Source: Mycolicibacterium sp. (lineage in GTDB: Bacteria > Actinomycetota > Actinomycetes > Mycobacteriales > Mycobacteriaceae). From it: a stretch of DNA of 64,000 bases. The DNA lies in NCBI GenBank assembly GCA_020637165.1, contig JACJWN010000004.1, positions 372,001 through 436,000 on the forward strand, given 5' to 3'. Below, in pieces: positions 1-64,000 of the stretch. Position 1 is the stretch's first letter, and each line of letters starts with the position of its first letter. Under the pieces are notes generated by a model. It saw nothing but the letters and a program-made list of their open reading frames with translations, was not told the origin of the DNA and did not search any database. The translations under genes were made by a program, and so were the position numbers.

Positions 1-2
1 CC

Positions 3-695
3 CCGGTCCGACAGGTCCTGCCTGTTCCCGACGGTGTCGGCCTGGAGGCCGCGGCCGGGCTGCCCGAGGCGGCGTGCACGGTGTGGTCCACCGTCGTGAT
101 GGGCGCCCGACTGGCGCCAGACGAGTTCGTATTGATCCACGGCGGGGCAAGCGGTATCGGTACTCACGCAATCCAGATCGCCCGAGCGCTCGGTGCGCGT
201 GTCGCGGCAACGGCCGGTACACCGTCCAAGCTTGCGCTCTGCGGCGAACTGGGCGCGGAGGTCGTCATCTCCCACCGCGGCGAAGATTTCGTACAGCGCG
301 TGCGGGCCGCTACCGACGGCGACGGCGCCGATCTCATCCTCGACATCATGGGTGCCGCCTATCTGGAGCGCAATCTCGCCGCACTCGCCACCGACGGACG
401 GCTGGCCATCATCGGCATGCAGGGAGGAGCCAAGGCCGAACTGAACATCGGCACCCTGATCGGCAAGCGGCTCAAGGTGATCGGAACGGCGCTGCGCAGC
501 CGCCCGATCGACGGCCCACACGGCAAAGGTGCGATCGTCGACGCGGTAGCGGCCTCGGTGTGGCCGATGATCGCCGAAGGACGCGTCCGGCCGGTCATCG
601 GCGCGCGATTCCCGGTAGAGCAAGCCGCCGAGGCGCATCGCGCTCTCGCCTCCGGCGAAGTGCACGGCAAGGCGCTCCTGACGATCCGGAAGTGA
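3..695 (+). CDS. Zinc-type quinone oxidoreductase (MDR superfamily), 5' truncated by window edge
   Basis: This is the C-terminal 230 residues of a medium-chain reductase of the NAD(P)H:quinone oxidoreductase type; the frame is open to the window edge, so the true start lies upstream. The nucleotide-binding Rossmann fold is visible as GGASGIGTHAIQIARALGAR, followed by the second strand and the usual 'LDIMGA' and 'GRLAIIGMQGG' strands of the family. It ends 19 bp before the stop of the convergent aminotransferase-like gene. In M. tuberculosis a similar oxidoreductase (Rv3777) sits at this place next to Rv3778c, which supports orthology. The substrate is unknown; such enzymes reduce quinones or enals with NADPH in the cytosol. 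Confidence 0.85.
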   Translation, partial: PVRQVLPVPDGVGLEAAAGLPEAACTVWSTVVMGARLAPDEFVLIHGGASGIGTHAIQIARALGARVAATAGTPSKLALCGELGAEVVISHRGEDFVQRVRAATDGDGADLILDIMGAAYLERNLAALATDGRLAIIGMQGGAKAELNIGTLIGKRLKVIGTALRSRPIDGPHGKGAIVDAVAASVWPMIAEGRVRPVIGARFPVEQAAEAHRALASGEVHGKALLTIRK

Positions 696-714
696 ACATT
701 CAGCCCAGGGAAGT

Positions 715-1911
715 TCAGCCCAGGGAGGCCAGAGTCCTTACCAGGTGGTCGATTTCGGAGACCGTGGAGTAGTGAGCGAGTCCCAGAGTCACAGCCCCGC
801 CGATCTCGTCGACACCGAGGACATCCAGCACCCGGGAGGCCGCATTGCCTACCGCGAGCACCCCGTTCTCGGCCAGCCTCTGAACCACCCGTTCGGCGGG
901 CACACCGGAAACCACGATGCTCACCAAAGGAATTCGCGTTTGCGGGTCGCCGATCACCGACACCAGCGGCAGCGAGCGCAATGAGGTCATCAGATAGTCG
1001 AGCAAGCCATCGAGATAGCTGCGTGCGGATGCCATCGAATGGGCAAGCCTCTGCCGCCGGTCACCGCGGGCGCTTTCGTCGAGACCGGCCAGATACTCGA
1101 TACTGGCCACCGCCCCGGCCAGCAGCCCGTACTGGTAGAGGCCCAGCTCCAGGCGAGCCGCGCCGCTGGCGTACGGGTTGGTCGACACCGAGCCCAGCCG
1201 GTCTATCAACGCGGGGTCGCGGAATACCAGAGCACCGACCGGGGGACCGCCCCAGGCGGCGGCGTTCAGGGCAACCACATCGGCTCCGGCCGAGGTGATG
1301 TCGAGCAGCCGGAACGGGGCCGCGGCCGAGTGGTCCACGACCAGCAGGCCGCCGACCCGGTGCACACGCTCGGCGACCGCGGCGACATCGACGACTGTGC
1401 CCAGCGCCGAGGAGGCCGACGGGATGGCCACCAACCGGGTGTCGGAACTGACCAGCTCGTCCCACTGCCAGACCGGCAGTTCGCCGGTCTCGATGTCGAC
1501 CTCGGCCCACTTCACCGTGGCGCCGTGCCGGTGGGCGGCCCTCAGCCACGGCGCGATGTTCGCCTCGTCGTCGAGCCGGCAGAGCACCACCTCGTTGCCC
1601 AGCCCGGCGCGGGTCGACGACGCATCAGCCAAGGAGGCCAGTAGGACGGCCCGATCCGCTCCGACTACCACCCCGGCGGGATCGGCGTTGAGCAGGTCGG
1701 CGACGGCCCGGCGCGCGGCGTCGAGGAGTGCGACGCTGCGCGCTGCAGCCGGATGGGGGCTGGAAATGTTAGCCGTGGAGCCACGAAAGGCCGTCGATAC
1801 GGTGCTGGCGACGGACTCTGGGATCACCATCCCGGCTTGGGCGTCGAAGCGGGTCCACCCGTCGCCCAGCGCCGGGTGTAGACCGCGCACGCGCGCGACG
1901 TCGTATGCCAT
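715..1911 (-). CDS. Class-V aminotransferase / cysteine desulfurase-fold protein lacking the PLP lysine (Rv3778c-like)
   Basis: 398 residues with the fold of class-V aminotransferases (NifS/SufS family): the conserved Asp-His that stacks on the cofactor ring is visible as [10 protein letters not shown] (D193, H194). The start at 1911 ([13 protein letters not shown]) is chosen over an upstream GTG because it matches the beginning of the family fold and gives the length expected for the M. tuberculosis neighbour Rv3778c. The position where the cofactor-binding His-Lys should lie reads [11 protein letters not shown] (216-226) with no lysine; the only lysine in the whole protein is K134. By family logic it cannot form the usual internal aldimine and may be a pseudoenzyme or bind PLP another way. 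It is divergent from the Rv3779-like gene. Confidence 0.85.
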
Positions 1912-2007
1912 CGCACCACCCCTGACCCGTTCGCGAACTGCGACAGCCCCGAAAAAGCCATCCAACCCGGGGGACGGCGATCGCGACCGCGTCACCATAC
2001 TAAGCCA

Positions 2008-3984
2008 GTGAACTTCGGCTCCGGAGTGCTAATCGCTGTCTTGCTGCTGGCCCTACCCGGCGCCGTGGTCGGCCGGGCCGGCGGCCTGCGGTGGGCTCTG
2101 GCGGTGGCGCTCGGTCCGGTGCTGACCTACGGCGTGGTGGGTCTGGCCATCGTCCCGTTCGGCGCGCTCGGCATCCGGTGGGACGCACTCAGCGCGCTGG
2201 CGGCGCTCGCCGCGGTGGCTCTGCCGTTGCTGGGCGGTCGCGTTTTGCTGGCCCGCCGTCGTGGCGTCCGGCCGGTACACCGATTCCGGTGGCCTGACGG
2301 CCCCGAACTCGCCGCCGCCGCAGGCGTGGTCCTGGGATCCGCCGCGATCGGGGTCGCCGCCTGGCGCGGCATGCCGAACTGGCAGTCGATCCCGAGTAAC
2401 TGGGATGCGGTCTGGCATGCCAACACGATCCGGTGGATTCTCGACACCGGACAGGCCTCCCCCACCCACCTGGGCGAACTGCGCAACGTCGAAACCCATG
2501 CGGCGCTGTACTACCCCTCGGCCTTCCACGCCCTGGCCGGCGTCCTGGCGCAACTGACCGGATCCGCACCGACCACCGCCTACACCCTGAGCTCACTGGC
2601 GGCGGCCGTCTGGCTTTTTCCACTCAGCGCCGGACTGCTCACCTGGCGATTGCTGATCAACCGGGGCACTCGGTGGCGCACCGCAGGTGCCGCGGCTACG
2701 GCAGCCGCCCTCTCGGCATCATTCACCGCCGTCCCCTACGTCGAGTTCGACACGGCCTCGATGCCCAATATGGCGGCCTACGGGTTGGCTGTTCCCGCGT
2801 TCGTCCTGGTGACGTCCTCGCTGCACGCCGCGGGCCGCATCCCGCTGGCGGTTCTGGCGGTCGTCGGGGTGTTCTCTGTGCACATCACCGGCGGCGTCGT
2901 GCTGGTGACCTTCCTGCTCGCCTGGTGGTTGCTCGACGCGTTGAGAAGCCCGGTCAGTGGGCGGGCGACGGACTTCGCGACGCTGGCGACGATCACCGTG
3001 GTGGCCGGGATCGTGCTGTTGCCACAATTCCTCGGGGTGTTGGAGGAAGCCAGGATCATCGCCGGGCACACCTTCCTGACCCACCAGGGCCGGATACGCG
3101 GACTTTTCGACGCGGTGTTCCAGCACAGCCGTCACCTCAACGACTTCCCGATCCAGAACATTCTCATCGCCCTGGCCGGTGCCGGGTTCGTGTTGTTGCT
3201 GATCAAGCGGATCTGGTGGCCGGCGGCCGTGTGGGTGCTGCTGGTCGTGGCGATCGTGCATTCGTCGGTGCCGTTCGGCGGCCCACTCGGGGCCGTTGTC
3301 GGCACCTACGCCGATCTCTTCTACAGCGACCCGCGGCGACTGTCCGCCGTGGTCACCGTCTTGTTGACCCCGATGGCCGGGGTCGCGCTGTACTCGGCCG
3401 CCCTGCTGGTGGTGGCCGCCGCCCGGCGCCTGGCCGAGCCCCGGTTACGCCTGGACCGACGGGTCTGGGTTGGGGCCACCGCGGTGCTGCTCGTCGCCGC
3501 GTGTCTGGGCCTGAGCTGGCACTATTTTCCTCGGCACCGCTTCTTGATGGGCGAGAAGTATGACCAGGCGATCGTCGGCGAGAAGGATCTGGAGGCCATC
3601 GCCTACCTGGCGACACTGCCGGGGGCGCGCGACACGGTGATCGGCAACGGCAACACCGACGGCACCGCCTGGATGTACGCGGTTTCTGGGCTGCGTCCGT
3701 TATGGACCCATTACGACTACCCGGTTCAGCAGGGCCCTGGCCGCAACCGGTTCATCTTCTGGGCCTACGCCGACGACGCCGACCGGGATCCGCGGGTGGC
3801 CGAGGCGGTCAAAGCCCTGAACATCGAATATGTGCTCACCAGTACCCCCGTGGTCCGCGGGTTCGTCACGCCCGACGGGTTAGTGTCACTGGATAGGTCC
3901 GCGTCGTGGACCAAGATCTACGACAACGGCGTTGCCCGCATCTACCAATGGCGCGGATCACCGCCAACGGCAGCGCGGAACTGA
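2008..3984 (+). CDS. Large polytopic membrane protein, Rv3779-like (proposed polyprenyl-phosphate mannose/arabinan-region function)
   Basis: 658 residues with about a dozen hydrophobic segments alternating with short loops and a soluble C-terminal part after about residue 510, the general layout of GT-C-like membrane proteins. The GTG start at 2008 lies just after the divergent neighbour and is followed directly by a hydrophobic stretch ([16 protein letters not shown]). An acidic first loop contains [14 protein letters not shown] near residue 130-145. The M. tuberculosis orthologue by position, Rv3779, has been reported to take part in polyprenyl-phosphomannose synthesis; I infer but cannot prove the same role here. 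It stands 64 bp upstream of bpa in the same orientation. Confidence 0.8.
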
Positions 3985-4048
3985 GACGCCGAACCGAAAA
4001 CTGCAGGACGACCGAGAAACGGCAAGCCGGGATGGGAATGCGCAGCGT

Positions 4049-4579
4049 ATGACAGCGAACGCCGACGACGACAACATCGCTGACGACAACATCGAGGTGA
4101 TCACCGGACCGGAGTCCGGCCCGGGACCTGAGGACGCGGCCGACGACGAACAGCGCTCGGTGACCGATCTCGTCGAACAACCGGCCAAGGTGATGCGCAT
4201 CGGCACGATGATCAAACAGTTGCTGGAAGAGGTGAAGGCGGCACCGCTGGATGACGCCAGCCGCAGCCGGCTGCGCGAGATCCACGCAACCAGCATCCGT
4301 GAACTCGAGGACGGACTCGCACCGGAATTGCGTGAGGAACTGCAGCGGCTGGCCCTGCCGTTCTCCGGGGACTCGGTGCCCTCGGATGCCGAACTGCGCA
4401 TCGCGCACGCCCAGTTGGTCGGGTGGCTCGAGGGCCTCTTCCACGGTATCCAGACGGCGCTGTTCGCCCAGCAGATGGCGGCGCGTGCCCAGCTGGAGCA
4501 CATGCGTCAGGGCGCCCTGCCGCCGGGCATGGCTGCGCCCGGGGGCAATCCCGGTCATGGCACCGGGCAATACCTCTAG
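4049..4579 (+). CDS. bpa: Bacterial proteasome activator Bpa (PafE)
   Basis: A 176-residue protein with an acidic disordered N-terminus (MTANADDDNIADDNIEV) followed by an all-helical region. The last four residues are GQYL, the C-terminal motif by which Bpa/PafE docks into the alpha-ring pockets of the mycobacterial 20S proteasome and opens its gate without ATP. It forms a dodecameric ring in known members and feeds unfolded proteins such as HspR to the proteasome. The start at 4049 is preferred because the preceding codons in frame are low-complexity and the family starts at MTAN. The gene overlaps the downstream transporter ATPase gene, which places protein quality control in one transcript with galactan export. 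Confidence 0.93.
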   Translation: MTANADDDNIADDNIEVITGPESGPGPEDAADDEQRSVTDLVEQPAKVMRIGTMIKQLLEEVKAAPLDDASRSRLREIHATSIRELEDGLAPELREELQRLALPFSGDSVPSDAELRIAHAQLVGWLEGLFHGIQTALFAQQMAARAQLEHMRQGALPPGMAAPGGNPGHGTGQYL

Positions 4580-5468
4580 GGCCGCCGTCACCTTGTCAAA
4601 CGATCCGTACATCGAGACCCGCGACGCCTGGGTCGAGTTCCCGATCTTCGATGCGAAGACCCGTTCGCTGAAGAAGGCGTTCTTGGGCAAAGCCGGCGGG
4701 GCGATCGGGCGCACGGGCGACAATGTCGTCGTCATCGAGGCGCTGCGCGACATCACCATGACGTTGAAGATGGGCGACCGGGTCGGACTGGTCGGACACA
4801 ACGGAGCGGGAAAGTCCACGCTGCTGCGCCTGCTGTCGGGCATCTACGAACCCACCCGCGGCCGGACCGTCATACGGGGTCGCGTCGCGCCGGTATTCGA
4901 CCTGGGTGTCGGAATGGACCCGGACACCACCGGTTACGAGAACATCATCATCCGGGGCATGTTCCTCGGGCAGACCCGCAAGCAGATGGCCGCCAAGGTC
5001 GACGAGATCGCCGATTTCACCGAGCTCGGCGAGTACCTGTCGATGCCGCTGCGCACTTACTCGACCGGGATGCGGGTGCGCCTGGCCATGGGCGTAGTCA
5101 CCAGCATCGACCCCGAAATCCTCCTACTCGACGAGGGCATTGGGGCGGTCGACGCCGAATTCCTCAAAAAGGCCCAATCGCGGCTGCAGGCGCTGGTCGA
5201 ACGCTCCGGCATCCTCGTCTTCGCCAGCCATTCCAACGAGTTTCTGGCCCGGCTGTGCAGGACCGCGATGTGGATCGACCACGGCACCATCAGGATGCGC
5301 GGCGGAATCGAGGAGGTGGTGGGCGCCTACGAGGGTCCGGACGCCGCCCGGCACGTCCGGGAGGTGATCGCCGAACACGCCGGCGAGTGGTCGCCGGTGG
5401 AGGGTTCCGACGCCGCATTGACGGACGACCAGTTGACGGACGACGAGTTGACAGACACCGCATCATGA
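4557..5468 (+). CDS. rfbE: ABC transporter ATP-binding protein, Wzt/RfbE type (galactan export)
   Basis: Nucleotide-binding subunit of an O-antigen-type ABC exporter, proposed in mycobacteria to flip lipid-linked galactan across the membrane with the RfbD permease encoded two genes on. Walker A (GHNGAGKST, 80-88), the signature region (YSTGMRVRLAMG) and Walker B (EILLLDEGIG) are all present, and the N-terminal extension DAWVEFPIFDAKTRSLKK is typical of the TagH/Wzt subgroup. The ATG at 4557 overlaps the bpa end by 23 bp; a TTG at 4593 is an alternative start that would avoid the overlap. The C-terminus carries a short repeated acidic tail (LTDDQLTDDELTD). Its stop overlaps the glfT1 start (ATGA). 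Confidence 0.92.
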   Translation: MAPGNTSRAAVTLSNDPYIETRDAWVEFPIFDAKTRSLKKAFLGKAGGAIGRTGDNVVVIEALRDITMTLKMGDRVGLVGHNGAGKSTLLRLLSGIYEPTRGRTVIRGRVAPVFDLGVGMDPDTTGYENIIIRGMFLGQTRKQMAAKVDEIADFTELGEYLSMPLRTYSTGMRVRLAMGVVTSIDPEILLLDEGIGAVDAEFLKKAQSRLQALVERSGILVFASHSNEFLARLCRTAMWIDHGTIRMRGGIEEVVGAYEGPDAARHVREVIAEHAGEWSPVEGSDAALTDDQLTDDELTDTAS

Positions 5469-6382
5469 CCGACATCGTGTGCGGGGTCGTGGTCACCCAC
5501 CGGCGGCCCGACGAGTTGGCCAAATCGCTGGACGTGGTGACCACCCAGAGCAGGATGATCGATCACCTGATCGTCGTCGACAACGACAACGACGAACGGG
5601 TTCGCGATCTCGTCGCCGGCCAGCCGGTCCCCAGCACTTATTTGGGATCGCGCCGAAACCTCGGTGGTGCAGGCGGATTCGCACTCGGAATGCTGCACGC
5701 GCTGGCACTCGGCGCGGACTGGGTGTGGCTGGCCGACGACGACGGCCGCCCGCGTGACACCGAGGTGCTGGCCACGCTGCTGGCCTGCGCGCGCCGGCAC
5801 GGCCTGGCCGAGGTGTCGCCCATGGTGTGCGACCTGGAAAATCCGGACCGCCTGGCCTTCCCGCTGCGCAGGGGCCTGGCGTGGCGGCGCAACGTCGACG
5901 AGCTCCGCACCCGGGACTCTCCCGACAGCGATCTACTACCGGGCTACGCATCGTTGTTCAACGGCGCGCTCTTCCGCGCTGAAACCATCGAGGCGGTCGG
6001 GATTCCCGATATCCGGTTGTTCGTGCGCGGCGACGAATATGACGTGCACCGGCGGCTGGTCCGTAGCGGCCTGCCGTTCGGCACCTGCCTGGACACCATG
6101 TACCTGCACCCCTACGGCAGCGGCGAGTTCAAGCCGATCCTCGGCGGCCGAATGCACACCCAGTACCCCGACGACCCGGTCAAGCGGTTCTTCACCTACC
6201 GCAACCGCGGCTACGTGCTGGCCCAGCCGGGGCTGCGCAGGCTACTGCCCCAGGAATGGGTGCGCTTCGGCTGGTTCTTCCTGGTGACCCGGCGTGACCC
6301 GGCCGGACTGTGGGAGTGGATCCGGCTGCGCCGGCTGGGCCGCAAGGAGCGATTCGGGCGTCCCGGGGGACACCGCCCGTGA
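5465..6382 (+). CDS. glfT1: Galactofuranosyltransferase GlfT1
   Basis: 305-residue GT2-family glycosyltransferase. It adds the first two galactofuranose units from UDP-Galf to the rhamnose of the decaprenyl-PP-GlcNAc-Rha linker, on the cytoplasmic face. The GT-A fold is visible from the N-terminus (IVCGVVVTHRRPDEL), with the metal-binding motif LADDDGRP (Asp91-93) and the acceptor-side motif RGDEYDVHRRL. Length matches the 304 residues known for the M. tuberculosis enzyme. It overlaps both neighbours by 4 bp (ATGA with rfbE, GTGA with rfbD), so translation of the exporter subunits and the enzyme is probably coupled. Confidence 0.95.
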   Translation: MTDIVCGVVVTHRRPDELAKSLDVVTTQSRMIDHLIVVDNDNDERVRDLVAGQPVPSTYLGSRRNLGGAGGFALGMLHALALGADWVWLADDDGRPRDTEVLATLLACARRHGLAEVSPMVCDLENPDRLAFPLRRGLAWRRNVDELRTRDSPDSDLLPGYASLFNGALFRAETIEAVGIPDIRLFVRGDEYDVHRRLVRSGLPFGTCLDTMYLHPYGSGEFKPILGGRMHTQYPDDPVKRFFTYRNRGYVLAQPGLRRLLPQEWVRFGWFFLVTRRDPAGLWEWIRLRRLGRKERFGRPGGHRP

Positions 6383-7209
6383 CCATCATCGAGGCCGCCA
6401 GCCAGTCCAAGACGTTCAGCCGCGCCTGGGGCGACCTGATCGAGGGATTCGGCAAGCGTGAACTGTGGCTGCACCTCGGCTGGCAGGACATCAAACAGAA
6501 GTATCGCCGCTCGGTGCTGGGACCGTTCTGGATCACCATCGCCACCGGTACCACCGCCGTGGCGATGGGCCTGCTCTACTCAAAACTCTTCAAATTGCCG
6601 CTCTCCGAGCATCTGCCGTACGTGACGCTTGGCCTGATCATCTGGAACATGATCAACGCGGCCATCCTGGAGGGCTCGGAGGTCTTCATCGCCAACGAGG
6701 GTCTGATCAAACAGCTGCCGACCCCGCTGAGCGTGCACGTCTACCGGCTGGTGTGGCGCCAGATGATCCTGTTCGCGCACAACATCGTGATCTTCGTGAT
6801 CATCGCGATCATCTTCCCGAAACCGTGGTCGTGGGCCGACCTCACGGTCCTGCCCGCATTGGCGCTGATCATGCTGAACTGCGTCTGGGTCTCGTTCTGC
6901 TTCGGCATCCTGGCCACCCGCTACCGCGATATCGGCCCGCTGTTGTCCTCACTGGTGCAGCTGCTGTTCTTCATGACACCGATCATCTGGAATGCCGATA
7001 CCCTCGAACAGCAAGGGGCCGGCAAGTACTGGCGGATCATCGAACTGAACCCGCTTCTGCACTATCTGGACATCCTGCGCGCCCCCCTGCTGGGCGCCCA
7101 CCAGGAACCGCGGCACTGGATCGTCGTGCTCGTGCTCACCGTGCTGGGCTGGTGCGCTGCCGCACTGGCGCTACGCCAGTTCCGGGCCCGGGTGCCCTAC
7201 TGGGTGTGA
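6379..7209 (+). CDS. rfbD: ABC transporter permease, Wzm/RfbD type (galactan export)
   Basis: 276-residue ABC-2 type permease with six hydrophobic segments and the family N-terminal motif (WLHLGWQDIKQKYRRSVLGPFW) that precedes the first membrane helix. Together with the ATPase encoded at 4557-5468 it forms the putative exporter that moves lipid-linked galactan to the outer leaflet, where arabinan is added. The GTG start overlaps the glfT1 stop (GTGA). It ends the plus-strand operon: the next genes are convergent and the 27-bp gap contains a short direct repeat of ACCGACTCA. Confidence 0.92.
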   Translation: MTIIEAASQSKTFSRAWGDLIEGFGKRELWLHLGWQDIKQKYRRSVLGPFWITIATGTTAVAMGLLYSKLFKLPLSEHLPYVTLGLIIWNMINAAILEGSEVFIANEGLIKQLPTPLSVHVYRLVWRQMILFAHNIVIFVIIAIIFPKPWSWADLTVLPALALIMLNCVWVSFCFGILATRYRDIGPLLSSLVQLLFFMTPIIWNADTLEQQGAGKYWRIIELNPLLHYLDILRAPLLGAHQEPRHWIVVLVLTVLGWCAAALALRQFRARVPYWV

Positions 7210-7236
7210 CGCCGACCGACTCAGACACCGACCGAC

Positions 7237-7791
7237 TCAACAGCGCAGCGGCGCCAAGGCTCCGGATCTGAGCAGGCCGACGGCACGATCTGAATCCTTG
7301 GGTCCGCAACCCGCACCGGCCCAGAGAACCAGTGCGAAGGTGCCACCCCTCGACGCCGTGACCATGTCGTACTGCTCTGGGTTGCGCGGAGTCAGTTCGA
7401 CCACCGCGCCTGATCGAGTGTCGACGATGGTCGCCGAAGACCTCAGCGTTGATGTCATCCCGCCCGCGCCCACGATGACGAACGAGTCGAACACCAGCAC
7501 GCGCGAGAAGAACTTCGTCACCTCAGGGTCAAGATCGACTCCGTTGACCTTCACGATGCCGGTCTCCGGCGACCAGTAGCCGATCCCGTCACCTCCTTGC
7601 GCCCCATCACTGATCCAGCCGAAGGCAGTGCCGTCGGTGCCGACCGATGCCGTGTTGACCGACGGGATCCCGGCAACGACGGCCGGCAGGCCGGCCGCCG
7701 TCCGCGGCTCCCAGGACGCTCCGGGGCGAAGTTCGTTGCCCACAGGCCGCAACACCATCGGGATCGCGAACAGAACCGCCCCGATCCGCAC
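7237..7791 (-). CDS. Hypothetical protein, possibly exported
   Basis: I do not recognise this 184-residue protein. A GTG at 7791 gives a product beginning with a hydrophobic stretch (IGAVLFAIPMVLRPVG) that may be a poor signal or anchor, followed by beta-rich sequence with repeated Gly/Thr/Val strands and two cysteines near the C-terminus (GAGCGPKDSD and the final LRC). The frame stays open further upstream, but that part overlaps the flavin split-barrel gene and looks like noise. It is the last gene of a three-gene minus-strand cassette and follows its neighbour after 23 bp. The possibility that it is the remnant of a longer exported protein cannot be excluded. Confidence 0.55.
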   Translation of the reverse strand: MRIGAVLFAIPMVLRPVGNELRPGASWEPRTAAGLPAVVAGIPSVNTASVGTDGTAFGWISDGAQGGDGIGYWSPETGIVKVNGVDLDPEVTKFFSRVLVFDSFVIVGAGGMTSTLRSSATIVDTRSGAVVELTPRNPEQYDMVTASRGGTFALVLWAGAGCGPKDSDRAVGLLRSGALAPLRC

Positions 7792-7814
7792 TCCGTCAGC
7801 GCCCCCGCGCCGGG

Positions 7815-8249
7815 TTAACCAGGAACGCCGCCGTGCTGCGGCTCGGGGCCGAAAGTGAAATGGCGGGCGGTCAACTCCGTGGGGGTCACCCGAACGTAGC
7901 GCAGCTTCTCGGTGGGGACCCAGGGCATGAGTCCGGCGCGGTCGGCCTCCTGGATCTCCTCGGCGCCGGTCAGCAACCGGGCGGTCCCGCGGACGATCAC
8001 GCTCCAGCCCTCGGCGACGGTGTGGTCGTCGGCCTCGAAAAGAACCTTTTCGTTCATCACGGTGGTGAACAGCTTGGTTCCCTCCGCGGTGCGGAACAGA
8101 ACGGTGTCGTTCTGGACGACGAAGTTGACCGGGAAGATCTCCAGTTGACCGCCGAATGAGGTCACCAACCGGCCCAGCGCGACGCTGGAAAGCCGGTTCC
8201 ACGCCTCCCGGTCATCGAGAACAGTTATCGGGCCATTTTCGATCGCCAT
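7815..8249 (-). CDS. Pyridoxamine 5'-phosphate oxidase-family flavin/F420 split-barrel protein
   Basis: 144 residues with the split-barrel fold of PNPOx-like proteins: PITVLDDREAWNRLSS, then ALGRLVTSFGGQLEIFPVNF and the strand pair VLFRTAEGTKLF, which match the Pfam family of pyridoxamine-oxidase-like proteins that bind FMN or F420. The ATG at 8249 is preferred; an ATG three codons upstream (8258) is equally possible and neither has a strong Shine-Dalgarno sequence. The enzyme's substrate is unknown. It lies 60 bp downstream of the HD-domain gene and 23 bp upstream of the unknown gene, so the three are probably cotranscribed. Confidence 0.8.
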   Translation of the reverse strand: MAIENGPITVLDDREAWNRLSSVALGRLVTSFGGQLEIFPVNFVVQNDTVLFRTAEGTKLFTTVMNEKVLFEADDHTVAEGWSVIVRGTARLLTGAEEIQEADRAGLMPWVPTEKLRYVRVTPTELTARHFTFGPEPQHGGVPG

Positions 8250-8309
8250 GGGCCACATAGTGTCTGCGTAACGAGCCGAGCGCAAGGGAAACGCTCTTAT
8301 TCCGCACAC

Positions 8310-8960
8310 TCAGTCCGCGTGCCGGCCGCGCAGGTCGGCCAATTCGGCGCGCAGATTCTCCCGGGCCGGGGTTTCCCACCGCATTCGCCCACGCTCGGTG
8401 CGGAACACCCCCGGACCGTCCAGCAGCGCGACCAGAACTCGGGCGCGGCCGGCTCGGAAGACTTCCACCGGCACATGGCCGTACTCGGCCATGATGGCTG
8501 CGGTGTTGTCCCGATAGCGCTCCCGCGGCAGCGCAAGCGGTGAGAGATCGGCATCGGAGAGCACCTCGCCGTTGCGATCTCCCGGCGCGGGGTCATGAGT
8601 GAGGGTAAGGCGCACCAGCCTGCCCACCTCACGGACCAGTTCCGGCGCCACTGCCAACCCGGACAGGTCCTGCTCGGCGCGCACCGCGCTGCGCTCCTCG
8701 TCGTCGGGCAGACCGTCGTAGACCGAGTCGTGGTACCACGCCGCGAGGCGGACGGCGTCCGGGTTCTCCGCCTCGCCCGCGAGCTCTTCGACGCGGGCGA
8801 GAATGTCCCGGAGGTGGGACACGCAGTGGTATCGCCGATGGGGTTCGGACCAGGCTTCGATCAGTCGCCGGCCGACATCGGCGGCCGCGGGGTCGGCGGT
8901 GTGGCGGGTGATCAGCCCCACCCACGAATCGAGAAGATCCTGCACACCGCCGTCGTGCAC
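8310..8960 (-). CDS. HD-domain metal-dependent phosphohydrolase (predicted)
   Basis: 216-residue helical protein of the HD superfamily. The metal-binding residues are visible as RRYHCVSHL (His45, His49) and [10 protein letters not shown] (His77-Asp78), with a later acidic segment [10 protein letters not shown] that fits the last metal ligand. This pattern is typical of the stand-alone predicted HD hydrolases of COG4339; substrates are not known for that group. The GTG at 8960 is 40 bp from the divergent gtrA start, so the two share a very short promoter region. It is the first gene of the accessory minus-strand cassette inserted between the galactan exporter and gtrA. Confidence 0.8.
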
Positions 8961-9000
8961 ACCACCATCGTGCCTGCCCGGGCACCGTAAGCTTGCCCGG

Positions 9001-9450
9001 ATGGCCGAAATCGCCCACCCGACACCCCTGAGCCTGAAAACCCAGGTGCTCCGCTTCGTGCTGACCGGTGGATTCTCGGCGATCGTCGACTTCGGCCTCT
9101 ATCTGCTGCTCTACAAGTCCTCAGGGGTTCAGGTCGACCTGGCCAAGGCGATCGGTTTCGTCGCCGGCACCATCACCGCCTACCTGATCAACCGGCGGTG
9201 GACCTTCGGGGCGCCTCCGAGCCGGTCGCGGTTCATCAAGGTGATGGTGCTGTACGCCTTGACGTTCACCGTCCAGGTGGGCCTGAACCACCTGTGTCTG
9301 CGGATTCTCGAGTACGAGGACTGGGCGGTGCCGGTCGCCTTCGTCGTCGCCCAGGGGACCGCGACCGTCATCAACTTCATCGTGCAACGGGTGTGGATCT
9401 TCCGTCGGCCGGGTGTTCAGCGGGCAGGAGCGCAGCGACCCGGGGATTGA
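9001..9450 (+). CDS. GtrA-family membrane protein (Rv3789-like)
   Basis: 149 residues with four membrane segments ([20 protein letters not shown], then [20 protein letters not shown], and two more), the GtrA/DPMS family pattern. The M. tuberculosis homologue directly upstream of dprE1 has been proposed to move decaprenylphosphoryl arabinose across the membrane or to help recruit AftA. The ATG at 9001 starts the family domain; the long N-terminal extension that the frame allows would overlap the divergent HD gene. The last 11 codons lie inside a 36-bp tandem repeat, so the C-terminal tail ([11 protein letters not shown]) is repeat-derived and not conserved family sequence. Confidence 0.9.
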
Positions 9451-9505
9451 GCCCAGCGGGCAGGAGCGCAGCGACCCGGGGATTGAGCCCAGCGGGCAGG
9501 AACGC
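9418..9505 (+). repeat. 36-bp tandem repeat (2.4 copies) at the gtrA-dprE1 junction
   Basis: Two identical 36-bp units (9418-9453 and 9454-9489) are followed by a partial third copy with one change (9490-9505). The first unit contains the gtrA stop codon. Because 36 is a multiple of three, the frame of dprE1 stays open through the repeat and would encode a 12-residue unit ([12 protein letters not shown]) in front of DprE1 if translation started upstream. Confidence 0.95.
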
Positions 9506-9526
9506 TGGCGGTATACCCTCGTCACG

Positions 9527-10912
9527 ATGTCCGCAACGCCCACCCCCCAGCGGTTGACCGGCTGGGGCCGCACCGCCCCCAGCGTGGCCGAGGTTCTGTC
9601 GACCCCCGATGCCGGGGAAATCGTCAATGCCGTCGCCCGGGTCGCCGCCGACGCAGCCGAGGGACGCACAAGGGGGGTGATCGCCCGGGGACTGGGCCGT
9701 TCCTACGGCGATAACGCCCAGAACGGCGGCGGCCTGGTCGTCGACATGACCTTGCTGAACCGGATCCACTCCATCGACGCTGCCTCCCGCATGGTCGACG
9801 TCGACGGCGGTGTCAGCCTCGACCAGCTGATGAGGGCTGCGTTGCCGTGCGGACTGTGGGTCCCGGTGCTGCCGGGCACCCGTCAGGTGACCGTCGGCGG
9901 AGCCATCGGCTGCGACATCCACGGCAAGAACCACCACAGCGCCGGCAGCTTCGGCAACCACGTGCGCTCGATCGACCTGCTGACCGCCGACGCGCAGGTG
10001 CGTACCCTCACACCGGACGGCCCCGACGCCGACGTGTTCTGGGCCACCGTGGGGGGCAACGGGCTGACCGGAATCATTCTGCGCGCGACCATCGAGATGA
10101 CCCCGACCGAGACGGCGTACTTCATCGCCGACGGCGACGTCACCGCCAGCCTGGACGAGACCATCGCCTTCCACAGCGACGGCAGCGAGGCCAACTACAC
10201 CTACTCCAGCGCCTGGTTCGACGCCATCAGCCCGCCGCCTAAGCTGGGCCGCGCGGCCATCTCCCGCGGTTCGCTGGCCCGACTGGACCAGCTACCCGAG
10301 AAGCTGCAGCGCAATCCGCTGAAATTCGATGCGCCCCAACTGTTGACCATTCCCGACATCTTCCCCAACGGACTGGCCAACAAGTACACGTTCGGCCCCA
10401 TCGGTGAACTCTGGTACCGCAAGTCCGGCACCTACCGCAACAAGGTGCAGAACCTGACGCAGTTCTATCACCCGTTGGACATGTTCGGGGAGTGGAACCG
10501 CGCCTACGGACCGGCCGGCTTCCTGCAGTACCAGTTCGTGGTTCCCACCGAGGCTGTCGAGGAGTTCAAGGCGATCATCGTCGACATCCAGGCCTCCGGT
10601 CACTACTCGTTTCTCAACGTGTTCAAGCTCTTCGGGCCCGGAAACAAAGCACCCCTGAGTTTCCCTATTCCGGGGTGGAATGTCTGTGTCGACTTCCCCA
10701 TCAAGGCCGGACTGAGCGAGTTCGTGACCGAGCTCGACCGCCGGGTGCTGCAGTTCGGCGGCCGGCTCTACACCGCCAAGGACTCCCGCACCAGCGCCGA
10801 GACCTTCCACGCCATGTACCCGCGCATCGACGACTGGATTGCAGTGCGCCGCAGGGTAGATCCGCACGCCGTGTTCGCCTCCGACATGGCCCGACGTTTG
10901 GAGTTGCTCTAG
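9527..10912 (+). CDS. dprE1: Decaprenylphosphoryl-beta-D-ribose 2'-oxidase DprE1
   Basis: 461-residue FAD-dependent oxidase that oxidises the 2'-hydroxyl of decaprenylphosphoryl ribose to the keto intermediate in the only known route to decaprenylphosphoryl arabinose; it works in the periplasm or at the membrane face with DprE2. The VAO-type FAD domain is visible: [12 protein letters not shown] (54-65), then [22 protein letters not shown]. Cys387 in PGWNVCVDF is the residue modified by benzothiazinones and is conserved here. The ATG at 9527 gives exactly the length of the M. tuberculosis protein; an upstream in-frame GTG/ATG would add repeat-encoded sequence and is unlikely. The stop codon directly abuts the dprE2 start. 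Confidence 0.97.
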
Positions 10913-11677
10913 ATGGTCCTCGACGCGGTGGGTAACCCGCAGACGATTCTGCTGCTGGGCGGCACCTCGGAGATCGGGCTGGCGATCTGCGAGCGCTATC
11001 TGCGGGACGCGCCGGCCAGAATCATCCTGGCCGCGCTGCCCGGCGATCCGGGCCGCGACGAAGCGGTCGCCCAGATGACCCGCGCCGGAGCCAAGTCGGT
11101 CGAGGTGGTCGACTTCGACGCCGTCGACACCGCAAAACACCCGGCCGTGATCGACACCTGTTTCGCCTCCGGGGACGTCGATGTCGCGATCGTGGCGTTC
11201 GGGCTTCTCGGCGATGCCGAGGAGTTGTGGCAGAACCAGCGCAAGGCGGTCCAGATCGCCGAAATCAACTACACCGCAGCGGTTTCGGTGGGGGTCCTAC
11301 TCGGCGAGAAGATGCGCGCACAGGGCTTCGGGCGGATCATTGCGATGAGTTCGGCGGCAGGTGAGCGGGTGCGGCGGTCCAACTTCGTTTACGGCTCCAC
11401 CAAGGCCGGACTCGACGGCTTCTATCTTGGCCTCGGCGAGGCACTGCGTCCGTTCGGCGTGAACGTCCTGGTGATCCGGCCAGGACAGGTGCGCACCCGG
11501 ATGAGCGCCCATGTCAAGGAAGCGCCGCTCACCGTCGACAAGGAGTACGTCGCCAACCTGGCCGTCACCGCCTCGGCCAAGGGCAAGGAATTGGTCTGGG
11601 CGCCAGGCGCATTCCGCTACGTCATGATGGTGCTGCGCCACATCCCGAGGCCCATCTTCCGCAAACTGCCGATCTGA
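10913..11677 (+). CDS. dprE2: Decaprenylphosphoryl-2-keto-pentose reductase DprE2
   Basis: 254-residue short-chain dehydrogenase that reduces the keto product of DprE1 with NADH to decaprenylphosphoryl arabinose, the sole arabinose donor of the cell wall. The nucleotide-binding motif is GGTSEIG (16-22), and the catalytic Ser and Tyr/Lys are seen in [10 protein letters not shown] (Ser146/147) and VYGSTKAG (Tyr160, Lys164). The ATG follows the dprE1 stop with no gap and length is identical to the M. tuberculosis enzyme. The aftA start lies 8 bp downstream, so all three genes are one unit. Confidence 0.97.
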
Positions 11678-11685
11678 GCCCGCCG

Positions 11686-13566
11686 GTGCAGTCGGTGCGC
11701 AACGGCATGTCGGCCGCAGCGGAGATGGCGCTGGCGGCGATCCTGGCCACCGCCGTATCGGTAGTCGCACTGGCGGCGATCGGCCGGGTGGAGTGGCCGG
11801 CCTTCCCGTCCTCCAATCAGCTCCACGCGCTGACCACCGCCGGCCAGGTGGGCGCCCTGCTCGGCCTGGTCGCCATGGGCTGGCTGTGGCGGTGGGACCG
11901 CGGCGTGTCAAGACCGTTGGCGCGGATCGGCGCGCCTGCGGTGTTGGCCGGGTTTGCGGTGGTCACCCTTGGAATGCCGCTGGGAGCGACCAAGCTGTAC
12001 CTGTTCGGAATCTCGGTCGACCAACAGTTCCGCACCGAGTACCTCACCCGCCTGACCGATAGCCCGGCACTGCATGACATGACCTACGCCGGACTTCCGC
12101 CGTTCTACCCGCCCGGCTGGTTCTGGCTCGGCGGTCGGGCCGCCGCCTTCACCGGCACCCCGGCCTGGGAGATGTTCAAGCCGTGGGCCGTGACCTCCAT
12201 CGCCGTCGCCATCGCGGTCGCCTTCGCGCTCTGGTCACGAATGATCCGCTTCGAGTACGCGCTGGCGGTCACCGCCGCCACCGCCGCGGTCACCCTGGCG
12301 TTCAGTTCGCCGGAGCCCTACAGCGCGATCATCACGGTGTTGATCCCGCCGGTATTGCTGCTGGCCTGGTCCGGCCTGCGGGGCGGAGGTGCGCGGCGAC
12401 ACTCGGGGCGGGCGGCCATTGTCGGGGTCGGGGTCTTTCTCGGATTCGCCGCGACGTTCTACACCCTGCTGCTGGCCTACACCGCCTTTACCGTGACCGT
12501 GATGGCCGGATCGGCGGCCGTCGTTCGCCGCAGCGCCGGCCCGTTGCTGCGACTGGCCGTGATCGCCGTGATCGCGGCGGCCATCGGGGCGATCACCTGG
12601 CTGCCGTTCCTGCTGCGTGCGGTCCACGGCCCGTTGGGCGACACCGGCACCGCCCAGCACTACCTGCCCGCGGACGGCGCGGTGCTGAACTTCCCGATGC
12701 TGCACTTCTCGATGTTGGGCGCGTTGTGCATGTTGGGGACGCTGTGGCTGGCCTGGCGGGCACGAACCTCCACGCGGGCCGGCGCGCTCGGCATCGGAGT
12801 GCTCACCCTCTACGCCTGGTCGTTGCTGTCGATGCTGACCACCCTGGTCGGCACCACGCTGCTGTCCTTCCGCCTCCAGCCCACCCTGACAGTACTTCTG
12901 GCGGCCGCAGGGGTCTTCGGTTTCCTCGATGTGGCCGATGCCGCGGCGCGGCGGTGGGGCCGGCCCGCGTACGCGGTGGCAACGGCCGTCGGCCTGATCG
13001 GGGCCATCGGGTTCAGTCAGGACATCCCGCAGGTGCTGCGTCCCGACATCACCGTGGCCTACACCGACACCGACGGTGACGGACAGCGCGGTGACCGCAG
13101 GCCTCCCGGCTCGGAGAAGCACTACCCCCGGATCGACCGCGCCATCCGCGAGGCCACCGGCAGGCCTCGCGACGAAACGATCGTCATGACGGCCGACTAC
13201 GGCTTCCTGTCCTACTACCCCTATTACGGCTTCCAGGGGTTGACCTCGCACTACGCCAATCCGCTGGCCGAGTTCGACAGACGCGCCGCCGCCATCGAGT
13301 CGTGGAGCGATCTGGCCGGTCCCGAGGAGTTCGTCAAGGCCCTGGACGCCGTGCCCTGGCAGCCGCCGACGGTGTTCCTCATGCGCCGCGGCGGCGCGGC
13401 CGGCTCGGCTGACACCTACACCCTGCGGCTTGCCGAAGACGTCTACCCGAACCAACCCAACGTGCGCCGCTACACCGTGGATCTGGAGGCCGGTCTGTTC
13501 GCCGAACCGTACTTCACCGTCACCGAGATCGGTCCCTTCGTGCTGGCGATCCGGAATCAGGCGTAA
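11686..13566 (+). CDS. aftA: Galactan 5-O-arabinofuranosyltransferase AftA
   Basis: 626-residue GT-C glycosyltransferase that transfers the first arabinofuranose from decaprenylphosphoryl arabinose onto the galactan chain on the outer side of the membrane. About eleven hydrophobic segments are followed by a soluble C-terminal domain from about residue 440. The acidic loop after the second or third helix, with [15 protein letters not shown], is where the GT-C family puts its catalytic aspartate. The GTG start at 11686 lies 8 bp after dprE2. Order dprE1-dprE2-aftA-embC is the conserved mycobacterial arrangement. Confidence 0.95.
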
Positions 13567-13599
13567 TTGTCGGCGGCCGGGCAATTACGATCTAGCCCC

Positions 13600-16500
13600 G
13601 TGACGCAGACCCGGGCGAACTACCAATCCGCCCGTTTGGTTGCCACCATCGCCGGACTTCTCGGCGCCCTGCTGGCGATCCTGACACCGTTCCTCCCGGT
13701 CAAGCAGACCACCGCGGAGTTGAACTGGCCGCAGAACGGGACCCTCGACAGCGTCACCGCCCCGCTGATCGGGTACGTGCCGACCGAGTTGACCATCACC
13801 GTTCCCTGCACGGCGGCCGCCGGGCTCAACGACACCCGTTCGGTCCTGCTCTCCACGGTTCCCAAGGAGGCACCCAAGGCGGTCGACCGCGGTCTGCTGA
13901 TCCAGCGGGCCAACAACGATCTGGTGGTCGTGGTTCGCAACACCCCGGTCGTGGTGGCCCCGATGGCCCAGGTTGTCAGTCCGGCCTGCCGGGAACTGCG
14001 TTTCACCGCCCACGCCGACAAGGTCACCGGTGAGTTCGTAGGCCTCACCAAGGGACCCGACAGCGACGACCCGGGTGCGCCATTGCGCGGGGAACGCGGC
14101 GGGTACGACTTCCGCCCGCAGATCGTCGGTGTCTTCACCGACCTGTCCGGCCCGGCACCGCCGGGTCTGAGTTTCGCTGCGACCATCGACTCCCGCTACA
14201 GCACCGCCCCGACCGTGCTGAAGATGGCAGCGATGGTGTTCGGCGTGGTGCTGACTCTTGTCGCCTTGATCGCCCTGCACGTTCTCGATACCGCCGACGG
14301 GATGCGGCACCGCCGCTTCCTGCCGGCTCGGTGGTGGTCGCTGACCGGACTGGACGGACTCGTACTGGCCATCCTGGTGTGGTGGCATTTCGTCGGCGCC
14401 AACACCTCCGACGACGGCTACATCCTCACCATGGCCCGCGTCTCGGAGAACGCCGGCTACATGGCCAACTACTACCGCTGGTTCGGCACCCCGGAGGCAC
14501 CGTTCGGCTGGTACTACGACCTGCTGGCAATGTGGGCGCACGTGTCCACCGCGAGCATCTGGATGCGGTTGCCCACGCTGCTGATGGCGCTGGCGTGCTG
14601 GTGGCTGATCAGCAGGGAGGTGATCCCCCGACTCGGTGCCGCCGTCAAGCACAGCCGGGGCGCGGTATGGACCGCCGCGGGCCTGTTCCTGGCGTTCTGG
14701 CTGCCACTGAACAACGGCCTGCGCCCCGAGCCGATCATCGCGCTGGGAATTCTGGCCACCTGGTGCTCGGTGGAACGCGGAGTGGCCACCAGCCGGCTTC
14801 TGCCGGTGGCGACGGCCTGCATCCTCGGCGCCCTGACACTGTTCTCCGGACCGACCGGTATCGCCTCGATCGGCGCGCTGTTGGTGGCGATCGGGCCGCT
14901 TCGCACGATCGTCGGCCGCCGCTCCCGGCAGTTCGGGCTGCTGCCGCTGCTGGCTCCGATCGCCGCGGCGGCGACGGTGCCGATCATCCTGATGTTCCGG
15001 GACCAGACCTTCGCCGCCGTCGCCCAGGCCACCGCGCTCAAGCGCGCGGTCGGACCCAGCCTGAGCTGGTTCGACGAGCACACCCGATACGAGCGGCTGA
15101 TGATGGCCACACCGGACGGCTCGATCGCCCGGCGCTTCGCGGTGCTGGCCCTGATCGTCGCGCTGGCGGTGTCGGTGGCGATGATGCTGCGCCGCGGCCA
15201 CATCACCGGCACCGCCGCGGGGCCCAGTCGACGCATCATCGGGATCACCATCATCTCGTTCCTGGCGATGATGTTCACCCCGACCAAGTGGACGCACCAC
15301 TTCGGCGTGTTCGCCGGGCTGGCCGGGTCGGTCGGCGCGCTGGCCGCCGTCGCCGTCACCCCGCACGTGCTCGGATCACGACGCAACAGGGCGGTGTTCG
15401 CCGCCGCAACACTGTTCGTGACGGCATTGTCATTCGCCAGCGTCAACGGATGGTGGTACGTCTCGAACTTCGGGGTGCCGTGGGCCAACGAGTTCCCCGA
15501 GTGGCGGCTGGGATTCACCACGGTCCTGCTCGGTTTGACCGTCGTCGCGCTGCTGGTGGCGACGTATTTCCACTTCGCCGATGCCGACCGGCCCGGGGAC
15601 TGGGAGGAACGGGCCGAAAGGGCATCGCCGAGGTGGTGGTCCAGACTGACCGGCTCGCCGCTGGCGGTGGTGGCCTGGCTGTTGGTGGTCTTCGAGGTGG
15701 CCTCTCTGACGCTGGCCATGGTCAACCAGTATCCGGCCTGGTCGGTTGGCCGGTCGAACCTGCAGGCGCTCACCGGAAAGACCTGCGGACTGGCCGACGA
15801 CGTTCTTGTCGAGCCGGACCCGAATATCGGTCTGCTGCAACCGGTCGGCGTGCCCGCCGCCGAGGCACTGGGAGCAGCGGTCGCCGAAGGGTTCTCCCCC
15901 AATGGAATCCCCGCCGACATCGCGGCCAATCCGGTGAAGGAGCCGCCCGGCAGCGGCAACTTCGTCGACTCCGAGGCCGAGGCCGCCGAGACCGCCGCTC
16001 AGCCCGGGGCCGATGCCGGCCCGGCCGGCATCAACGGATCGAGGGCCAAGCTGCCCTACGGACTGGACCCTGCCACCACCCCGGTGCTGGGCAGCTGGCG
16101 CTCCGGGGTCCAGCAGCCGGCCCGGCTGCGCTCGGCCTGGTACCGCCTGCCACCGCGGGAAACCGTCGGTGGAGACTCCGCGCCACTGCTGGTGGTCTCG
16201 GCGGCCGGTCGTTTCGACCAGGACGAGGTCACAGTGCAATGGGCTACCGACAAGCAGGCCGCCGAAGGCAAAGCGGGCGGCTCGCTCGGATTCGCCGATA
16301 TCGGGCCCGCACCGTCGTGGCGGAACCTGCGGGCCCCGCTGGCCGCCATCCCCTCGGATGCAACCCTGATCCGGGTGGTGGCCGTCGACGACGACCTGGC
16401 CCCGCAACACTGGATCGCCGTCACCCCGCCCCGCATCCCCAAACTGCGAACCCTTCAGGATCTCGTGGGCTCGAAGGATCCGGTGCTGCTGGACTGGCTG

Positions 16501-16827
16501 GTGGGGCTGGCCTTCCCGTGTCAGCGGCCGTTCGGCCACAACGTCGGCGTCACCGAGGTCCCGAAGTGGCGGATCCTGCCCGACCGGTTCGGCGCCGAGG
16601 CCAACTCCCCGGTGATGGACAACATCGGTGGGGGCCCGCTGGGCATCAGCGAGCTGCTGTTCCGCGCGACGACCGTGCCGAGCTATCTGAAAGACGACTG
16701 GTTCCGCGATTGGGGCGCATTGCAGCGGCTGACGCTGTTCTATCCGGATGCGGCGCCGGCGCGGCTGGATCTGGGCACCGCAGTCCGCAGCGGGTTCTGG
16801 AGCCCGGCCCCGTTGCGGCCGACCTGA
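13600..16827 (+). CDS. embC: Arabinosyltransferase C (lipoarabinomannan arabinan)
   Basis: 1075-residue membrane arabinosyltransferase. The Emb pattern is clear: a first membrane helix (ATIAGLLGALLAILTPFLPV), a large periplasmic carbohydrate-binding region, a block of membrane helices carrying the GT-C motif TSDDGYILTMARV (Asp271-272), a short proline-containing motif in the later membrane region, and a C-terminal carbohydrate-binding domain from about residue 720. It is called embC by position (first of three) and by the close fit to known EmbC sequence, which elongates the arabinan of lipoarabinomannan. The GTG at 13600 is chosen; a TTG directly after the aftA stop (13567) is possible but precedes non-conserved residues. 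Confidence 0.96.
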   Translation: MTQTRANYQSARLVATIAGLLGALLAILTPFLPVKQTTAELNWPQNGTLDSVTAPLIGYVPTELTITVPCTAAAGLNDTRSVLLSTVPKEAPKAVDRGLLIQRANNDLVVVVRNTPVVVAPMAQVVSPACRELRFTAHADKVTGEFVGLTKGPDSDDPGAPLRGERGGYDFRPQIVGVFTDLSGPAPPGLSFAATIDSRYSTAPTVLKMAAMVFGVVLTLVALIALHVLDTADGMRHRRFLPARWWSLTGLDGLVLAILVWWHFVGANTSDDGYILTMARVSENAGYMANYYRWFGTPEAPFGWYYDLLAMWAHVSTASIWMRLPTLLMALACWWLISREVIPRLGAAVKHSRGAVWTAAGLFLAFWLPLNNGLRPEPIIALGILATWCSVERGVATSRLLPVATACILGALTLFSGPTGIASIGALLVAIGPLRTIVGRRSRQFGLLPLLAPIAAAATVPIILMFRDQTFAAVAQATALKRAVGPSLSWFDEHTRYERLMMATPDGSIARRFAVLALIVALAVSVAMMLRRGHITGTAAGPSRRIIGITIISFLAMMFTPTKWTHHFGVFAGLAGSVGALAAVAVTPHVLGSRRNRAVFAAATLFVTALSFASVNGWWYVSNFGVPWANEFPEWRLGFTTVLLGLTVVALLVATYFHFADADRPGDWEERAERASPRWWSRLTGSPLAVVAWLLVVFEVASLTLAMVNQYPAWSVGRSNLQALTGKTCGLADDVLVEPDPNIGLLQPVGVPAAEALGAAVAEGFSPNGIPADIAANPVKEPPGSGNFVDSEAEAAETAAQPGADAGPAGINGSRAKLPYGLDPATTPVLGSWRSGVQQPARLRSAWYRLPPRETVGGDSAPLLVVSAAGRFDQDEVTVQWATDKQAAEGKAGGSLGFADIGPAPSWRNLRAPLAAIPSDATLIRVVAVDDDLAPQHWIAVTPPRIPKLRTLQDLVGSKDPVLLDWLVGLAFPCQRPFGHNVGVTEVPKWRILPDRFGAEANSPVMDNIGGGPLGISELLFRATTVPSYLKDDWFRDWGALQRLTLFYPDAAPARLDLGTAVRSGFWSPAPLRPT

Positions 16828-16899
16828 GTCGGCCGACGCAACCCGGCCGGGCAGCCCGGAGCCCGGTTATCGGAGCGAAATCGCCTACCATCGACGCTC

Positions 16900-19800
16900 G
16901 TGCCCAGCCAGAGCGTCGAGCCCAACCGGATCGCTCGGCTCGTCGCCGTCATCGCCGGCCTGGCCGGCGTCCTGCTGTGCGCGCTCTCACCCCTGTTGCC
17001 CGTCGCCCAGACCACGGCCACCATTCTGTGGCCGCAGGCTCCCGGACCCGACGGTCTCGTCGGCGACATCACCGCTCCCCTGGTCTCGGGCGCGCCTGAG
17101 GCTCTCGACGCGTCGATCCCCTGCTCGGCTGTGGCCACCCTGCCGCCGTCCGGCGGCGTGCTGTTCTCGACCAACCCCGCCGACGGCATCGACGCATCCC
17201 GCAACGGTTTGTTCGTGCGGGCCAACGCCGACACTGTGCTGGTGGCCTTCCGTGACACCGTGGCGGCGGTCGCGCCCCGCGAGGCCGTCGAGTCCGGGGC
17301 CTGCAGCACCGTGCGCGTGTGGGCCAACCCGGGTGCCGTCGGAGCGGATTTCGTCGGCATCCCGGGGGCGGTCGGGACCCTGAACCCCGATAAGAAGCCC
17401 CAGTTCACCGGTGTGTTCACCGACCTGAAAGTGCCCCCTCAGCCCGGACTGTCAGCTCGCATCGACGTCGACACCCGCTTCATCACACATCCCACGACGC
17501 TGAAGATGGCGGTGATGGTCGCCGGTGTGCTGTGCGTGATCGCGGCGATGGTCGCACTGGCCCTGCTGGACCGAGGTTGGAGCCCCCGCCGCGTCACGGC
17601 CGCCCGGCGGCGCCTCTGGCGGCACTGGCCGGCCGATATCGGTGTCATCGGCACCCTGCTGGTCTGGCACCTCATCGGGGCGATCTCCTCCGATGACGGC
17701 TACAACCTGACCATCGCCCGAATCTCCGACGAGGCCGGATACAACGCCAACTACTACAGATTCTTCGGTGCCAGCGAGGCCCCGTTCGACTGGTATCAGT
17801 CGCTGCTGGCCCAATTCGCATCGGTGAGCACCGCAGGGGTGTGGATGCGGTTGCCGGCCCTGGCCGCCGCGATCGGCAGCTGGCTGATCCTCAGCCACCG
17901 GGTGCTGCCCCGGCTCGGGCCCGCCGCCGGCGGCATGGCCCACAACCGTGTCGCGGTGACCACCGCCGGCGCGGTGTTCCTGGCCGCCTGGCTTCCTTTC
18001 AATAACGGCCTGCGCCCCGAACCCCTGATCGCCTTCGGCGTGCTGCTGGTCTGGATGCTGGTCGAGCGCACCATCGCCACCCGCCGCCTGGCGCCGACGG
18101 CCATCGCGATCGTTGTCGCGGTGTTCTGTGTGACGCTGGCACCGCAGGGCCTGATGGCCGCCGCACCCCTACTGGTCGGGTCCCGGGCGGTGGCCCGGAT
18201 CATCGGCACCCGGCGGGTCCGCGACGGCGTCATCGCCCCCCTGGCCACGTTGGCATCGGCCGTCTCGGTGTTCTTCGTCGTGGTCTTCCGCGACCAGACC
18301 CTGGCCACCGTCGCCGAGTCGGTACGGATCAAATACGTTGTCGGTCCTACCATCTCGTGGTATCAGGACTTCCTGCGCTACTACTTCCTCACCGTCGAGG
18401 AACACGTCGAGTCATCCCTGACGCGACGTTTCGCGGTGCTGGTGATGCTGCTGTGCCTGTTCGCCATCCTGACGATGCTGCTGCGCAAGGGACAGCTGCC
18501 CGGGCTGGCCCGCGGTCCGGTGTGGCGGCTGGTCGGTAGCACCGCCCTGGGGCTGCTGCTACTGACGTTCACACCGACGAAGTGGGCGGTGCAGTTCGGC
18601 GCATTCGCCGCGCTGACGGCCGCGCTGGGAGCGGTGACGGCATTCGCCTTCGCCACCGTCGGCCTGCACAGCCGGCGCAACCTCGCGCTGTACGTGACGG
18701 CCCTGCTGTTCGTTGTCGCCTGGGCGACCTCCGGGATCAACGGCTGGTTCTACGTGGGCAATTACGGGGTGCCCTGGTACGACCGCCAACCTGTTCTGCT
18801 GCATCAGCCGGTGACCACGATGTTCCTCGCCCTGGCGATCATCACCGGTCTGCTGGCGGGCTGGCTGCACTTCCGTATCGACTACGCCGGGCACACCGAG
18901 GTCAAGGACACCCGCCGCAACCGCGTCCTGGCATCGACCCCGCTGCTGGCTTTCTCGCTCATCATGGTGCTGCTGTCGGTGGGATCAATGGCCAAAGCCT
19001 TCGCCCAGCGCTATCCCGCCTACACCAACGGCAAGGCCGGGCTGGAGGCGCTGCGCTCCGGACTGTCGAAAGACAGCTGCGCGATGGCCGATGACGTCCT
19101 GGTCGAGGCCGACCCCAATGCCGGGATGCTGCAACCGGCGCCGGGCCAGACCTGGGGACGTTACGGCCCCCTTGGCGGCGAGAAGCCGATCGGGTTCACC
19201 CCCAACGGAATCAGCGACACCCTTGAACCGGTCGCGCCGTTCATCGCCAACCCGGGCACGGTCAACTCCGACGGTTCGCCGAACAAGCCCAACGTAGGAA
19301 TTGGGTTCTCCGGCGGTACCGGCGGCGGCTACGGGCCCGTCGGCATCAACGGCTCGGAGGTGTTCCTGCCGTTCGGACTCGACCCGAAGACGACGCCGGT
19401 GATGGGCAGCTACAAGGAGAACACGGTGGCGGCCAAGGCCACCTCGGCATGGTACGAGCTGCCGCCCCGATCCCCCGATCGTCCCCTGGTGACCGTGGCC
19501 GCCGCCGGAGCGATCTGGTACTACGACGAAGAGGGCGAGTTCCACTACGGGCAATCCCTCAAACTGCAGTGGGGCGTGCGTAAGACCGACGGGAGCTTCC
19601 AGGCGCTCGAGAAGGTCCAGCCGATCGACACCATCGAACAACTGGCCTGGCGCAACTTGCGATTCCCGCTCTCCTGGGCCCCGGCGGAGGCCAACGTGGC
19701 GCGCATCGTCGCCGACGACCCCAACCTCAGCAGCGAGCAGTGGTTCGGCTTCACCCCGCCTCGCGTGCCGATCCTGCAGACCGCGCAGGAATTCCTGGGC

Positions 19801-20169
19801 ACCCAGACCCCGGTGCTGATGGATATCGCCTCGGCGGCCCAGTTCCCCTGCCAGCGCCCGTTCTCCGAGCACCTCGGGGTCGCCGAGCTTCCGCAGTACC
19901 GGATCCTGCCGAATCTCAAGCAGGTGGTGGTGTCGTCGAACATGTGGCAATCGGCGCGCGCCGGCGGGCCTTTCCTGTTCATTCAGGCGCTGCTGAGCAC
20001 CTCCACCGTGCCGACCTACCTGCGCGACGACTGGTATCGCGACTGGGGCGAGATCGAGCGCTACATCCGAGTGGTGCCCGCCGCCGAGGCACCCGACGCC
20101 GTCATCGACCAGGGCTCCAAGCGGGTTTTCGGATGGAGCCGCAACGGACCGATCAGGGCCCTCCCATGA
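16900..20169 (+). CDS. embA: Arabinosyltransferase A (arabinogalactan)
   Basis: 1089-residue Emb protein; forms with EmbB the heterodimer that builds the terminal branched hexa-arabinofuranosyl motif of arabinogalactan. The same domain order as EmbC is seen: N-terminal helix ([20 protein letters not shown]), periplasmic domain, GT-C motif [13 protein letters not shown] (Asp265-266), membrane block, and C-terminal carbohydrate-binding domain containing a Gly-rich loop ([17 protein letters not shown]). The GTG at 16900 lies 72 bp after embC. The stop is 13 bp before the embB ATG. Confidence 0.96.
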
Positions 20170-20182
20170 ATAAGACGGCACG

Positions 20183-23100
20183 ATGACACCGACGGCTATG
20201 AGCCAGACGCCCACGGACATCCCGGCTGACCGGGAGGTCACGATCACCCGGTGGGTGGCCATCGTGGCGGGCCTGCTGGGCTTCGTGATGGCGGTGCTGA
20301 CCCCACTGCTGCCGGTCGTGCAGACCACCGCCACGTTGAACTGGCCGCAGGGGGGACGGCTCGACAACGTCACCTCCCCGCTGATCTCGCTGAGCCCGGT
20401 GTCGATGACCGCGACCGTGCCCTGCGAGGTCATCCGCGCCATGCCGCCCAAGGGCGGCATGGTCCTCGGGCTGGCACCGCAGAAAGCCAAGGACGCCGCG
20501 CTCAATTCGCTTTTCGTTACGGTCAGTACGCAGCGGGTCGATATCACCGACCGCAACGTGGTGATCGCCAGCGTGCCGCGGTCGCAGGTGACCGCACCGG
20601 ACTGCCAGCGCATCGAGGTAACCTCCACCGACGAGGGCACCTTCGCCGAGTTCATCGGAGTTCCACCCGACCCGGAGGCACTGAAAGACCAGGACGAGGA
20701 CTCTCCCCAGGCCGGATACGACTACCTGCGCGGTGGCTTCGCCGATCCCAATCTCCGGCCGAACATCGTCGGGGTCTTCACCGACCTGACCGGCCCGGCC
20801 CCGCCCGGACTGAGCGTCTCCGCCGTCATCGACACCCGCTTCACCACCAAGCCGACAGCCCTGAAACTGACCGCCATGCTGCTGGCGATCGCCGCCACGG
20901 TGGTGGCCCTGGCGGCTTTGTGGCGCCTCGACCGGCTCGACGGGCGCCGCATGCACCGGCTCATCCCGCGACGCTGGCGCACCTTCACACCAGTGGACCT
21001 CACCGTGGTCAGCGCCTTCCTGGTGTGGCATGTGATGGGCGCCAACTCCTCCGACGACGGCTACATCCTGGGCATGGCCCGGGTCGCCGACCACGCCGGA
21101 TACATGTCGAACTACTTCCGGTGGTTCGGCAGCCCCGAGGATCCCTTCGGCTGGTACTACAACCTGCTCGCACTGATGACCCACGTCAGCGACGCGAGCA
21201 TCTGGATTCGCCTTCCGGACCTCGCCTGTGCGCTGATCTGCTGGCTGCTGCTGTCCCGCGAGGTGCTGCCCCGGCTCGGCCCAGCGGTGTCGGGCAGCAG
21301 GGCCGCGTTGTGGGCGGCGGGCCTGGTACTGCTCGCCGCCTGGATGCCGTTCAACAACGGCCTCCGCCCGGAGGGACAGATCGCCACCGGAGCGCTGGTC
21401 ACCTACGTGCTCATCGAGCGGGCGATCACCTCGGGCCGGCTGACACCGGCCGCGCTGGCCATCATCACCGCGGCGTTCACGCTCGGCATTCAGCCGACCG
21501 GGCTGATCGCCGTCGCCGCACTGCTGGCCGGCGGCCGGCCCATCCTGCGAATCCTGATGCGCCGCCGCGCGATTGTCGGCACCTGGCCGCTGGTGGCCCC
21601 GCTGCTGGCGGCCGGCACGGTGATCTTGACAGTGGTGTTCGCCGATCAAACCCTGGCGACGGTGTTGGAGGCGACCCGCATCCGCACCGACATCGGCCCG
21701 AGCCAGGAGTGGTACACCGAGAATCTGCGCTACTACTACCTGATCCTGCCGACGGTCGACGGTTCACTGTCGAGACGGTTCGGCTTCCTCATCACCGCGT
21801 TCTCGCTGTTCGTCTCGATGTTCATCATGTTGCGGCGCAAGCGAGTTCCCGGTGTGGCGCGCGGCCCGGCCTGGCGGCTGATGGGGGTCATCTTCGCGAC
21901 GATGTTCGTGCTGATGTTCACTCCCACCAAGTGGGTGCACCACTTCGGCCTGTTCGCCGCGGTGGGCGCGGCCATGGCGGCCCTGGCGACCGTGCTGGTC
22001 TCGCCGGCCGTGCTGCGCTGGTCACGCAACCGGATGACCGTCGTCACCGTGGTGCTGTTCCTGCTGGCTCTGACGTTCGCCACCACCAACGGCTGGTGGT
22101 ACGTGTCCAGCTACGGGGTTCCGTTCAACAACACGATGCCCGCGATCGCCGGCATCAGCGTCAGCACAATGTTTTTGGGCCTGTTCGTCCTGTCCGCCAT
22201 CTACACCGTCTGGCTGCATTTCACCGCGCGCAACCGCGGCGAGGGCGTGATCGCACGAGCTCTGACGGCGGCACCGATCCCGGTCGCGGCCGGGTTCATG
22301 GTGCTGGTGTTCGTGGCCTCGATGGCGGTGGGCGTGGTGCGCCAGTACCCGACCTACTCCAACGGATGGGCGAACCTGCGGGCATTGGCCGGCGGCTGCG
22401 GCCTTGCCGACGACGTGCTCGTCGAACCCGACCCGAACAACGGCTTCCTCACCCCGCAACCCGGCGATTACGGGCCGTTGGGCCCTCTCGGCGGCAGCAA
22501 GCCGGTCGGGTTCAGCGCCGACGGCCTGCCGGAGAAGATCGTGGCCGAGGCGATCCGGGTCAACAACCCGATGCCGGGTGTCGACCACGACTGGGAGGGG
22601 CCGTTCACCCTTTCCAGGCCCGGCGTCAACGGATCGACCGTGCCGCTGCCCTACCAACTCGATCCCGCCCGGGTGCCGGTGGCCGGCAGCTACGCCGACT
22701 CAGCGCAGCAGGAAAGCCTGTTGACCTCGGCCTGGTACGAGCTGCCGCCGGATGACGGCACGCACCCGCTGGTGGTCGTGACCGCAGCCGGGACCATCTC
22801 CGGCAACAGTGTTCTCAACGACCACACCGACGGTCAGACCGTCGAGCTTGAATACGGCAGGCCTGGACCCGACGGCACCGTGGCTGCGGCCGGCCGGGTG
22901 GAGCCCTACGACCTCGGACCCGCTCCGTCGTGGCGCAACCTGCGTTATCCGCGCGCCCAGATTCCGGCGGACGCGACGGCGGTGCGGATCATCGCCGAGG
23001 ATCGCTCGTTGTCGATCGGGGACTGGGTGGCCGTCACACCGCCGCGGGTGCCGGACCTGCGTACCGTCCAGGAGTACGTGGGGTCCACTCAGCCGGTCCT

Positions 23101-23443
23101 GATGGACTGGGCGGTAGGACTCGCCTTCCCGTGCCAGCAGCCCATGCTGCACTCCAACGGCGTGACCCAGGTCCCGAAGTTCCGGATCACACCCGACTAC
23201 ACCGCCAAGAAGCAGGACACCGACACCTGGGAGGACGGCCGCAACGGCGGCCTGCTGGGGATCAGCGATCTGCTGCTGCGAGCCCACGTGATGGCCACCT
23301 ACCTGTCGCACGATTGGGGCCGGGACTGGGGGTCGCTGCGCAAGTTCGACACCATCGTCGATGCCCAGCCAGCTGAGTTGGAACTGGGCACCGCGACCCG
23401 CGGTGGGCTGTGGAAGCCGGGTCAGATCCGGATCAAAGCCTGA
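20183..23443 (+). CDS. embB: Arabinosyltransferase B (arabinogalactan; ethambutol target)
   Basis: 1086-residue Emb protein, partner of EmbA and the main ethambutol target. The GT-C motif and resistance-determining region read SSDDGYILGMARVADHAG with Asp291-292 and Met298; Met298 corresponds to M. tuberculosis Met306, and the Ile-Leu two and three residues earlier are the sensitive-type residues, not the variants seen in naturally resistant species. The membrane block and C-terminal carbohydrate-binding domain are complete. The ATG at 20183 is 13 bp after embA. It is the last gene of the plus-strand arabinan cluster; a vapC remnant and a convergent PTS gene follow. Confidence 0.97.
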   Translation: MTPTAMSQTPTDIPADREVTITRWVAIVAGLLGFVMAVLTPLLPVVQTTATLNWPQGGRLDNVTSPLISLSPVSMTATVPCEVIRAMPPKGGMVLGLAPQKAKDAALNSLFVTVSTQRVDITDRNVVIASVPRSQVTAPDCQRIEVTSTDEGTFAEFIGVPPDPEALKDQDEDSPQAGYDYLRGGFADPNLRPNIVGVFTDLTGPAPPGLSVSAVIDTRFTTKPTALKLTAMLLAIAATVVALAALWRLDRLDGRRMHRLIPRRWRTFTPVDLTVVSAFLVWHVMGANSSDDGYILGMARVADHAGYMSNYFRWFGSPEDPFGWYYNLLALMTHVSDASIWIRLPDLACALICWLLLSREVLPRLGPAVSGSRAALWAAGLVLLAAWMPFNNGLRPEGQIATGALVTYVLIERAITSGRLTPAALAIITAAFTLGIQPTGLIAVAALLAGGRPILRILMRRRAIVGTWPLVAPLLAAGTVILTVVFADQTLATVLEATRIRTDIGPSQEWYTENLRYYYLILPTVDGSLSRRFGFLITAFSLFVSMFIMLRRKRVPGVARGPAWRLMGVIFATMFVLMFTPTKWVHHFGLFAAVGAAMAALATVLVSPAVLRWSRNRMTVVTVVLFLLALTFATTNGWWYVSSYGVPFNNTMPAIAGISVSTMFLGLFVLSAIYTVWLHFTARNRGEGVIARALTAAPIPVAAGFMVLVFVASMAVGVVRQYPTYSNGWANLRALAGGCGLADDVLVEPDPNNGFLTPQPGDYGPLGPLGGSKPVGFSADGLPEKIVAEAIRVNNPMPGVDHDWEGPFTLSRPGVNGSTVPLPYQLDPARVPVAGSYADSAQQESLLTSAWYELPPDDGTHPLVVVTAAGTISGNSVLNDHTDGQTVELEYGRPGPDGTVAAAGRVEPYDLGPAPSWRNLRYPRAQIPADATAVRIIAEDRSLSIGDWVAVTPPRVPDLRTVQEYVGSTQPVLMDWAVGLAFPCQQPMLHSNGVTQVPKFRITPDYTAKKQDTDTWEDGRNGGLLGISDLLLRAHVMATYLSHDWGRDWGSLRKFDTIVDAQPAELELGTATRGGLWKPGQIRIKA

Positions 23444-23461
23444 TCCCCGTTGGCGGAGCCC

Positions 23462-23814
23462 TCAAGCGGTCCTGACCAGGAGCTCATCGGCGACGCCCAG
23501 CGCGCGGTAGGTCCGCTCGGCGCGCTTGTCGCAGGTGATCAGGGGCAACCGGTGCTCGCGCGCGGCCACTCCGCCCGGGCCGTCGTAGAACGCGCCACCG
23601 GCTGGCCCTGCGTCGGCGAATTCCTGCAACAGCTTCCCCATGCGCGTTGCCGAAAGGAATCGGGATTCGGGAAAGTTCGCCCTTTTGAGGCTTAACGCCG
23701 TAGCTGGGTTGAGGCACTGCGGCGGAGGCACTGCGGCGGAGGCAGTCGGGTGAGAAGGGACAGCAGTTCCACTGTGGCATGACCGGACATCCCCCGGCGG
23801 CAGTGCAGCAGCCG
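23462..23814 (-). pseudogene. VapC-type PIN-domain toxin remnant, frameshifted and N-terminally truncated
   Basis: Read on the minus strand, one frame gives the middle of a mycobacterial VapC (MSGHATVELLSLLTRLPPPQ) and a second frame gives the C-terminal part (LLQEFADAGPAGGAFYD, then AAREHRLPLITCDKRAERTY). The frames switch exactly at a 14-bp tandem duplication; deleting one copy joins them into continuous VapC-like sequence (TRLPPPQCLNPATALSLKR). The N-terminal part with the first catalytic Asp is absent, cut off by the end of the PTS gene, and no VapB antitoxin gene is present. It therefore cannot make an active toxin. It fills the whole 399-bp gap between embB and the PTS gene. Confidence 0.8.
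23711..23738 (-). repeat. 14-bp tandem duplication disrupting the vapC remnant
   Basis: Two perfect adjacent copies of gaggcactgcggcg (23711-23724, 23725-23738) followed by a partial third start (gaggca). The unit is not a multiple of three and sits exactly where the vapC reading frame breaks, so it is probably the frameshifting event. Confidence 0.9.
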
Positions 23815-23842
23815 GTTGCATCCCACCTCGTCAGGCGGTCGG

Positions 23843-25885
23843 TCAGAGTCCGCTTTCGATCGGCTCGGGGACTGGGGCAACGGTGAGAATGGTTGCCCCG
23901 ACCGCGATTTGACCGGACTCCACCGGATCGATCGGCCCGAACTTCTTGGCGTTGAGGATGATGACCGGAGTCACCAGGGAATAGCCGGCGTCCTGAATGA
24001 CCTTGGGGTCGAAGCTCACCAGCGGAGACCCCGCCGTGACCCGATCACCCTTGGCCACCTTGACATCGAACCCGTCTCCCTTCAATTTCACGGTGTCGAT
24101 GCCGATGTGGATCAGTACCTCGACGCCGCTGTCCAGCAGCAACCCGAACGCGTGGCCGGTTGGCTGCGCGGCGACGACCACCCCAGAACCGGGTGCGTAC
24201 GCCGTGTTCCCGGAGGGCTCAATCGCGACACCCGGACCCATGATGCCCTTGCCGAACACCGGATCGGGCACCTCGCTCAGCGCCATCAGCGTGCCGTCGA
24301 GCGGGGACTTGATCTCGGTGGCCACCCCGGCCTCGCCCGCGGCCTTGGTCGCGGCCGCGGCGACCAGCGTGTCGGCGCTGGCCTCCGACATGGGCCCCTC
24401 CAGATCAGCGACCGGCACCCCGGCCGCGACCGCCGCCGCAGCCTGCTCGGGCGTGCGGTAGCCCGAGAGGATCACCAGCACCATCGAGGTCACGAACGCC
24501 GCCAGGACGGCCACCGCGTAAAGACCCATGCTGCTGAACGCCGGGATGGTCAGCAACGAGGTGAACACGAAGGCACTGGTCTTGACCCCGCCACCGATGC
24601 CGATGATCAATCCGCCCACCAGACAACCCACCAGCATTCGCGGGTAGATCCGTTTGAACCGCAGGTGGATTCCGTACAGCGACGGCTCCGAGATGCCGCC
24701 GAGCAATCCGGCGGCCAGACCGCCGATCGCGGTCTGGCGCATCTGCTTGTCCCGCTCCCGCCAGGCCAGGAACAGCACGCCCGCGGTGGCGCCGAAGCAG
24801 GCGAAGTTCCACGCGCCCATCGGGCCCTGGATGTAGTCGTAGCCCAGGGTCTGAATGTTGAGCAGCATGATCGCGTTGATCGGCCAGTGCAGACCCAGCG
24901 GAACCATGAACGGATACGCCAACGGGATCAGGATCGCGAAGATGAACGGCGAGAAGTCGTTGATCGACTTCAGCAGGTTGGCCAGTCCGGCACCGGTGTA
25001 CACGCCGATCGGCCCGATCACGAATGCGGTCAGCGGGAGCATGACCAGCATGGACAGGAAGGGCACGAAGATCAGCTGGACGTTCTCCGGGATGAGCCGC
25101 TTCAAGTACTTGTAGAGCGGTCCGAGGACCGCGGCCATGAGAAGCGGCGGGAACACCTGGGAGCTGTAGTTGAAGATCGTCAGCGGCAGCCCGAAGACCT
25201 GTACGACGTCCACCTGGGAGCCGAAGATGTTCTTGGACTCGGTGAAATCCTTCAGTGCGGCGAACCCTGGCAGCATGACGACGGCCATGATGGCGAACCC
25301 GACCCACGGGTCGGCGCCGAGCTTCTTCGAGGCGTTGTAGGCGACCATCAGCGGCAGGAAGACGAAAACGCTCTGCCAGCACAGGTTGACGAACTGCCAG
25401 GTCGGCGACAACGCGCTGGCCTCACGGGGGTCGGCCCAGTTGGGGATCACGCCGAGGGTGCTCATCAGGGCCATGAAGGTGATGAACAGCGAAGCGCCCA
25501 GCAGCGCACCGAGGATCGGGCGGAACGAGTCCGACAGGAATTCGAAGAACGAGTCCAGCCAGGCGACCTTGCCCCGGGGGCCCTTGGCCCTGGCCGCGGC
25601 CTTCACCGAGGCGGCGTCCTCGCCGGCGCCGCCACCGGCCATCCCGGGCAGCGCCTTGATCTGGTTGTAGACCGTTTGCACCCCGCCTCCGATGACCACC
25701 TGATAGCGATTCCCGGCCTGCGGGACAGCGCCCATCACCCCCGACACCGACTCGAGATCGGACTGCTTGACCCCCGAAGCGTCGCGGAGTTGGAACCGCA
25801 ACCGGGTGGCACAGTGCGACAAGCTCTCGATGTTGGCCGCTCCGCCGAGTTTGCTGACGATATCGGCAGCCGTGTTCGCAGACAT
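23843..25885 (-). CDS. PTS permease EIIBCA, beta-glucoside type
   Basis: 680-residue fused phosphotransferase permease. Domains in order: EIIB (1-80) with the phospho-cysteine Cys25 in SLSHCATRLRFQL; EIIC membrane block (about 115-470); EIIA (about 540-680) with the active histidine His593 in VLIHIGIDTVKL. The EIIB and EIIC sequences fit the beta-glucoside/sucrose family more than the glucose family, and the single-chain B-C-A order is typical of Bgl permeases. It would import and phosphorylate a beta-glucoside or related sugar using phosphate from HPr. No EI, HPr or hydrolase gene is in the window. An RBS (ggaggg) lies 11 bp before the ATG. PTS permeases are scarce in slow-growing pathogens, so this suggests an environmental lifestyle. 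Confidence 0.92.
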   Translation of the reverse strand: MSANTAADIVSKLGGAANIESLSHCATRLRFQLRDASGVKQSDLESVSGVMGAVPQAGNRYQVVIGGGVQTVYNQIKALPGMAGGGAGEDAASVKAAARAKGPRGKVAWLDSFFEFLSDSFRPILGALLGASLFITFMALMSTLGVIPNWADPREASALSPTWQFVNLCWQSVFVFLPLMVAYNASKKLGADPWVGFAIMAVVMLPGFAALKDFTESKNIFGSQVDVVQVFGLPLTIFNYSSQVFPPLLMAAVLGPLYKYLKRLIPENVQLIFVPFLSMLVMLPLTAFVIGPIGVYTGAGLANLLKSINDFSPFIFAILIPLAYPFMVPLGLHWPINAIMLLNIQTLGYDYIQGPMGAWNFACFGATAGVLFLAWRERDKQMRQTAIGGLAAGLLGGISEPSLYGIHLRFKRIYPRMLVGCLVGGLIIGIGGGVKTSAFVFTSLLTIPAFSSMGLYAVAVLAAFVTSMVLVILSGYRTPEQAAAAVAAGVPVADLEGPMSEASADTLVAAAATKAAGEAGVATEIKSPLDGTLMALSEVPDPVFGKGIMGPGVAIEPSGNTAYAPGSGVVVAAQPTGHAFGLLLDSGVEVLIHIGIDTVKLKGDGFDVKVAKGDRVTAGSPLVSFDPKVIQDAGYSLVTPVIILNAKKFGPIDPVESGQIAVGATILTVAPVPEPIESGL

Positions 25886-25954
25886 TTAGGTCACAACCCT
25901 CCATCGCCTTCGGCTCGCCCGCGCTGGGTGAGCAGATGGTATCGACGTTGCGGT

Positions 25955-25974
25955 CGGAACGGATCCGGATTCCG
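25955..25974. promoter_or_regulatory. Imperfect palindrome upstream of the PTS gene
   Basis: The 104-bp gap between the kinase and the PTS gene contains cggaacggatccggattccg, with matching outer arms (CGGAA / TTCCG) about 70 bp before the PTS start. It could be an operator or an RNA hairpin; no LicT-type antiterminator gene is nearby. Weak evidence only. Confidence 0.25.
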
Positions 25975-25989
25975 CAGCAAGGAGGCGAT

Positions 25990-27192
<1,203 letters not shown>

Positions 27193-27199
27193 CGGTGGC

Positions 27200-27961
27200 C
27201 TATCCCGCCGGCGGGACGTCGGCCTTCAGCCGCTCCAGAGCGCCCACGCTGAGCCGGGCCAACTCGTCGGCTTCAGCACGATCGAGGGCGGCGTCGAAGA
27301 TGTCGGTCATCCGGCGATTCGTCGCCTCCTCCACCTCGGCGTAGCGCTCCCGCTTCTGCGCTCCGTCGGCGAACGGCTCGGGCCAGCCGAACATTCGGGT
27401 GTAGGCCTCGCCGCCGTGCATCATGTGGGCTTCCACCGGGGTGATCCCGGAGTTGACGAGCAGGTTGAAGTGCACGTCACCGCGCAGTTCCCGGAGCACG
27501 AACATCACCTGCAGCGCCCGTGCCGCGTCGTCATCGGCCAGCGGCATGTTCCGCCACCCGGCATACATCGGCAGGCCGGCGATGGGCGTCTCGGCGATGA
27601 TCTTCTCGCCCAGTTGCGCGATGCGGGCCACACCTTCGGCGCCGCCGAGGTACTTGCGACCGAAGTCGCCGACCTGATCCCAGTAGACCTTCGCCGCACC
27701 GGCCGCGCCGCGCACCGCGACGCCCTCGTCCCACATGGCGCAGACCAAGCTCGGCTCGAAGATCGCGAAGACCGCGGCGACCGTGGTCCCGGTCGCATCG
27801 CCCAGCACCCCGCCGCGACCTGCCACGTATCCCGCGAGCGGGTTCTGATAGCCCGCGGAGATGCTCCCGGTGAAGGTCTCCGGGTGCAGCATGAAGATGC
27901 TGATGGCCTCGCCCATGGCGGCCCCGGTCTCGGCTACTGCGTTGCTCGTGGCGTGGCTCAA
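27200..27961 (-). CDS. Helical protein of unknown function, resembling the SCO6745 family
   Basis: 253 residues, mostly helical, with a segment GYQNPLAGYVAGRGGVLG followed by FAIFEPSLVCAMWDEG that resembles the actinobacterial SCO6745-like proteins, for which no reaction is established. The TTG at 27961 is preferred because a strong Shine-Dalgarno (gaggagagg) lies just upstream; an in-frame GTG at 27976 overlaps that sequence. No membrane segment or catalytic motif is obvious. It lies 7 bp upstream of the Ser/Thr kinase gene and 56 bp downstream of accD4 in the same orientation, so it may be a kinase partner or substrate; that is inference from position only. Confidence 0.6.
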   Translation of the reverse strand: MSHATSNAVAETGAAMGEAISIFMLHPETFTGSISAGYQNPLAGYVAGRGGVLGDATGTTVAAVFAIFEPSLVCAMWDEGVAVRGAAGAAKVYWDQVGDFGRKYLGGAEGVARIAQLGEKIIAETPIAGLPMYAGWRNMPLADDDAARALQVMFVLRELRGDVHFNLLVNSGITPVEAHMMHGGEAYTRMFGWPEPFADGAQKRERYAEVEEATNRRMTDIFDAALDRAEADELARLSVGALERLKADVPPAG

Positions 27962-28017
27962 GGGACCTCTCCTCACCGGCTGGATCGCGCAACCGTTTCG
28001 ACGGGAATCGGAATCGG

Positions 28018-29568
28018 TTAGATCGGTATCAGGCCGTGTTTGCGCTGGACGCGCTGAATCTGCTTGCCGCGCAGCAACCGCATCGACCGGCGCAGCAGCA
28101 AGCGGGTCTGGTGCGGCTCGATGACGGCGTCGATGAAGCCGCGCTCGGCGGCGATGTAGGGGATCGCCATGTTGAGGTTGTACCCCTCGATGAAGTCGGC
28201 GCGGATCTTCTGCACCTCGGGAGCGGTGGGGTCGGGAAAACGCTTGACCAGCAACTGCGCTGCGCCCTCTGCGCCGATGACGGCGATCCGAGCGGTGGGC
28301 CAGGCGAAGTTCAGGTCCGCGGTGAGCTGCTTGGAGCCCATCACCGCGTACGCCCCGCCATAGGACTTGCGAATGGTGAGGGTGACCTTCGGCACGTCGG
28401 CCTCCACGACCGCGTAGAGGAAGCGCCCACCCCGTTTGATGATGCCGTTCTTCTCCTGCTCCACACCAGGAAGAAATCCGGGAGTGTCCACGACGAATAC
28501 CAACGGCACGTTGAAGGAGTCGCAGAACCGTACGAACCGGGCCGCCTTGTCGGAGGCCTCGTTGTCGATCGCTCCGGACATGTACATCGGCTGGTTGGCG
28601 ACCACCCCGACCGGACGGCCGTCGACGCGGGCGAAGCCGGTGATGATGGCCTGACCCGCCTGTGCCGCGACGTCGAGGAAGTCGCCGTCGTCGAAGATCC
28701 GGATCAGGATCTCGTGCATGTCATAGGCGGTGTTGTCGGCGTCGGGCACGAGGCTGTCGAGCTCAAGGTCGTGCGGGGTGATCTCCGGCTCCAGACCCGG
28801 GTTGATCACCGGAGCGTCGTCAAAGGTGTTGGGCGGCAGGAACTCCAGGAAGTCCCGCACGTACTGGAAAGCCGCCTTCTCCGACTCCACCACCTGGTGG
28901 ATGTTGCCGTAGCGGGCCTGGTAGTCGGCGCCGCCGAGTTCGTCGAGGCTGACGTCCTCACCGGTGACGTCCTTGATGACGTCTGGCCCGGTCACGAACA
29001 TGTAGCCCTGATCGCGTACGGCGACGACCAGATCGGTCTGGATGGGTGAGTACACCGCGCCGCCGGCGCACTTGCCGAGGATGATCGAGATCTGCGGAAT
29101 GACGCCGGAGAGCAGTTCGTGGCGGCGGCCGAGCTCGGCGTACCAAGCCAGCGAGGTGACGGCGTCCTGGATGCGCGCGCCGCCGGAGTCGTTGATACCG
29201 ATGATCGGGCAGCCGACCATGGCCACCCACTCCATCAGCTTGGCCACTTTGCGGCCGAACATCTCACCGACCGAGCCGCCGAAGACCGTCTGATCGTGGG
29301 AGAACACCCCGACCGGCCGACCGTTGATGGTGCCGTGGCCGGTGACCACACCGTCGCCGAACAGCGCGTTGGGATCCCCGGGGGTGCGGGCCATCGCGCC
29401 GATCTCCAAAAAGCTGCCGGGATCGAGTAGTTCGTGCACGCGGGCCCGGGCGCTGGGGATGCCGCGCTTGTCGCGCTTGGCCGCCGCGGCCTCGCCGCCA
29501 GGTTCCTTGGCCAGTTCGAGCTTCTCGCGCAGTTCGGCCAGCAGTTCGGCGGTGGTCCTGTTGGTCAC
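28018..29568 (-). CDS. accD4: Acyl-CoA carboxylase carboxyltransferase subunit AccD4
   Basis: 516-residue biotin-dependent carboxyltransferase beta subunit with two crotonase-like halves. Together with AccA3 and AccD5 it carboxylates the C24-C26 fatty acyl-CoA that Pks13 condenses with meromycolic acid. Conserved motifs include the first-half oxyanion region [14 protein letters not shown] and the second-half [15 protein letters not shown] and [13 protein letters not shown]. The GTG start overlaps the pks13 stop (GTGA), and the gene order fadD32-pks13-accD4 is the hallmark of Corynebacteriales. Length is close to the 522 residues of the M. tuberculosis protein. Confidence 0.97.
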
Positions 29569-32500
29569 TGCTTCTCCTGTACCTGATCCCGTTGGGCCTG
29601 AATCCGGTTGATGGCCTCGCTCATGTGCGCGCCCACCTTGGCAATGTACGGCTCGTCGATGGCCTGGATGTGCTCACCCCCGATCGGCACCACCTCGAGG
29701 TCGGCGACGAACTCGCCCCACCCGCCGTCGGGCTGGCGGATGCCGTATCGCGGCTCGAACATGATCGCGTCGTCGTGGTAGCGGTCAGCCATGTAAAGCG
29801 TCACGTGCCCGTCGTAGGGCTCGATCTGGGCGGTGTCGATGGCCCGGTTGTCCAGATACGACGTGCGCTGATGCTCGATGATCCCGCCCGGGATGTCGAC
29901 CCCGCTCTCCTTGACCGCGTTGAGGACGAAGGTCACCTGGCCCGCGTCGTCGAGAACCTCGAGCTCCTCGTAGGGAATCGCCGGGATCTCCACGTTGAAG
30001 GTGCGCTGCGCGAACAGGGCGTAGCGGTCCCAGCGGGCCCGGATCTCCTCCTTGGTCTGGGGAATCTCCTCCCCGGCGCGCACTGTGTCGATCAGGCCGA
30101 CGAACGGCACGTCCGCACCGGCTTTCTTCAGCCCGATCGCGCAGGCATAGGCCAGCACCCCGCCGAGGGACCAGCCGGCCAGGATGAACGGGCCGTTGCC
30201 GCCCATCTCCAGCAGCTTGGGCACGTACTGCGCGGCGCGCTCGGAGATCGCGCCCTCCACCCGTTCGAATCCGTACATCGGGGTACCGGCCGGCAGCCGC
30301 TTGAGCAGCGGCTCGTAGACGACGGTGGATCCGCCCGCCGGGTGGAAGACGAAGACCGGGATCCGATCGGAACCTTCCGGCCGGGCCCGCAGGGTGCGCA
30401 CGAATCCGTCCAGTTCACCGGATTCGAGGTACTCCCGCACCACGGTCGCCAGTTCCTCGATCGTCTTCGCGGAGCTGACCTGCTCGGCAGTGATGGTCCC
30501 CTCGGCCCGCTCGGAGAGACGCGCGGCGATCTTGGCCGCGGTGTCCGCATCGACCTTCGGCAACTCGTTGAAGATGCCGCCCGGGGACTTCCCGGTGACG
30601 ATCGCCCACGTCGCGAAGGTCACCCGCTCGGAGGCCTCGCGCGGCGGGACGTCGGTGCCCAGAGCGTCGACGACGGCCTGCTGGGTGAGCGCCCCGGCGA
30701 CCGCGCCCGCGGCGGACTCCCCACCGCCCGGACCCGCCGGGTCGGTGGGGGGCGGCGGAATGCCCGGTCCCGACGGATCGGTCGGCGGCGGCGGGATGTC
30801 CGGGCCGGCCGGGTTGGTGGGCGGCGCGGGGACATGCGCCTCCGGATGCTTCTCGGACAGCTTCTCTGCCAGCGCCTCCGGGATCTCCCCGGCGGCCAGC
30901 TTGGCCTGCTCGGCGGCGATCTCCTCGGGGGTCATGCCCTTCTGGTGCTCGGCCAGTTCGGCCACCTGGTCGCGGTTCTCGATCGCGTAGACGATCAGCT
31001 GCTCGACCGCATACAGGTTGGCATCGCGCACCGCCGTCAGCTGGATCGGCGGCAGGTCGAAGTCGTACTCCACCCGGTTCTTGATCCGCACCGCCATCAG
31101 CGAGTCCAGGCCGAGCTCGATCAGCGGCACCTCCCACGGGAGGTCTTCGGGCTCGTAACCCATCGCGCTTCCGACGATCAGTCCGAGCCGGTCGTGCACG
31201 GTCTCCCCGGAATCCGGTGACCACTTGCCCAGACTGGCCGCCACACCCGCCCCGGCGGCGAGATTGTCGTGCAGAATCTGCGCGTCTTCGGCGGCTTCGG
31301 GCTCCGGCTGGCCTGAAACCTGCTGCACCGAACCCAACTGGGCCGAATCCGCTTGTGCCACCGCAATTCCGGTCGCGACCGCCGCCGGCAGCGCGGACTG
31401 CACCCCGCCGCGGCTGACGATTGCGTCGTAGACCAGTGTGAAGGACTCGTCGATGCGGGCGTGCACTTGAACCGAAGCCCCGCCGGGGTGCCGGGTCAGC
31501 GTGGTGACCAGCCGCGCGCCCTCACCGGCCACCGCGCGCTGCTCGGAGGCGGTCAGCGTCGCGTCCGGAAGCACCTGCACCGCAGCCGCTTTCACCAGCG
31601 CCGCGAGATCGGTGGTGCCGTCCCCTGCGTACTCCCAGACGTGTCGGCCGTCGGGCGTGGCGACGTGGGCGCCGGGAATCACCGCAGACCCGTCGGCGGA
31701 GAAGTGCGCGTTGAGCCAGTGCTCCTTGCGCTTGAACCGGGTCGGCGGGATATCGGCGTATTCGCCCCGGCTGAACAGGGTGCGGAAGTCCAGATCGTGG
31801 CCGTGGACGTAGAGCTGTGCCATGGCCGCCAGCATCGAATCGACTTCGTCCTGTTTGCGGGCCAGCGTCGGGATCAGCTGCCCGTCGTGCAGGCCGGCCG
31901 ACGCCGTGGTCAGTCCGACCTGCATCAGCGCCACCGGGTTGGGAGCGAGCTCCAGGAAGGTGGTGTGTCCGTTGTCCACCGCGTTGCGGATGCCCTGAGT
32001 GAAATAGACGCTGTGGCGCAGTCCTTTACGCCAGTAGTCCACGTCGTGGATGGCCTCGCCCGGGCGGATGTAACCGCCCTCGTGAACCGTGGAGAAATAG
32101 CCGATCTTCAGCGGGAGCGCCGTGATGCCCTGGAGTTCGGCGGCGAGCTCGCCCAGCAGGGGGTCCATCTGGGTGGTGTGGCTGGCACCCTTGGTCTGGA
32201 ACTTGCGGGCGAACTTGCCCTCCTGTTCGCAGCGCTCGATGATCGCGTCCACCTGGGCCGGCGGTCCGCCGATCACGGTCTGGGTGGGCGCGGCGTAGAC
32301 GCAGACCTCCAAATCGGGGAAGTCGGAGAACACGTCGGTGATCTCGTCGGCCGAATACTCGACCAGCGCCATCAACCGGATGTACTCGCCGAATAGCATG
32401 GCCTCGCCCTCGCCCATCAGATGCGAACGCGCACATATGGTTCGGGTGGCATCAGCCAGGGACAGCCCCCCGGCGAAGTAGGCTGCGGCCGCCTCACCCA

Positions 32501-34991
32501 ACGACTGTCCCACCACCGCTGCGGGTTTGGCGCCGTGGTGGCGCAGCAGTTCGCCGAGGGCAATCTGGATGGCGAAGATCACCAACTGAACGACTTCGAT
32601 CGGGTACTGACAGGTTTCGTCGGTGTAGTCGACGGAATCGTCGAGTATCAGCTCGAGGATCGAGTAGCCGCGCTCATCCTGGATCAGGGCGTCGACCCTG
32701 TTGATCCACTCGGCGAAAACGTCATCACGCAGGTACAGGCTCTTGCCCATCTTGCGGTGCTGCGCGCCGAAGCCCGCCAGCACCCAGACCGGACCGTTGG
32801 TCACCGGGCCGTCCGCGCTGTAGACCAGTGGGCTCTGCTTGCCCTCGGCGAGGGTCCGCAGTCCCTTGACGGCCTCGTCGTGGTCATGGGCCATCACCAC
32901 CGCGCGGGAACGGCCGTGGTTGCGACGCGACAGCGCGCGGCCGATGGACTCCAACGAGGACGCCCGGCCTTCCGGGCTGTCGATCCAGTCCGCCAATTCG
33001 GCGGCCGCCGCCCGCTTTCTGGACGTCAGGAAACCCGAGACCGCCAGCGGCACAACCGGAATGTGCGGCTCGGCCGCCTGGGCCGCGGCCAGTTCCTCGC
33101 GCGCGACCTCCAGCAGGCGAAGCGCCTCGTCGGTCAGTCCGGGCAACTCTTGCTCGTCACCGGAGCCGTCGATCGCCACATCGCCGTAACCGGCACTGTC
33201 GCCGTAACCGGCGCCATCGCCGTCATCGCCGATGAACTCGCCGTACTCGTCCATCCGCACGCCGCCGACGTAGACCGCATCGGCCGCGGCCAACGGCGAG
33301 TCGGCGGACTCCGGCTCCGGCTCGGGTTCCGGCTCGAGCAGATCCTCGGGCAGCACCTCGCGGAGCACCAGGTGCGCGTTGGCGCCGCCGAAACCGAACC
33401 CGGACACCCCCGCGATGGCATGACCGCTGTAGCGGGGCCATTCGCTGACGGTGTCGGCGACCTTGAGGTGAACGCCGTCGAAGTCGATGTACGGATTCGG
33501 GCCGGCGTAGTTGATCGACGGCGGAATAGCGTTGTTGCGCAACGACAAGGCGACCTTGGCCAGGCTGGCCGCGCCCGCCGCCGACTCCAGGTGGCCCAGG
33601 TTGGACTTCACCGCCCCCAGCAGCGCTGGCGCGTCGGCGGCGCGGCCGCGACCCACCACCCGGCCCAGCGCGTCGGCCTCGATCGGGTCGCCGAGGATGG
33701 TTCCGGTGCCGTGCGCCTCGATGTAGTCGACGGTGCGCGGATTGATGCCGGCATCGCGGTAAGCCCGGCGCAGCACATCAGCCTGGGCATCCGGGTTGGG
33801 CGCCAGCAGTCCGTTGGACCGACCGTCGTGATTGACCGCGCTGCCCGCGATCACGGCCAGGATGTCGTCGCCGTCGCGGCGGGCATCGGACAGCCGCTTG
33901 AGGACCAGCATTCCGCCGCCCTCCGACCGGGCGTATCCGTCGGCGTCGGCCGAGAACGACTTGATCCGGCCATCCGGCGCGAGCACCCCGCCGACCTCGT
34001 CGAACCCGAGCGTGACCGCGGGGGTGACCAGGGCGTTGACCCCGCCAGCCAGTACCACGTCGGCCTCGCCGGCGCGCAGCGCCTGCACGCCGGAGTGCAC
34101 CGCGACCAGCGAGGAGGAACACGCGGTGTCCACCGCGACCGAGGGCCCGCGGAAGTCGTAGAAATAGGAGACCCGGTTGGCGATTATCGAACTGGCCGTG
34201 CCGGTGATCGCATAGGGGTGCGCAGTGCGCGGGTCCATCATCGCCAGGTAGCTGTAGTCGTTGGTGGAACTGCCGACGAACACACCGACGCTCTCCCCAC
34301 GCAGGCTCGAGGCCGGGATGCGGGCGTTCTCCAGCGCCTCCCAAGTGAGTTCGAGAGCCATCCGCTGCTGCGGGTCGATGTTGTCGGCCTCCATCTTCGA
34401 CAGTGCGAAGAACTCGGCGTCGAATCCCTTGATGTCGGAGAGGTATCCGCCGCGGGTGCGAGCCTTGGCGATCCGCTCGGCCAGCCGCGGCTCGTCCATG
34501 AACTCCGCCCACCGGCCCTCAGGCAGGTCCGTGATCGCGTCGCGTCCGTCCAGCAGCGCCTGCCACATCTGATCGGGGGTGTTCATATCGCCGGGGAACC
34601 GGGTGCCCAAGCCGACGATGGCGATGTCCTCGACGTCGCGGGCCCGGCTCCAGTCCTCGTCATCCCCGACGGACTCCGCCTCCGGCTCGCCTTCGACGAT
34701 CACTGTCGCCAGCGCCTCGATGGTGGGATGGCGGAAGGCCACTGTCGCGGTCAAAGTGACCCCGGTGAGGTCCTCGATGTCGCTGGCCATCGCCACCGCG
34801 TCGCGCGAGGACAGCCCGAGCTCGACCATCGGGACAGACTCGTCGACCGCGTCAGGCGACTGCCCGGTGGCGTTGGCCACCCAGTTGCGCAGCCACTGGC
34901 GCATCTCGGTGACCGTCATCTCGGTCCGAGGGGCGATCAGCTCCTTTTCCGGAGCGATGACGAGTTCGTCAGAATTTTCCGTTTCAGACAT
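29565..34991 (-). CDS. pks13: Mycolic acid condensing polyketide synthase Pks13
   Basis: 1808-residue type I synthase that joins meromycoloyl-AMP-derived chain and carboxyacyl-CoA to the 3-oxo mycolate and releases it onto trehalose. Domains in order: N-terminal ACP (GLSSRDAVA, Ser62), ketosynthase (VDTACSSSL, Cys291; His427; His467), acyltransferase (VVGQSLGE, Ser830), C-terminal ACP (LGLDSLMAV, Ser1297), a linker, and thioesterase (AGWSLGG, Ser1608; late histidine in GGEHIQAID). It is about 75 residues longer than the M. tuberculosis protein. The extra length fits an acidic linker (about 552-615, with an EPEPEPE run and repeated GYGD) and a proline repeat (PPPPTDP twice, about 1388-1424). 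It lies 6 bp after fadD32. Confidence 0.97.
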
Positions 34992-34997
34992 AAGTCC

Positions 34998-36890
34998 TTA
35001 TTCCGATTCGTCCGGGAAGGCGTTGGCCACCTTCCCGGAGCGCAGGCTGCCGTCCAGGTAGGCCGACCGGCAGGCGCGCCGGCCGATCTTGCCGCTGGAG
35101 GTACGTGGGATGGCGCCGGCCGGGGTCAGCAGGACATCACGAACGGTGACACCGTGCCGCACCGCGATCGCCGCCCGGATCGCGTCGGCCACCGGCTCCA
35201 GATCCATCTTGTGAGCACCGGCCGCGCGTTCGCCGACGATGACCAACTGCTCGGAGGTGTCGTTGGGGTCACGTTTGAGACCGGCGTGGGCATTGGCGAA
35301 CACCTCGTCGGGCAACTGGTTGGCCGGCACCGAGAAGGCTGCGACGAAACCGGTGCGCACGGCTTTGGTGGACTCCTGGGCGGAGTACTCGAGATCCTGC
35401 GGGTAGTGGTTGCGGCCGTCGATGATGACCAGGTCCTTGGTGCGGCCCGTGATATAGAGCTCGCCACCGTGGTAGGCGCCGAGGTCCCCGGTGCGCACCC
35501 AGGTGGCGTCGTCAGCGGCACCCTCGGCGTGCGAGGGGCTGGTTCGCGACTTCAGGACGTTGCGGAAGGTCGATACGGTCTCTTCGGGCTTGTTCCAGTA
35601 GCCGGTGCCCATGTTCTGGCCGCTGATCCAGATCTCGCCGATCTCGCCGTCAGGCAGTTCACTGGCGCTGTCGTAGTCGACGATCACCGCCCACTCCCCC
35701 ACGCCGACCCTGCCTGCACCCGCCTGCGCGACGGCCTTGGGCGAGTCGTCCGGCACCGGGACGAAGCGTCCCGCGTTCAACTCGTCGCGGTCGACCGAGA
35801 TGATCGTCGGCTCCTCCGAGGACGGCGTGGTCGACACGAACAGGGTCGCCTCGGCCAGGCCGTATGACGGTTTGATCGCCTTCGGCTGAAACCCGAACGG
35901 ACCGAAGGCATCGTTGAACCGCCGCACGGTGGCCGCCGAGATCGGCTCACTGCCGTTGAGAATCGCCTTGACGTGGGACAGGTCGAGGGGCCCCTCGCCG
36001 TCCTTGGGCACACCGCGTGCGGCGGCGTGGTCGAAGGCGAAGTTCGGCGCCACCGAGATGGTGCCACCGGTATCGCCCTCCTTGTAGGCGAGTTCGCGCA
36101 TCCAGCGGATCGGCCGGCGCACGAACGCTGCGGGCGTCATGAAGGTGAAGTAGTGGCCGATCATCGGTGACAGCAGGGCGGTGATCAGGCCCATATCGTG
36201 GAAGAACGGCAGCCAGGACACACCGCGGTCGCCCTCCTCGCCCTCCAGCGCCTCGATCACCTGCACCACGTTGGTCGCGAGGTTCAGATGGGTGATCTGG
36301 ACGCCGGTGGGAATCCGGGTGGAGCCGGAGGTGTACTGCAGGTAGGCAACGGTGTCCTCGTTGACGGTGTCGATGTGCTCCCAGGTGGCGCCGACCTCGT
36401 CGGGAACGGCGTCGACGGCGATAACCCGCGGGCGTTCCTTGGCCGGGCGGGTGCGGAAGAACTTGCGAACGCCCTCGGCCGCCGCGGTGGTGGTCAGGAT
36501 CGCCGATGGGGCGCAGTCGTCGAGCACAGCGTGCAGGCGACCGACGTGACCCGGTTCAGAGGGATCGAACAGCGGCACCGCGATCCGGCCGGAGTACAGC
36601 GTGCCGAAGAAGGCCACCAGGTATTCCAGGTTCTGCGGGCACAGAATCGCCACCCGGTCGCCCGGCTGGGTCACCTGCTGCAGCCGGGCGCCCACCGCGC
36701 GGTTGCGCTTGCTGAAATCTGCCCAGCGCAGTTCGCGGGCCACGCCGTCGCGTTCGGTGGAGAAATCGAGGAATCGGTAGGCCAGCTTGTCGCCCCGCAC
36801 CTTGGCCCACCGCTCCACATGCTTCACCAGGCTGGCGCCCTCGGGGAAGGTGATGCGTCCGTCCTTGATGAACGGGTTATGGAACGGCAT
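34998..36890 (-). CDS. fadD32: Long-chain fatty acyl-AMP ligase FadD32
   Basis: 630-residue adenylate-forming enzyme that activates meromycolic acid as acyl-AMP and loads it onto the N-terminal ACP of Pks13. The ATP-binding motif [15 protein letters not shown] (183-197) and the FAAL-type insertion region are present, as is the C-terminal motif [20 protein letters not shown]. The start [13 protein letters not shown] matches the conserved N-terminus. It is the first gene of the fadD32-pks13-accD4 operon; the 237-bp gap upstream holds the likely promoter. Confidence 0.97.
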
Positions 36891-37127
36891 ACCACTTCTC
36901 CTGTCGACAACGTGGCCGTGTGGGCCATCGGTCCGCCGCAGCCGACCCGAGACCCACCGATCGTACAGAGGACCGGCTGGTCGTAATCGTGTCTGCGGAG
37001 CACGCGAACCGCCCCAATTAGACCCGATGCCCTAGTCTTCCGACCCTGTACCGCGCCCTTATTTTTCTCTTAATGTTAGGCCCTCCGTCGGGCCTTGGCC
37101 AAATCCCGGCGCCGCCCGCGCGCCGCG
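36891..37127 (-). promoter_or_regulatory. Intergenic region upstream of the fadD32-pks13-accD4 operon
   Basis: A 237-bp gap with no gene on either strand. Its distal part (37055-37080) is the most AT-rich stretch nearby (on the plus strand cttatttttctcttaatg), next to a small hairpin. It should contain the operon promoter, but I cannot assign a reliable -10/-35 pair. Confidence 0.4.
37079..37094 (-). terminator. Short hairpin downstream of culp6, possible terminator
   Basis: Stem GGCCC/GGGCC with a six-base loop, 34 bp beyond the culp6 stop, followed on the minus strand by an A-rich rather than T-rich stretch. Weak; many actinobacterial terminators lack a T-run. Confidence 0.3.
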
Positions 37128-38156
37128 TCAGCCGTGCGGCGGGTGCGGAGCGTTCTCGATGAGTCCGCGAGCCCAGTTCAGCGTCCATGACGTCGCGGTT
37201 TGCCCGTCGAGGCTCCAGAACTCCGGCGTGGCGTACATCGCGTGCACCGGCTGCCCGGCTCCCGCGGTGAGAACATCCAGGGTCTTGGGCAGGTTGGCGA
37301 TGTTGAAGGCCGACTGTGGCGCCGCGCAAATCAGGTCACCGGGCGCACAGATCTGATTGACCCGGTTGTTCAGCGCACCGAACCCACCCGGCCGTTCACC
37401 GCTCATCGTCAGCCCGAGAGCCGAGAGCGTGGGGATCTCCTTGAGGGTGATCTCCGCACCCTGTCCAGGCGGATTGGGTCCGACCTCCTGGCCCACACCG
37501 GGCTGGCGGCGGCCGTCGGCGATCAGGGTGACCCCGAGCACGAGGTCCTCGTCCACCGGGCCCCGCCCGTTGCCGATGTCACTGGCCAGGTCACCGGCGA
37601 TCACCGCGCCCTGGGAAAAACCGACCAGCACATAGCTGGTCAGCGGGCAGCGGTTGTTCATCTCGGTCATCGCCCGCACCGCAACCCCAGTGCCCTCGGC
37701 CCGGCTGTCGTTGTAGGACATCTGCTTGTCGGCCGACAGCGGGTTGTGGAACTGAGCCGTGTAGGGAACCGTGTAGACCTCGACCCGGTCCCGGCCGAAC
37801 TGCTCCTGGATCGGGCGCGTCACGCCGAGCAACAGGGCGATGGGGAATTGGCCTGGTTTGTAGGGGTCATCGGTCGGCGAGGATTCCCAGGTGCCGGGTA
37901 TGGCGATCATCTCGACGTCGGGGCAGCTGGCGTCCTGAAAGGCCGGCCTCGGCTTCTTCACCGGGGCACTGGTGGGCGGCAGCGCCGTCGGCGGAATCGC
38001 GGTGGTCGACGGTTCCGGCCGGCGCACCATGATCACGATGATCGCGACCACTAGCGCGACGACCACCGCTACGGCTCCGGCTGCGATCAACGCCAGGATG
38101 CGATGTCGGCGGCGGCGGTCGTTCGTCCGGTTGTTCGGTCGTGAGTTTCGGGCCAT
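37128..38156 (-). CDS. culp6: Cutinase-like phospholipase/thioesterase Culp6 (Rv3802c-like)
   Basis: 342-residue alpha/beta hydrolase of the cutinase family, essential in M. tuberculosis, with phospholipase A and thioesterase activity at the cell envelope. A basic N-terminus is followed by a membrane helix (about 20-45, [20 protein letters not shown]) that exports and anchors it, then a Pro/Thr linker and the catalytic domain. The nucleophile is Ser181 in [10 protein letters not shown]; the Asp is in CAPGDLICA and the His in VHAMYATPE. The ATG is 3 bp after the stop of the DUF732 lipoprotein gene, so the two are coupled. Confidence 0.93.
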
Positions 38157-38159
38157 AAA

Positions 38160-38681
38160 TCAGCAGAGACGTTGGGTAGCGATCCGGATGTAATTCCCCA
38201 CCACCGCGTTGGCGTCCGGATCGGCGGAGGGCCGCGGCGATGCCGCATGTGCGTCGGCGACGTCGCTGCGCACCATCGGTGCCACCAGATCCCAGACCGC
38301 CTGATCGCCCTGGCCCGCGGCCCTCGCCTGACACACGTAGGAACCGATGCTCAGCGCACGCAGTTCGCTGGAGGGGTGCACGCCCTCGGCCCCCAGCGCA
38401 TCGAGGTATCCGCGTTGCGCGGGGGTCAGTGCGACCGTACCGGCGTGTGGGCCGGCATCCGGAGCACCGACGTCGACCCCCTCGGCGTAGCCGCTGGCCT
38501 GCTGCGAGGGCAACGCCACAGAACTGATCAGATCCCCTGCCGACCCACACCCCGCTAGTACCCAGGCCGCTGGCAGGAAACCGGCCAGCAACACCCTTCC
38601 CGCCGGCGCCCCAAGACGCAGAGTTACCCCGCGGCGAGGTTTGCTGAGTGATCCGGAGTACGGACGTTGCACGGCTACCAC
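38160..38681 (-). CDS. DUF732-type lipoprotein
   Basis: 173 residues with a lipoprotein signal: a hydrophobic core ending in VLAGC (Cys45), after a basic stretch. The mature part has the DUF732 pattern: RGYLDALGAEGVHPSSE, a Cys in GSYVCQARAAG and a C-terminal helix ending in a second Cys (ATQRLC), likely disulfide-bonded. The GTG at 38681 is chosen because GGCGGAG lies 8 bp upstream; a GTG three codons later lacks this. The function of DUF732 proteins is unknown. It directly precedes culp6 (3-bp gap) and follows fbpD after 76 bp. Confidence 0.75.
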   Translation of the reverse strand: MVAVQRPYSGSLSKPRRGVTLRLGAPAGRVLLAGFLPAAWVLAGCGSAGDLISSVALPSQQASGYAEGVDVGAPDAGPHAGTVALTPAQRGYLDALGAEGVHPSSELRALSIGSYVCQARAAGQGDQAVWDLVAPMVRSDVADAHAASPRPSADPDANAVVGNYIRIATQRLC

Positions 38682-38757
38682 AGTACCGGCTCCGCCGGGG
38701 CGCTCAGGCCACCGCACGATTGCGGATGGCTAACAGATCGCGCCGGGGCGAGGCAGA

Positions 38758-39648
38758 TCAGCCGATTGCGGCCTTGATGTCCCCGGACATCGGTCCGAGC
38801 TGACCAGCCCAGTTGCCCCAGTCGTGGTTGCCCCCCACCGGGAAGTCGAAGTGGCCGTTGCGGCCGCCATTGGAGCGGTAGTGCGCGTAGAAGGTGCGGT
38901 TGCTGCCCTGCGCCTCGGCACACGCGCCGATCATCGCGGCCGGGTCACTGCAGGTAACGGTTTGCGGGCTGAACACCCACATCCGGGTGTTGTTGTCGAT
39001 CAGCAACTGAACGTGGACGTTGGGGTCGTGCTGCTTCCAGCGCCCCAGCTGCGGCGCGCCCCACATGGCGTCGATATTGGCGCCGCTGGCGTTGATGCCA
39101 TTGGAGATGAGTCCGTTCATCTGGGTGTTGGACGGGGTGAGGAACCCGGACAGCGAGCCGGCGTAGCTGTAACGGTCGGGACGGAACGCCGCCATCGCCA
39201 TTGCCGCGTACCCGCCCTGAGCGGCACCGACGACCGCATGCCGGTTCGGCGCGAGCCCCTTGTTGGCGGCAAGCCAGTTCGGCAACTCGTCACCCAGGAA
39301 GGTCTCCCACTGCTTGCTGCCGTCCAGTTCCCAGTTGGTGTACATGCTGTAGGCGCCTCCGGCCGGGGCAGCGACCGACAGTCCGCTACCGGCCAGACTG
39401 TTCATCGCGTTGCCGACCGTCACCCAGTTGCTGACCTCGGGGGCGGCGTTGAACGCGTCCAGCAGGACCACCGCGTGCGGTCCGCCGCCCTGGAAGGCAA
39501 CCGGAATGTCGCGGCCCATCGCAGCCGACGGGACCATCAGGTACTCGACCCCGGCGGCGGACGCGCTCGGGGCGGCCGCACCCCAGACGCCGAGCGTCAG
39601 GATCGCCGCGCCGAGGACGCGGAACATTTTCCTCAGACCCACAGTCAT
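38758..39648 (-). CDS. fbpD: Antigen 85-family protein FbpD / MPT51 (non-catalytic)
   Basis: 296-residue secreted protein of the mycolyltransferase fold with a signal peptide ending ASAAG (about residue 32). The catalytic serine of antigen 85 is replaced: the elbow reads VVGAAQGGYAA with Ala143 where the active enzymes have [11 protein letters not shown]51 is known to lack mycolyltransferase activity and to bind fibronectin or carbohydrate. Length matches the M. tuberculosis protein (299). It lies 181 bp downstream of fbpA in the same orientation, a gap with no visible gene. Confidence 0.95.
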   Translation of the reverse strand: MTVGLRKMFRVLGAAILTLGVWGAAAPSASAAGVEYLMVPSAAMGRDIPVAFQGGGPHAVVLLDAFNAAPEVSNWVTVGNAMNSLAGSGLSVAAPAGGAYSMYTNWELDGSKQWETFLGDELPNWLAANKGLAPNRHAVVGAAQGGYAAMAMAAFRPDRYSYAGSLSGFLTPSNTQMNGLISNGINASGANIDAMWGAPQLGRWKQHDPNVHVQLLIDNNTRMWVFSPQTVTCSDPAAMIGACAEAQGSNRTFYAHYRSNGGRNGHFDFPVGGNHDWGNWAGQLGPMSGDIKAAIG

Positions 39649-39829
39649 CTCACTCCCGCCTCACCACCGCACCCGCAGGGAATGTCTGCAGGCGTCGGGC
39701 CCAGGGTCGATCCCAACCCCGGGAGCCGTCGCATCGTAGTGAATCACACAGACGAAGAGGCGGCTCCGGGATTGGTCCCGATAGTCCACACCCCGGTGAC
39801 CGGGAAGCCGTACCTCTCCGCCGGGCGGA

Positions 39830-41068
<1,239 letters not shown>

Positions 41069-41097
41069 TTACCTCAGCGCCGGGTTTCAGCTAACTA

Positions 41098-43017
41098 TCA
41101 GGGGCCCGTCGCCGGGAGGCCGGTATAGGGCGGCTCGTCCGGCTCCGGCACGGCCAGACCGCAGCGCCGCAATTCGTACTCGGGCACCCGGTCGATGCGA
41201 TAGCGGGTGAACTCCCAGGCGCGGTTGAGGTTCCCGATGAACCGGGGCCGGGTCATCGGATCCCGGATCGACTTCAGCATCTCCTCGGTCTGCGGGCAGT
41301 CCAGCGCGACTTCGGCCTGCTCGATCCATCCCTCGTCGAGATACTCCGGCACCCACGGGCGCTCCTTGAGCCAGGGGCCCTCGGCGACCGCCCAGTCCGG
41401 GAAGAGGTTCTTGTCGTGGCCGATCCTGCCGTCCTCCAGCCGGGCGGTGTGCGCGGCCATCGGGTTGGCCAAACCGATCTGGTCGATCACCCGGGTGTTC
41501 AGCCCGACGTTCATTCCGAGCATGCCCAGATTGGTGAAAAACACCGTGTGCGGTGCGGTTTCACGTCGCCAGGTCTCCATCGGAACGCCGGGGGGCGGCG
41601 GTGGCGGGGGCAGGGCCGGAACCACGTCCCAGACGTCGTAGTTGCCCGACGGCAGCAGCAGCGCACCGTCGGGGGTGTTGTTGATCGCCACCAGCACCGC
41701 GCGCATGCGCGGGTAATCCAGATAGTCGGCCGCGGTCAGCGGGTGCGCGTGGCCGGTGGCCTGGGAGTAGAAGCGCCGCTCGTCGACGATTCCCGAGTAG
41801 GTCACCCGGGTCCCGTCGGCGCCCATCCCGGGTGAATTCGCCGCCCAGAGCGCCCAGCCGGCCAGTGCAACCCAAAGCCCGGCGACGACGCCAGCAGGCA
41901 GGCGGCCGCCCTCCCGTACGAACCAGCCACCCCGCGGTACTAGCAGCGGTATCACCGCGATCGGCGCCAACAGACAGAACAATGGGGCCAGCAAAACCCG
42001 ACCGTGCATGAAGTCGCCGCCCTGCCGGATCCAATAAGCGGCCTGCACCACACCGGAGAGGAGCATGAAGACGACCACGGCCTCCGGACTCCGCACCCGG
42101 TCAACCATCCCGGCGCCGGACTGGGACCCAGCAGCGCGCTCGGACCCAGCGGCCGCGGAGCCCAGCACCACCGCCAGCCCGACCAGCAGGACGGCAGGTA
42201 TCCACAACGCGTACGGTGCCGCAAAGTTCTGCAGGTAGACCATGCCCTGGCCCCACTTGCTGCCGGTGGCGTCCTTGGCGATCGCGGTCTGCGGCACCAG
42301 CAGGCCGTAGTAGCCCATCCGGAAGATCTGGTATCCGATCGGCAACAGCCCGCCCGCCACGACGATGAGCACCCGTCGCTTCCAGCCTCGCTCGGCGACG
42401 AGCAGCATCATCAGCGCCAGCCCGCCGATCAAGGCGAGTTCCGGGCGAACGAGGACACTCAGTCCCGCAACGAAGGACAGCGCACCGAGGAACCCCAGCC
42501 CGGCGGGACGTTGCGGGGACTGGGACGGCGCCCGGTACTGGGACCAGCGGACCAGCATCCACCACAGCAGTCCCAGCCAGCAGGTCACTAGGCCGTTCTC
42601 CAGACCGGACGTCGCGAAGTCACGGGCCGGTGGAACGGCGATGTAGACCAGCACACCGGCGGGCAGCATCAGGGCCGGGCGGCCGTTCAACCTCGGGCCG
42701 AAAAGCCGCGCGGTACCCAGCATGACCATGATCACGCCGGCGACACTGAGGACCAGCGCCAGCGCGAGCGCCACGTACTCCAGCCGCAGCGGACCACCGA
42801 TCAGACTGCCCAGATAGACCAGATAGGTCCATGCGGTGGACGTGTTGGACTCCACCCGTTCACCGGCGTTGAACACCGGGCCGTTGCCGGCCAGCAGGTT
42901 GCGCACCGTCCGCAGCACGATCAGGCCGTCGTCGGCGATCCAGCGGCGCTGCCAGGCACCCCAGGCCCACAGCGCCGAGACCACCACGACACCGGCCCAC
43001 AGGCTGATGCGGGTCAC
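41098..43017 (-). CDS. aftB: Terminal beta-1,2-arabinofuranosyltransferase AftB
   Basis: 639-residue GT-C enzyme that caps arabinan with beta-1,2-linked arabinofuranose from decaprenylphosphoryl arabinose. The first helix (ISLWAGVVVVSALWAWGAW) is followed by the catalytic aspartates in RRWIADDGLIVLR, as in known AftB. About nine to ten membrane segments precede a soluble C-terminal domain from about residue 415, with TRVTYSGIVDERRFY. The GTG at 43017 is chosen because it starts the family sequence; the frame is open upstream through non-conserved residues up to the ubiA stop, 76 bp away. Confidence 0.94.
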   Translation of the reverse strand: MTRISLWAGVVVVSALWAWGAWQRRWIADDGLIVLRTVRNLLAGNGPVFNAGERVESNTSTAWTYLVYLGSLIGGPLRLEYVALALALVLSVAGVIMVMLGTARLFGPRLNGRPALMLPAGVLVYIAVPPARDFATSGLENGLVTCWLGLLWWMLVRWSQYRAPSQSPQRPAGLGFLGALSFVAGLSVLVRPELALIGGLALMMLLVAERGWKRRVLIVVAGGLLPIGYQIFRMGYYGLLVPQTAIAKDATGSKWGQGMVYLQNFAAPYALWIPAVLLVGLAVVLGSAAAGSERAAGSQSGAGMVDRVRSPEAVVVFMLLSGVVQAAYWIRQGGDFMHGRVLLAPLFCLLAPIAVIPLLVPRGGWFVREGGRLPAGVVAGLWVALAGWALWAANSPGMGADGTRVTYSGIVDERRFYSQATGHAHPLTAADYLDYPRMRAVLVAINNTPDGALLLPSGNYDVWDVVPALPPPPPPPGVPMETWRRETAPHTVFFTNLGMLGMNVGLNTRVIDQIGLANPMAAHTARLEDGRIGHDKNLFPDWAVAEGPWLKERPWVPEYLDEGWIEQAEVALDCPQTEEMLKSIRDPMTRPRFIGNLNRAWEFTRYRIDRVPEYELRRCGLAVPEPDEPPYTGLPATGP

Positions 43018-43093
43018 CGCCGCGTAGCGAACCGGGCCGAGCGCGGACGCGGAGCTCTCGGCCCGGGATGCGCCTGCGGTGCCGAGCGGCGTG

Positions 43094-44002
43094 CTAACCG
43101 AGGACGACGGCGGCAATGACGGTTCCGATCCAGGCCAGGGCGAGCAGCTGCAACACCCGGTCCCGCAGTGCGATCTCCTCCGGCTCACCGGCGAGTCCGC
43201 CGTCGACATCGACGGCGTAGCGCAGGATGGCGACGGTGAACGGGACCATCGAGATGACGAACCAGGATCCGGTGTTGCCGTCCCGCTCGAACGCCCACAA
43301 GCCGTAGCACAACACGACGGCCGTCGCCGAGAGCGTCCACACGAACGTCAGGTAGGTGCTGGTGTAGCTCTCCAGCGACTTGCGGATCTTCGCGCCCGTC
43401 CGCTCGGCGAGCTGCAGCTCCGCATACCGCTTGCCGGCCGCCATGAACAGCGAACCGAAGGCCATCACCAGAAGGAACCACTGAGATAGCGGGATCCCCG
43501 CGGCCACACCGCCGGCGATCGCCCGGATGAGGAAGCCCGAGGACACGATGCAGATGTCCAGCACCGCTTGGTGCTTGAGCCCGAAGCAGTACGCGAGCTG
43601 GATGCCGAGATACACCGCCATCACGACGGCCAGCTGGGGCGTCAACCACCACGAGATCGCCAGACAGCCGACGCCCAGCGCCGTGGCGATCCCGTAGGCC
43701 AGCCCGACCGGCAGCACGCCGGCGGCGATCGGCCGGAACCGCTTGGTGGGGTGAGCCCGGTCTGCTTCGACGTCGCGGGCGTCGTTGACCAGGTAGATCG
43801 CCGAGGCCGCCATGCAGAACACCACGAAGGCGATCGAAACCTTGAACAGCACGTCGCGGTAGTCGTAGTGCACGTCTCCGCCGAACGCGGCCAGCGGGGC
43901 GGCCAGCACCAGGAGGTTCTTCACCCACTGCCGGGGCCGGACCGCCTTGACGATTCCTGCGAACAGGTTGCTGGGCGGGCCGGTGACCGTGGTCTCACTC
44001 AT
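43094..44002 (-). CDS. ubiA: Decaprenyl-phosphate phosphoribosyltransferase UbiA (DPPR synthase)
   Basis: 302-residue UbiA-superfamily membrane enzyme that transfers phosphoribose from PRPP to decaprenyl phosphate, the first step toward decaprenylphosphoryl arabinose. The metal/diphosphate motif is VNDARDVEADRAHPTK (Asn73, Asp77, Asp81), and the second motif lies in GLKHQAVLDICIVSSG. Eight to nine membrane helices are visible. The length equals the M. tuberculosis protein. Its ATG overlaps the stop of the phosphatase gene (ATGA), so the next enzyme of the route is translated with it. Mutations in ubiA are known to raise ethambutol resistance. Confidence 0.96.
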   Translation of the reverse strand: MSETTVTGPPSNLFAGIVKAVRPRQWVKNLLVLAAPLAAFGGDVHYDYRDVLFKVSIAFVVFCMAASAIYLVNDARDVEADRAHPTKRFRPIAAGVLPVGLAYGIATALGVGCLAISWWLTPQLAVVMAVYLGIQLAYCFGLKHQAVLDICIVSSGFLIRAIAGGVAAGIPLSQWFLLVMAFGSLFMAAGKRYAELQLAERTGAKIRKSLESYTSTYLTFVWTLSATAVVLCYGLWAFERDGNTGSWFVISMVPFTVAILRYAVDVDGGLAGEPEEIALRDRVLQLLALAWIGTVIAAVVLG

Positions 44003-44551
44003 GATCGCTCACTTTGCCCTCTCCCGGTCCGCTCCGGCCCGCTGCCCCCGAAACGCGTCGTCACCCCCGCGACTGCCGCGCCGACGCCGATCCCGGCGAG
44101 AACGTCGGTGGGATAGTGCACACCGAGCACCAGCCGCGACAGCGCCATCAGCGGCACCACCGCCAAGGGCAGCGGTGACCGGGTGGCCCGGCACAGCAGA
44201 ATAGCGGCGGCGGTGCTCGACGTCGCGTGCGCCGACGGAAAGCTCAGCGAACTAGGTGTGTCCACGTTCACCGCGACGTCAGGGTGATGCGGGCGGCGGC
44301 GCCGCACCGCGAGCTTGATCACGATCGCGGCGGCGTGCGCGGCGACGGCCCCGATGCCGACCAGCAGCCAGTCCCGGCGGCGACGGCGGGCCAGCAGCGC
44401 ACCGACCCCGCCCAGCGCCAACCATCCGGCCGCGTGCTCGCCGAAATGCGACATCACCCGCGCGACGGCGAGCAGCGGGGGAGTCGCAAGCCTGGATTGG
44501 ACGTCGACCAGTACCGCAACTTCTCCGCTGGGCCGGCAGTCCGGCACGGGT

Positions 44552-44559
<8 letters not shown>
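43999..44559 (-). CDS. PAP2-family phosphatase (decaprenylphosphoryl-5-phosphoribose phosphatase, Rv3807c-like)
   Basis: 186-residue membrane phosphatase of the PAP2 superfamily. The three motifs are present: KLAVRRRRP, PSAHATSS (with Ala in place of the usual Gly) and SRLVLGVHYPTDVLAG. Its position between glfT2 and ubiA matches the gene proposed to remove the 5-phosphate from decaprenylphosphoryl-5-phosphoribose. The GTG at 44559 overlaps the glfT2 stop by 8 bp; a GTG four codons later is an alternative. It overlaps ubiA by 4 bp. Confidence 0.9.
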
Positions 44560-47739
<3,180 letters not shown>

Positions 47740-47741
47740 CT

Positions 47742-47767
47742 AGGTTATCCGACCCGGGCGGCGACAA
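47742..47767 (-). promoter_or_regulatory. Putative promoter of the glf operon
   Basis: On the minus strand, TAACCT (47742-47747) fits the mycobacterial SigA -10 pattern TANNNT, and TTGTCG (47762-47767) could be a -35, spaced 14 bp. The -10 ends 8 bp before the glf ATG, which would give a leaderless message. No Shine-Dalgarno is seen, which agrees. Confidence 0.4.
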
Positions 47768-47996
47768 CCGCGCGGCGAACCGGGTCGACCCGCAGAAAGT
47801 GGGGTGGATACGGCTTCGCGGCGGGCGGACCCATGGTCGCGATTGGCTCACGATTCCGCATCGTCACTCCAGTATCAGCAGTCTCAAAATTACCATCGGT
47901 TCTGTCAGCTTCCGGCCTCGGCGCAGGAGCCGGATCCGGGACTGGCGCAGAGGTTCGAAACGTACGAACCGCGTGATCCAGATTGAGGAGACTTCC

Positions 47997-48953
47997 GTGC
48001 CGAACCGTCGTCGACGCAAGATTTCGACAGCCATGAGCGCGGTCGGCGCCCTGGCCGTCGCCAGCCCGTTCGCGGTGATCGGCGTCATCGGGCTGACCTC
48101 CGGCCAGTCCGCGCCCGAGCATCGCGAGTTCACCCGAGCGGCGGTCGTCACCGATCTACCCAACGAGATCCTGTCCGCCCTGCAGGCGGGACTGTCGCAG
48201 TTCGGCATCAACCTCCCGCCGCTGCCGACTGGCCTCAGCCCGGCCGGCACGCAGCCGGTGCAGAGCGGACCCTTGACCGCGCCGGGGTTGACCACACCCA
48301 GCCTGACCACACCGGGGTTGACCACACCCAGCCTGACCACACCCGGACTGACCACACCCGGACTGACCACACCCGGACTGACCTCGCCGGCCGCCACCAC
48401 ACCGGGCCTGACCACACCGAGCCTTGATACGCCCGGTCTCACCACGCCCGGACTGACCACACCGAGCCTCGACGCACCCGGGCTGACCACACCGAGCCTG
48501 ACCACACCCGGCGCGACCACGCCGGGCCTGACCACGCCGGGCGCGGCGAGCACCGTTCCGTCGCTTACCGACCCGGCGCTGACCAATCCCGGACTCACCG
48601 CCCCGCAGGTCGGTATCGACCCAGCACTGACCAGTCCGACCGGCATCGGACTGCCGACCGAGATTCCGATCAGCACACCGCTGTCGCCGATCGGCGGGAC
48701 CTACCCGATCCTGGGCGACCCGACAATCGGCCTGCCCGCGGCCCCCGCGGCCTCGAGTTCCGGCGGGATCATCGGCGACATCAGCAGTGCTGCCAACCAA
48801 CTCGGCGTGGGCCAGGCCATCGACCTGCTCAAGGGCATCGTCATGCCGGGCATCACCCAGGCCATGCAGAACGCCGCCGGGGCGGCTGCCGCTGCCCCGG
48901 CAGCAGCAGCGCCGGCGGTCGAGGCCGCCGGCACCGCCTCGGCGATCGGCTGA
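47997..48953 (+). CDS. erp: Exported repetitive protein Erp (PirG)
   Basis: 318-residue exported protein of the mycobacterial Erp family, a cell-surface factor needed for growth in macrophages in pathogens. The start VPNRRRRKIS has a good Shine-Dalgarno (gaggag, 8 bp upstream), followed by a hydrophobic signal (about 14-34). A conserved N-terminal domain (LSQFGINLPPLP) leads into 17 successive pentapeptides of the form P-G/S-L-T/D-T (96-180), then a C-terminal domain with a hydrophobic helix (QAIDLLKGIVMPGITQAM) and an Ala-rich end. The repeat number and the unit PGLTT differ from PGLTS of M. tuberculosis, as is usual between species. It is divergent from glf. Confidence 0.96.
   Translation: MPNRRRRKISTAMSAVGALAVASPFAVIGVIGLTSGQSAPEHREFTRAAVVTDLPNEILSALQAGLSQFGINLPPLPTGLSPAGTQPVQSGPLTAPGLTTPSLTTPGLTTPSLTTPGLTTPGLTTPGLTSPAATTPGLTTPSLDTPGLTTPGLTTPSLDAPGLTTPSLTTPGATTPGLTTPGAASTVPSLTDPALTNPGLTAPQVGIDPALTSPTGIGLPTEIPISTPLSPIGGTYPILGDPTIGLPAAPAASSSGGIIGDISSAANQLGVGQAIDLLKGIVMPGITQAMQNAAGAAAAAPAAAAPAVEAAGTASAIG
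48282..48536 (+). repeat. Array of 17 tandem 15-bp units inside erp
   Basis: The region encodes Erp residues 96-180 as 17 uninterrupted pentapeptides, most reading PGLTT or PSLTT with a few variants (PAATT, PSLDT, PSLDA, PGATT). At DNA level the units are close but not identical copies of 15 bp, so the number may vary between strains. Confidence 0.92.
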
Positions 48954-48977
48954 TCGCCCGGGAGAGACCTGCACCGA

Positions 48978-49034
48978 AACGGCACCGCAGGGTGAGACTG
49001 GCCACCGGCCGGTGATAGCCCCTGCGGTGCCGTT
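48978..49034 (+). terminator. Nested hairpin downstream of erp
   Basis: A perfect 15-bp inverted repeat (48978-48992 with 49020-49034) encloses 27 bases, of which 49003-49014 (caccggccggtg) are themselves a perfect palindrome. It lies 25 bp after the erp stop and has no T-run. It is the strongest secondary structure seen in a non-coding part of the window and is probably the erp transcription terminator. Confidence 0.65.
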
Positions 49035-49149
49035 GCAGTTCTCGACACCCCGCGGGAATCATCGCCCGGCGAGTCGTCACGTGCATACCCAACAGTCACT
49101 TTGTCATCAACAGCCCGTGTCGAAACGCAGGTAACAGCTGACCCATACG

Positions 49150-49155
49150 TAACAT
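49150..49155 (+). promoter_or_regulatory. Putative -10 box of a leaderless promoter
   Basis: TAACAT matches TANNNT and ends 6 bp before the GTG of the amidase gene, the spacing expected for a leaderless transcript. No convincing -35 and no Shine-Dalgarno sequence were found. Confidence 0.35.
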
Positions 49156-49161
49156 CGCGAT

Positions 49162-50775
49162 GTGCCGTCCCGTCGTCCCGCCCCGACGATCCTGTTCACC
49201 GCCATCGCGGCGACAGTGATGGTCCTGCCATGGGCGGTCGGCGGATTGCCCGGAGACGACAAGAGACGGGGCATCGCCGAGGACACCGTGCTGGCCCAAC
49301 AACCACTCGGCGGGATCGGCGGCGGGGAGACCGTCCGCGAGATCAGCCAGGACACACCCTTCTCCATGGTGGCGCTGACCGGAAGTGACCTCACCGGCAC
49401 CTCGGCGCGGGTGCGCGCTAAGCGGGCCGATGGATCATGGGGTCCCTGGTACCACGCCGAACGCTTCGAACTCGGTTCCGAGGACGTCGAGGGCAACGGC
49501 ACCCACGGAACCGATCCGGTCTACGTCGGCGAGACCACCGCAGTCCAGATCGCGGTCAACCGTCCCAAGAACGCGCCGGTGACCATCGAACCGCCCCAAA
49601 GCGCCGTGGATGCCGGTCGTGAACTCGGCTACGTACCCGCCAACGCCGAAGAGCCGTTGAGCCAGACCATGTCCGCGATTCTCATCACCCCGCCCAAGGC
49701 CCCGGTCGACACCCAGTGGACACCGCCGACCGCCACCCTGGGGCCGGGCCAGCCACCGAACATCATCAGCCGGGCGCAGTGGGGGGCTGGGACCGGTTCA
49801 CGCTGCGGGGGACCGTTCTACGGCGACGGCGTCCGCGCGGCAGTGCTGCACCACACCGCCACGGGCAACGACTACGAGGCTGAAGACTCCGCGGCGATCA
49901 TCCGTTCGATCTACGCCTATCACACCATGACGCTGGGGTGGTGCGACATCGCCTACAACGCCTTGGTCGACAAGTACGGACAGGTTTTCGAGGGTAGGGC
50001 CGGCGGGATCACCAAGGACGTACTGGGTTCGCACACCGGCGGATTCAACCGCGATGTGTGGGGCGTGTCGATGATTGGCGACTTCGAAGAGGTCGCGCCT
50101 CCGGAGGTGATGGTGCGAACCGTCGGCCGTCTGCTCGGGTGGCGGCTGAGCCTGGACAAGGTCGACCCGCTGGGCATGGTGAAGCTCAAATCCGCCGGCG
50201 GTCAGAACACCGTGGTTCCGGGCGGCAACACGGTCACCCTTCCGGAGATCTTCGCCCACCGCGATGTCGGCAACACCGAGTGCCCGGGAGACGCCGGGTA
50301 CGCAGCACTCGATGAGATCCGGCGTCTGGCCGCGGCGTTCAACGGTCCGCCCGACGTCCTGGACACGCTCCGTGGCGGAGCGATCCTGGCCCGCTGGGAG
50401 GCCGACGGGGCCCAGGCGAGCCCGCTCGGGATGCCGACCTCGCCGGAGGCATCGGGCACCGGGCCCGCCCGTTACGCCACCTTCGAGCGCGGCGCGATGT
50501 ACTGGTCGCCTGACACCGGCGCCCAGCCGCTGACCGGGGCGATCTATCAGGCGTGGGCGTCGCTGGGCTACGAGCGAGGTGCGCTCGGAATGCCCACCAG
50601 CGGGGAGATCGCCGAACCGCAGTGGATCGTGCAGAACTTCCAGCATGGGACGCTGAACTTCGACCGCCAGACCCACAACGTGGTCCGAGTGATCGACGGC
50701 GTCAGCCTGGTGCTGCCGCCCCCGCCCCTCGACGGACCACCGACCCAGTTGGAGCGTTTCAGCCCGGTCCGCTGA
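49162..50775 (+). CDS. Exported peptidoglycan amidase-like protein with LGFP repeats (Rv3811-like)
   Basis: 537 residues. A hydrophobic N-terminus (ILFTAIAATVMVLPWAVGGL) serves for export; the middle (about 200-395) is a PGRP/N-acetylmuramoyl-L-alanine amidase domain with zinc ligands visible in AAVLHHTATG (His about 229) and FAHRDVGNTECPGD; the C-terminal part carries LGFP-type cell-wall binding repeats (SPLGMPTSPE and GALGMPTSGE). By family it would cleave the bond between muramic acid and the stem peptide. It is the homologue by position and length of M. tuberculosis Rv3811 (539 residues). It converges with the ESX-2 operon, with a hairpin between. Confidence 0.93.
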   Translation: MPSRRPAPTILFTAIAATVMVLPWAVGGLPGDDKRRGIAEDTVLAQQPLGGIGGGETVREISQDTPFSMVALTGSDLTGTSARVRAKRADGSWGPWYHAERFELGSEDVEGNGTHGTDPVYVGETTAVQIAVNRPKNAPVTIEPPQSAVDAGRELGYVPANAEEPLSQTMSAILITPPKAPVDTQWTPPTATLGPGQPPNIISRAQWGAGTGSRCGGPFYGDGVRAAVLHHTATGNDYEAEDSAAIIRSIYAYHTMTLGWCDIAYNALVDKYGQVFEGRAGGITKDVLGSHTGGFNRDVWGVSMIGDFEEVAPPEVMVRTVGRLLGWRLSLDKVDPLGMVKLKSAGGQNTVVPGGNTVTLPEIFAHRDVGNTECPGDAGYAALDEIRRLAAAFNGPPDVLDTLRGGAILARWEADGAQASPLGMPTSPEASGTGPARYATFERGAMYWSPDTGAQPLTGAIYQAWASLGYERGALGMPTSGEIAEPQWIVQNFQHGTLNFDRQTHNVVRVIDGVSLVLPPPPLDGPPTQLERFSPVR

Positions 50776-50800
50776 CCCTTTGGCCCAGTTGGCCATGGCG

Positions 50801-50825
50801 CGATATCGGTCACAACCCGATATTG
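50801..50825. terminator. Bidirectional hairpin between the amidase gene and eccA2
   Basis: A 9-bp stem (cgatatcgg, 50801-50809, with 50817-50825; one G-T pair) and a 7-base loop sit in the 51-bp gap between convergent genes, directly before the eccA2 stop. The place and symmetry suggest a terminator for both transcripts. Confidence 0.5.
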
Positions 50826-50826
50826 G

Positions 50827-52674
50827 TCATAGCGTGATCGGCACATGTTTTTCCGCGCAGGCATCGACGACCGCCGCGACGATGTCCTGGGTTCGCAGCC
50901 TCTCCAGATCCTGGATCGTGACCGACCCACGATCCACCCGGTTCTGCGCCGCGACCCGCGAATCCCGCAGCCGCTCAGCCCGTTCCACCACGTTGCGGGC
51001 GAATCGCCCGTTCTGCATCAGGTCGATCCCGTGATTGCCGTCGGCGTCCAGATAATCACCCAACGTTCGGCACGCCACGTTGAGGGCATGGCGGGCCTCC
51101 GGATCGAGCACCGTGGCCCTGGGGCTCCCGTAGCGAACGGCGATTTCCACGAGATCGTCGGGGCTATAGGAGGCGAACCGCAACTTCCGGTTGAACCGAC
51201 CAGCCAGGCCCGGGTTGACCTTGAGAAAGTCGTCGACCTCGCGCTCGTAACCCGCTCCGATGAAACAGAAGTCGAACCGGTGGACCTCCAAAGCGACCAG
51301 GAGTTGATTGACGGCCTCCATCCCGATCATGTCCGGGCGGCCATCATGATGGCGTTCCACCAGGCTGTAGAACTCGTCGAAGAACAGGATGCGGCCCAGC
51401 GAACGGTCGATCAGGTCATTGGTTCTCGGCCCTGAGGACCCTATGTGCTCGCCACAGAAATCTGAGCGTTTGACGTCGATGATCTCCGGGTTGCGGACGA
51501 GACCGAGACCGGCGTAGATCTTCCCGAGCGCCTCGGCGGTGGTCGTCTTACCCGTGCCGGGTGGCCCGACCAGCAGCATGTGGTTCGTCTGGTTCGCCAC
51601 CGGCAGTCCATGTGCCAGTCGTAGCGCCCGCACCTCGATCTGGTCCTCGATCTCGGCGACAGCGCGCTTGACCTCGGCAAGACCGACCTGGCCGTGCAGC
51701 AGCGCACGGCCCTCGGCGAGAAGTTCGGCCCGCCGCTCAAGGTTGCGCTCCTCGGCCCGCGCTTCCTCCGAGCGGCCGGTGGTCGCATCCCACTTGTCGG
51801 TCCGACTGTTGATGGTCTCCTCGTCGGTGACGACCAGTTGCAGCCGTGGATCGGCCAGTGCCAGTTTGGCCTGGGGGATGGGGACACCGTTGACGACCGC
51901 CTTGGACAGCCAGATCTCGGCCTCGTCCTGCTGGTCGAGTTGCCGGTGCGCCATGCCGCGCGCGTAGGCGAGATCCGCAGCGATGAGCGGGAATTCGATC
52001 GGATCGAGCACCGCGACTGAGGTCCGGTGATCGTTGCCGACCGAGACACCCGGATCGCACCGCGTTCGCACCTCGACCCGCTCGGCCCAATCCAGGGCCA
52101 GACGAGCCTGGCCGAGGTGCGCGGCGGCGTGGGCCGCCAGGGCGGCGGTGCCCGCCGTGACCGCCGGCATGATCAGGGCGTGGGCGGGTAGAACACGCGC
52201 AGCCTCGGCGATGACGTCGGGCCACCGCTGGGTCGCGAACATCAGGTGGCCGCGAATGTGCTGGCGCCACTGGTGATTCTCCGGGCCGTCGAGCAGCGCA
52301 TCATCGTCGAGAAGAACCTGCGCCTCCTCGAAACGGCCCGCATCGACCATCGCACCGGCCAGCGCGATGCCCACGTGCGATGCCTCGGTCACCGTGATCG
52401 ACAGGTAAGGCCCGGCCCTGACCGCTGCGACGAGATTCAGCCCCAACCGATTGGACTCCCGATGCAGCCGCGCGCCGCGGCCGAAGAGGTTCTCCAGAGT
52501 TGACAAATCGGTGTCACCGGCGGCGATCCGGCCCAACCACGCATCGGCCATCGAAGGGTCGAGTTCGGTCGCTTCGCGGAAGAGCCGATAAGCCGATGCC
52601 GGTTCGGTCTCGAGGACCGACACTGCTTGGTCGAAATGCCGCCGCGCGGTGGCGGTCACGGTGCTGCTGGTCAT
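50827..52674 (-). CDS. eccA2: ESX-2 type VII secretion AAA+ ATPase EccA
   Basis: 615-residue cytosolic CbxX/CfqX-type ATPase. The N-terminal half is made of TPR-like helices (about 10-280) that bind substrates or EspG; the C-terminal AAA+ domain has Walker A VGPPGTGKTT (369-378) and Walker B ILFFDEFYSL. It is thought to release PE/PPE substrates from EspG chaperones. The length fits the M. tuberculosis ESX-2 member Rv3884c (619). It is the last gene of the operon, 3 bp after eccE2. Confidence 0.92.
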   Translation of the reverse strand: MTSSTVTATARRHFDQAVSVLETEPASAYRLFREATELDPSMADAWLGRIAAGDTDLSTLENLFGRGARLHRESNRLGLNLVAAVRAGPYLSITVTEASHVGIALAGAMVDAGRFEEAQVLLDDDALLDGPENHQWRQHIRGHLMFATQRWPDVIAEAARVLPAHALIMPAVTAGTAALAAHAAAHLGQARLALDWAERVEVRTRCDPGVSVGNDHRTSVAVLDPIEFPLIAADLAYARGMAHRQLDQQDEAEIWLSKAVVNGVPIPQAKLALADPRLQLVVTDEETINSRTDKWDATTGRSEEARAEERNLERRAELLAEGRALLHGQVGLAEVKRAVAEIEDQIEVRALRLAHGLPVANQTNHMLLVGPPGTGKTTTAEALGKIYAGLGLVRNPEIIDVKRSDFCGEHIGSSGPRTNDLIDRSLGRILFFDEFYSLVERHHDGRPDMIGMEAVNQLLVALEVHRFDFCFIGAGYEREVDDFLKVNPGLAGRFNRKLRFASYSPDDLVEIAVRYGSPRATVLDPEARHALNVACRTLGDYLDADGNHGIDLMQNGRFARNVVERAERLRDSRVAAQNRVDRGSVTIQDLERLRTQDIVAAVVDACAEKHVPITL

Positions 52675-52677
52675 GGC

Positions 52678-54189
52678 TTACTCCGCCATTTCCCACTGAG
52701 AACAGGTGATGTAGCGGTTCTCGGCCCTGAAGAACTCCGGTTCGATGTCACAGCTCCACCCCCCGGAGGTCAGCTCGACGGCGGCCGCACCGGTTTGGGT
52801 GATCACGATGTCGGACGCAGGAGGCGCCGGACTGCCCGGGGGAGCCACCGAGAGCACGGTGTTGGGCCGTGGGGCGGGGGCGACCGTGCCGTCCACCACG
52901 CTGACCGTGGTACCCGGTGCGGGGCGTTGGTGCTCGATGACCGCGATGCCGGGCATCCGCACGCTTTGCCAGCCCGCGACGTCGGTGGTGTGGACGGTCA
53001 CCCGCTGCCCCGCCGCTGCCGTTCGGATGACGATCCGCTTGGCTATCTCCTGCTCGGCGGCAATGTGCACCCGGGTCTGCTCGGCCGGGTCGCCCAGCGG
53101 CAGCAAAAGCCGCTCGCCCCTCGATATCTTGCCGATCAACACCCCGGAAGGTCCGATCGGGATCACCAGCGCCGGCGGAAGCCCACCTCGCAATAGACCG
53201 CGGACCTCTGGACGCGGTCCACACAGGTTGGCCGCCGCGGCGCCCGCCTGTTGGCCCGGCAGCGGCTGCAGGATCACCGCCGGCGGCGTGGTGGGAGGGC
53301 GGGACGTTCGCACCGTGACCGTCGTCGCGGCGGTTCCATCGGAGAACACCGTAATGTTCTGGATGATTGCGTCGGCTCGCAGTGACCACGCCTGCCCCAG
53401 CGCCTCGGAGGTGATATCTCCGGGCCGGTAGCCGTAACTCGTGTGCCACCCGGAATCGCCACGCAGGCTGCGCCAGCCGCGATTGCGTGGCCTCAGCACA
53501 CTGGCGTCTAGGCGCTTCTCCAGTTCGATCATGTCTGTGGTGCTGGCGACCTTGGCCCGGATACCGCGGCATCGCAGCGACGCCGCGACCCGTTGCGCGG
53601 CGGTTAGAGCCGCCGTGCCGACGGTGGGCCGGTCGCGCAGTGCCTCACCGTTGTCGAGGGCATGCAGCCTGAGCACCAGCCAGGTCTCACGCCGGCCCGC
53701 ATAGGGCGTGTTCCCGATCAGCGTGTCGTAGATAGCCGGGTAGTCCCCGCCGCTTCCCCGGCGCGCCCCTGCGGTGATTACGCTGAGCGAATCCAGTTCC
53801 AGCCCCAGGCTTTGACGCATCAGCGGCACCAATTCGGCGACGTCGACCGTGTTCGTTGTCTCGACCGTCGCCGATCCGGTGAAAACCGTTGGCTGCCATT
53901 GCTTTCCGACAAGTTGAATCGCCGCGACGGCGATTCCGCCCTGATACCTAACGCCTCCCCCGGAGCGGTCGTTGACGACGGTTACCGGATCCGAAAGATC
54001 GAAGCACCGGTCCCGGGTGAGGTAGAGCCATGCCCACGACCACCCCGGCTGCCCTCGCCAGGGCACGACGAGAACGGCCACCCCGAGTGCCACCCCCGCC
54101 GCTGCGCCGATGTGGTCCGCCAGACTCCAGCCGATGGTTCCGAATATGAAGACCCCCGCTGCGACGGCAAGGCGAATACCGTCCCTCAT
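52678..54189 (-). CDS. eccE2: ESX-2 membrane complex subunit EccE
   Basis: 503 residues with two adjacent membrane helices at the N-terminus (about 5-45: LAVAAGVFIFGTIGW and AAAGVALGVAVLVVPW) and a large periplasmic or peripheral domain, the EccE pattern. EccE sits at the rim of the hexameric ESX membrane complex and stabilises MycP. It overlaps the mycP2 stop (ATGA) and is followed 3 bp later by eccA2. The C-terminal part is proline-rich with one Cys-containing end (YITCSQWEMAE). Confidence 0.88.
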   Translation of the reverse strand: MRDGIRLAVAAGVFIFGTIGWSLADHIGAAAGVALGVAVLVVPWRGQPGWSWAWLYLTRDRCFDLSDPVTVVNDRSGGGVRYQGGIAVAAIQLVGKQWQPTVFTGSATVETTNTVDVAELVPLMRQSLGLELDSLSVITAGARRGSGGDYPAIYDTLIGNTPYAGRRETWLVLRLHALDNGEALRDRPTVGTAALTAAQRVAASLRCRGIRAKVASTTDMIELEKRLDASVLRPRNRGWRSLRGDSGWHTSYGYRPGDITSEALGQAWSLRADAIIQNITVFSDGTAATTVTVRTSRPPTTPPAVILQPLPGQQAGAAAANLCGPRPEVRGLLRGGLPPALVIPIGPSGVLIGKISRGERLLLPLGDPAEQTRVHIAAEQEIAKRIVIRTAAAGQRVTVHTTDVAGWQSVRMPGIAVIEHQRPAPGTTVSVVDGTVAPAPRPNTVLSVAPPGSPAPPASDIVITQTGAAAVELTSGGWSCDIEPEFFRAENRYITCSQWEMAE

Positions 54190-55706
54190 CTGGCCCTCCG
54201 CGCCCTGCCGATGATCGCGGCCAGCACCGCGGTCGCCGCCACCGTTCCTGCGAAGGCCAACGCAACTGTTCGGGCCCGGCGGTCCGGGGGTTCGGGCGGT
54301 GGGGGCGGCGTCACCACCCTGGCCTGCGCCCCGGGTGCGACGGGATCGCCGGCCGGCACGTCAAAGGTCAGCGCGGCCACCGGATCGACCACGCCGTACC
54401 CGATGCGGTTGTCGACGCCACGCGGCGGATTGTGCGCTGTCTGGAGTATCCGGTTGATCACCTGGCGGGCCGTCAGCTGTGGATACTTCGCCCGGACCAG
54501 TGCGGCGACACCACTGACATAGGCCGCCGAGAAGCTGGTACCCCAGAACGGCATGGCGTTCTCACCAGGCCGACCCGGTGGATACGCATTGACCGGCGCT
54601 CCGTCATGCGGGGAGAGCCCCATGATGCCAACGCCGGGCGCCGCCACCGAGACCCAGGGGCCGGCGAGGCTCTTGGCCACCGGAATCCCCTTGTTGTCGA
54701 CAGCTCCGACCGAAAGCACATAGTCGGCGAACCATGACGGAGAGGAGACCGTCCTGACGTGATTCCAGTCCCGCGGATCATCATTGTCCAGCGGGTTGAG
54801 TTCGGGGTTCTGCGCGCACCCGTCCTCCCCCTCGTTGCCCCCGGCCGCGACGATGACGGCGTCCTTGGCCATCGCCGCAAACCAGACCGCCGCCCCGAGT
54901 GCACGCTGGTCGAGGGGGTCAGCCGCCGGTACACATGCCGTCACGCTGACGTTGATGACCTTGGCGCCCAGATTGGCGGCATGGACGATCGCCTTGGCAA
55001 GCGTTGAGACCGTGCCCGCCTTCCGCCGCCTCTGAACGTCGACCGAGCCCGGACTCACCGGTTCGTAGGCCCGCGAGGACTGCCGGATCGAGATAACCGT
55101 CGCATGCGGCGCGATGCCCGCAACGCCGTCCGGAGGGACGGGCCGCGGTTCTGCCGGTGTCGGAGTCGCCGGTGACGGTGGCGCGGGCCGCGGCGCACTC
55201 CCGCCGAGTACGGGTGGTCCGCCGACAGGCTGCGGGAACGCAGGGCTTGGCGGCATGGGAGCCGGCATCGGTGAGCCTTGCGGAGCGGCGTTGATCAACG
55301 AGGCCACGATCGTCCCGTGAGCGTCGCAGTCGGTCAGACCATCCCCGCCCATGATGTAGTCGCCGCCGCCGACGACCGACAGGCGGCGGTTGGGTGTGAC
55401 GCCGGTATCGATGACCGCGACGGCGACGCCGTTACCCGTGGAGTGCCGCCACGCCGCGCGGGTGTTGAGCATGGAGAAACCCGGCGCCGGCAGGCCGATA
55501 TCGGGATCCCCCGCGGCGACCGCCTGGGCGCAGACGTTGCTCTGTCGCATTGGCAGCTCCGGTCCGGGTGTGCCGTCGGACGGCACCAGCGCGGGGTCGA
55601 CGGAAGGGGGTTCGATTGCCAACGCCTGCGGGAAGCCGAACGTGAGCCCGGTCAGCAGCACCACCAGCGCGGCGGCGCTCGACCGTACGAATCTGGATCG
55701 CCTCAC
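54186..55706 (-). CDS. mycP2: Mycosin, ESX-2 subtilisin-like serine protease MycP
   Basis: 506-residue membrane-anchored serine protease. The catalytic triad is complete: Asp100 (VAVIDTGVTP), His130 (DCDAHGTIVA) and Ser391 (WGTSFSAAYVSG). A signal peptide (SSAAALVVLLTGLTFGFPQALA) and a C-terminal membrane helix (about 480-500) followed by Arg residues fit the family. A proline-rich insertion (about 144-192, PMPAPMPPSP and so on) matches loop regions known in mycosins. The GTG at 55706 overlaps the eccD2 stop (GTGA); earlier in-frame starts would run into eccD2. Confidence 0.94.
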   Translation of the reverse strand: MRRSRFVRSSAAALVVLLTGLTFGFPQALAIEPPSVDPALVPSDGTPGPELPMRQSNVCAQAVAAGDPDIGLPAPGFSMLNTRAAWRHSTGNGVAVAVIDTGVTPNRRLSVVGGGDYIMGGDGLTDCDAHGTIVASLINAAPQGSPMPAPMPPSPAFPQPVGGPPVLGGSAPRPAPPSPATPTPAEPRPVPPDGVAGIAPHATVISIRQSSRAYEPVSPGSVDVQRRRKAGTVSTLAKAIVHAANLGAKVINVSVTACVPAADPLDQRALGAAVWFAAMAKDAVIVAAGGNEGEDGCAQNPELNPLDNDDPRDWNHVRTVSSPSWFADYVLSVGAVDNKGIPVAKSLAGPWVSVAAPGVGIMGLSPHDGAPVNAYPPGRPGENAMPFWGTSFSAAYVSGVAALVRAKYPQLTARQVINRILQTAHNPPRGVDNRIGYGVVDPVAALTFDVPAGDPVAPGAQARVVTPPPPPEPPDRRARTVALAFAGTVAATAVLAAIIGRARRAR

Positions 55707-57277
55707 CGCATTCGCACCCAGGTGAACAGCCCGCCGAGCCAGGCGGCCAGCGGCAACGCCACCACGATGGCGGCCAATTCGAGCCACTCAGCGGCCATTC
55801 GTACCAGAGGGGTGAACCGCGCGGCCGGTATCAACAGCGCCGCGGCCAAACCCAGACCGGCGAACACTGTCAGGAACAGGCTTCCCCACAGCAGCGGCAC
55901 GACCGGGGCCGCCGGAGAGGACAGAACATAGCGGACCGTACCGCTGCAGAATCCCGCCGCGGCCCCACCGACCAGAGCGATTGCTTGATTCCGGTCGGTG
56001 AACGCCCGCCCCCTGCTGATGAAGATCAGCACGAAGAGACCCGCCAGGATCGCCGCGGGGATGCCCCTCGGCCGCCCAGGTGTCAAAGTCGCCCACACCG
56101 CGACAGGAAGAACGATCGCCGCTGCCACGCAGATGCCGGTCAGAACTCCGTTGGCGGTGCGGGCGGCCTCGGCGATGACCGTCCCGGGCGCCGTTCTGTC
56201 CGGACTCGGTTCCTCCTCAGCGTGCTCGTCCACCGGTATGACGGCGTCGACCGGCATACCGTCGCCGCGGCGGAAGAGTTCGCGTCCGGTGATCGATCCG
56301 AAGTGGGGCGGCCGGATCCGCGCCGCCCGCAGCGCGAGCGTCGGCGCCACCGTGATCAGGACGAGAAGTCCGATCAGTGTCCCCATCCCCAGCCGTTGAG
56401 CCCCCACGGGTTGCCACATACGTACCGCCGAAACGAGAACAGCCACCGCACAGAGGGTTACGACCGTTGCCGAGGCCGTGACGTAGCGATGCGCAGCCGC
56501 TGACAGCCCCGCCACCATGACGCCCATTGCCAGTGCCCCGATGAACAGGTGCGCCGCGCCGACCCGACCGGGGGCTACAGCTGCAAGACCCACCGACAAT
56601 GGCACCACCGCCGACCAGCCGAGGATTCCCCACAATTCCGGCTGCCCGGGCCACCATCTGCGGGCCCATACGCCCCCAACCGCCAGAAGCGTGCCGGGAA
56701 TCAGGGCGGCGAGCGATGCCCCCCACGAGTCGGTAAGCAGTCGCGTGTGCACCGTAAGAGTGGTAGCGACCAGGACGGCCATCGCGATGATCGCCAGTGC
56801 CGTCCGCTGCGCGGTCTGCGCGGTGACCGGGGTGAAAAGCCGCTTGCCAACCCGAGCCAAACCTGTCGACAACGATTCATATTGGGGCACGAAGGAGTCA
56901 CCCGGTTCGGCCGGCACCAGGACCAGGGTGGCGCCGTCTTCGACACCCAGTTCGTCGAGATTCCGGGAGATGTCGAGACGAGTTCCGTTGGCACGGTGCA
57001 ACTCATAGGCCAGCCCTGGATCCAGGGCCGCCCCACCGCGGCGCCTCAGGTCCTCGTCAAGGAGTTCAACGATGTCATCGATGAACACCTCGACGGGTAT
57101 CGAGGCCGGGTACACCTGGGAGACAAGGTGTTCGCCATAGATCACCGCGACGGCGCAGCGCGCCGGGAAAGCAGCCTTCGGCGCTGTTGCAACAGCAGTT
57201 GGTGGGACAGCCGGTGCCGGAGCATTCGTGTTCGGGCCAGACGGTATCGGGCCCGACGTCGTCGGAGCAGCCATCAC
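55703..57277 (-). CDS. eccD2: ESX-2 membrane channel subunit EccD
   Basis: 524 residues: an N-terminal ubiquitin-like cytosolic domain (about 40-130, CAVAVIYGEHLVSQVYPA and ISRNLDELGVEDGATL) followed by eleven membrane helices, the standard EccD layout; two copies per protomer form the membrane barrel of ESX complexes. A proline/alanine-rich stretch precedes the ubiquitin-like domain. The GTG at 57277 and the ATG at 57274 are both possible starts and overlap the stop of the MinD-like gene. Confidence 0.93.
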   Translation of the reverse strand: MMAAPTTSGPIPSGPNTNAPAPAVPPTAVATAPKAAFPARCAVAVIYGEHLVSQVYPASIPVEVFIDDIVELLDEDLRRRGGAALDPGLAYELHRANGTRLDISRNLDELGVEDGATLVLVPAEPGDSFVPQYESLSTGLARVGKRLFTPVTAQTAQRTALAIIAMAVLVATTLTVHTRLLTDSWGASLAALIPGTLLAVGGVWARRWWPGQPELWGILGWSAVVPLSVGLAAVAPGRVGAAHLFIGALAMGVMVAGLSAAAHRYVTASATVVTLCAVAVLVSAVRMWQPVGAQRLGMGTLIGLLVLITVAPTLALRAARIRPPHFGSITGRELFRRGDGMPVDAVIPVDEHAEEEPSPDRTAPGTVIAEAARTANGVLTGICVAAAIVLPVAVWATLTPGRPRGIPAAILAGLFVLIFISRGRAFTDRNQAIALVGGAAAGFCSGTVRYVLSSPAAPVVPLLWGSLFLTVFAGLGLAAALLIPAARFTPLVRMAAEWLELAAIVVALPLAAWLGGLFTWVRMR

Positions 57278-58305
57278 CGGGGCCTGTCGGCATCGGGAAC
57301 GTACTTGTCTGCCAGAGTCGCAGCGATCTCGAGAAGCCGAAGCCGGGCCTTCTTGTGAAGTTCGCCCCGGGTATCGATGATTCCGCCCTCAGCCAGGTGC
57401 GGGTCGAAGGGCATGAACTCGACGTCTGCGCCGGTCTGGGCGAATCTCTCGGTGAGGTAGTCCCGGGCGTCCTTGTCGTAGCCGTTGCGGGCGTCGTTGA
57501 GAATCACGGTGCTCCGCGACACCAATTCGTGGTAGCCCATCGAGCGCAAAAGGTCGATGGCCCGCGTGACGGGCAGGGACGCGTCGGCGGTCAGGCCGGA
57601 GACGAACACCAGCGCGTCGGCCGCGTCCAGAACCGCCTCCATCACCGGATGTTCGAGATCGTCGGAGGTATCGACGAGGATCACGTTGTGGGTCCGGCGA
57701 AGTCGTGCCAGGACGCCGCTGAACATCGCGGGAACCAGGGGCCTGGGCTGATCGGACATCCGATTGCCGGCAAGGACGTCGAGCCCAACGGCGTTCTGCC
57801 CCAGATGTTCACGGATGTCGGCGTAGCCCTGGACGTCGGCGTCGTTGAGCACACCCGCATAGTCGCCCGGAGGGGATTCGTCGATGCGACCGGCCAGGGT
57901 CCCGAAGCCCGGCGCGGCATCGACCGCGACGACATTCTCGGTTCGGCACTCACGGAAAACCCCGCCGATACATGCCGTCATCGTGGTCTTGCCCACACCA
58001 CCCTTGCCGGAAACGAAGGCGATCACATACTGCTTGCGAATGTGTCGGCGAATGCGGTCGCGAAGCGCTCGGTGGTGCCGTTCGGCGGGCGACTCACCCG
58101 GATTGACCGTCTTGAAGGACAGCGCGAAAACGATTTTGCGCCAACCCGAGGCGGGGGGGACCTTGCGAGGGGCCACCATGTCCGAGATCCGCAACGTCCC
58201 GGACACGGAATCCGACCGGAACCGATTAGGAGATTCGGACGGATCTCTGTCGACCGCCGACGGCGGATTCTCCGGGAGTACCGCCCCCTTCCAGGAAGTG
58301 CTCAC
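57274..58305 (-). CDS. MinD/ParA-like ATPase of the ESX-2 locus (Rv3888c-like)
   Basis: 343 residues. The deviant Walker A motif SGKGGVGKTT (99-108), the switch region VVAVDAAPGFGTL and the NVILVDTSDD segment mark a MinD/SIMIBI ATPase, akin to EspI of ESX-1. The first 90 residues are disordered or basic and are not shared with MinD. In the M. tuberculosis ESX-2 locus the same gene lies between espG2 and eccD2. The GTG at 58305 directly abuts the espG2 stop. A role in regulating secretion with energy state is inferred from EspI only. Confidence 0.88.
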   Translation of the reverse strand: MSTSWKGAVLPENPPSAVDRDPSESPNRFRSDSVSGTLRISDMVAPRKVPPASGWRKIVFALSFKTVNPGESPAERHHRALRDRIRRHIRKQYVIAFVSGKGGVGKTTMTACIGGVFRECRTENVVAVDAAPGFGTLAGRIDESPPGDYAGVLNDADVQGYADIREHLGQNAVGLDVLAGNRMSDQPRPLVPAMFSGVLARLRRTHNVILVDTSDDLEHPVMEAVLDAADALVFVSGLTADASLPVTRAIDLLRSMGYHELVSRSTVILNDARNGYDKDARDYLTERFAQTGADVEFMPFDPHLAEGGIIDTRGELHKKARLRLLEIAATLADKYVPDADRPR

Positions 58306-59139
58306 CTAAATCACCTTTCTGTAGCAATGCCAGTCATCCCGGGCCGGCAATCGGCGCAACATCCGCTGCACCGCGGCGGAGATGCCGAGGCTCGAGGCGG
58401 GTCCGACGATCATCCAGGTCCTGCCGCCGCGAGAGTCGTGCTCGGAAATCAGCCGACCCTGGGGGGTGTCGATGATGGTTACGGTGGTCGATCCGATGCG
58501 CGAGTCGGCCGGGTGCCCGGCCCCGCCGGACTGGAGTGCCACCAGGGAGAACTGGGCTGAGTGCTCACCGTCGGACGCCAGCATCAAGGACCCGACCTGG
58601 TCTGCCTCCAATCCACACTCGCGAAGGAAGCTGTGCAGCGTCGCGCGGTCGCGAACCACCGCCAACAGTTCGGTGGCATCCAATGTCATCGGCTTGACCT
58701 CAGCCGGCGACTTCTCGCCGCAGAGACGTTGGATCTGGGACTGGATCAGCAGACCCGCGGACCGCTCGCTGCAGGCCGTGCCGGCACCGCTGAGCCGGAT
58801 CAGGATTCCGCAGCGCTCCAGGCTGACCCACCATTGCGCGAACCTGGCCAAAAGCGCCTGTTCGAACCCGGATCCCGTGGTGGGCGTCTGGGCGTGTAAG
58901 AGCAGGCCGACCTCCCGTCGCGCGAGGACGGTCAGCCATTCGAGGACGGTCTGGTCCACCTCACCGGTCGAACTGACGGCGCCCGACGCCTGGAGTTCGT
59001 CGGCCACCGGATGCGCCAACGCCACTTGGGCGCTCTCCACGCTGGGCAGGTGTGGGCGCAGGCCAAGTTCGGGTGCCAGCACCTCGATACCCGACAGCAC
59101 CTGGAGAACCCAAAGGCCGTCAAGAGTGGTCGTCAACAT
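58306..59139 (-). CDS. espG2: ESX-2 secretion-associated chaperone EspG
   Basis: 277 residues with the EspG fold pattern: N-terminal LDGLWVLQVLSGIEVLAPEL, mid-part with mixed beta strands, and C-terminal RGGRTWMIVGPASSLG. EspG proteins bind the tip of PE/PPE dimers in the cytosol and bring them to their own ESX system. The ATG has a Shine-Dalgarno (ggggga) close upstream. It is flanked by esxC (68 bp) and the MinD-like gene (no gap). Confidence 0.87.
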   Translation of the reverse strand: MLTTTLDGLWVLQVLSGIEVLAPELGLRPHLPSVESAQVALAHPVADELQASGAVSSTGEVDQTVLEWLTVLARREVGLLLHAQTPTTGSGFEQALLARFAQWWVSLERCGILIRLSGAGTACSERSAGLLIQSQIQRLCGEKSPAEVKPMTLDATELLAVVRDRATLHSFLRECGLEADQVGSLMLASDGEHSAQFSLVALQSGGAGHPADSRIGSTTVTIIDTPQGRLISEHDSRGGRTWMIVGPASSLGISAAVQRMLRRLPARDDWHCYRKVI

Positions 59140-59207
59140 TCACGTATCCCCCGACATGACGCGGTGGGCGCGCGGATTCAGCGCGCCCACCGACCCATGC
59201 CAATCGT

Positions 59208-59495
59208 CTAGAAGAGGTTCCCCATCATCAGGTCGGTCTGGTGGGCACTTTCGTTGACGCTGCTGATCGTCTGCCCGTGCTTGTTCATCGTGTGGATGAG
59301 CCCCTTGAGGCCCCCCAGCATCTGCATCTGCGATTCGTGGAACGCGGTGGCCGCAGCGCCCTGGAAGAAGTCGGCGATCGCGTTGGTGCGCTGCGCGATG
59401 TCGTCATGGATCTGCATCAGCTGTGCCGAGCGGGCCCCGACATCGGAGGCGAAGTCGGCGACGCCGCCGTGGTTGTAGGTGATGTTGTCAGACAT
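59208..59495 (-). CDS. esxC: ESAT-6-like protein EsxC (WXG100 superfamily, no WXG)
   Basis: 95 residues forming two helices with a central turn, as in ESAT-6 family proteins. At the turn the usual Trp-X-Gly is replaced by FFQGAAATAFHES (Phe-Gln-Gly). The N-terminus (MSDNITYNHGGVADFASDVG) and C-terminal GNLF correspond to EsxC of M. tuberculosis ESX-2. It pairs with EsxD as the secreted heterodimer. A clear Y-x-x-x-D/E signal is not visible in this partner. Confidence 0.92.
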   Translation of the reverse strand: MSDNITYNHGGVADFASDVGARSAQLMQIHDDIAQRTNAIADFFQGAAATAFHESQMQMLGGLKGLIHTMNKHGQTISSVNESAHQTDLMMGNLF

Positions 59496-59520
59496 TGACT
59501 GGTCCTTTCGAGACAGGGGG

Positions 59521-59826
59521 TCAGGCGTTCGCGGCGAACGCCGTGAGGCTGTGGGCGGCTTCGGACTCGTGCCCCTCCATCAGCGATGCCGCCTGGCTGA
59601 GCCCGTGAGCCAGGCGGGTGCCGCCGGTGATCGTCTGCTGGAGGTCCTGATTGATCTGGGCGGCGGTATGCACCGACGCCAGCTGGGCCTGACCGCCCCA
59701 GACGGCCGAGCCGAGACCCTCGTGGGTACTCAGGTAGCCGTTGGCGATGGCCGTGGCGTGTTCGAGCGCCGATTCGATGGCGTTTCGGGTGCTGCGGAGC
59801 ACCTCAGGTGTGACGACGAGTGTCAT
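59521..59826 (-). CDS. esxD: ESAT-6-like protein EsxD (WXG100)
   Basis: 101 residues, helix-turn-helix with the WXG-type turn at AVWGGQAQ, and a C-terminal helix containing AASLMEGHESEA, close to M. tuberculosis EsxD. It lies 25 bp upstream of esxC, so both are translated from one message. The start TLVVTPEVLRST fits the family; the 137-bp gap to the PPE gene contains no gene. Confidence 0.92.
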   Translation of the reverse strand: MTLVVTPEVLRSTRNAIESALEHATAIANGYLSTHEGLGSAVWGGQAQLASVHTAAQINQDLQQTITGGTRLAHGLSQAASLMEGHESEAAHSLTAFAANA

Positions 59827-59963
59827 GTGTTCTTTCCTGTGTTGGCGGTCATGTGATCGACCCCGGATCGGGGCGGATTTCGAGTATTCGACGCTGGAAC
59901 GCGGCTGTCACTTCACCCTTCGGCAAACACGTTTTCCCATTCCCCCTTCGGTTTTTTTGTTAG

Positions 59964-61211
59964 CTATTCAGGGTTGTGACGACCTCGCCCAGGGGGCGCC
60001 AGAACCCGTGCTCGCGGCAGCCCGTCCCCCTCCTGGTGGTCTTTGCCACGAGCCGGGCCGACGGGCGGTGCCATCGGCATCCCCGCAGCGCCGATCGGGC
60101 CCGCCGTCGGTCCCCGTTGTTCCCCGGCGCTGAGCAGGCCGGTTTTCAAGCCCACCGGCCGACCACCGCTCTCCGGCGGGAAACTACTGTTGGGCCTGGT
60201 GAAGTTGGTCAAACCAGCGCCGGGAATGCCGCCACCCAGACCGCTGCCGCCCACCGTCGAACCCGGGGCGGCGCCACCCGCAGCCCCTGCGCCGACTCCC
60301 CCCGCGCCAGCCGGGTTCGCCGCGGCACCGACGAACGCACCCGGCAGGCCGAACTCTCCCACCGGGACTGCATCCCTCAGCCCGCCAAGCGGGCCGGTCA
60401 TCGACTGCAACAGTCCGGACGTGCCGCCGGCGGCCTGTATCGGAGTCTGAAACATGCCCATCGCAGGCTGCATCGCACCCAGGGCGGACTGAATCGGTTG
60501 CATCATCGAGCCGATCCGCCCCGCTTGGCCGGCCGCCTCAGCCGGGGCGGCAGCACCGTCACCCGCCGCCGTTGCGAGCTGCGCCGATTCCTCAAACACC
60601 CCGCCGGCAACGGCCTGCGCCGCGCTCTGGGCCGCGGCGGCCGCCGCCGGCGCGGCGGCCGACGCCCCCGGCGGGGACAGCGGCGGTGGGACGGCCAGCG
60701 CCGCGGACAGCACCCCGAGCGCAGATCCGTAGGCGGCTCCCGCCGCCGCGTTGTGCGGCCAGTGCTCACCGAAATAGGCGGCGTCCAGCGCCACGATCGC
60801 GGGGGTAAGAGCCCCGAGGACCAGCGGGTTCATCGCCACGTCAGCCGCCTGCTCGGTGCGGTTGGCGATCGAGACCGCGGCCGGGATCATCGATGACACA
60901 GCTGTCTCGTAGGCCGAGACGGCGCTCGCCGCGATCGGCGGCTTCTCCTGGGCCCAGCCGGCCAGCATCTGTAACGCGGCGTTCAGACCGGTCACCGCGG
61001 CGGTAGAGCTCAGCCCGCCCACGCCTTCGAAGTCCACCGCCGTCGCCGTGGCGTTGAGCGCGGAGGCCGAGGACGCCAGCTCGTCACCGATCGCCAGCGC
61101 CTGCCATGCGGCCGCGCTGGCCACCGTTGTCGCGGTGCCGGCCACGCCCGGCCCGGCCAGCCTCAGATAGTTGACCTCAGGCGGTGATGACGACCATGAA
61201 GGATCCGGCAT
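59964..61211 (-). CDS. PPE-family protein of ESX-2 (PPE69-like)
   Basis: 415 residues. The N-terminal PPE domain has Pro-Pro-Glu at residues 10-12 (SPPEVNYLRL), helical repeats and the expected WxG-like turn; after about residue 180 the sequence becomes Gly/Ala/Pro-rich (GGAAPGSTVGGSGLGGG) without known motif. It pairs with the PE protein encoded 12 bp upstream and would be delivered by EspG2. Position matches PPE69 of the M. tuberculosis ESX-2 locus. Confidence 0.9.
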   Translation of the reverse strand: MPDPSWSSSPPEVNYLRLAGPGVAGTATTVASAAAWQALAIGDELASSASALNATATAVDFEGVGGLSSTAAVTGLNAALQMLAGWAQEKPPIAASAVSAYETAVSSMIPAAVSIANRTEQAADVAMNPLVLGALTPAIVALDAAYFGEHWPHNAAAGAAYGSALGVLSAALAVPPPLSPPGASAAAPAAAAAAQSAAQAVAGGVFEESAQLATAAGDGAAAPAEAAGQAGRIGSMMQPIQSALGAMQPAMGMFQTPIQAAGGTSGLLQSMTGPLGGLRDAVPVGEFGLPGAFVGAAANPAGAGGVGAGAAGGAAPGSTVGGSGLGGGIPGAGLTNFTRPNSSFPPESGGRPVGLKTGLLSAGEQRGPTAGPIGAAGMPMAPPVGPARGKDHQEGDGLPRARVLAPPGRGRHNPE

Positions 61212-61223
61212 GACAACGCCGCC

Positions 61224-61523
61224 CTACAGCGCCAGAGCCGCGTTGTTGACAGCGTCGGTAGCGCTGTAGGTCACCGCGGCGAGGTGCTGCGCCTCGGCGA
61301 ACAGAGCGCGGTTCGCCAGATGCTCGCCGGCGCTCCCGACGTACGCGGCGCCCGCGGAGTTCAGTGCGGTGGCGAAGGCAAGCGAGTCCAGGTCCGCGCC
61401 CATCGGCAGCACCCCGACCAGCGCCTCCGCGGCGGCAGCGGTTGCCGCCGCCAACGTCGCGCCGATGCCCGTCTCCGTCGCAGCGGATCCTACAACCGTT
61501 GCTGAATTGACATTCAGGATCAT
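61224..61523 (-). CDS. PE-family protein of ESX-2 (PE36-like, degenerate PE motif)
   Basis: 99 residues, two antiparallel helices as in PE proteins, ending with the secretion signal Y-S-A-T-D (Tyr-x-x-x-Asp) near the C-terminus. The signature Pro-Glu at positions 8-9 is missing (MILNVNSATVVGSAA). The ATG at 61523 is chosen for its strong Shine-Dalgarno (ggggtgg); six extra codons upstream are possible. It is the first gene of the ESX-2 operon here; eccB and eccC, which precede it in M. tuberculosis, are absent. Confidence 0.88.
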   Translation of the reverse strand: MILNVNSATVVGSAATETGIGATLAAATAAAAEALVGVLPMGADLDSLAFATALNSAGAAYVGSAGEHLANRALFAEAQHLAAVTYSATDAVNNAALAL

Positions 61524-61612
61524 GCTCCACCCCTTCATCACCCGCTCGCCCGAGTGGCGAACGGGCGTCAGCCTAGAGTGTGCTGGAGGATGCTGTCGAG
61601 TCAGTTATTTCG

Positions 61613-61624
61613 TTTGCTAGCAAA
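61613..61624. promoter_or_regulatory. Perfect 12-bp palindrome in the divergent ESX-2/Sdh1 promoter region
   Basis: tttgctagcaaa lies in an AT-rich patch midway between the divergent PE gene and the small gene at 61755. Such palindromes are typical operator half-sites, but no cognate regulator is encoded nearby. Confidence 0.3.
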
Positions 61625-61715
61625 TTTCATGTGGAAGCGCTGTACAGAATCGCGCAACCCCCGGATTCCCGACCCTGCCGACCCGTTTCGCCAGCAGCGC
61701 CTACCATCGGGTCAT

Positions 61716-61733
61716 AGTGTGATTCCCGACACT
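61716..61733 (+). promoter_or_regulatory. CRP/FNR-like inverted repeat upstream of the Sdh1 operon
   Basis: AGTGT and ACACT flank eight bases. The sequence tgtgattcccgacact keeps the GTG-N8-CAC core of the mycobacterial CRP site with one arm base changed. It ends 21 bp before the first start codon. cAMP control of succinate dehydrogenase is plausible but unproven here. Confidence 0.35.
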
Positions 61734-61754
61734 TTCGGCCCCGAGGAGGCCCCT

Positions 61755-62051
61755 ATGCCCAAAGCCGCTGAACTCGCCGAACTGCACCATCTGATCGGAA
61801 ACATGCGCCGCTGCGTGACCGCGCTGCAGGATCGCTACGGCGATGCACCGGCGATGCGCCGGGTGATGATCGACACCGACCGCATCCTCGGTGACCTGGA
61901 AATTCTCGAGATGGACGCCGGCGAACTCGAGCACGCCGCGCACATCGTGGTGGCCACCGGCGAGAAGGTCCAGGTGCCCGACACCCCCTACGACCGCGAG
62001 TTCTGGCGGGGCATCGACGACGAGGGCGTAGGCGGGCGCAACCGCGACTGA
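61755..62051 (+). CDS. Small conserved protein of the Sdh1 operon (Rv0250c-like)
   Basis: 98 residues, helical and acidic, with AELAELHHLIGNMRRC at the N-terminus and an acidic segment around ILGDLEILEMDAGELEH. The ATG has an excellent Shine-Dalgarno (gaggagg). It is not a known Sdh subunit, but a small gene of this size stands at the same place before the sdh1 genes in M. tuberculosis (Rv0250c). Its role is unknown. The membrane anchor gene follows after 69 bp. Confidence 0.8.
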   Translation: MPKAAELAELHHLIGNMRRCVTALQDRYGDAPAMRRVMIDTDRILGDLEILEMDAGELEHAAHIVVATGEKVQVPDTPYDREFWRGIDDEGVGGRNRD

Positions 62052-62120
62052 CCCGACTTTAGAAACGGGTCCGCGTCTGAGTAGTGTTCCCTGCAGTTGA
62101 CTCGAAGGGGATCACTGCAG

Positions 62121-62939
62121 ATGAGCGCACCCACAGCCAATCGTCCCGCCACCGGTGTCTTCTCACCCGGTCGGGCGCAGATTCCACAACGGACGCTGCG
62201 CACGGACAATTGGCTGCGATCGCCCATCCTCGTCGACCTCGGTTTCGCCGCGTTCGTCATCTACGCGACGGTCCGGGCGTTCCAGCAGAACAACTTCTTC
62301 GTCGAGAAGTACCACTACCTCACCCCTTTCTACTCGCCGTGTATCAGCAAGGGTTGCGGAGCGGCCAGCGAGTTCTGGCCGCAGCTGCTGCCCGACGTCT
62401 GGTGGCTTCCCTACGCGGCGCTGTCACTGCCGTTCCTACTGCTTTTCCGACTGACCTGCTACTACTATCGCGGCGCCTACTACCGGTCGGTCTGGCAAGC
62501 TCCGACGGCCTGCGCGGTGGCCGAGCCGCACGCCACCTACACCGGTGAGACCCGGCTCCCGCTGATCATCCAGAACAGCCACCGGTACTTCTTCTACATC
62601 GCGGCCATCATCTCGGTGATCAACACCTACGACGCGATCAAGGCGTTCCACTCGCCGTCCGGCTTCGGCCTGGGACTGGGCAACCTGATCCTGGTGGGCA
62701 ACGTCATCCTGCTGTGGATCTACACGCTGAGCTGCCACTCCTGCCGGCACGTGACCGGCGGACGGCTCAAACACTTCTCCAAGCACCCGGTCCGGTACTG
62801 GATCTGGACGCAGGTCAGCGCGATCAACACCCGGCACAAGATGTTCGCGTGGATCACCCTCGGCTCGCTGATGCTCACCGATTTCTACATCATGCTCGTC
62901 GCCAGTGGCACCATCTCCGACCTGAGATTCATTGGCTGA
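62121..62939 (+). CDS. Succinate dehydrogenase 1 membrane anchor subunit (Rv0249c-like)
   Basis: 272 residues with five membrane helices, the anchor of the mycobacterial Sdh1 complex that passes electrons from succinate to menaquinone. It carries Cys/His clusters, CISKGCG (74-80) and SCHSCRH (204-210), which fit the membrane-embedded Rieske-type iron-sulfur cluster described for M. smegmatis Sdh1. The ATG at 62121 has AAGGGG upstream; earlier in-frame starts are less likely. Length is nearly identical to Rv0249c (273). The sdhA start lies 38 bp downstream. Confidence 0.92.
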   Translation: MSAPTANRPATGVFSPGRAQIPQRTLRTDNWLRSPILVDLGFAAFVIYATVRAFQQNNFFVEKYHYLTPFYSPCISKGCGAASEFWPQLLPDVWWLPYAALSLPFLLLFRLTCYYYRGAYYRSVWQAPTACAVAEPHATYTGETRLPLIIQNSHRYFFYIAAIISVINTYDAIKAFHSPSGFGLGLGNLILVGNVILLWIYTLSCHSCRHVTGGRLKHFSKHPVRYWIWTQVSAINTRHKMFAWITLGSLMLTDFYIMLVASGTISDLRFIG

Positions 62940-62977
62940 CCTGGTTTTACCGATAGTTGCAGTGAGGACGAGAAGTT

Positions 62978-64000
62978 ATGGTTGAAGTCGAACGGCATTC
63001 GTACGACGTTGTCGTGATCGGTGCCGGGGGCTCGGGGCTGCGCGCGGTGATCGAGGCTCGTCAGCGCGGGCTACGGGTGGCGGTGGTGAGCAAGTCGTTG
63101 TTCGGCAAGGCGCACACCGTGATGGCCGAGGGTGGCTGCGCGGCCGCGATGGGCAACGCCAACTCCAAGGACAGCTGGCAGGTGCACTTCGCCGACACGA
63201 TGCGCGGCGGCAAATTCCTCAACAACTGGCGAATGGCCGAGCTGCACGCCCAGGAGGCACCCGAGCGGGTGTGGGAGCTGGAGACTTACGGCGCGCTGTT
63301 CGACCGGACCAAGGACGGCCGGATCAGCCAGCGCAACTTCGGCGGCCACACCTACCCGCGGCTGGCTCACGTCGGCGACCGCACCGGCCTGGAGATCATC
63401 CGCACCCTGCAGCAGAAGATCGTCTCGCTGCAGCAGGAAGACAAGGCCGAACTGGGTGACTACGAGGCCCGGATCAAGGTCTTCGCCGAATGCTCGATTA
63501 CCGAGTTGATCACCGAGGGAGGCCGGATCGCCGGGGCGTTCGGCTACTGGCGCGAGACCGGCAAGTTCATCCTCTTCGAGGCGCCGGCGATCGTGCTGGC
63601 CACCGGCGGCATCGGCAAGTCGTTCAAGGTGTCGTCGAACTCCTGGGAGTACACCGGCGACGGCCACGCGCTGGCGATGCGGGCCGGGTCCTCGCTGATC
63701 AACATGGAGTTCATCCAGTTTCACCCGACCGGAATGGTCTGGCCGCTGTCGGTGAAGGGCATCCTGGTCACCGAGGGCGTGCGCGGCGACGGCGGGGTTC
63801 TGAAGAACTCCGAGGGCAAGCGGTTCATGTTCGACTACATCCCCTCAGTGTTCAAGGGTCAGTACGCCGAGACCGAGGAGGAGGCCGACCAGTGGCTCAA
63901 GGACAACGACTCGGCTCGGCGCACCCCTGACCTGCTGCCCCGCGACGAGGTCGCCCGGGCGATCAACACCGAGGTCAAGGCCGGCCGGGGCACCCCCCAC
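62978..64000 (+). CDS. sdhA: Succinate dehydrogenase 1 flavoprotein SdhA, 3' truncated by window edge
   Basis: The first 341 codons of the flavoprotein subunit (the M. tuberculosis Sdh1 SdhA has about 646 residues). The FAD-binding fold opens VVVIGAGGSGLRAVIEARQ (12-30), the flavin-linking histidine is His46 in FGKAHTVMAEGG, and the active-site region EFIQFHPTGM is present. It oxidises succinate to fumarate on the cytosolic side and feeds electrons to SdhB, expected just outside the window. Operon order: small gene, membrane anchor, sdhA. Confidence 0.95.
   Translation, partial: MVEVERHSYDVVVIGAGGSGLRAVIEARQRGLRVAVVSKSLFGKAHTVMAEGGCAAAMGNANSKDSWQVHFADTMRGGKFLNNWRMAELHAQEAPERVWELETYGALFDRTKDGRISQRNFGGHTYPRLAHVGDRTGLEIIRTLQQKIVSLQQEDKAELGDYEARIKVFAECSITELITEGGRIAGAFGYWRETGKFILFEAPAIVLATGGIGKSFKVSSNSWEYTGDGHALAMRAGSSLINMEFIQFHPTGMVWPLSVKGILVTEGVRGDGGVLKNSEGKRFMFDYIPSVFKGQYAETEEEADQWLKDNDSARRTPDLLPRDEVARAINTEVKAGRGTPH

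Follow-up and report, generated by a model that had tools for sequence, protein, structure and literature searches.

The ESX-2 locus in the analysed window, a 64-kb stretch of contig C27 of a Mycolicibacterium draft genome, is most likely a split gene cluster of a known kind that coincides with an assembly gap. We consider it highly probable (roughly 0.88) that ESX-2 is encoded in two parts in this genome and that the eccB2-eccC2 pair is located approximately 53 kb from the PE gene in a piece that is unassembled here, and that the locus is not orphaned, dependent on borrowed subunits or decaying. The window would contain the larger half (PE to eccA) of a chromosomal ESX-2 type VII secretion system, from which a rearrangement between eccC2 and PE would have separated eccB2-eccC2, encoding the membrane anchor and the FtsK-like motor ATPase.

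The membrane pore of ESX systems is built from EccB, EccC, EccD and EccE, with EccC as the motor of export; PE/PPE pairs are escorted by EspG, while EccA serves as a cytosolic ATPase and MycP as a protease. A check of the open reading frames of the window found all ten frames of the locus open (50827..61523), and profile searches matched them to EccA, EccE, mycosin, EccD, MinD/ParA-like, EspG, two WXG100, PPE and PE families (Table 1). The conserved set is present in the conserved order (PE, PPE, two WXG100 genes, espG, a MinD/EspI-like gene, eccD, mycP, eccE and eccA), as the first-pass annotation had described. Its statement that triad and Walker residues are kept also holds: MycP contains the triad D127/H157/S418 (by motif), EccA the Walker A and B motifs GPPGTGKT and ILFFDE, and the MinD-like protein KGGVGKT. 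The PE protein has a YxxxD motif (YSATD; residue 92 when the longer frame is read from 61541), and the nearest solved chains of the EspG protein are EspG5 and EspG3. The real start of eccD is probably located downstream of 57277, because the alignments of most relatives begin at about residue 22-34, suggesting that the annotated start is too early. The same ten genes are found in the same order in ESX-2 of Mycobacterium tuberculosis, which we take to match the window locus gene by gene, the MinD/ParA-like gene presumably occupying the EspI/Rv3888c position; here, in contrast to M. tuberculosis, eccB2-eccC2 is not located directly before PE. The contiguous M. tuberculosis locus corresponds to Rv3884c-Rv3895c, according to PMC6616192.

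Table 1. Genes and junction at the ESX-2 locus (positions in the 64-kb window)
Feature	Position	Strand	Supporting match or remark
eccA (AAA ATPase EccA of ESX-2), 615 aa	50827..52674	-	TIGR03922 622 bits, cut-off 467
eccE, 503 aa	52678..54189	-	TIGR03923 232 bits
mycP (mycosin protease), 533 aa	54186..55787	-	TIGR03921 349 bits
eccD	55703..57277	-	TIGR03920 298 bits; sole EccD found in assembly
MinD/ParA-like P-loop protein	57274..58305	-	CbiA/MinD families; KGGVGKT at residue 101
espG	58306..59139	-	PF14011 99.8 bits
esxC-like WXG100 protein	59208..59495	-	PF06013 47.7 bits; FQG replaces WxG
esxD-like WXG100 protein	59521..59826	-	PF06013 34.6 bits; WGG motif
PPE gene	59964..61211	-	PF00823 70.4 bits
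PE gene, first of this locus half	61224..61523	-	PF00934 30.8 bits for frame 61224-61541
231-bp junction, PE vs divergent sdh-side genes	61524..61754	.	aligned in three genomes
Small conserved gene facing PE	61755..62051	+	96% identical in L047, 80% in L053; no Pfam match
Sdh1 operon membrane subunit, by position only	62097..62939	+	84% in L047; 90% over part in L053
sdhA-like flavoprotein, runs off window	62978..64000	+	NF005866 734 bits, partial protein, under cut-off 819

A tblastn search of the window with the EccB2 and EccC2 proteins of a sister genome returned nothing better than E 0.92, in agreement with the earlier statement that no eccB or eccC gene adjoins PE. In the whole assembly (32 contigs, 94.3% complete), the EccB family model gave 0 matches, and the search for EccC, performed with the EccCb model and an EccC2 protein as queries, returned one FtsK-like frame and weaker matches. 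This frame (906 aa, on contig C23; 38.9 bits to the EccCb model and 42.9 bits to the EccC2 protein) was rejected as EccC and taken as a housekeeping FtsK, because the same kind of match (about 28% identity from query position 494 to 684-694) was obtained in 14 of the 18 genomes searched. The FtsK-like locus L009, with stops read as X, showed no family match. Another segment of the assembly, C28:133800-135869, resembles the flank of sister eccB2 (70-82%) but was considered to contain a paralogous gene, since its neighbours do not match those in the sister. Contig C27 continues for 29 kb beyond the window and breaks off within a MaoC-like gene; genes missing from the assembly may thus still be present in the genome.

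In each of the two close sister MAGs, HKST-UBA35 (G264) and HKST-UBA37 (G198), eccB2 and eccC2 form an intact pair that is detached from the remaining half, being located next to an enoyl-CoA hydratase gene on another contig. In HKST-UBA37, C154:1-27990 is colinear with C27:436943-465010 of this genome (90.5-91.8% DNA identity), and the match ends exactly at the final base of C27. The pair is located about 22 kb past this end, beyond aftD, a cell-wall gene that is essential in mycobacteria; eccC2 (49574-53671) and eccB2 (53675-55165) are both intact and score above the cut-offs of the EccCa, EccCb and EccB models of NCBIfam. By DNA comparison (part of it at E 1e-30), C154:28000-76000, including aftD (911 bits), has no orthologous DNA in this assembly except presumed paralogues. 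HKST-UBA35, the closest sister (EccD 94%, dS 0.13-0.22), has the pair in matching surroundings, which are colinear with C154:30128-55511 (90-93%).

Because C27 is colinear with HKST-UBA37, the pair is predicted to be on the same strand as the remaining half; measured from PE, the distance would be about 53 kb to the 3' end of eccC2 and about 59 kb to the start of eccB2. C27 would end about 22-27 kb short of the pair, which would be in the piece missing from the assembly. As the two halves are on separate contigs in each sister, the distance between them is one that we infer. Colinearity is seen only as far as the end of C27, and the sister path across C154:27990-30128 (2.1 kb) is given by one MAG; the HKST-UBA37 bin is mixed or chimeric in at least one contig, and its layout is therefore not beyond doubt.

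The solved EccC5/EccD5 complexes (7np7 and 7b9f) are the best-scoring solved relatives of the EccD and MycP proteins of the window and of the sister EccC2, but ESX-5 is a different paralogue: for the last ATPase domain of EccC2 in the sister, the score against ESX-2 is twice that against ESX-5 (220 bits to the solved EccC2 domain, 6jd5, vs 107 to that of EccC5, 90 to that of EccCb1 and 59 to that of EccC3). Judged from these scores, the detached EccC is of the ESX-2 type. This paralogue identity is provided by the sister's EccC; among the structure matches of the window's own proteins, there was no solved ESX-2 EccD, EspG or MycP.

A true loss of eccB2 and eccC2 from this species, which would leave the other ESX-2 proteins either orphaned or dependent on the EccB and EccC of another ESX system, appears improbable. 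Neither protein was found in an assembly that is largely complete, and genomes with eccD2 but without detected eccC2 exist, namely G279 (M. gordonae CTRI 14-8773, 7.6 Mb) and G269 in the 18-genome search and G219 and G136 in a 58-genome comparison. Similarly, PMC6616192 describes pe36, eccC2 and eccB2 as undetected in M. gordonae, and true eccC2 losses may thus occur in some genomes. In the present case, however, the whole expected block, aftD included, is missing and C27 breaks off within a gene, whereas the pair is kept in both close sisters with low dN/dS between them (0.22 for eccB2 and 0.11 for eccC2). Borrowing of subunits, the second of three readings offered by the first-pass annotation, was rejected for this assembly, as the searches revealed no further EccB, EccC or EccD that might be lent. 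The genome-wide search that it proposed yielded no eccB or eccC in the assembly, but the detached pair in both sisters and the arrangement in much of the genus support its first reading, that the genes have moved elsewhere.

The ATG start of PE at 61523 and the next gene at 61755 confirm that PE is the first gene and is separated by 231 bp from divergent sdh-side genes. The small gene facing PE presumably corresponds to the Rv0250c position, the following gene (62097..62939) has no Pfam or NCBIfam match, and no eccC relic was found at the junction by tblastn of sister EccB2 and EccC2 on the window. A contig misjoin at about 61.5-61.75 kb, named previously as a refutation, would hide an ordinary contiguous locus. 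Although the assembly is a draft and one sister bin is demonstrably mosaic, a misjoin is very unlikely: comparison with relatives, as had been suggested, revealed the same PE/small gene/sdh arrangement, aligned across the junction, both in HKST-UBA37, where this DNA has diverged to about 85% identity, and in a third, more distant MAG (G227, L053/L070; EccD 68%), and in both sisters eccB2-eccC2 is elsewhere.

Both halves are under purifying selection. Against the sisters, the ten genes show dN/dS values of 0.06-0.28 in all 18 comparisons (0.10-0.16 for eccA), with esxC and esxD among the lowest (0.06-0.11). Decay after motor loss, with frames still open owing to recency, has in its favour only that eccB and eccC were not seen and is the least probable reading, since neither disrupted frames nor relaxed selection was found at this locus, in line with the earlier argument from intact frames against simple decay.

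Split ESX-2 loci have already been published for the M. avium complex and M. paragordonae. As in the split ESX-2 of the M. avium complex, eccC2 is not upstream and PE is first in the remaining locus. This arrangement was found in 6/6 loci of one branch (M. colombiense, M. arosiense and kin), which we take to be members of that complex. The window locus differs from these in being placed on a separate branch of the EccA/MinD/EccD tree, in having an EccD only about 50% identical and in the sdh side that faces PE, no sdh having been found in the M. avium complex loci. In PMC6616192, ESX-2 of M. paragordonae is described as two distant chromosomal parts, with eccB2 and eccC2 in the smaller part, and the second part is attributed to lateral transfer after loss. 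The present system would similarly be in two parts with eccB2-eccC2 separate, but the break in the M. paragordonae/M. gordonae/M. asiaticum group is between PPE and esxD, whereas here it would be between eccC2 and PE. In the one detached half read from that group (L153 of G080), PE- and PPE-like genes follow eccC2 (PPE 63.5 bits; PE 19.9 bits, just below the cut-off). Where a single contig carries both halves (11 genomes, not sorted by break type), they are 63-83 kb apart on opposite strands, in contrast to the same strand predicted here.

Across the genus, 36 of the 67 decidable ESX-2 loci are without eccC2 upstream, yet eccC2 is present in 15 of the 18 genomes searched and, at 74% or more, in 55 of 58 genomes with near full-length eccD2 (57% or more; hand tally, the two sets overlapping). 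These results suggest that ESX-2 was split several times, at two different breakpoints, and that the detached motor pair was usually kept; the two halves thus need not be co-transcribed. A split machine should work as an ordinary ESX system, with subunits supplied in trans from two transcription units.

The two-part reading removes an apparent exception to the presence of EccB and EccC in every ESX machine, and an ESX-2 working without any EccB or EccC is scarcely credible. For annotation, 'ESX-2 without eccB/eccC' usually denotes a split locus, sometimes combined with an assembly gap. As a separate observation, among 22 hand-picked genomes, 11 yielded no EccD-bearing system other than ESX-2, and the window's eccD is the only one found in this assembly. 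It is conceivable, though still rather doubtful, that several mycobacterial lineages known from metagenomes, including this one, run on a single two-part ESX-2, without ESX-3 and ESX-4. If so, ESX-2 would perform in them whichever type VII function is indispensable to a mycobacterium, and, if confirmed on closed genomes, its occurrence as the sole ESX would make its role more accessible to study.

All ten ESX-2 genes of the window are open frames with family matches, and a motif check found the protease triad and the Walker motifs, so the set is intact, as the first-pass annotation had described it. The PE gene faces the sdh side across 231 bp, with a small gene preceding the sdh operon. The absence of eccB and eccC beside PE was likewise confirmed, no trace of either being found in the 64-kb window (best match, E 0.92). 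The EsxC-like WXG100 protein carries FQG in place of the usual WxG, and its counterparts in the two sister genomes are 97–98% identical. Elsewhere in the window, three consecutive arabinosyltransferase genes (1086, 1089 and 1086 aa; Arabinose_trans, 541–669 bits each) form an embCAB-like cluster, with glf and glfT2 fairly close by.

Coordinates of the features in the window and in the sister genomes
Feature	Sequence	Position	Strand
EccA, EccE, mycosin, EccD, MinD-like P-loop, EspG, WXG100 (two), PPE and PE genes	window	50827–61541	minus
EsxC-like WXG100	window	59208–59495	
PE start	window	61523	
Small gene facing PE	window	61755	
Three arabinosyltransferase genes	window	13567–23443	plus
glf and glfT2	window	44552–47733	
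Part with 99–100% identity to G000	HKST-UBA37 C106	76552–99320	
Match to C27:436943–465010	HKST-UBA37 C154	1–27990	
MaoC-like dehydratase gene	HKST-UBA37 C154	27261–28091	
eccC2	HKST-UBA37 C154	at 49574	
eccB2	HKST-UBA37 C154	to 55165	
Path confirmed by HKST-UBA35 C95	HKST-UBA37 C154	30128–55511	
IS481-like transposase gene	HKST-UBA35 C95 (stretch L217)	7225–8229	

Neither gene was found in the rest of the window's genome, G000 (3.85 Mb, 32 contigs, 94.3% complete), in which the window corresponds to C27:372001–436000. The whole assembly gave no match to the EccB model PF05108 and exactly one EccD, that of the window, and EccC was not found with either the EccCb model or an EccC2 protein query; the best EccCb-model match, an FtsK-like frame, scored 38.9 bits against a cut-off of 346.55 (42.9 bits with the EccC2 protein). 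As the 14 built-in control genomes gave no match to the EccB model, same-genus relatives were used as a second control, and 23 of 24 gave a match, one of them as a short piece only. The missing EccB and EccC are thus true of the assembly and need not be true of the cell.

The nearest row to the window in the tree is the MAG HKST-UBA35 (G264; EccD, 94%), followed by HKST-UBA37 (G198; EccD, 84–85%). Both sisters keep eccB2-eccC2 as an intact pair at a different site, which has the same neighbourhood in the two and adjoins an enoyl-CoA hydratase gene. In HKST-UBA37, both EccC halves and EccB of this pair score above the NCBIfam cut-offs; the EccC of HKST-UBA35 has three P-loops, and its last ATPase domain matches the solved EccC2 (6jd5) at 220 bits, compared with 107 for EccC5, 90 for EccCb1 and 59 for EccC3. 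The proposal that the pair had moved elsewhere therefore holds for both sisters, but the pair itself was not found in the G000 assembly. In HKST-UBA35, a transposase gene (integrase core rve_3, 64.5 bits) adjoins the detached neighbourhood, in a stretch absent from the HKST-UBA37 alignment.

A misjoin at 61.5–61.75 kb is unlikely, since the PE/small gene/sdh junction recurs in divergent DNA of HKST-UBA37 and in a more distant MAG, G227 (loci L053/L070; EccD, 68%); the HKST-UBA35 contig stops short of it. Contig C106 of HKST-UBA37 shows about 85% identity to G000 up to ~62.7 kb of the window, climbs across the conserved sdhA and reaches 99–100% from 64.7 kb on, as far as compared (through C27:436001–455000), and contig C154 carries a second copy of this region at about 91.5%. 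HKST-UBA37 is thus a mixed bin, or C106 is chimeric, or a very recent transfer has occurred. The junction lies in the divergent part of C106 and is therefore independent support.

C154 also bears on whether the pair is lost or unassembled. Its first part aligns with G000 at 90.5–91.8% identity and, as C27 is 465010 bases long, the match reaches the last base of C27, which falls inside the MaoC-like dehydratase gene. Beyond this point, C154 continues through a glycosyl-hydrolase-3 gene and aftD (PF11847, 911 bits) to eccC2 and eccB2; HKST-UBA35 confirms the path at 90–93%, with 2.1 kb supported by HKST-UBA37 alone. No orthologous match to C154:28000–76000 was found in G000 (part of the searches at E 1e-30), where the matches are at 63–72%, taken as paralogues, or short repeats, apart from an isolated gene on C28 (70–82%) that has different neighbours and was also taken as a paralogue. 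The aftD gene is essential in mycobacteria, and for a block containing it a gap in the assembly is likelier than a deletion in the cell. The 3' end of eccC2 is predicted to lie about 53 kb (31.5 + 21.6 kb) from the PE start, an estimate because the halves sit on different contigs in each sister.

The first-pass doubt about simple decay proved justified: besides the open frames, dN/dS was 0.06–0.28 for the ten genes in 18 comparisons with the two sisters (PE and PPE with HKST-UBA37 alone, because the HKST-UBA35 contig ends), and between the sisters it was 0.22 for eccB2 and 0.11 for eccC2. Both halves look constrained, which fits one working machine rather than decay.

Among 22 genomes, mostly drafts, hand-picked around these MAGs, 11 contain a single EccD, of ESX-2 type (G210, G122, G227, G265, G267, G268, G269, G270, G271, G273 and G000), including the 97% complete G210. 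A second list of 22 handles overlaps with the first, and its entries G048 and G272, with identical places, are evidently the same genome; here a single EccB was found in 8, and no EccB in G000 or G269. The 11 genomes with a single EccD may be mycobacteria with ESX-2 as their sole type VII system, lacking ESX-3 and ESX-4. Against this, the closest sister, HKST-UBA35, has three EccD and, on contig C76, an EccC with an EccC3-like N-terminal third (289 bits), suggesting that ESX-3 may exist in the clade.

A scan of named genomes yielded at least 80 loci with ESX-2-type EccD. Among the 80 listed, eccC2 lies inside the locus in 31, is absent in 36 whose sequence reaches at least 4.5 kb further upstream than the first locus gene, and cannot be placed in 13 that end too early; loci starting at PE or esxD are thus common. 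In L097 (M. montefiorense), one of the 31, eccB2-eccC2 lies downstream of eccA, not upstream of PE. Four loci labelled Lentisphaerae, Acidobacteria or Bifidobacterium breve (L095, L096, L114 and L116) bear mycobacterial ESX-2 genes and likely come from misnamed or contaminated MAG bins.

In the genus set, a selection of 248 genomes out of a larger group, with the two best EccC2 candidates per genome scored, 55 of the 58 having near full-length EccD2 (at least 57% identity) had an EccC2 match (at least 74%), the exceptions being G000, G219 and G136; this tally comes from hand-copied lists and leaves out G092, G122 and G124, whose EccD2 is in pieces. Nineteen eccD2-eccC2 pairs on one contig were listed out of a larger number: 7 are contiguous (gap 3–7 kb), 11 are on opposite strands 63–83 kb apart, and one is 1.6 Mb apart. 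In an overlapping second set of 18 (G000, G198 and 16 picked for a locus without eccC2 or cut short), EccC2 was found in 15, in two as pieces at contig ends, and not in G000, G269 or G279. G279 (L090, M. gordonae CTRI 14-8773), G219 (7.3 Mb, 2 contigs), G136 and G269, with eccD2 present and eccC2 not found, may have truly lost the motor pair.

Split ESX-2 systems have been described. One report names the transposition of EccB2 and EccC2 as a distinguishing mark of the M. avium complex and counts two to seven ESX clusters in a mycobacterial species (PMC4791881); another places ESX-2 of M. paragordonae in two distant regions, attributes this to lateral transfer following a loss, and lists pe36, eccC2 and eccB2 as undetected in M. 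gordonae (PMC6616192); in M. intracellulare, eccB2/eccC2 are reported within hypermutated regions (PMC8025370). The window most likely adds one more case to this known kind of arrangement. Our literature search found nothing on ESX-2 in metagenome-assembled Mycobacterium.

Two breakpoint classes were distinguished, with non-adjacency judged within a flank of at most 10 kb: eccC2/PE (16 loci, the window and L070) and PPE/esxD (20 loci and L097). On a quick-method tree of MinD, EccD and EccA (81 rows, including two long-branch rows, two copies from one genome and several MAG loci), the contiguous and two split states require 8 changes, leaving out 12 undecided rows; with these as outsiders, the three groups require 9, 8 and 7 changes versus 24, 17 and 19 with shuffled labels. 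On this tree, ESX-2 appears to have been broken at two breakpoints, several times, each change being a split or a rejoining.
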